A stretch of DNA of 24,880 bases from a virus. Positions 1 to 24,880 of the stretch are shown here, piece by piece. The notes under the pieces are model-generated. The model was not told where the DNA came from and ran no database searches. It saw only the letters and a program-made list of their open reading frames with translations. The position numbers and the translations under genes are program-made. The stretch covers positions 1-24,880 of the IMG/VR virus record IMGVR_UViG_3300044490_000218. One strand, written 5' to 3'. Every line of letters begins with the position of its first letter. The first letter of the stretch is position 1.

Positions 1-1214
1 CCTACTTGAATCAGCTTTAGAAAGATAGCAGCAGTATCATCAGTCAACTGTATCCTCTTGGCAATCTCGGTGCTGTTATCAAGCATTTGATGAATAATCT
101 GTGGAGGAGTAGAACTGCCCATTGCCTGTAAGATTCTCACAGTATCATTGAGAAAAATCCTTCCTGCTTGCTCATCACTAGCTCCTAAGATAGCAGGCCC
201 TCCAAGAAGACCAGCTTTAGGCATTGGCATACGGGTGAGCTCTTGAGATGTCATGTTAATATAAGTAGCTGCTGCTCCAGCTCCCATCTTTGCTCCGTTT
301 TCTCCTATCGATTTAAGTCTCTCAATATGACCAACGGTGTAATTACCTAACTCCCTTATTTTACCCCTTCTTAGCTCACTATCCTTAGAAGAGAAAGCAT
401 CACCAACAAGCTTCGTCTCTAAGGCTTTAAAGTTAGACATTTCATTCAGAACAAAGGCTTTCTGCTCCCTGCCCATTCCCTTTGCTAGCTCATCAGCTTG
501 AGCAGCATATAACTTAGCATGAGCATCCATCTGAGCTCTTTGAGCAGGAATCAATGAAGTCTCCGCATCGAGATGTCTTGCTTTAGCCTCTGATTCTTTT
601 ACAGCCTGCTTGCTTCTTTCAACGTCTTGCTGAGCTCCAGACAGCACGGCCTGTCTTCCAGCTTCAGAAGCTCCAAGAATTCCAGCTGCTGTAGGCTGCT
701 GCATCGCTCGATGAGTCTCAGCAAAAGTCTTTGCTCTTTCTGGACCAAAGAACCCACCAGCAATAGACGCCTCAGTAGGCTTTCCTACTGTAGCTGCCTG
801 CCTGGTCTCTTCACTAACCGGAAGGAATTCAAACCGATTAGACTGAGGATTCTTCCAGACGTAAGCCGATCCCGACTTAGCCCAATCTCCTAACTGTTTC
901 TGCAGCTCAGGGGATTGATAAGCAGCTTCTCTATGCTCAGGGGTCATTCTTAGATTAAAAAACTCCATAGCCTGCTGGGCATAGTCCCTCTTCTCCTTTG
1001 GAGACTGGTAACCAAAGAACTCAGCTATAGGCTTTAAATTCACCTCAGCACCAAGATTAGTAGCAGTTTGATTATTAACATTCACAATCCCCCCTCCCCC
1101 ACCTCCTGGGAAGAAGGTCTGATGTCTCGCCAAAGGAGCTTGCTGTAGCCTCGACTTGGCAATCATCTGAGCTAGCAAAGCATTAAAATCTGATTTCGGA
1201 ACGTCAAAAGGCAT
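1..1214 (-). CDS. Large Gln/Ala-rich internal virion protein (3' end beyond the left edge)
   Basis: A frame that is open from ATG at 1214 to the left edge (404 codons, no stop, two bases left over), so the C-terminus lies outside the window. The ribosome-binding site is a perfect AGGAGG, 6 bases upstream. It starts MPFDVPKSDFNALLAQMIAK and has a six-glycine linker (FFPGGGGGGIVNVNN, about 36-50). It then becomes strongly alpha-helical and rich in Ala, Gln, Lys and Glu (QDVERSKQAVKESEAKARHL, LYAAQADELAKGMGREQKAF). This is typical of internal/ejection proteins or other long coiled-coil virion proteins. A structural role is likely, and being a tape-measure analogue cannot be excluded. Confidence 0.75.
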   Translation of the reverse strand, partial: MPFDVPKSDFNALLAQMIAKSRLQQAPLARHQTFFPGGGGGGIVNVNNQTATNLGAEVNLKPIAEFFGYQSPKEKRDYAQQAMEFFNLRMTPEHREAAYQSPELQKQLGDWAKSGSAYVWKNPQSNRFEFLPVSEETRQAATVGKPTEASIAGGFFGPERAKTFAETHRAMQQPTAAGILGASEAGRQAVLSGAQQDVERSKQAVKESEAKARHLDAETSLIPAQRAQMDAHAKLYAAQADELAKGMGREQKAFVLNEMSNFKALETKLVGDAFSSKDSELRRGKIRELGNYTVGHIERLKSIGENGAKMGAGAAATYINMTSQELTRMPMPKAGLLGGPAILGASDEQAGRIFLNDTVRILQAMGSSTPPQIIHQMLDNSTEIAKRIQLTDDTAAIFLKLIQV

Positions 1215-1224
1215 AATTCACCTC

Positions 1225-2022
1225 CTAAGCCCACTTAAAGCCAAAATTAAATCCTTGTGACCTTGAAGAGCCAGATGACTGCTGACCATATCCAAAAGGC
1301 TGTAAGCCTAAGTATTGAAACGCTAGCTGGATAAAAGGATTATACTGAAGAGGACTCACTCCATCCACTTCTTCACCTGATAGCCATCTCTGATATTGAG
1401 AAAGCACTTCTTGCTCTTTTATCATCCTAGCATAACTACCAGCTGTCCCTACATCTGACATCATTGCCTCATAAGCAGGCAAGGCAGTTCCTGCTTGACG
1501 ATTAGCTGCATTTTCCAAAGACTGCCTTCTCATTAACTCATCTTGATAAGTGATTCCTGACTTAGTAGCCATTAAATTTTCAGCAAACTTCTCAGTAGCA
1601 TTTGCCTGAGCATCTGCCCTAGCCGATCCCCAGTATCCAGGGCCGGCATAAGCTTCTTTAACACCAGGAATAATAACATCCCGAAATTCTCTCGTCATCC
1701 CTGGTCTGATGCTTTGCTCAAAGTAGTTTGCCGAGATCTCAGGATTTATCTCATAAGCTGGCTTACCAGAGAGAGCAGTGAGAAGTGCTTGAGATCTAGA
1801 TTGATACTGACCAGCTGTTTGATTAGCCAGCTGGAAATAAGGACTTTCCTGAGGTAGCTGAGGAACATACATCTGCCCAGGATATCTTGGAACCTCTTGG
1901 TTGGGGTTTACAAAACCAAACAGCAGCTTAAAGATATCTCGCTGCTCCTTATTCCACATAGGTAGTTGTATTGGACTAGACGTCTGACTACCTGATCCTG
2001 TTTGACCGCCAAAGTTGAACAT
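1225..2022 (-). CDS. Probable internal/ejection virion protein (265 aa)
   Basis: A 265-residue protein with Gly/Ser/Gln-rich ends (MFNFGGQTGSGSQTSSPIQL and GYGQQSSGSSRSQGFNFGFK) and an alpha-helical centre (IRPGMTREFRDVIIPGVKEA, YAGPGYWGSARADAQANATE, LMRRQSLENAANRQAGTALP). Flexible Gly-rich termini around a helical core resemble small DNA-ejection (internal virion) proteins of short-tailed phages, and this is how proteins of similar appearance are often annotated in environmental phages. Its place next to the long Gln/Ala-rich protein to the left supports this. Not proven. Confidence 0.6.
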   Translation of the reverse strand: MFNFGGQTGSGSQTSSPIQLPMWNKEQRDIFKLLFGFVNPNQEVPRYPGQMYVPQLPQESPYFQLANQTAGQYQSRSQALLTALSGKPAYEINPEISANYFEQSIRPGMTREFRDVIIPGVKEAYAGPGYWGSARADAQANATEKFAENLMATKSGITYQDELMRRQSLENAANRQAGTALPAYEAMMSDVGTAGSYARMIKEQEVLSQYQRWLSGEEVDGVSPLQYNPFIQLAFQYLGLQPFGYGQQSSGSSRSQGFNFGFKWA

Positions 2023-2031
2023 ATTATCTCC

Positions 2032-2493
2032 TTAGATGATACTAAGAACTCCAATATCATCAGCAGAAATGTATCCATCAAGTAACTTAAGCCAAGCTCT
2101 CCATTGTTTGCTTTCCCAAAAACATCTTCCAGCCTGCAGGCTTGAAGCTAGCTCCTGAACCTGCCTAAGGAGATAGTGAAGAAATGATCCCTTAAAAGAT
2201 TTGACAATGGGAGCTATACTCAACCTAATTATCCTCAAATGCCCCTCCAGAATGTCCCAACTCCCCCAAACGACACCTAAAGCCTCTTCGTTGTTAGTAA
2301 CTAATATATTCCAATAAACTCCTGACTGATCCATCATTGAGCAGCATTTTAAATATTTCTCATAAGTGAAATCTCTTTCCCGAATCTGCTCAATCAATCC
2401 TCTAGGGATTAAAGAGAAAGGAACGTTTCTAAAGACTAAGAGCGAGTCAAACTCGTAGTTCTCTTCCTCTCGATGTACCATGGCTCGATCCAT
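2032..2493 (-). CDS. Possible GNAT-type acetyltransferase
   Basis: A 153-residue protein that reads like a small N-acetyltransferase: a strand-helix start, the strand pair YWNILVTNNEEALGVVWGSW, DILEGHLRIIRLSIAP (the strand before the acetyl-CoA loop) and KGSFLHYLLRQVQELAS in place of the Q/R-x-x-G-x-G/A motif with its helix. The canonical RxxGxG/A is degenerate, so acetyl-CoA binding is uncertain. The start at 2493 has GAGGAG 11 bases upstream. An ATG at 2481 is an alternative. It overlaps the stem protein by 58 bases, the longest overlap in the window. Small proteins of this type recur next to phage tail genes without known function. Confidence 0.55.
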   Translation of the reverse strand: MDRAMVHREEENYEFDSLLVFRNVPFSLIPRGLIEQIRERDFTYEKYLKCCSMMDQSGVYWNILVTNNEEALGVVWGSWDILEGHLRIIRLSIAPIVKSFKGSFLHYLLRQVQELASSLQAGRCFWESKQWRAWLKLLDGYISADDIGVLSII

Positions 2494-4487
2494 TTGACTT
2501 CTAACTCCTCATCTTCAGATTCAATTCGTACTCTTAGGGATTTAGCTGTTTTATTAAGCTCGTGAACGTATTCAACAAAGTTAGAGCTATTAGCAAAAGC
2601 CTTTGGATCAGACCAATTAGCTCCTTCGTTGAGGGAATAAGATGAAGTAAAATTACCTCCCTTAGCTTGAATCCTAACCTCTGTGATTCTATGAGCATGA
2701 CCCCATTTGAAGTCCTTAGTTTCATAGATCAGGGTTGGAATGTCAGCAACTTGAAACGATAGTCTCCGAAAGCCCATAGAATGAGTACTTCCCCAACAGT
2801 TAGCACATTTGAGAGCATAATATCTATAGGAGTTAGCGTTAGTCACATCAAAATATCTCGGCTCTGCTATGTTGCTATTAGCATGTCTAGATAGCATCCC
2901 TGCTGTACTTGATGGATCTAAGCTAGATGCAGTTGTAGGTAACTGAGTCCAGTTAGCATTATTAGCATACACCAAGTCAGCAAATGCGTTTGCATCATTA
3001 GATCCCCAAAAAGTAAATGCTTTGACACCTCTGTTGGTATTAGCTCCAGCATCATGAAAGTTTTCGTAATATATCCTAGTAACCTTCTTTGCTGAACCTA
3101 AATCAACATGAAACCTTTCATTACCATAATAGCCTACTTGAGAAAGCCAGCAATTCCCTGCAGCAGCTCCCACCAAGCTTTTAGAAGGATCGGTTGCAAG
3201 CCAAGGTCTGTAATTTGCTCCTTGATCATTATAAGAAGCTACATAATTCGCATCATGAGCAGGAGGAAACACCCATTTTTCAAGCTTCTTTGTAGTCCTA
3301 TCATCTTCGACAATACAACCATTACTATCACCAAACAGCGTTGTAGGAGCTCCTGAAGTAGCTTTATCCACCATCCAAAAACCCTCCTTGGTATTCCAAT
3401 TAGCCGTTTGCTCACTCCATAACTCAGTACTTGTAACTGAATAATAACCAAAAGCTGTCACTTCTCTCTTCGTAACCATCCAGCTTTGAGTTCCGAAGTT
3501 ATACTTGAAAATAGTATCAGGAACCGATCCCTGAGTAGGGACTGATAACCAATACTCCTCCAACTCTTCGATATAAGCAGCTCTCGCTCTTGATATCTTG
3601 TCAAAATTAACTATCTTGCTATCTGTCTCATAGAGTAAGGGATAAATCTGATCCGAGATCGGAGTCAGAGAATACCCATCATAAAGATAAACGCTATCAG
3701 TTCCATAAATGACAAGAACATCTCCTAAACCAATGACTTCAATATAAGACCCAACTCCATCAACTACTCTATAAGGAGAAAAGACAGTAGTTCCCCCAAC
3801 ATAAATCAACTCCCAGATTGATCTCTCTTTAATTACAAAGAGCCTATTCTTAAAGTAACAAAACCCAGTGACCCAATCAGTAGTATCAATCAACTCAACA
3901 AAGCCTGATCCTGCTCCCGAAAAATCTTCAGGGTCACCTAAAACACTCCATCTGCATCTAGTTGGGCACTTAGTTCCACTTTCAGTTGTCCATCCTAGGA
4001 TTAGTCTGTTTTGATAAAAAATGACAAACTTAGCTAGGATTGTAGTAAGACCTCCAAGGTCAGTAAAGTCACCTGCTCCTCCATCCCACTTCTGGATATC
4101 ATCAACACCGTTGGTAAGAATAAAGATATCATTGCCCGATGCATCTAACCCAGTAGCCGAGCTAAAGTTATCATCCTCAGTTCCTGTTAAAGAGGTTGTT
4201 ACCTTCGATAGAAAAGATCCATTACTTTGAAGATGATACACAGTAGTAGGAGTAACAAAAAGATCATGTACTGATCCCGATCTCATAGGAAAGGAATCAA
4301 TATGCATTACATACCCATCAAGGACCCCTTTACCAAAAGGTCTGGAACCTAACTCCTTCTTAAGAATTCCTTTATCAAACCTTACATTCTGAAGGTTAGG
4401 ACTCTCTTGATCAGCTAACAATAAAGGAGTTAGACTGACATTAATTCCTTTAGTAAGCTCAACAACGGAGTGAGGTTGTTTTCTCAT
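2436..4487 (-). CDS. Tail-stem/tubular protein (beta-propeller type) with discoidin-like insertion
   Basis: A 683-residue protein from ATG 4487, chosen because it overlaps the previous stop as ATGA and has GGAAGG upstream. Its N-terminal 400 residues have repeated blade-like segments (HDLFVTPTTVYHLQSNGSFL, NRLILGWTTE, GSYIEVIGLGDVLVIYGTDS, WLSVPTQGSVPDTIFKYNFG) as in the nozzle/tail tubular protein B class that forms the stem of short tails. About residues 407-580 form an F5/8 type C (discoidin)-like module (NCWLSQVGYYGNERFHVDLG, RGVKAFTFWGSND, FDVTNANSYRYYALKCANCW). The last 100 residues return to a beta domain (HRITEVRIQAKGGNFTSSYS). It overlaps the next ORF by 58 bases. Confidence 0.8.
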   Translation of the reverse strand: MRKQPHSVVELTKGINVSLTPLLLADQESPNLQNVRFDKGILKKELGSRPFGKGVLDGYVMHIDSFPMRSGSVHDLFVTPTTVYHLQSNGSFLSKVTTSLTGTEDDNFSSATGLDASGNDIFILTNGVDDIQKWDGGAGDFTDLGGLTTILAKFVIFYQNRLILGWTTESGTKCPTRCRWSVLGDPEDFSGAGSGFVELIDTTDWVTGFCYFKNRLFVIKERSIWELIYVGGTTVFSPYRVVDGVGSYIEVIGLGDVLVIYGTDSVYLYDGYSLTPISDQIYPLLYETDSKIVNFDKISRARAAYIEELEEYWLSVPTQGSVPDTIFKYNFGTQSWMVTKREVTAFGYYSVTSTELWSEQTANWNTKEGFWMVDKATSGAPTTLFGDSNGCIVEDDRTTKKLEKWVFPPAHDANYVASYNDQGANYRPWLATDPSKSLVGAAAGNCWLSQVGYYGNERFHVDLGSAKKVTRIYYENFHDAGANTNRGVKAFTFWGSNDANAFADLVYANNANWTQLPTTASSLDPSSTAGMLSRHANSNIAEPRYFDVTNANSYRYYALKCANCWGSTHSMGFRRLSFQVADIPTLIYETKDFKWGHAHRITEVRIQAKGGNFTSSYSLNEGANWSDPKAFANSSNFVEYVHELNKTAKSLRVRIESEDEELEVKWIEPWYIERKRTTSLTRS
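2748..3269 (-). other. Discoidin-like (F5/8 type C) module inside the tail-stem gene
   Basis: This encodes about 174 residues within the stem protein. The pattern is C-W-L-S-x(5)-G-N-E-R-F-x-V-D-L-G (the usual conserved WIQVDLGxxxxIxxI core becomes RFHVDLGSAKKVTRIYYE), then FTFWGSNDAN, then the closing YRYYALKC and MGFRRLSFQ. Such domains bind carbohydrates or glycolipids. Confidence 0.7.
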
Positions 4488-5398
4488 GATACCTTCCATA
4501 TTTCAATCTCGGCATAGATTTCCGGTTTGCCAAGGCCTGCAGGATGACCCATTCCTGAAGAAGCACCGACATTTGCCTTGTGACAGATTTCTAAAGTAGT
4601 TGTATTAGCTAAAGTAAACTCTCCGCTTATCATCGAATCGGTTTGGCTGCCATCTAATGTTTTTGCTGTACTGCCATCAAGTAAAGAATTCGATGGATCT
4701 GCTACATCCACCAAAGCCGTCTTATGGCTTATAACATCGTATGCTGGGCATCTAGCAGCAATTCTGTAAGTTCCAGCCGCTAAAGTAATCTGATTTGAGG
4801 CTAGAGTAACTATATTGCTAGGATCATACTCCTGATTCAGTTTCCTTGTTCTGCCCCATCTATTAGTATCATTTCCAGAAAAGAGATTAGGAGCTGCAGT
4901 ACCATTAGACTCTTGATGCCAGACTTTAGCATAAGGTATCCCGCTGCTAGGAACTGCCCACGTTCTATCACCTCTTAGAAAAGTATTAGCATTAGCAGTG
5001 CCTGTTCCTGATCTGTTAGAAGGAATTAGAACGTTAGCATCTAAATCAACATAGCCATTTGCTACTCCTTTATTGGCTATTTTCTCAAAATTAGCATTAG
5101 CATGAACATTTACATTACTATTATGATTAGCTATCTGATTAGCAATATCTCCTGGAACGCTATTAGCTAAGTTTGATAGATTAGATGAAACATTAGAGAT
5201 ACTATTGCTAAGAGTAGAATTAACATTAGATATATTACTGTCTAATGAATTAAGATCAGAAAAAGTGTCCTGCCCAATCTTTCTAATAGAGTCCAAAACT
5301 GAAGTATTATACTTCTTCACTCTCCCAGTATTACCAAGCTCACTTTCCTCAAGAGGAGTAGGAAGATCAGGAACTATTAGTGTCTTAAATTCAACCAT
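4484..5398 (-). CDS. Tail fibre with Asn/Ser-rich coiled coil and C-terminal jelly-roll
   Basis: A 304-residue protein, ATG at 5398 chosen because it overlaps the previous stop as TAATG. The upstream ATG would overlap that gene by 19 bases. Domains: a short attachment region (EFKTLIVPDLPTPLEESELG), a heptad-like coiled coil (SDLNSLDSNISNVNSTLSNS, then ISNVSSNLSNLAN, about 47-79), an Asn/Ala-rich linker, the fibre motif NTFLRGDRTWAVP (138-150), and a C-terminal 150-residue beta domain (AGTYRIAARCPAYDVISHKT) resembling C1q/TNF-type receptor-binding knobs. It is likely a trimeric receptor-binding fibre. The stop overlaps the next ATG as ATGA. Confidence 0.8.
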   Translation of the reverse strand: MVEFKTLIVPDLPTPLEESELGNTGRVKKYNTSVLDSIRKIGQDTFSDLNSLDSNISNVNSTLSNSISNVSSNLSNLANSVPGDIANQIANHNSNVNVHANANFEKIANKGVANGYVDLDANVLIPSNRSGTGTANANTFLRGDRTWAVPSSGIPYAKVWHQESNGTAAPNLFSGNDTNRWGRTRKLNQEYDPSNIVTLASNQITLAAGTYRIAARCPAYDVISHKTALVDVADPSNSLLDGSTAKTLDGSQTDSMISGEFTLANTTTLEICHKANVGASSGMGHPAGLGKPEIYAEIEIWKVS

Positions 5399-6084
5399 TA
5401 GGCAGTCCTTAGCCACATATAAACAACTATATAAGGCTGAACATTATTATGTGCATTTCCACTACCTGTACTGTTAGAAGCAGTAGCCTCAAACTCATAA
5501 TCACAGACCTGCTTAGCAATTCCCGAGCCTGTTCCATATAATGTTGGCTTATCATAATCATGGGTATGAGCAGGCAGCTCGTCGATAGCCAGGGCATGCG
5601 TCTTATTACCTCCTGTCTTATTTGCTGTATCAAAATCAGAATCATTAGCATCGATACCAACCAGCACCTTACCTGCACCATAAGCTGCCCAAGTCCCTAC
5701 TCCTAGCAAATTAGCTGGATCAGTAGAAACAGTCGAGATGAAGATAGATCCCACAGGCCAAGCAGCAGCAATGATATCCAAAGACAAATTCGCTTGACCT
5801 TTTCTAATCACCTGCCACCCTGCCTCGTATCTCTTCATCTCTCCTGTGTTAGAATCATGAGCAATAGCTCCATTTGCAGCATTAGCCAAGTTGGCTATAT
5901 CAGTAGCATTCCCAAGTCCCATGACAGTACACTCGCCAGGATTATGCCTTCCTGTAGTCATCGAGTGTTCAACTTCAAGTCTCTCCCTGGCAGCAACCTT
6001 CAACTCTCTTATCTTGTTCGCACCATACTTGATTTCATCACCATCAGCAGGACTTGCTTCGTAGTTAGCATCCCAAGTAGTCAT
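5398..6084 (-). CDS. Tail fibre/collar protein with T4 gp10-like C-terminal domain
   Basis: A 228-residue protein. The N-terminal part (TTWDANYEASPADGDEIKYG, then helical KIRELKVAARERLEVEH) is typical of short phage fibres with a coiled-coil-like start. The C-terminal half is the collar/gp10 type domain: AAWPVGSIFISTVSTDPANLLG (107-128), GVGTWAAYGAGKVLVG (128-143), the His motif HALAIDELPAHTHDYDKP (163-180) and the closing AHNNVQPYIVVYMWLRTA (211-228). In family members that His cluster binds metal and the domain forms trimers at the base of the fibre. It is probably a fibre-tip or baseplate protein. Confidence 0.82.
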   Translation of the reverse strand: MTTWDANYEASPADGDEIKYGANKIRELKVAARERLEVEHSMTTGRHNPGECTVMGLGNATDIANLANAANGAIAHDSNTGEMKRYEAGWQVIRKGQANLSLDIIAAAWPVGSIFISTVSTDPANLLGVGTWAAYGAGKVLVGIDANDSDFDTANKTGGNKTHALAIDELPAHTHDYDKPTLYGTGSGIAKQVCDYEFEATASNSTGSGNAHNNVQPYIVVYMWLRTA

Positions 6085-6791
6085 TATCTATCTCCCTTCT
6101 GAAAAGGATCAAGCCAATACTCTCCAGTTAGTCTAGATGCTTTAGGATTAAAAGGACACGCGACAAAAGTAACATCTGGACGAGTCCTGTTTTCCAGCAC
6201 AGCCAGCCCAAGAAGCTCTTTAGCTCTACCTGTCCAGTCATTTACTACTCCACTTCTGGAGATTATAGAGATTGCTATCTCAGTTCCAAGAGTTACAATG
6301 ATATCATCAAGATTGAGATAAGGAGTCTCATCGCTATCATTGCTTAAAGTTGCTGGCCACTTTGAGTGAGTGATATGCAGAGCATAATTTGAGTCGGGAA
6401 TTCTAAAGAGTTCAATATACATTCCTCTTTGAGTATACCAGCAAGATCTACCTGTACCTGATAACTCTTTATAAGGAACTATGCTATCCAACTCTCTTGG
6501 AGGAACATAGGTTAGCTTTCTAGACTTGCTCCCATCCATTAGTCTAATCGAATAGATATCTTTAGGATTGCTAAGAGCTAAATTACTTATGAGATGGTAG
6601 CTACTCTGATTAGCCATAGTAACTGCGTTTGCAGTGTCTAAAACAATTAACTCATCATAGTCATATACCCTTGCTATCGCCTTATGAGCTTGATTAATCC
6701 CATCACTAATAGCAAGATCAGTGACTCCATCCATATCTCGAATTCTTAGAAGCACTTGCCTCTTAAGCTCAGAAAAAGTCGTTCCCATCAC
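6084..6791 (-). CDS. Neck/tail adaptor protein, paralog 2
   Basis: A 235-residue protein beginning MMGTTFSELKRQVLLRIRDM. It follows the same order of elements as the gene upstream: an N-terminal helix, AINxA-type helix (SDGINQAHKAIARVYDYDEL), YHLISNL, the block LTYVPPRELDSIVP (against LKFIPYELLDSILP), RGMYIELFRIPDSNYALHIT, and a C-terminal helical LGTEIAISIISRSG. This marks the pair as an ancient tandem duplication. It is likely a ring component of the head-tail connector. The stop and the next start share one base (TAATG). Confidence 0.72.
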   Translation of the reverse strand: MMGTTFSELKRQVLLRIRDMDGVTDLAISDGINQAHKAIARVYDYDELIVLDTANAVTMANQSSYHLISNLALSNPKDIYSIRLMDGSKSRKLTYVPPRELDSIVPYKELSGTGRSCWYTQRGMYIELFRIPDSNYALHITHSKWPATLSNDSDETPYLNLDDIIVTLGTEIAISIISRSGVVNDWTGRAKELLGLAVLENRTRPDVTFVACPFNPKASRLTGEYWLDPFQKGDR

Positions 6792-7420
6792 TCTTTCCTC
6801 ATCTGTTGTAAAGACAGGTCAAAGTAGACTTGCTGTTTAGATATAAGATTCTTCTCCTTGCTGCTAAGTGTTAGAGGCTGTCCTAGGTAATCAGCAACCT
6901 TTTGATGAAGAGCTGATGACTCCATCTCTTCAAAAGCAGCAAAAGTGAGAGAAGTAGCTAGAGAAATTATAAATGAGTCATAAGTACTGAACTCCAACGC
7001 ATCAATATCGTCTACTAACTCGGCTGGATAAGCAATATAGCTTATCTTCAAAGTCTTAGAAGTTGAAGGAGACTTTCTAAGATAGAGTCCCTCTCCATAA
7101 ATGCTACAATACTTTGTCGCTGTAAGCGTAGGCAGTATTGAATCAAGCAATTCGTAAGGAATGAACTTAAGTAGAATTGAGTCCGTAGTGTTCCATACCC
7201 GATGGATTTCTTGCCAGTTAAGACTGGAGAGGTTGTGAAAACTTGATCCACCAGCAAAGACTACATCGCTCTGTGTCTTTAACTCATTAGGCTTGTAAAG
7301 AATTGCAGCTATAAGAGCTGAATAGTTTATCGCAGCCTTTATAACAAGAAGAGCATCTGAATCATCTCTTCCGCCTATAGCTACCTTTACAAGATTTTGT
7401 AGAGTTAGAAAAGTGCTCAA
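6788..7420 (-). CDS. Neck/tail adaptor protein, paralog 1
   Basis: A 210-residue protein starting TTG at 7420, supported by GGAGG 6 bases upstream. It is helical at the N-terminus (FLTLQNLVKVAIGGRDDSDA, then IKAAINYSALIAAILYKPNEL). A beta-rich middle follows (LKFIPYELLDSILPTL, IYGEGLYLRKSP, LKISYIAYPAEL) and a helical end. It aligns block by block with the next gene. The fold fits the gp6/neck or tail-adaptor proteins that join portal to tail in phages lacking long tails. Functional call rests on this similarity and on position. It overlaps its paralog by 4 bases. Confidence 0.7.
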   Translation of the reverse strand: MSTFLTLQNLVKVAIGGRDDSDALLVIKAAINYSALIAAILYKPNELKTQSDVVFAGGSSFHNLSSLNWQEIHRVWNTTDSILLKFIPYELLDSILPTLTATKYCSIYGEGLYLRKSPSTSKTLKISYIAYPAELVDDIDALEFSTYDSFIISLATSLTFAAFEEMESSALHQKVADYLGQPLTLSSKEKNLISKQQVYFDLSLQQMRKE

Positions 7421-7447
7421 GTTTCACCTCCTCTCCACTCACCTCAT

Positions 7448-7516
7448 CTAAAAGAACCTATTCGGATGGCAGCCGAAAAGGAATATCAGGGCCAGGACAA
7501 GGATGATGGTTCTCAT
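7448..7516 (-). CDS. 22-residue mini-lipoprotein
   Basis: A tiny ORF, ATG at 7516 overlapping the stop of the preceding lipoprotein as ATGA, TAG at 7448. It consists almost entirely of a lipoprotein signal: MRTIILVLALIFLFGC, with basic Arg, hydrophobic core and lipobox LFGC, followed by only six residues (HPNRFF). Processing would give a 7-residue lipopeptide beginning at Cys16. AAGGTGAAGGGG provides a ribosome-binding site. Small lysis lipoproteins of colicin plasmids and spanin Rz1-type proteins are comparable in kind, though both are larger. It is too short for any homology judgment. Confidence 0.6.
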   Translation of the reverse strand: MRTIILVLALIFLFGCHPNRFF

Positions 7517-7848
7517 TTCCCCTTCACCTTCCCTACCGCCGCAATCGCAGAAGCCGCAGCAGTGTTCATCTGGGCCACCTTAGCCGGATCGGGACAATAC
7601 TGCTGCGTAAGCTGACCGGCTAAAGCCAGAGCCGCATCAGCCGCCGCAATGCCCATAGCCACGTAGACATCGGCCTTTTCCATTTCCTTAATCTGCGGCT
7701 TGAGGATGCCGCTGGTGGTATAATAAGCATCCTGCACAAGCCCCATAGTAATCTTGGCCTGGGCCGGGCCGTTAGGGGTGGAGCAGCAACCGCCTACCAG
7801 AGCCAGGGCCAGCAGGCCCGCCATCAAAAAATTTAGTTTCTTGAACAT
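7513..7848 (-). CDS. Phage-encoded lipoprotein (111 aa)
   Basis: A 111-residue predicted lipoprotein. The signal peptide MFKKLNFLMAGLLALALVGGC has a lysine-rich start, a hydrophobic core and a lipobox (LVGGC, with a second Cys directly after it). The mature part is alpha-helical and Ala-rich (KADVYVAMGIAAADAALALA, then AKVAQMNTAAASAIAAVGKV). The ribosome-binding site is AAGGA, 8 bases. It could be an outer-membrane spanin or a surface-exclusion lipoprotein, neither provable. Its G+C content is the highest seen in the window, unlike the structural genes. The stop overlaps the next ATG as ATGA. Confidence 0.75.
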   Translation of the reverse strand: MFKKLNFLMAGLLALALVGGCCSTPNGPAQAKITMGLVQDAYYTTSGILKPQIKEMEKADVYVAMGIAAADAALALAGQLTQQYCPDPAKVAQMNTAAASAIAAVGKVKGK

Positions 7849-7873
7849 TGGACTAATCCTTTCTTTTTTAATA

Positions 7874-7894
7874 GACTCTACCCAATGGGGAGTC
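7874..7894 (-). other. Small hairpin before the lipoprotein gene
   Basis: In the gene direction, GACTC CCC ATT GGG TA GAGTC forms a stem of five plus three pairs with a two-base bulge and three-base loop. It lies in the untranslated stretch 27 bases before the lipoprotein start and is followed by A-rich, not T-rich, sequence, so a terminator is unlikely. It may affect translation or RNA stability. Confidence 0.35.
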
Positions 7895-7904
7895 GGTTGT
7901 TACT

Positions 7905-8225
7905 TTAAGACCGCTGTGGCATATACAAATCTCGAAAGAGGTACACAATATCCTCCATAGTGGGGGTTGCCCGCAGTCGACAACAATGGGTGAAATCCAG
8001 ACTGGATTCGTCACAGCCTGGGCCTTTCACACCCCGCCCCCATAAATCGGACAGGGCACGGGAGCCGCGCCGATCATAGATGGCGTTCTTACGGAAACTG
8101 AACTGTAAGGTTCGCTTTGTCATAGGATGTTCTTCTTCGTTCAACCCGGTATTTCTATACCCCGCCCCGGTAGGCGGGGAATTACGGACAAGAAACCAAA
8201 GTAGTATGCCGATTACCGCACGCAC
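7905..8225 (-). CDS. Uncertain ORF, hypothetical (106 aa from GTG, 72 aa from ATG)
   Basis: A GC-rich ORF without a family. From GTG at 8225 it has a short hydrophobic start (AVIGILLWFLV) but no ribosome-binding site. From ATG at 8123 (MTKRTLQFSFRKNAIYDRRG) it has only a weak GAAGAAG upstream. The middle contains GRGVKGPGCDESSLDFTHCC and the end EDIVYLFRDLYMPQRS. It covers a stretch that would otherwise be empty, but neither start is convincing, and a strong hairpin at 8160-8179 interrupts it. It could be coding, a decayed gene, or a structured untranslated region. Confidence 0.38.
   Translation of the reverse strand: MRAVIGILLWFLVRNSPPTGAGYRNTGLNEEEHPMTKRTLQFSFRKNAIYDRRGSRALSDLWGRGVKGPGCDESSLDFTHCCRLRATPTMEDIVYLFRDLYMPQRS
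8160..8179. other. Strong GC-rich hairpin
   Basis: CCCCGCC, then six bases CCGGTA, then GGCGGGG: a perfect 7-base-pair stem of G-C pairs. In the direction of transcription it is not followed by a T run, so it is not a standard intrinsic terminator. It could be an RNA processing or mRNA-stability hairpin in the late transcript. Confidence 0.55.
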
Positions 8226-8253
8226 TGCAAATCGGATATAAATGATCTCCCAT
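8182..8253 (-). CDS. Possible 23-residue CxxC mini-ORF
   Basis: A very short ORF, ATG at 8253 preceded by GGGGGTGG at about 8 bases, TAA at 8182. It encodes a peptide with a CxxC pair and a third Cys (PICSACGNRH, then VSCP), reminiscent of a zinc ribbon half. It competes with the longer ORF that follows from GTG 8225 in another frame. Being so short, it may be chance. It is recorded because three other small Cys-rich products occur in this window. Confidence 0.3.
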   Translation of the reverse strand: MGDHLYPICSACGNRHTTLVSCP

Positions 8254-8270
8254 CAGCTTAACCACCCCCT

Positions 8271-8471
8271 TCAAAATCCATCGTGCCAGTAACTCCACGG
8301 CATCTCGATTATTCCCAAGTGAAACTGCCGCAAGACTTCCGGGTCTATAGTAGGCACCGGGTCTATACCGCCCCCAGAGATACGATAAAGCTCATAAAGC
8401 CGCTCAGTTTCCGCCTGGGCAAGACGGCGGACGCTCTTTTGATTAGGACGAAACTCCAGGACTTCCCCCAT
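8271..8471 (-). CDS. Hypothetical small protein (66 aa)
   Basis: A 66-residue ORF with ATG and an upstream AAGGGG site. It reads MGEVLEFRPNQKSVRRLAQA, then ETERLYELYRISGGG, then a Pro/Asp segment (IDPVPTIDPEVLRQFHLG) and an aromatic end (MPWSYWHDGF). I do not recognise it. It overlaps the holin-like gene by 29 bases in another frame, which is longer than the usual junctions here, so either this start or the ORF itself deserves checking. Confidence 0.55.
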   Translation of the reverse strand: MGEVLEFRPNQKSVRRLAQAETERLYELYRISGGGIDPVPTIDPEVLRQFHLGIIEMPWSYWHDGF

Positions 8472-8658
8472 CGGCGGACCCCTTATAGAGTAGACCGATA
8501 ACCATAATCAGGGCCGAACCAATCCCGGTAGAGTATTTCTGCCAGGACTCCGCATCGCACCATCCCAGGGCCGTAGCTATGCCCCCGATACCTACCAGCA
8601 CCGCCGGGATGGTGGTAGCCGGTGACTTCCAGATACCAGATATACCGAATTTGCTCAT
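8443..8658 (-). CDS. Holin-like two-TM protein
   Basis: A 71-residue protein, ATG at 8658 (MSKFGISGIWKSP) chosen because AAGGA lies upstream and it overlaps the preceding stop as ATGA. Two hydrophobic segments (TIPAVLVGIGGIATALGWC, 16-34, and STGIGSALIMVIGLLYKG, 43-60) separated by a short charged turn (DAESWQK) give the shape and size of a small phage holin that permeabilises the membrane at the end of infection. The C-terminus is short and Ser/Gly-rich. No endolysin is recognised next to it, which leaves the holin call tentative. The next ORF overlaps its end by 29 bases. Confidence 0.6.
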   Translation of the reverse strand: MSKFGISGIWKSPATTIPAVLVGIGGIATALGWCDAESWQKYSTGIGSALIMVIGLLYKGSADGGSPGVSS

Positions 8659-8819
8659 TTTTCTATATCCTTTATATTTTTCTCTTGGCACTTTCCGGCT
8701 ATCTTATGAGATATTTTTCCAAGAGGATCATGAAGTTCAAGAGCCTCAACTAATTTCTCGAAAGAAGGTTGACAATTACACATTCCATAGGAACCACATC
8801 TTATGCAATAGGCACTCAT
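8655..8819 (-). CDS. 54-residue Cys-rich mini-protein
   Basis: A short ORF, ATG at 8819 with GGGGAT upstream, TGA at 8655 overlapping the next ATG as ATGA. Cysteines occur at 5, 8, 14 and 16 in the arrangement C-x2-C-x5-C-x-C (MSAYCIRCGSYGMCNCQPSF), which suggests a zinc knuckle. A helical tail follows (EKLVEALELHDPLGKISHKI) with one further Cys near the end. I recognise no family. Exact fit between its neighbours and the coupled stop/start argue that it is genuine. Its composition looks more AT-rich than the genes around it, so it may have a separate origin. Confidence 0.62.
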   Translation of the reverse strand: MSAYCIRCGSYGMCNCQPSFEKLVEALELHDPLGKISHKIAGKCQEKNIKDIEK

Positions 8820-8851
8820 TTTTCAATCCCCTATCTCGCCGGTAAAAAGGA

Positions 8852-9466
8852 TTATTCCTTGACCGGACCTTCCATCACCTCGAAGCAGTTTGTTTTTGTC
8901 GGAGTATATACATCCCTGATGAAATTGACCCCATGTTTCACGCTGCCGATGAAATGATAAGTGCCAGGAGGAACATGTAGGGGTATCTTCTCTGTGTGAA
9001 CAGTTATATTATGTCGCCCTACCGGGACTTGACCCTGCCGAGCAGCATAAGGATAAAACCGCCGGTCCATTAACTGCCACTGAATCTCTCCTGGTATGTC
9101 CCGGCGCTTGTCAACATGGGCCTCAGCAAAAACAGTCTCGCCAGGAAGGTATTTATCCTTAGTAGTGCGGTGAGTTACACCACCTCTCATAACTGGTTCG
9201 ATAAAATCCTTATCCTTATAAAACACCACAGGCACAGCTACTACAGTACCATCAACATGCAGGAACCAGACCCCTCCAATGGTAACAGCGGCTACGCATA
9301 TCGAAGCGCCCACCACTGCCCATTCATATATCCGGCTCGACAATCCCCGAAGTGATTGACTCTCCGAGTTGCGGAACAGTTTAGACAGAACCATAGTTCC
9401 CAGGACTATACCAGCAGCAGCGATCAAGGAGCATGTGCCGGGATATTGATAACAAATATTAGGCAC
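8852..9466 (-). CDS. Two-TM membrane protein with extracytoplasmic beta-rich domain
   Basis: A 204-residue protein with GTG start and a perfect AAGGAGGT. Two transmembrane segments occur at about 12-29 (SLIAAAGIVLGTMVLSKL) and 48-68 (EWAVVGASICVAAVTIGGVWF), followed by a soluble domain of about 130 residues that is probably outside the cytoplasm and beta-rich (TVVAVPVVFYKDKDFIEPV, IPLHVPPGTYHFIGSVKHGV). I do not recognise the domain. It is GC-rich relative to the rest of the window and lies among other membrane genes, so a lysis or superinfection-related role is possible but unproven. Confidence 0.7.
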   Translation of the reverse strand: MPNICYQYPGTCSLIAAAGIVLGTMVLSKLFRNSESQSLRGLSSRIYEWAVVGASICVAAVTIGGVWFLHVDGTVVAVPVVFYKDKDFIEPVMRGGVTHRTTKDKYLPGETVFAEAHVDKRRDIPGEIQWQLMDRRFYPYAARQGQVPVGRHNITVHTEKIPLHVPPGTYHFIGSVKHGVNFIRDVYTPTKTNCFEVMEGPVKE

Positions 9467-9713
9467 GGCGCACCTCCTTGAGGTTCCTTATCTCGGTCCT
9501 GAGTTCTACGATGTCCTTCTCTGCCTGAGCAATATCGCCCATAGCTTCCTTCATATCTTGACAGAGAGTATGAATTTCATCAATTTTAGCAATCTTGCGC
9601 CGCCACTCTTTCCATCCGAGCGTGAGGACCACAAGGAGCAGGGAGCCGGCAGCCTTGACAATCCAGTCAAGCGCCATCCAAAAGAGATCATGTTGCGAGG
9701 TGGTAGAGGGCAC
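9459..9713 (-). CDS. Membrane-anchored coiled-coil protein (holin/spanin-like)
   Basis: An 84-residue protein with GTG start and AGGAG 7 bases upstream. It has one N-terminal membrane segment (residues 11-34, LFWMALDWIVKAAGSLLLVVLTLG) followed by a basic patch (WKEWRRK) and a charged coiled coil to the end (IDEIHTLCQDMKEAMGDIAQ, then VELRTEIRNLKEVRRA). This layout is found in inner-membrane spanins and in small holin-associated proteins. The lipoprotein at 7513-7848 could be a partner, but they are not adjacent, so the spanin call is weak. It overlaps the next gene by 8 bases. Confidence 0.65.
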   Translation of the reverse strand: MPSTTSQHDLFWMALDWIVKAAGSLLLVVLTLGWKEWRRKIAKIDEIHTLCQDMKEAMGDIAQAEKDIVELRTEIRNLKEVRRA

Positions 9714-9763
9714 ATTAAGACTCCTGTTAGATCATAGACATAATCATAGAGAAGGTATTCTCG

Positions 9764-11689
9764 TTAGTATTTAAATACTCGCACATACCATGTGCTATTG
9801 CCCAGGTCAACCGCTCCAGCAGTATTATTGGCTAATCCAATCGTAACGGTATCAGTATTATTCACATAAGCAAAAGGAGTCAATCCCTGAGTGTCTACCC
9901 CAGGCCCTACAATGACCATATCTCCTACGGCGGCTCCGGTCACTGTAGTAGTTGTTGTTGTGCTGCTCCCTACGGCAACATTACCTGGGTTCCAGGTTTT
10001 ATATCCCCGTAATGAAGCTGGCGTCTCATCGGCAAATGTTGGACTTGTAAAGGTAATAGCCGCGCCTGCTACGGTTGCATCAGCCACCGGGCTTACCGTG
10101 ATGGTACTGGCTACACAGTCCCGAGCCGTCACCTCTAAAGGGCCGGTTACTCCAGCAATATCAATAATCGCCCCAACGTATATATCGGTGGGGCTGGCTG
10201 AGATGGTAACAGTGCCGCTGCCTATATTAGTAGTTGCCGTTTTTGCGGTCGCCGGGAAGTAACTACCCTTGGTTATGCAAATCTTGCCAGGACTATCCCT
10301 CTGTTCATCATAACTACTATTAAGCCAACGATCACCAGCTTTGTATACCTGGTAGTTGGCATTAAAGGTAGCCTTGCGAGAGAATTTTACTTGGTTTACT
10401 CGCAACATATCCATAGCATATACGGCTGTGTTGTAACTAGGATCATATAGACCGCCATCCATTGTTGAGTATGGCAGTATTAACGTATTGCCTTCCGACG
10501 AAGCATGAAACCGAATAGATACGTCACTAGCTATTCCGTCAGCCAAAGAGAGGCCGTCAAAATAATTGTAGTCACCCCCGCAATAAATATTATTAGTAAT
10601 TAAACGTGCAGTATTCCATTCAAAAGACAAACCATAAAAACGATTTCCTTTAGTTTGACTTGCTGCACCACGCGGAATATAGATGCCATAAGACCCTGTG
10701 TAACTTGGAGCTACACCACTATCCTTACAATGAGGGCCAACCCAGATGTTTCGATTCATACGGCCTTCGCCACCAGCAAAATCAACGTGAATTTTGGCGT
10801 TTCGGCTATATCCTATATGAAATTCGTTATGGTAATTATTATTAAGATTAGTAGAATATAACTGAATATTTGATGTGAAGTTAGCTACCTCACGGAGATT
10901 GACGTAGCAAGCCCTAGTGCCGTCTAAGCGCAGACCAATAGAAGCACTAGACCAATCTTGGGTGAGTTGAGTTAATGATTTAATATTCACGTTGGCATAC
11001 TCGATATAACCACCAGCCGCTCCCGGCCCTAATGTTACAGCCGCGCCACTACTGCCGGTATATACCAGCGAGCCTTGTATGTCCATAACGGGTCGATCTA
11101 CTGTAATCGCAAAGCCAGTAGAAAATTTATATGTGGAAGCAGCAGGTGGAATATACAACTCGCCACCAGCAACTAGGGCCGCAGATGCCTTCTGAAAAGG
11201 GACAGCATTATCTGTAGAACCGTCACCTATGGCTCCAAACCATACAGCATTCACTATTTTTAAACCAGCGACCGCCCCCGTCCCCGTACAGCTAAACACC
11301 TGGTACAGCCCCGCATCGATCGGACCGTTGATGGTGAAGGTAGTTCCTGTAGCTACGGTCACGGTAGACCCTTTTGGGGCTATTAGTCTGAGCGTGGTGG
11401 GGATAGTGAGGCCCCCACCTGCCTGGGAAGTCTGGGCAAGAGATAAGTCACCAGCGGTTGCCCCGATCAGTGTAAGCGTTCCTGATAGGGAAGTTGAGGC
11501 TGTAATATTCACCGGCCCATAAAAGACATTACCTACCTGATCAACTGAACGTATTAGTGGCGAGCCATCTGAGGCGTACTGGTTATAGAGATCAGGAATA
11601 GGAGGAGCTATAGGTCCTACTCTCTGCCCGTGGACATTGAGAGGAAGCAAGATAGTTAAGATTAAAACAAGTAGCCAGCGAGTAATCAT
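9764..11689 (-). CDS. Tailspike-like right-handed beta-helix protein with signal peptide
   Basis: A 641-residue protein. The ATG at 11689 was chosen over one 13 codons upstream because a perfect AGGAGG stands 6 bases before it and the result begins with a signal peptide (MITRWLLVLILTILLPLNVHGQ, basic then about 15 hydrophobic residues). Residues 40-150 look like a fibre-attachment domain. The pectate-lyase-3 signature follows as WFGAIGDGSTDNAVPFQKAS (150-169), where GDGxTDD is usual, then a long beta-helix. The end resembles other phage fibre C-termini (GDMVIVGPGVD, then TVTIGLANNTAGAVDLGNST). It probably binds or degrades a surface polysaccharide. Its composition is more GC-rich than the flanks. 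The signal peptide is unusual for a phage spike, so it could instead be an exported protein. Confidence 0.8.
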   Translation of the reverse strand: MITRWLLVLILTILLPLNVHGQRVGPIAPPIPDLYNQYASDGSPLIRSVDQVGNVFYGPVNITASTSLSGTLTLIGATAGDLSLAQTSQAGGGLTIPTTLRLIAPKGSTVTVATGTTFTINGPIDAGLYQVFSCTGTGAVAGLKIVNAVWFGAIGDGSTDNAVPFQKASAALVAGGELYIPPAASTYKFSTGFAITVDRPVMDIQGSLVYTGSSGAAVTLGPGAAGGYIEYANVNIKSLTQLTQDWSSASIGLRLDGTRACYVNLREVANFTSNIQLYSTNLNNNYHNEFHIGYSRNAKIHVDFAGGEGRMNRNIWVGPHCKDSGVAPSYTGSYGIYIPRGAASQTKGNRFYGLSFEWNTARLITNNIYCGGDYNYFDGLSLADGIASDVSIRFHASSEGNTLILPYSTMDGGLYDPSYNTAVYAMDMLRVNQVKFSRKATFNANYQVYKAGDRWLNSSYDEQRDSPGKICITKGSYFPATAKTATTNIGSGTVTISASPTDIYVGAIIDIAGVTGPLEVTARDCVASTITVSPVADATVAGAAITFTSPTFADETPASLRGYKTWNPGNVAVGSSTTTTTTVTGAAVGDMVIVGPGVDTQGLTPFAYVNNTDTVTIGLANNTAGAVDLGNSTWYVRVFKY

Positions 11690-11699
11690 CTCAAACCTC

Positions 11700-11996
11700 C
11701 TATTTAAACAAAGCGATGCTAACGACACATGCTACAGGAGAGATGAAGCTAATCGTTGTAGCACCTCTTATATCAAGGCAGCTTGGATTTAAAAAGCTAC
11801 CCGATCCATCAGCCACCTCAGTACTCGGAACCGCTGCAGCAGCATTGACTCTGATATAGAAGTTACTAGTTCCCGAAAGTACTGCATACTTATACCCACT
11901 AGGAACTGTATAAGTCTCAGCAACACCAGCGGCAAGAACCATGTTATCTATATAAGTCGGTATAGGCATCGTAAGTGCTGTGCTAATTGTGGGCAT
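11700..11996 (-). CDS. Small beta-rich structural protein (98 aa)
   Basis: A 98-residue protein with strong ribosome-binding site (GGAGG, 8 bases). It is beta-rich and hydrophobic: DNMVLAAGVAETYTVPSGYKYAVL, NFYIRVNAAAAVPS and FISPVACVVSIALFK. It resembles a small all-beta protein commonly found in phage tail/fibre regions, where the motif is xYxDNxVLAAGVAETxTVP. It may be a small virion or fibre-associated domain. Role unproven. The next gene starts 11 bases after its stop. Confidence 0.72.
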   Translation of the reverse strand: MPTISTALTMPIPTYIDNMVLAAGVAETYTVPSGYKYAVLSGTSNFYIRVNAAAAVPSTEVADGSGSFLNPSCLDIRGATTISFISPVACVVSIALFK

Positions 11997-11997
11997 C

Positions 11998-12165
11998 TTA
12001 ACTACCTCCTTTAATCTTAAATGCTATAGCAAGAGCTCTCTTTCTTGCCTCTTCCTTGGTTAGCTTACCACTGGAGCCTATACTACCCTTTCTCTTAAAG
12101 GTTCTCATAAGCTCGGAAAGATTTCTTCCAAAGGCCTCTTTTGTTTTACTTTGCTCCAAAGGCAT
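11998..12165 (-). CDS. Small basic phage protein (55 aa)
   Basis: A 55-residue basic protein. The ATG at 12165 (MPLEQSKTKEAFGRNLSELM) was chosen because GAGGAG lies at normal distance. It overlaps the end of the radical SAM gene by 20 bases. The layout MPL-x(n)-S-N/L-S-x-L-M-R-x(n)-K-x-A-x-A-I-A-x-x-x resembles the short phage proteins (often annotated only as hypothetical) that have a self-association helix and an A-I-A helix near the C-terminus. The end reads KEEARKRALAIAFKIKGGS. The function is unknown. Confidence 0.7.
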   Translation of the reverse strand: MPLEQSKTKEAFGRNLSELMRTFKRKGSIGSSGKLTKEEARKRALAIAFKIKGGS

Positions 12166-13078
12166 CTTTATACTCCTCAAAAATAGTCTTATCTAGAGAG
12201 CTATAGGCCTCAGATAATACAGGTGTCAGAAATCTTTGTTTATTAAGATGTAGATATATTCCATACCTACTAGCTATCCTAGCTCGATAGGTAGGATTTT
12301 TATAAGCTGCCATCTGTTGAGGTTGATGGATCAGCTTGAGATCACTTATCTGGTAAAGACCTTTTTTAATCTTTATTGATTTATCCTTAAGTCGATCGTA
12401 GTTCTTAGGAGAGATATCATCAATCTTTTCTGTGCTAATTCTTCTCTCCAAAGGTAATGCTGCCCCACACTTCGGGCAGAATTCCTCTCTCTGCTCTTTG
12501 AAATCCTTCGAGGTTCTTTTCCACCAACCTTTCTCAACTGGCCAGCCATAGCTTCCGTTAAAAAGAATGGACATTGAAGCCGCTATCTCACAGAAGAAGG
12601 CTCCTTTTGGATTGATTGCTGCGGACCAAGCCTCCTGAATCCAGCAATGCTCAGTAGCGAGAAACAAATCAGTAGAGTCAGTAAATATCTCCTCTGACGC
12701 AACAAGGATGGGACAGTGATAAATATCATTTCTGGAATGATCATTGATAAAGATATTACCGAAAGTATCGCAGATAATATGCCTTAGATATTCATACCCT
12801 TTAGGTAGACAAGTCCAAAGACCTAATTGCTCCTTAGGAATCTTATCCTGAAGGTATTTACAAAATTGCTCGAACTTAGGATGTAGAAGAGGCTCACCTC
12901 CCATTATACCTGTCATTTTAGGATAATCAACCATTGACTCAACAGCTTGCTCGAAGGTATTGACGTCCATGTGATAAGGACGAGCATGCCCAACAAAACG
13001 AGTGCAGTTAGAGCATTCATTAATGCAGGCATTTGTTATTTCAATTTGGATAGTATCCATATCCAGCAAAGGTCTCAT
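12146..13078 (-). CDS. Radical SAM enzyme
   Basis: A 310-residue protein with the radical SAM iron-sulfur triad C-x3-C-x2-C at C18, C22 and C25 (NACINECSNC) and the following GGEP motif at 60-63 (MGGEPLLHP), which binds SAM. The N-terminal two thirds read as the usual partial TIM barrel (IQIEITNA, MTGIMGGEPLL, LGLWTC). Extra cysteines at 122, 145 and 163 and the pair CPKC (201-204) could hold an auxiliary iron-sulfur cluster or zinc as in SPASM/twitch enzymes (inference). The C-terminal 90 residues are basic and unrecognised. The start has GGAGG 8 bases upstream. The reaction is unknown. It closes the GT-methyltransferase-radical SAM cassette. Confidence 0.85.
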   Translation of the reverse strand: MRPLLDMDTIQIEITNACINECSNCTRFVGHARPYHMDVNTFEQAVESMVDYPKMTGIMGGEPLLHPKFEQFCKYLQDKIPKEQLGLWTCLPKGYEYLRHIICDTFGNIFINDHSRNDIYHCPILVASEEIFTDSTDLFLATEHCWIQEAWSAAINPKGAFFCEIAASMSILFNGSYGWPVEKGWWKRTSKDFKEQREEFCPKCGAALPLERRISTEKIDDISPKNYDRLKDKSIKIKKGLYQISDLKLIHQPQQMAAYKNPTYRARIASRYGIYLHLNKQRFLTPVLSEAYSSLDKTIFEEYKDAFGAK

Positions 13079-13081
13079 CGC

Positions 13082-13597
13082 CTAAACCTCCCTTATCCAT
13101 ATCCTATCATGGATTTGAAAAGTATCATCGCCAAAATAATGATCAAGAGCAAGCCTAATAGCTGGATAGTCGAAGTCGTGTCCACAGATCATCTTCTTAG
13201 CTTTAGGCGCCCAAGCTCCAAGATCATCGAGAAAATGATCAAACTCGTGTGATGCATCAAGAAAGACCATATCAATAGATCTGTCTGAGAAAACCTCAAC
13301 GGCTTTTAGACTATCCATCTCAAAAAGGACCCATCTTTTCAGATCCTTCATATTCTTCAAGAAGTCCTCTCTCACATCAAATCCAGTCTTGATGATATCT
13401 TGATGCTCAGATGATCCTTTAAAGTGATCCACAGCATACACCCAACCAGGACAGCCTGAGCAGAGTGCGTAAGTGCTTCTTCCTCTCCAGCAGCCTACTT
13501 CGACAATAGACTGCATCTCTTTGGCTGTTTTATAAAGCCAATTAAGCTCTGAATCGGACATCCAACCTGGGATATGAGACCCTGGACATTCGATCAT
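13082..13597 (-). CDS. Class I SAM-dependent methyltransferase
   Basis: A 171-residue methyltransferase (Methyltransf_24-like). Motif I is IVEVGCWRGRSTYAL (31-45), the acidic residue after strand 2 is D57 (YAVDHFKG), and the post-motif region has DMVFLDASHEFDHFLDDL (109-126). It ends with MICGHDFDYPAIRLALDHYFG, the G-x-D-F-x-x-P-x-V-x-x-A pattern common in small methyltransferases that act on sugars or glycan precursors. I chose the ATG at 13597, which overlaps the glycosyltransferase stop as ATGA. A GTG at 13609 would add four residues. The substrate is unknown, but adjacency to a glycosyltransferase suggests methylation of the same glycan (inference). Confidence 0.82.
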   Translation of the reverse strand: MIECPGSHIPGWMSDSELNWLYKTAKEMQSIVEVGCWRGRSTYALCSGCPGWVYAVDHFKGSSEHQDIIKTGFDVREDFLKNMKDLKRWVLFEMDSLKAVEVFSDRSIDMVFLDASHEFDHFLDDLGAWAPKAKKMICGHDFDYPAIRLALDHYFGDDTFQIHDRIWIREV

Positions 13598-14292
13598 AGT
13601 AGGTTCCACTCTCTCAAGACCTTCTTCATCTCGATTACTTTAGCTTCAATAGGAATCGTATAATGATGCCAGAAGAAAGGCCCATGGAGCTTGAGATTCT
13701 CGGATAATTGCCGAACCGAGACAAATTTAAGCCCGTATTTGGCAATATTCCTACTGCAGGTATAATCATCAATAAGATGCTCAGGGTCAATAACCCCGCT
13801 TACTCTCTCACCTACAGTAGGTTGGATATTAGCAACTGCCTCTTCAGGAGTTAGATCATCTAAAGGTTTCCAAAGCTCAATGCAGAGATCCGAGCCAATA
13901 GTGAACCAATTCCCTGAGCCAATATGTCTCCCATCACGGCGAAAGAATCTATCATATCTCCAACGAATCGGAGCGAAATCTTGGCCATGATGGGAGACTG
14001 TATCTCTTGGCAGAACATGAGTGAAGTCAGGAGCGTCTGGATGTACTAAAGCATCTGAGTCAATATAGATGTTCCAGTCAGGGGACAGCTCCTGAGCAAG
14101 TTGGTAAATTTGAAACTTCTCATAAGTCACCGGCCACTTAGGGAACTTTCTTTCATTGATGATATGAAAGTCAGCTCCTATCTTGCGAGCGTAAGCCTTT
14201 AGTAAGGGATACGTTATCGCCGTAATCTCTGGAGCATAGTCATTTACATTAAGAGTGTAAATAACTTTCTTTTCGCCTTTTTCCCAAGCCAT
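13594..14292 (-). CDS. Glycosyltransferase with DxD motif
   Basis: A 232-residue putative nucleotide-sugar glycosyltransferase of the GT-A type. The N-terminus KKVIYTLNVNDYAPEITAIT is followed by a helix (YPLLKAYARKIGADFHIIN) as in GT8-like and related phage glycosyltransferases. The metal-binding DxD is at IYIDSDALVHP (D78-S-D80), flanked by SPDWN. Later motifs are HIGSGNWFTIG (123-133), a possible acceptor region DPEHLIDDYTCSRNI (169-183) and a His pair (FFWHH, 206-210) that could hold the second metal ligand. The start has AAGGAG 6 bases upstream, and the stop overlaps the next start as ATGA. The sugar and acceptor are not determinable. First of a three-gene enzyme cassette. Confidence 0.82.
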   Translation of the reverse strand: MAWEKGEKKVIYTLNVNDYAPEITAITYPLLKAYARKIGADFHIINERKFPKWPVTYEKFQIYQLAQELSPDWNIYIDSDALVHPDAPDFTHVLPRDTVSHHGQDFAPIRWRYDRFFRRDGRHIGSGNWFTIGSDLCIELWKPLDDLTPEEAVANIQPTVGERVSGVIDPEHLIDDYTCSRNIAKYGLKFVSVRQLSENLKLHGPFFWHHYTIPIEAKVIEMKKVLREWNLL

Positions 14293-14303
14293 CTTATTCT
14301 CCT

Positions 14304-14903
14304 TTATTTATAGCCATAAGCTATAAAATTAACCTCGCCTATTGCAACATCATTTGCCACTTGACTACCAGCTGCAGCGTCGACAGCACTTCTAAAGCCA
14401 GAAGGGATAGTGCAGTTACCAGCTGCATGGTTAGAAGGTTGAGTTACTGAATGAGCGCTTAAAGAGTGATTACTTGGCTGAGTTACGCTATGGGTAACTG
14501 TATCCAAAGCTAAGTTATTCCCTGCAGTTGGATGGTTAGCTACCGCACAGTTGGCATGAGCTAGATCATCGTGGTTAGCAACAGCGGTATTAGCATGAGC
14601 CATCACCGGAGTTGTAATTGCATTAGCTCCAGACCCAGCCACTGCTTGAGCTGCTCTAGGATAGAAGCATTTAAAAGACTTGCTCGTTCTATCCCATCTA
14701 ACAATGTAGCCGTTAGTAGAAACACCCTCACAGACTACATTTTGAACAGTCTTAAAGTTCCTTGTGATATTGCTCACTTCCACAAGGGTTTGGTTATAGT
14801 TGGTAATATTAGCCTTGCCTGAGAGAGATAGCATAGGACCTCTCAGGCCTACCCTCCTCGCTGTCGGGAGATCCAGCGTAACAGTACAAGCATAAGCTGC
14901 CAT
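14304..14903 (-). CDS. Structural protein with a periodic histidine-rich region
   Basis: A 199-residue protein with a strong ribosome-binding site (AAGGAGGT) and the start MAAYACTVTLDLPTARRVGL, typical of small phage virion proteins adjoining decoration genes. The first 85 residues look like a beta domain. Residues 101-160 carry eight histidines at spacings of 8, 5, 8, 14, 8, 5 and 8 residues, with the exact nine-residue repeat HSVTQPSNH at 138-146 and 151-159. The C-terminus is IGEVNFIAYGYK. Regular His spacing in phage fibres can coordinate metal along a trimer axis (known from several fibre proteins), so a trimeric head fibre or knob is a reasonable guess. The family is not identified. Confidence 0.72.
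   Translation of the reverse strand: MAAYACTVTLDLPTARRVGLRGPMLSLSGKANITNYNQTLVEVSNITRNFKTVQNVVCEGVSTNGYIVRWDRTSKSFKCFYPRAAQAVAGSGANAITTPVMAHANTAVANHDDLAHANCAVANHPTAGNNLALDTVTHSVTQPSNHSLSAHSVTQPSNHAAGNCTIPSGFRSAVDAAAGSQVANDVAIGEVNFIAYGYK
14424..14603 (-). repeat. Histidine-periodic region (13-residue unit)
   Basis: Residues 101-160 of the structural protein. His residues at 103, 111, 116, 124, 138, 146, 151 and 159 form two blocks of 8-5-8 spacing. The second block contains the exact repeat HSVTQPSNH, 13 residues apart. The first block (AHANTAVANHDDLAHANCAVANH) is an older copy of the same pattern. Confidence 0.85.
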
Positions 14904-14914
14904 GTTACACCTCC

Positions 14915-15682
14915 TTAAGCAAGATTTAAGTCAATGAGGGCATAGTGGCCATTTGCATTGACAGTTAGAACTTTACCCACTCTTTGCTCCAGTAGACCAG
15001 GGCAGTCAGCATTGCTGTTTGCATTTAAGCTATTAGCAGGACTGACTGCTCCACCCACTGCAGCAGAAGGAGCGACATGGTCTCCAGCGACAAGAGTGCC
15101 ATTAGCTAAGACTGCAGCAGGACCTTTCTTCTGGAACCAAGCATAGTAGTTGGCAGTTACAGGAATGACAGACACACCAACTAATGCTTGGGATACAGGG
15201 GTAGGAGTGATGATAACTCCCTTGGACGGATGTCTGCAGAGAGTTACGAAAGCCGTAGCGAGATTAGCTCTCAGATAATCATAGAGCTGAATTACTAAGT
15301 TAGCATTTGCATTCGCCGCAGGATGGCTTTTAATCTTGTAAGCATAACCCTTGCCAGAGGTAGTAGAGTTGCTAACATGTAGAAAACCTTCAGCATACAT
15401 GTTCGCTGTAGCTGCAAGATCGCTGAGAGTAACCGTTACTGAGTTCTCATCAGCATTTGCATTAGCCACAGCAATGTTGCCGTGATTAGCAACATCATGA
15501 AGGGCACCTTGGCAGAGAATACCCACGGCAATGTTAGCAGCGCCAGCTTGGCAGTAGATGAATTCTCTACCATCAGAAAGCCGACGGATAGCACCAAGCC
15601 TTTGTTTTTGGGTAGAGCTTTCGTCAAAAAGACTTTGAACAAAGCTCTTAGGATCAACTTCGACGAAAGGATACTTTCCCAT
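14915..15682 (-). CDS. Capsid decoration/stabilisation-type structural protein
   Basis: A 255-residue beta-rich protein after the capsid gene. I chose the ATG at 15682 (MGKYPFVEVDPKSF) because GGGAG lies 6 bases before it. The ATG at 15688 has the same sequence almost touching it. Its C-terminal half (GDHVAPSAAVGGAVSPA, then EQRVGKVLTVNANGHYALIDLNL) matches the pattern of capsid-associated beta proteins with a GAV-P motif and a final V-G-x-V-L strand. Asn/Ala runs are conspicuous (IAVANANADENS, HPAANANANL). It is likely a head surface or stabilising protein made in large amounts, with the exact role inferred. Confidence 0.75.
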   Translation of the reverse strand: MGKYPFVEVDPKSFVQSLFDESSTQKQRLGAIRRLSDGREFIYCQAGAANIAVGILCQGALHDVANHGNIAVANANADENSVTVTLSDLAATANMYAEGFLHVSNSTTSGKGYAYKIKSHPAANANANLVIQLYDYLRANLATAFVTLCRHPSKGVIITPTPVSQALVGVSVIPVTANYYAWFQKKGPAAVLANGTLVAGDHVAPSAAVGGAVSPANSLNANSNADCPGLLEQRVGKVLTVNANGHYALIDLNLA

Positions 15683-15737
15683 TTCCATCTCCCTTTTGGT
15701 TAGTGGAGTTCCTTAAGTCAATTCAATGACAGAAGGA

Positions 15738-16706
15738 TTAAGCTGCAATACCAGTTAGAACTTTCATGGCAATAGGCCGCCGAGTTGTAGCATTGCAAGC
15801 ACAAACAATCTGAGCGACCTTATCATTAGGCTGATCAGGAATTTGCTTCCAATCAGTCATTTCCATGAAGTAAGCCGAGTCATAAACAAATTTGTAATAG
15901 GCAGTATTCACAAAGTACATATTGCCTGAAGGAGCTGAAGGACACCACATAATAGGCTTGCCTTTGAACTGGATCGTATCAAAGCCAGCATCAGCCATCA
16001 TGGTGTTGGAGAGAATCTTCATCTCCAAGCATACGTCTTCATAAAGCTCGAAGACAGCCTGAGTAGTCACCAAGGCAATATCCTTGAGTTCTGCCCTAGC
16101 GTACTTGATAATATCATTCATACAAGTACGCATATCCGGCACGAGGTAAACAGCTGCAGCACCAGTGGAGGTCTTCTGCTGATTTCTCCACCAGTCATAA
16201 GTTGCACGGTTAAGGCCATGAACAGTACCAGTTGTTGGAGTGCTGGAGATCAAATTTTGAAGTCCATTAGGCTCATTATCACCAGAGCCATCAGCGAACA
16301 TCACTCTTTCGAGCTCTTCCCATAGCTCAAGCTCGGCAGCGTCGTACTTAGTCGTTACCATGTTGATAGCTTGAGCCTTGCCTCGGTTTTGCTGCTCGTC
16401 AGTAAACCAACGAACGATAGAGACAGCAACATACCTCCACTGTTCGTAGGCAAGGGTGATCAGCTCGCTGTCCTGGATAGGAACAGTGCTTCCTTTCGTG
16501 ATCCAGCGGACAGTTTCATTCCGCCCGTATTTGAGAGGAATTTCAATCTGCCTATGACCGCTGATAGCCTCTGCATGACCGTTTTTCTTGAGCCAGAAGA
16601 TGAACGGAGTTTTTAAGAAAGCCTGCTCCGTAGCTTCTTTCTTTCTATAAGCCCAAGTCGAAGTGAAAAGAGTATCAAGAGTTTGAGTCCAAGTCGGGGG
16701 AGCCAT
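15738..16706 (-). CDS. Major capsid protein
   Basis: A 322-residue protein directly after the scaffold gene with a very strong ribosome-binding site (AAGGAGGT), as expected for the most abundant virion protein. The N-terminal region (FLKTPFIFWLKKNG) and the strand/loop stretch GHRQIEIPLKYGRNETVRWI resemble the start of HK97-fold capsid proteins found by metagenomics. The middle carries a long helix (ELELWEELERVMFADGSG) followed by a P-domain-like part. The end (YFMEMTDWKQIPDQPNDKVAQIVCACNATTRRPIAMKVLTG) matches the C-terminal beta region often seen, in which a receptor strand ends RRP. No cleavage site can be read with certainty. The MCP call is based on order and general resemblance. Confidence 0.87.
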   Translation of the reverse strand: MAPPTWTQTLDTLFTSTWAYRKKEATEQAFLKTPFIFWLKKNGHAEAISGHRQIEIPLKYGRNETVRWITKGSTVPIQDSELITLAYEQWRYVAVSIVRWFTDEQQNRGKAQAINMVTTKYDAAELELWEELERVMFADGSGDNEPNGLQNLISSTPTTGTVHGLNRATYDWWRNQQKTSTGAAAVYLVPDMRTCMNDIIKYARAELKDIALVTTQAVFELYEDVCLEMKILSNTMMADAGFDTIQFKGKPIMWCPSAPSGNMYFVNTAYYKFVYDSAYFMEMTDWKQIPDQPNDKVAQIVCACNATTRRPIAMKVLTGIAA

Positions 16707-16718
16707 TAGCTCACCTCC

Positions 16719-17420
16719 TTAAAGTTCATTTTTTCCCCCAAGAGTCTCTTTCCAGGCCTTTTCAGCAGCCTCCTGCGTTGTCTTCGGAGGATTCTTCTCC
16801 GTGACTGAGGAGCTATGACCAGGACGTTCGCCAAAGACCGGCTTGGGTGGCAGAGCATGTAGCTTGCCTTCCTTTTTGTCAGGTGATGCCTTACTATCGC
16901 CTTTTACAAGTTTGTAGACCTGCTTCAAAGACAGGCCGGGATTTTCGCTCGCCACTTTGTAGATCTCATCTTTATAATCCCAAAAGTCCGAGATCTTCTT
17001 CTCAGGATTGTTAGGATCCTCTTTATTAAGGGTAACAGGATCTTTCTCAAGCTTCTCGATCTCTCTTAAAACTCTTAGAGTCTCGATCTTAGCATCCACT
17101 TGCTGAATTTGAGAGAAGATAGGCTTAGCAGCCTCGTCAACTACTTCGAAGATGTAATCTACCAGCTGCTTATTAGTCATTTGATCAAGATCAACATCTT
17201 GTCTGACTTTAGCCTTTTCCTCAACCTCTTCCTTTCTTTTCAGAGGTCGAATGTTACCTTCCTCAGCAAGCTCATCAAGGGTAAAAGTCCGCCTTGATTG
17301 TTTCTCTTCAAGAGCCTCGATCTTATCAAGAAGCCCTGCGTACTGCTCAGGGGTGAGAGTAATAAGACCAGGATCTCTTACTTCTTGCTCCTCGCCAGAT
17401 TTTACTTCGTCCTCAGCCAT
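16719..17420 (-). CDS. Capsid scaffold-like protein
   Basis: A 233-residue, strongly charged, mostly alpha-helical protein placed between the portal block and the major capsid protein, where scaffolding proteins sit. Features are an acidic N-terminus (MAEDEVKSGEEQEVRD), the short element LTPEQYAGLLDKIEALEEKQS, a long helical or coiled-coil middle (residues about 75-150, IFEVVDEAAKPIFSQIQQVD onward) and a Pro/Ser/Lys-rich C-terminus ending WKETLGGKNEL. The basic C-terminal part is where scaffolds usually bind the shell. The ribosome-binding site AAGGAG lies 7 bases before the ATG. No protease domain is visible. Scaffold is inferred from position and composition. Confidence 0.75.
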   Translation of the reverse strand: MAEDEVKSGEEQEVRDPGLITLTPEQYAGLLDKIEALEEKQSRRTFTLDELAEEGNIRPLKRKEEVEEKAKVRQDVDLDQMTNKQLVDYIFEVVDEAAKPIFSQIQQVDAKIETLRVLREIEKLEKDPVTLNKEDPNNPEKKISDFWDYKDEIYKVASENPGLSLKQVYKLVKGDSKASPDKKEGKLHALPPKPVFGERPGHSSSVTEKNPPKTTQEAAEKAWKETLGGKNEL

Positions 17421-17601
17421 CGCTCTTCTCCTTTTGGTCCTTAGCTCTTTGATCGGCTAAGTACTTAGGTAAATATCGCCTAATTGCTATATCAGCTGCA
17501 TCAATATCCCTCCTAGTCCAAGGCCCAGAGAGCTCTACTTTAGGCTCTCTAGAACCATCATAGAAGGTTACTGAAACACTTTTCATTATCTTATTCGCCA
17601 T
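17413..17601 (-). CDS. Hypothetical small phage protein (62 aa)
   Basis: A 62-residue basic protein, start ATG at 17601 chosen because AAGGAAGG lies at the right distance upstream and the longer upstream extension has no such site and reads inside the previous gene. It begins MANKIMKSVSVTFYDGS, continues GPWTRRDIDAADIAIRRYLPKY and ends in a charged, lysine-rich tail (DQRAKDQKEKSDG). The function is unknown. It may be related in theme to the gene just before it, as both carry a short beta part followed by one helix. It overlaps the scaffold gene by 8 bases. Confidence 0.65.
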   Translation of the reverse strand: MANKIMKSVSVTFYDGSREPKVELSGPWTRRDIDAADIAIRRYLPKYLADQRAKDQKEKSDG

Positions 17602-17830
17602 GATATCCTTCCTTAAGTTTAAGTTTACAGCACCATCGTCCTCTATAGATGTAAGACGAGCCAAGATATTCAGAATTGCAAAGATCAATAGCTCTTTTCA
17701 TAAGCTCTAACTGCTTTTCATTAGGCTCTCCGACAAATCTAAAGGAAGCTACTAGCTGCCCAACAGGATCTCTCCCAACTACCATCTCAGGGCTGAGGTA
17801 TAAAGGGGAATCTATTCCTAAATCTCTCAT
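17591..17830 (-). CDS. Hypothetical small phage protein (79 aa)
   Basis: A 79-residue ORF not recognised. It has a beta-rich centre (GQLVASFRFVG), a helical segment (EKQLELMKRAIDLCNSEYLG) and a basic end containing a Cys pair (RGRWCCKLKLKEG). Its ATG overlaps the stop of the zinc-ribbon gene by one base (TGATG), and its own end overlaps the next start by 11 bases. The tight coupling argues that it is translated. It sits in the portal-scaffold interval, where small accessory head genes are common. Confidence 0.65.
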   Translation of the reverse strand: MRDLGIDSPLYLSPEMVVGRDPVGQLVASFRFVGEPNEKQLELMKRAIDLCNSEYLGSSYIYRGRWCCKLKLKEGYHGE

Positions 17831-18111
17831 CAGCAGCCTCTCCTATCATCAATCGGGCCAAGAGCTCTGGAGTAGACTTTATGGTCCTTACAAAGTTCTT
17901 TAAGATGCTCTTTACTCTTAACAAAAACCGGCTGGAGACCAAAATCATCCCAGTAGCCTGGTTTAAACCAATCTCGGCTTCTTGAGCTAGAAATGATAAG
18001 CTTACCCAAGCCTTTACATTCAGGACAAACCGAGTGCTCTCTATCTTCTATAGCATTACTCGCCTCAAAAGTCAGCCCACATTGCTGACAAGTGTAATCA
18101 TAAAGAATCAT
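17830..18111 (-). CDS. FmdB-like zinc-ribbon small protein
   Basis: A 93-residue protein beginning MILYDYTCQQCGLTFE, which matches the start of the FmdB/CxxC zinc-ribbon family (M-x-x-Y-x-Y-x-C-x2-C). A second Cys pair follows (CPEC, residues 29-32), so one zinc site with four Cys is expected. The C-terminal half (DWFKPGYWDDFGLQPVFVKSKEHLKELCKDHKVYSRALG) resembles the part often seen in phage copies located beside the portal gene. The role is unknown; head-assembly accessory or regulator are both possible. It is coupled to the portal by an ATGA overlap and to the next gene by TGATG. Confidence 0.8.
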   Translation of the reverse strand: MILYDYTCQQCGLTFEASNAIEDREHSVCPECKGLGKLIISSSRSRDWFKPGYWDDFGLQPVFVKSKEHLKELCKDHKVYSRALGPIDDRRGC

Positions 18112-19862
18112 CTCCCTGCCCTCATCTTATCCAAAGGAATAGGCATCTTAGGCCCGCTAGGTTGACCTGCACCTTCCATTCCCTGCCCTCCAGGTCTCAT
18201 AGGATGAGGCTGTCTCATTAAACCTTCCATCTGAGCTCCAAGAGGAGGACGAGTGATTAATCGATCCGCGATTGGGTCGACGGTAGCATAATTGCCTAAA
18301 AGCATCATTCTTAAGGTCATTTGATCAATCATTTGATCACCATTGAAGAGACTAAACATCTCTTTTGCCATTTGATACTTAAGCATTCTATTCACAGGAA
18401 TGCCGGAGTCGGGATCGATGCTGATTAAATACTCTCCTTTAAGCTGATCACCTGTATACTCAATCCAAAAAGGCTCGCCTTTAGGCGTTACTATTTGAAT
18501 TACCCTCTCCTTACTCCAAAAGGAGAAGATATACTGATTCCACTTCTTAATAATATTAACAAGAAGATCCGAGACAATATCTCTCCTTTCATCAACCCTC
18601 TCCTCGAAGCCTTGAGCAACTATCCCAGCCTCTCTCGCTGAGGTATTATGCTTAGGAGAGAATTGACCAGCCTGGTTCGGTCCATAACCCAAACCCTCAA
18701 CCATATCCTGAAGGACTGACTGTGCCTCTCTATAAAGATCAGGAGGAACATGAGCTGCAAAAGTTTGGATAATATTACCAAGAGGAGTATCTCCATCAGT
18801 TCCCACTGCTACTCCTATCTGGCCAGAGAGAAGCTTTTGAAGCTCGTCTTCTGAAACAGATCCCTTTCTATAGAGAAATCTAAGTAAAGCAATAGCTCTA
18901 TGTTGAGCTGCTTGAGTTCTAATATCATTAAGCTCCTCTTGCTGAGGGATTAGATTGACTACATCAGGAATAGGCCAAAAGATCTCTGGATCATCATTGA
19001 AGATTAGGAATTCATAAGGAAGACTATCAAAAGACTGAAGAACATCTTGCTCCCTGAGAAGGCATTCGTTTTCGCAAAAGATAATAATCTCTCCTGTTTT
19101 AAAATCCCTAACTTCAAAGAGCTCGGCATAAGGGATGTCTTTCTCCCAGCTATCTCTCCCCTGAGGTGCTACATCCTTCTGCATCATATCTTTATTAGGA
19201 ACTCTCGTCCCTTTGAGCTCTTTTGTGTTTTTATACTTCTGATCATTCTTCACATCATCAAGAGGTCTGACAATATAATGACAAATCCAAGGAACAGAAG
19301 CAGGCTCAGAAGCTCCCCAAGGTACGATTACATGCTCAGGAAGGATTCTAGCAGCCCAAGGCATTCCTGGCTTGATATGCTCTCTATATTCAATCCTTGA
19401 TCCATCCTTCTGATGAGCTTGAGTCACTGTAGCTCCATCATCGGTGACTGATTGCTGAGGAAGGTAGCCGAATTCACTATCATAGCCTAATTTGATAGGA
19501 GAGATTCCGCAAAGGAAGGCGTCGACAACTGCTTTCTTAATCGTTCCCTTGAGGAAAGCTTCTTTAATAAGCATATTATCTATAGCTTCCACCACTTGAG
19601 CGTGCCAGACAAGCTCAGGGTTGGTGGCTGTTGCGCAGACTTTAGGATTACGAGAATAAACACGAGGAACCATCATCCGGCCATAGCTGAAGATCTTATT
19701 CACAGGGACGACATTGTTGTCGTATTTTCCTCTATAGTAATCTCTCCACAAAGGCCAACTACTTGAAGTGGAGTATCGTTTACGATACTTAATCCCACCT
19801 TCAATCTGATGAAGCCACTCTTGGATCCAATCCTCTGGAGTTTTTTGCTTAGATTTAGCCAT
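18108..19862 (-). CDS. Portal protein
   Basis: Twelve-subunit ring at the capsid vertex through which DNA enters and leaves and to which the terminase and neck bind. It has 584 residues, a typical portal size. Portal-like features are the N-terminal helical region (WPLWRDYYRGKYDNNVVPVNKIFSYGRMMVPRVYSRNP), a mixed clip/wing region (PYAELFEVRDFKTGEIIIF, YEFLIFNDDPEIFWPIPDVV), the helix LIPQQEELNDIRTQAAQHRA and the stem-type segment KKWNQYIFSFWSKER. The C-terminus is Pro/Gly/Met-rich (QPHPMRPGGQGMEGAGQ). The start overlaps the previous stop by one base and the stop overlaps the next start by four (ATGA). Position after TerL and before scaffold and capsid fits. Assignment rests on context and general composition, as no single portal motif is diagnostic. 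Confidence 0.88.
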   Translation of the reverse strand: MAKSKQKTPEDWIQEWLHQIEGGIKYRKRYSTSSSWPLWRDYYRGKYDNNVVPVNKIFSYGRMMVPRVYSRNPKVCATATNPELVWHAQVVEAIDNMLIKEAFLKGTIKKAVVDAFLCGISPIKLGYDSEFGYLPQQSVTDDGATVTQAHQKDGSRIEYREHIKPGMPWAARILPEHVIVPWGASEPASVPWICHYIVRPLDDVKNDQKYKNTKELKGTRVPNKDMMQKDVAPQGRDSWEKDIPYAELFEVRDFKTGEIIIFCENECLLREQDVLQSFDSLPYEFLIFNDDPEIFWPIPDVVNLIPQQEELNDIRTQAAQHRAIALLRFLYRKGSVSEDELQKLLSGQIGVAVGTDGDTPLGNIIQTFAAHVPPDLYREAQSVLQDMVEGLGYGPNQAGQFSPKHNTSAREAGIVAQGFEERVDERRDIVSDLLVNIIKKWNQYIFSFWSKERVIQIVTPKGEPFWIEYTGDQLKGEYLISIDPDSGIPVNRMLKYQMAKEMFSLFNGDQMIDQMTLRMMLLGNYATVDPIADRLITRPPLGAQMEGLMRQPHPMRPGGQGMEGAGQPSGPKMPIPLDKMRAGR

Positions 19863-21511
19863 TATTTAGTTCCCTTCCTAGGACGGATCTGAATAACACC
19901 AGCTTGCTCGAGAATGTCAGCGTATTTCTTAGGAATATAGGCTTGAATAGGCTTATCAATGTGAATCATCTCCTCAGGTTCGATTCCTAAATCTTTCATC
20001 TGTTGAACATATTGCTTTCTATAATCATCTCTCATTGACTTCGTAGTGAAAGTTTTTTGTCTGCTAGTATGAAACTCAAGAGATTTAATCGCTTGCATCA
20101 ACTGCGAAGCTTCATCCTTCTCAGCAAGCTCTCCCATCTTCCCTACTGTGCCGAATTCTCTACAAAGATTATGAACAAGCTCCTTCTTAACCGGCATCTC
20201 AGTTCCATCTTCAAAGACTAAATACCTCCAATCCTGCTGGCCTTTCTTAACCTCTTTGACCACCCTGCCCATGATAGTCTTACCTTCGAGAACAGCTGAG
20301 CTGGTTGAATCAGCTTGAGCAGCTCGCTTGGCCACTGTCTTTGCTCCTTGCTTGAGGATTTTACCAAAAAGGCTTGATGCTTCTGCTTCGTCGGGTGAAG
20401 CTAGTTCGCTTCCCAGGCCTAATGCCACAGCTACTCCAGCTATTCTAATCCAGTCATAATCTTCGCCATACTTGCTCTTTCCTTCCTTTCTTAAATACTT
20501 CATTGATTTAAGAGGCTGGGTATTATAATTACTCAGTTGACTATGAACTCCAACCTCTTTAGGACTAAGCATATCTGAAGGCCATTTATACTTTTCTGAG
20601 TGGGGCAAATTTCCTATAACTAAATCAATATCCCTAGGAACCTCCTTCTCAGTAACAAAGGACCCATGAAGATAAGTCTTACCTGAACCAGGCCGCGATA
20701 TGATCTCTTCGATAGCTGGCCTTGCCTTCTCTAATATAGCTTTACGTTCAGGTGTAAATGCTAACTTATTTAAAATCTCATCTCTTACTTCTTTAGGTAA
20801 TACTTTACCTTTATATTTTTTCGAAGCTTCCTTTGAAAGAGCCAGGGCCTCTTTTATAAAGGTGCTAGCCGATCCTGCTTCTGCCTCACCAGGTGAAACT
20901 AACTCACTTCCCAAACCTAATGCTGCCGCAAGTCCGATGATTTTATAATTATCCCCTAGTTTAGCTAAAACATTTCCTGCCTTTTTCTGAATATAATGCT
21001 CTCTATTAAAATCCGATCTAAGAAGAAAATCAGCACCTTCAGGATTAACCTCACTTTTAACAACAGCCTCCGGATTCATAATCCCTTCTATCCATTCTCC
21101 CTTCCTATGATAAGGAGGAACACCTTTGCTGCTAGGAGCATTTGACCAATAAAGTCCAGGCTCGTCATAGAGGCTTTCCTTCCTTCCACCAAGGTTAAGA
21201 TCACTAACACCTGCAATTTTTTCCTCTTCTAAAGTCAAACCTCTTCTAACCGCTCTCGCAGCTTCCTTATCACCAAGAGCTTTAGATAATCTAGCCTCAG
21301 ACACCTCAGCTAGCAAGGGAGAAGGCATTCCTTCTTTAAAACCTGACTCCATTAACTCTTTGGCTAAGATATCCCTTCTATAAATTTTCTGAGCTCCAGC
21401 CCTTTCGATATCCTTGGGCCTGGAAGCAAACAACTTAACAAGATCTTCTTTAGAGACAGATTCTATTCCTTCTGAGAAGACCTTTTTAAGTATACTACTA
21501 ATTGTTGGCAT
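19862..21511 (-). CDS. Modular protein with nucleotidyltransferase motif and duplicated hydrophobic separators
   Basis: A 549-residue protein of unknown role between the ATP-grasp gene and the portal. It divides into three parts. An N-terminal part (1-189) is charged and contains GLYWSNAPSSKG and FLLRSDFNREHYI. A middle part (about 213-354) contains YLHGSFVTEKEVPRDIDLVIG (280-300), which fits the nucleotidyltransferase pattern G-S-x(n)-D-h-D of the MNT/pol-beta superfamily. A C-terminal part (about 379-549) contains QDWRYLVFEDGTEMPVKKEL and ends in basic residues. The parts are separated by two near-identical hydrophobic stretches, GLAAALGLGSELVSPGEAEA and GVAVALGLGSELASPDEAEA. Family knowledge: such modular proteins occur in phages as injected polyvalent proteins or toxin-like effectors, but I cannot assign one here. 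A third catalytic Asp/Glu of the NTase fold is not obvious. The stop and the portal start share one base (TAATG). Confidence 0.8.
   Translation of the reverse strand: MPTISSILKKVFSEGIESVSKEDLVKLFASRPKDIERAGAQKIYRRDILAKELMESGFKEGMPSPLLAEVSEARLSKALGDKEAARAVRRGLTLEEEKIAGVSDLNLGGRKESLYDEPGLYWSNAPSSKGVPPYHRKGEWIEGIMNPEAVVKSEVNPEGADFLLRSDFNREHYIQKKAGNVLAKLGDNYKIIGLAAALGLGSELVSPGEAEAGSASTFIKEALALSKEASKKYKGKVLPKEVRDEILNKLAFTPERKAILEKARPAIEEIISRPGSGKTYLHGSFVTEKEVPRDIDLVIGNLPHSEKYKWPSDMLSPKEVGVHSQLSNYNTQPLKSMKYLRKEGKSKYGEDYDWIRIAGVAVALGLGSELASPDEAEASSLFGKILKQGAKTVAKRAAQADSTSSAVLEGKTIMGRVVKEVKKGQQDWRYLVFEDGTEMPVKKELVHNLCREFGTVGKMGELAEKDEASQLMQAIKSLEFHTSRQKTFTTKSMRDDYRKQYVQQMKDLGIEPEEMIHIDKPIQAYIPKKYADILEQAGVIQIRPRKGTK
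20378..20449 (-). repeat. Internal protein repeat 2: hydrophobic G/A/L segment ending in an AEA motif
   Basis: Residues 355-378 of the same protein. The core GVAVALGLGSELASPDEAEA separates the nucleotidyltransferase-like part from the C-terminal part. It has the same register and length as copy 1. Confidence 0.85.
20876..20944 (-). repeat. Internal protein repeat 1: hydrophobic G/A/L segment ending in an AEA motif
   Basis: Residues 190-212 of the modular protein. The core GLAAALGLGSELVSPGEAEA differs at only a few positions from the second copy 165 residues later. It looks like a membrane-active helix or a signal-peptidase-like A-x-A processing site. Confidence 0.85.
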
Positions 21512-22781
21512 CTAACCAACCCCACTCCGTTAACTGTGCAATCTTCGCCTCGATATCGTCGGCAATATCCATTCTATACTGAAGATCATTATGAATAGAA
21601 ATATTCTGAATTGTCCGATAAACCCTTCTCTTACATTCCCTTATCGAACTTCCTCTCGCAGTTACACAGCCAACAACTCCATCAACTCCAGCCATGGTAA
21701 GCTGCTCTTCTTCATTAAGCATTGCATCTGATAACCAAACATGCTTCTCAGCTTGTTTAGGAATATCAAGCACTTGAATTCCCTTAAGCTTCTTAACTCT
21801 ATCATCAGAACTAGGCCAAGGGGGAAGGGAAAGGCGAACACCTAAAGCAAAGTCTTTGTCAAAACAATCAATCTCCTTTGCTTGTCTCGTTGCTATCTTA
21901 TAATGAAAATCAAACAGTGATCCCTTAACAAGCTCAGAAAAGGCCTGAATAGCATCATAACCATAACGAGTTGTGAATTCGATAAAATACCCCTCATCTT
22001 TTGTAAGAATCGAGTTGACGTCGATAGGTCCGATATAGCTCATCTTTCTTAGCAAAGGAGACAAAGGCTCAATTACTGAATCAGTAAGCTTATTTCCCTT
22101 CGTCGTGAAGACAACATTACCCATACAGCCAGTATTGCAACCTTTATCATCCTCCATAAAACGCTTCTTTTCAAAAGTGTGATTATAAGGCTTGACAAAA
22201 TCCTTTCCATTGAAAAAGCCTTCTGTAGAGATCTCGATGCCGTCAATTCTCCTCTGGATGATGCAAGGCATCAACTGCTGGCCGATGTTGTCGAGATAAG
22301 AGATCAATGTTCTATTCCTATCATCTCCTGAAACAAGAGTTAAACTCGTAGCTTTATTCCCTAGCGGTTTGATAACCATTGGAAGCTTTTGCTCTTGAAG
22401 ATAAAGTATAGCATCCTCAACATCATCGAATAATTCATAATCAGGAACAGAAACCTTCAGAAGTGAAGAAGCGACTTTAACACCATAATCCCTATCCAAT
22501 TCAAGCTTGTCATTAAAACTCCCACCACCCCAGACAAGCTTGCCTTTCTCTCTAAAATCATCCATCAGAGGGCCTAAGCCAACCATGTCTGATAGTATCA
22601 AATCATACTGCTCAAGCATGATCCTAGGATCCTTGATCTGGCTAGGATTGCGAAAGCCTTTCAATGACAGCTTTGCTCTCTCTTCCTTAACCCAGAACTT
22701 AACAATCTCCCCTTGCTGAGCCATCTTAAGAGCGATTGGTATACCATCGCCTTCTTTCGAGATGAGTAATACGCTCGCCAT
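21498..22781 (-). CDS. PurD-like (GAR synthetase-like) ATP-grasp protein
   Basis: A 427-residue protein that reads along its whole length like phosphoribosylamine-glycine ligase (PurD), the ATP-grasp enzyme joining glycine to phosphoribosylamine in purine synthesis. Visible are an N-terminal Rossmann-like start (MASVLLISKEGDG), an ATP-grasp lysine segment (LPMVIKPLG, 133-141), a substrate-loop-like Cys/Gly stretch (GCNTGCMGNVVF, 214-225) and YIGPIDVNSILTKDEGYFIEFTTRYGYDAIQ (249-279). The PurD C-terminal lid is also recognisable (VTARGSSIRECKRRVYRTIQ, 373-392, then YRMDIADD). The family signature EFNxRFGDPExQ is altered to EFTTRYGYDAIQ, losing the Asn and the DPE, so the metal site or substrate may have changed. 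The ribosome-binding site CGGAG is good. It lies between TerL and portal, away from any purine gene, and its stop overlaps the next start by 14 bases. The ATP-grasp/PurD fold is fairly certain; the reaction is unknown. Confidence 0.8.
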   Translation of the reverse strand: MASVLLISKEGDGIPIALKMAQQGEIVKFWVKEERAKLSLKGFRNPSQIKDPRIMLEQYDLILSDMVGLGPLMDDFREKGKLVWGGGSFNDKLELDRDYGVKVASSLLKVSVPDYELFDDVEDAILYLQEQKLPMVIKPLGNKATSLTLVSGDDRNRTLISYLDNIGQQLMPCIIQRRIDGIEISTEGFFNGKDFVKPYNHTFEKKRFMEDDKGCNTGCMGNVVFTTKGNKLTDSVIEPLSPLLRKMSYIGPIDVNSILTKDEGYFIEFTTRYGYDAIQAFSELVKGSLFDFHYKIATRQAKEIDCFDKDFALGVRLSLPPWPSSDDRVKKLKGIQVLDIPKQAEKHVWLSDAMLNEEEQLTMAGVDGVVGCVTARGSSIRECKRRVYRTIQNISIHNDLQYRMDIADDIEAKIAQLTEWGWLDANN

Positions 22782-22795
22782 ACTGTCTCCGTTTG

Positions 22796-24346
22796 TTAGT
22801 TTCTGAACAGTCTTCTTTGATTAAAGAAACCTCTCTTCTGCCTATTTCCTATATTATCAAGAATCTCATCGAGAGTATAAGTCATATAATTCGGCCTAGC
22901 TTTAGGCGGAGGTGGAGGTAATGGAATATGATTCCCTTTAAGATGAATAAACTTCTTAAGACCAAGTAAAGCAAGACCACAAGCAATTACTAGGTTGTCA
23001 GAGCTACCCTCCATTTTACCTTCAGGAGTCTCTTCGAAAGAGGAGAGCTCGGCTTGAGTTGTCTTTCCATAAATAACAACCTCCTCAAGCTCTTCCTGCA
23101 TCATACCTATTAAGGCATGCTTTGAAAGATTAGTATTCATCCATCCATACTGAGGAGGAGAAGAGGTTGTGGCTAGTTTACGCTTGAAGATAAGGCTTCG
23201 GTTATATTTTTCTTTAAGAATCTCCACTACAGTAATACCATGATTGTTAGCTTCTGGAACAATAAAGGCATTATTATATTTCCCAGCTAACGAGATAAGA
23301 AACTCAGCAAAGGCAACTGGAGGAAGAGTATTGCTATTAAACTCCAAAACCTGCTCTCCTGTCTGAGCAGCAAAGCCGACAATAGCAGCATCATCATTCC
23401 CAGTTCCTCCACTCGGATCAGCTCCGAGAATGTAAGTCCAGTTAGGCTTAGGATGGCCTTTTAAAAGATTGATATAATATCCATCAATCTTAGCCGTTCC
23501 CCAAAGACTTGATTCTCTACACTCTACACTCGGGAATAAAGCACCTCCTGAAGCCTGAAAGCACTCCTCAGGATCAGAAGGATACTCCTGCTGCATAATT
23601 CTTAAATTCTCTTCTTTATCCTTAAACTTCCAACAATACCACTCCATCTTAGCATCGCTGAGTTTATACCTATCTCTAAGATCAAGAAGGTAGCCATTAT
23701 ACCTTGGGATATCAGGCTGCCATTTTCTCTCTGAATGAATCTCATACTCATATCCCGCATACCAAGGATAGAATAACCTAACGTAGTCACTCACTCTCCA
23801 CTTTCTATAAAAATCATTATTCCTCCCATTCCCAGTAGACTCGATAACAATCCTTCCTGTAATAGGAACAGCTTCAAAAACCCCACCTTTATGAACATCA
23901 GTCTCTTCCCACCATGCATACTCCGAGCAGTGAAGATCTGTTATTGTATCACCTCTGCCAAAAGCTCTTGCTCCAGCAGTTCCAATATAAAAAGTCGAAT
24001 CTGTCTTATCAAAAGTAAGCTCGTTTCTAGAATTCCTACCCAACTTCGGCTTGGGTCCGTTGATATGCTTAAAATAATACTGCACCTTATCAAGAAGCCT
24101 TTGAGTAGCCTCTCTCTCATGAGACATCACCACTGCTCTCGTCCCCTCAACTCCTAGACACTTAATTGCCTTCCTAGCTAGCTCATAGCTCGAGAAGCCG
24201 AACTGTCTTGCCTTAGCGATTAAGATTCGTAACGCAGGCTCTTTATCAAGAAACTTCTGAGCAGGATTAAGACGAAAGGGAACTTTCTTCCCTTGTTTGG
24301 ATTGGATATGAAAAAGCAATTCGATGGCAGTCGCTTCAGGTGTCAT
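22796..24346 (-). CDS. terL: Terminase large subunit (TerL)
   Basis: Packaging motor ATPase plus nuclease that pumps DNA into the prohead and cuts concatemers. From the ATG at 24346 it has 516 residues, a normal size. The N-terminal ATPase shows the deviant Walker A used in this family (KARQFGFSS, residues 45-53), a Walker B-type segment (DLHCSEYAWWEE, about 137-148) and a coupling motif (IESTGNG, 168-174). The C-terminal RNase H-like nuclease shows D310 (ILGADPSGG), E365 (FIVPEANNHG) and D450 (SSDNLVIACGLALL). A TTG start at 24415 would add 23 residues, but they overlap the small Cys-rich ORF and resemble nothing in terminases. I therefore prefer the ATG, although its ribosome-binding site is weak. 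A proline run (PLPPPPPK, about 475-482) precedes a basic C-terminus that could dock on the portal (inference). Confidence 0.95.
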   Translation of the reverse strand: MTPEATAIELLFHIQSKQGKKVPFRLNPAQKFLDKEPALRILIAKARQFGFSSYELARKAIKCLGVEGTRAVVMSHEREATQRLLDKVQYYFKHINGPKPKLGRNSRNELTFDKTDSTFYIGTAGARAFGRGDTITDLHCSEYAWWEETDVHKGGVFEAVPITGRIVIESTGNGRNNDFYRKWRVSDYVRLFYPWYAGYEYEIHSERKWQPDIPRYNGYLLDLRDRYKLSDAKMEWYCWKFKDKEENLRIMQQEYPSDPEECFQASGGALFPSVECRESSLWGTAKIDGYYINLLKGHPKPNWTYILGADPSGGTGNDDAAIVGFAAQTGEQVLEFNSNTLPPVAFAEFLISLAGKYNNAFIVPEANNHGITVVEILKEKYNRSLIFKRKLATTSSPPQYGWMNTNLSKHALIGMMQEELEEVVIYGKTTQAELSSFEETPEGKMEGSSDNLVIACGLALLGLKKFIHLKGNHIPLPPPPPKARPNYMTYTLDEILDNIGNRQKRGFFNQRRLFRN

Positions 24347-24349
24347 TAT
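24338..24349. repeat. 12-base direct repeat, copy 1 (over the TerL start)
   Basis: AGGTGTCATTAT on the plus strand, which is ATAATGACACCT read in the gene direction. It spans the TerL ATG and gives the N-terminus Met-Thr-Pro. An identical 12-mer covers the start of the small ORF at 24508-24519, 170 bases away. Confidence 0.7.
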
Positions 24350-24366
24350 GAATACCCATATGAACG

Positions 24367-24516
24367 TCAGACTGACTTGCTTGCATTGATTAACCAGGCT
24401 GGTATAGAAGCCCAATTCTCCTTAACCTTCAACTTAGGATCGACAGGTTCACAGGAGTGTTTAACAGGACACTCATTGCACAATAATGATAGATATTCAC
24501 AGGAGCTAGGTGTCAT
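24367..24516 (-). CDS. 49-residue Cys-rich mini-protein between TerS and TerL
   Basis: A short ORF starting ATG at 24516 inside the last codons of the TerS gene (11-base overlap) and ending TGA at 24367, 20 bases before the TerL ATG. I do not recognise a family. It carries four cysteines in the order C-x6-C-x2-C-x5-C (residues 6, 13, 16, 22; core CNECPVKHSC). A basic stretch and a Trp-rich C-terminal part (ENWASIPAWLINASKSV) follow. The Cys spacing suggests a small metal-binding knuckle, which is inference. GGTGGTGA upstream can serve as a ribosome-binding site. It fills the only gap between the two terminase genes, and the operon's packing supports it being translated. It is incompatible with the TTG-started N-terminal extension of TerL, which would overlap it. 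Confidence 0.6.
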   Translation of the reverse strand: MTPSSCEYLSLLCNECPVKHSCEPVDPKLKVKENWASIPAWLINASKSV

Positions 24517-24880
24517 TATCACCACCAGCCTGATTTATCTGAATATTAATCTCTCCATAGTTGTTCAAAATATTACTCACCACATCCTCCGCGGTCAAAT
24601 TCCTATCCCCTTCTTTCCCCTGAAGCCTTCCAAATTCTTTATAATAAGAATTCACCGCCTGCATCATGATCGCTGGATCATTACTAGCAATAAGCAGTTT
24701 ATGAGCCTTAACCACCTCCTTATACAAAGCTTCAAACTCCAACTGAACTCCAGCAAGAATCTGCTGCCTAATCCCAACAACCGCATCACTACTAAGGATC
24801 TTATAAACACTAGGAATCGAATACCCCGTCTCCTCCGCAATCCCTTCCGCCGACATACCACTAAGATGCAACGACAGGAC
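24506..24880 (-). CDS. Terminase small subunit-like HTH protein (5' end cut by window edge)
   Basis: Probable DNA-recognition subunit of the packaging terminase, inferred from its position directly before the large subunit and from its helix-turn-helix. The visible part is about 124 codons and the frame is open to the right edge: three sense codons (GTC CTG TCG) precede a TTG at 24871, so the true start probably lies outside the window. A helix-turn-helix of the Homeodomain-like type is readable at the start (SAEGIAEETGYSIPSVYKIL). It is followed by an alpha-helical middle (FEALYKEVVKAHKLLIASND) and an acidic, Asn/Gln-rich tail ending GGDNDT, as seen in TerS proteins. The stop overlaps the start of the next small ORF by 11 bases, suggesting translational coupling. 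Another small HTH DNA-binding protein is possible, but the position makes TerS the best reading. Confidence 0.75.
   Translation of the reverse strand, partial: VLSLHLSGMSAEGIAEETGYSIPSVYKILSSDAVVGIRQQILAGVQLEFEALYKEVVKAHKLLIASNDPAIMMQAVNSYYKEFGRLQGKEGDRNLTAEDVVSNILNNYGEINIQINQAGGDNDT
24508..24519. repeat. 12-base direct repeat, copy 2 (over the start of the 49-residue ORF)
   Basis: This is the second copy of AGGTGTCATTAT. It spans the TerS stop and the ATG of the Cys-rich mini-protein, which therefore also begins Met-Thr-Pro. It may be a residue of local duplication or slippage, or chance. Confidence 0.7.

Follow-up and report, generated by a model that had tools for sequence, protein, structure and literature searches.

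A phage cassette of glycosyltransferase, methyltransferase and radical SAM genes as a probable virion self-glycosylation system associated with Ala-Asn-rich virion proteins

Introduction

What a glycosyltransferase (GT), a methyltransferase (MT) and a radical SAM enzyme (rSAM) are doing among the structural genes of a tailed phage is the question raised by the viral contig IMGVR_UViG_3300044490_000218, of which positions 1 to 24,880 were analysed (24,880 bases, referred to here as the window). The original prediction for this locus held that the three genes form a tightly coupled cassette within the virion operon and that the enzymes share a substrate, for instance a virion-protein glycan, a host surface sugar or a peptide. 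Few systems of phage virion glycosylation are known, and as a rule the modified sites cannot be predicted. The reading that we consider probable is that the cassette is a virion self-glycosylation system, which would place a tailored, probably pentose-derived sugar on the asparagine of Ala-Asn (not followed by Pro) in head-decoration and tail-fibre proteins.

Gene Organization

By gene content the window is one tailed-phage virion module, encoded entirely on the minus strand. The module runs through small and large terminase, portal, a scaffold-like protein, the major capsid protein (MCP, phrog_9953, 15738..16706), the head-decoration-like virion protein deco1 (14915..15688), a His-rich protein (14304..14903), GT (13594..14292, 232 aa), MT (13082..13597, 171 aa) and rSAM (12146..13078, 310 aa), and continues with two small genes (11998-12180 and 11700-11996), a tailspike gene, lysis-type genes and tail-fibre genes. 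The three enzyme genes were thus found inside the virion operon where they had been predicted, and their tight coupling was borne out, with the GT stop and the MT ATG overlapping as ATGA and rSAM starting 3 nt past MT. An in-frame GTG at 13609 is an alternative MT start and would yield a protein of 175 aa. The His-rich protein and the tailspike flank the cassette as described, but the two small genes separate rSAM from the tailspike.

Two further genes of the module deserve mention. Between terminase and portal lies an ATP-grasp protein resembling phosphoribosylamine-glycine ligase (21498-22781, minus strand), which matches GARS_A at 1e-14 and purD at 7e-30, the latter far under the purD cut-off, and which occupies the same position in contigs L003 and L008. 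The portal is preceded by a 549-aa protein (19862-21511, minus strand) with a DUF6932/nucleotidyltransferase-like segment at residues 244-348. In L008, a LAGLIDADG-like, homing-endonuclease-looking open reading frame (7739-8338) directly follows the capsid gene and seemingly truncates it.

Predicted Enzymes

The structural model of GT (pLDDT 85) has a GT-A fold, for which the best solved match is A064R (5e-7), a capsid-glycan transferase of chlorovirus PBCV-1, and viral GT34-type proteins are also matched, and both Asp residues of its D78xD80 motif are invariant across seven homologues. As modelled, GT is a GT34-like GT-A glycosyltransferase with a DxD metal site. No sequence similarity to A064R was detectable, the profile search reached no Pfam GT family, and a search of 50,697 phage records returned no relative except one unannotated marine single-cell record at 33% identity. 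MT, a class I SAM methyltransferase, matches Methyltransf_24 (E 8e-13). The TM-scores of the cassette models to solved folds are only about 0.45-0.55.

In rSAM, the cysteines of the C18-x3-C22-x2-C25 motif are invariant across 42 homologues, as is G60 of the GGEP motif, whose G61, E62 and P63 are at least 90% conserved in the same set. Four further cysteines, C145, C163, C201 and C204, are likewise invariant and, judging from the alignment, would supply the four ligands required by one auxiliary 4Fe-4S cluster. The DxD, SAM-binding and C-x3-C-x2-C/GGEP motifs, previously described as intact, were confirmed as such by homologue alignments for GT and rSAM and by the Methyltransf_24 match for MT. 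No curated family covers the window rSAM. Its model (pLDDT 94.5) is of the twitch type, and the best named folds are SpeY (5e-8) and BtrN (3e-4), with TM-scores of about 0.37-0.49 despite the best PDB E-values; peptide-modifying folds rank lower (SkfB 5e-3, EpeE 4.5e-2). SpeY acts in spectinomycin biosynthesis and is entered in the PDB as a twitch radical SAM dehydrogenase. BtrN performs the two-electron oxidation of an aminocyclitol alcohol and holds an auxiliary cluster with four Cys ligands (PMC9012708). The modelled folds of GT and rSAM suggest sugar chemistry throughout.

This ranking of folds bears on the reading in which asparagine or the peptide backbone is the direct target of rSAM and MT, in a RiPP- or proteusin-like manner (epimerisation, N-methylation or cross-linking), while GT adds a separate decoration. 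SPASM/twitch rSAM enzymes are often peptide-directed, EpeE, a RiPP epimerase, is matched weakly in fold, and Ala-Asn-rich, beta-structured proteins recall Asn-rich proteusin cores. We nevertheless regard direct peptide modification as unlikely, with small-molecule alcohol dehydrogenases being the closest in fold, well ahead of the peptide enzymes. A short precursor of the RiPP type conserved beside rSAM was not found; the small open reading frame at 11998-12180 recurs in only five contigs, those seen belonging to the capsid lineage of the window, and is absent from other cassettes.

Conservation of the Cassette

When 2.9 million viral contigs were scanned using only the rSAM family, 33 viral loci were recovered, all 33 of which also encode GT, located upstream of rSAM and usually adjacent to it, in several unrelated capsid lineages. 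Overall, GT is present in 44 of 46 rSAM contigs (window included), both exceptions being bacterial chromosomes; the two genes share a strand in all 44, every GT copy lies upstream in 43, and overlaps of 4 to 22 bases are often seen. With GT and rSAM found together in 44 viral contigs, their neighbourhood is not a matter of chance. Contig L185 was considered as a case of rSAM without GT and rejected, as it encodes a different radical SAM protein (11102-12196, 21 bits), which adjoins an acetyltransferase-like gene in a virion module without GT.

The gene orders observed comprise GT-rSAM, GT-MT-rSAM, MT-GT-rSAM-SDR and GT-SDR-rSAM. Ten non-redundant contigs (L004, L005, L044 and L048 among them) carry a GT-MT fusion and one, L018, an MT-rSAM fusion. 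Varied orders in which the partners are kept, together with these fusions, indicate selection for togetherness, as a shared pathway predicts. The search for the gene order in other phages, as originally proposed, thus brought to light repeated co-occurrence in changing orders, fusions of two kinds and a UDP-sugar enzyme that recurs. In L005, a second transferase of the GT8 family (11300-12100) directly follows the GT-MT fusion, which suggests longer glycans in this lineage.

The UDP-sugar enzyme is a UDP-glucuronate-decarboxylase/UDP-xylose-synthase-like (UXS-like) SDR, which recurs in 21 contigs, about half of the GT+rSAM cassettes, and matches human UXS1 at E 2e-43 compared to 1e-19 for the next family. 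This partner points to a sugar, which argues against peptide chemistry, and makes a pentose such as xylose the probable donor sugar. The window itself carries no UXS-like gene, so that a pentose donor would need to be supplied by the host.

A GT, an MT and a sugar-nucleotide enzyme would also suit a cassette that alters a host surface glycan (LPS O-chain), thereby blocking superinfection or changing receptors, and that resides in the structural operon only for its late timing. GTs of pelagimyophage host-recognition regions are usually read in this way (PMC7029224), and bacterial rSAM homologues lie in glycosylation islands together with GT41-TPR, MT and nucleotidyltransferase-like genes. However, the genes noticed beside the cassette included none of a membrane-anchored or flippase-like type, and modification of the host surface predicts neither the Ala-Asn enrichment described below, nor its absence in cassette-less relatives, nor the exclusion of Pro after Ala-Asn, and we consider it improbable.

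Among the bacterial homologues, the Trichlorobacter/Desulfuromonadaceae relatives of rSAM in L115 and L116 (around 10001) sit in chromosomal glycosylation islands with TPR-GT41 proteins, and chromosomal genes of this type are a possible cellular source of the phage gene. Isolate phages searched with the rSAM sequence gave no match, and one weak cyanophage match was obtained with a divergent homologue; by these sequence searches, the cassette is almost absent from isolate phages.

Candidate Acceptor Sites

Of the 390 dipeptides that could be tested in the window proteins, Ala-Asn (AN) shows the strongest enrichment, with 68 occurrences observed against a shuffle mean of 34.9 (sd 5.3) and a maximum of 53 in 2000 shuffles. 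The excess is located in deco1, the proposed main acceptor (14 AN vs 3.3 expected), and in three further proposed acceptors on the minus strand, namely a tail/tail-fibre protein (5398..6084, 9 vs 2.4), a tail fibre protein (4484..5416, 12 vs 3.2) and the virion structural protein phrog_3287 (2436..4499, 12 vs 2.4, all in the C-terminal half). For the His-rich protein directly upstream of GT, a possible acceptor, the excess is suggestive (7 vs 3.0 expected, shuffle p 0.015). No AN excess was found in the window terminase, portal, capsid, scaffold-like protein, tailspike or cassette enzymes; the MCP has 0 AN vs 1.5 expected and would not be an acceptor in the lineage of the window. Enrichment in virion proteins supports the predicted shared substrate in the form of a virion-protein glycan, and favours virion proteins over a host-surface sugar or a free peptide.

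To compare phages with and without the cassette, relatives were fetched with major capsid proteins as bait, which are unrelated to the AN signal, and AN ratios were derived from coding-strand gene calls, genes being called mechanically from open reading frames. AN over expectation was 1.61 in 47 GT+rSAM contigs vs 1.00 in 119 capsid-matched cassette-less contigs (MWU p 2e-13), contigs being treated as independent although relatives are not, with repetition across unrelated capsid lineages as the safeguard. The ratio was 1.35 in 12 GT-MT-fusion contigs and 1.11 in 44 contigs with a related GT and no rSAM in the fetched locus, a class in which L043 and L188 are counted and have contigs cut off near GT; the GT family alone does not predict AN excess. 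Contigs having a protein at Poisson p below 1e-3 numbered 18 of 47 with GT and rSAM vs 0 of 119 without the cassette.

The same contrast is seen within single protein families. In complete deco1 homologues, 10-15 AN are present with the cassette (nine of nine with GT and an intact or truncated rSAM, including L043, whose contig ends inside its rSAM) and 0-5 without it, where the cassette-less contigs L122 and L128 cover the expected cassette place and L118 and L123 end before it. The deco1 of L014 has 13 AN vs 3.5 expected, a partial homologue at the contig end of L125 has 8, and L094, in which GT is present, has 2 AN in a deco match of only 24 bits. In aligned deco1 columns, AN with the cassette is replaced by AS, AT, AA or AD in cassette-less homologues. 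A search of 31 control contigs over their whole length, most of them fragments and the search having no positive control of its own, found no GT. For the unrelated phrog_283-type capsid lineage, the contig AN ratio is 1.73 with GT vs 0.99 without (p 2e-8), and a 592-aa protein beside the cassette contains 20-32 AN with GT and 3-6 without (complete genes). A third capsid lineage shows a consistent AN pattern on few data. As far as sequence statistics tell, whether virion proteins have the candidate acceptor sites depends on whether the enzymes are encoded.

The properties of the motif were examined in 73 high-AN proteins, in which AN is 3.06 times expectation, a size inflated by selection as the proteins were chosen for high AN, while the reverse dipeptide NA is at 1.07. 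Pro follows Ala-Asn 6 times vs 40.5 expected and other asparagines 56 times vs 56.1 expected, and among the other residues tested at the position preceding Asn, none is much enriched. By these sequence properties, the A-N signal behaves like an enzyme recognition site. A cause at the DNA level (codon bias, repeats or template-repeat-like AAY codons) was rejected, with 680 AN in frame vs 12 and 15 in the other frames and all eight Ala-Asn codon pairs in use (both in the first 59 high-AN proteins). Low-complexity ANAN runs were rejected likewise, as there are only 35 ANAN, half of the sites are isolated and NA is unenriched. Thr is found at +2 of A-N 157 times vs 80 and is favoured at -4 and -2 too, so that an extended A-N-x-T sequon was discarded in favour of strand context; the preference may simply reflect exposed beta-strands.

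Such a context is what would be expected if the A-N excess were a structural feature of asparagine ladders or beta-helices, unmodified and linked to the cassette only by shared phages, and some cassette phages indeed show no AN excess (the GT+rSAM contigs L018, L035, L037 and L096). Yet decoration homologues of the same fold lack AN when GT is absent, unrelated families (deco1, the 592-aa protein, tail fibres and one HK97-like MCP) gain AN with GT, the excess holds strictly for one direction of the dipeptide and exclusion of Pro is confined to the position following A-N, all of which makes a purely structural origin unlikely in our view. Under virion self-glycosylation, the exceptions with GT but little AN excess may have other acceptors or a GT of differing specificity. 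A point against surface acceptors comes from L024 (4240-5058), where what is probably the head scaffolding protein (phrog_8865), not expected at the surface of the virion, has 10 Ala-Asn vs 2.8 expected.

With regard to the enzyme that reads the motif, in L048 an AN-rich protein lies beside the GT-MT fusion and the contig, 71.5 kb long, encodes no rSAM of this kind, which renders rSAM less likely as the A-N reader and argues further against the action of rSAM on the peptide. MT is missing from the fetched locus of several AN-rich contigs. What the AN-rich contigs have in common is GT, which would be the reader. AN-rich virion proteins were also noted in L125 (9779-10259), L179 (11300-12076) and L257 (2229-3377), whose contigs end before or near the cassette place; self-glycosylation predicts a GT in these phages.

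Proposed Mechanism

In the proposed mechanism, the GT-A glycosyltransferase would, late in infection, move a sugar, probably a pentose such as xylose, from a UDP-sugar to the asparagine of A-N where Pro does not follow, the acceptors being the head-decoration and tail-fibre proteins made beside it. The methyltransferase would O-methylate this sugar, and the twitch rSAM would abstract hydrogen from a sugar carbon and convert a hydroxyl into a ketone, the kind of reaction that BtrN and SpeY carry out on aminocyclitols.

Relation to Known Systems and Significance

Virus-encoded glycosylation of capsid proteins with GT and MT is known from PBCV-1, where domain 1 of A064R can also use xylose (PMC9614988). 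As proposed for the cassette, the PBCV-1 enzymes (A064R, A061L and others) are encoded by the virus; they act in the cytoplasm on capsid-protein asparagines in atypical sequons, and A064R joins GT domains to a methyltransferase, similar to the GT-MT fusions of cassette phages. In contrast to PBCV-1 with its algal hosts, the cassette phages infect bacteria and possess an rSAM, and the PBCV-1 sequons NTXT/NIPG differ from A-N(not P), which occurs at many sites per protein. Mycobacteriophages (cluster O and others) use phage GTs and an O-methyltransferase to modify capsid and tail-tube proteins (PMC11600133, citing Freeman 2023), and so resemble the cassette in phage-encoded virion glycosylation; no rSAM is described for them there, and the targets proposed here are decoration and tail-fibre proteins instead. 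BtrN and SpeY are the nearest folds to the window rSAM and share with it a CX3CX2C motif near the N-terminus, which is accompanied in rSAM by four further invariant Cys, but the window rSAM stands apart from them with TM-scores of about 0.4-0.5 and lies outside curated families.

The claim that the combination has no characterised equivalent therefore holds for its rSAM-containing form, whereas self-glycosylation by GT and O-methyltransferase is known (PMC9614988, PMC11600133). Neither the cassette nor an A-N sequon was found described in the open-licence literature; viral capsid glycosylation as such is known, and what looks new is the tailoring by rSAM and the A-N code. More tentatively, and at slightly less than an even chance in our estimation, the A-N code together with an rSAM-made keto-sugar on a phage GT glycan would amount to an undescribed code of protein glycosylation, readable from genomes, that gives a chemically reactive or unrecognisable coat and for which dense arrays of sites have evolved in several unrelated lineages.

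Since the motif, the enzymes and the dependence of the one on the other can all be seen in sequence, direct tests become feasible for the acceptor rule, for the sugar chemistry and for what rSAM contributes to coat modification. Should A-N be a genuine sequon recognised by a single soluble enzyme, this enzyme would be a useful tool for producing glycoproteins in bacteria. The same outcome would suggest that concealing or stabilising the surface with unusual sugars is widespread among uncultured phages.
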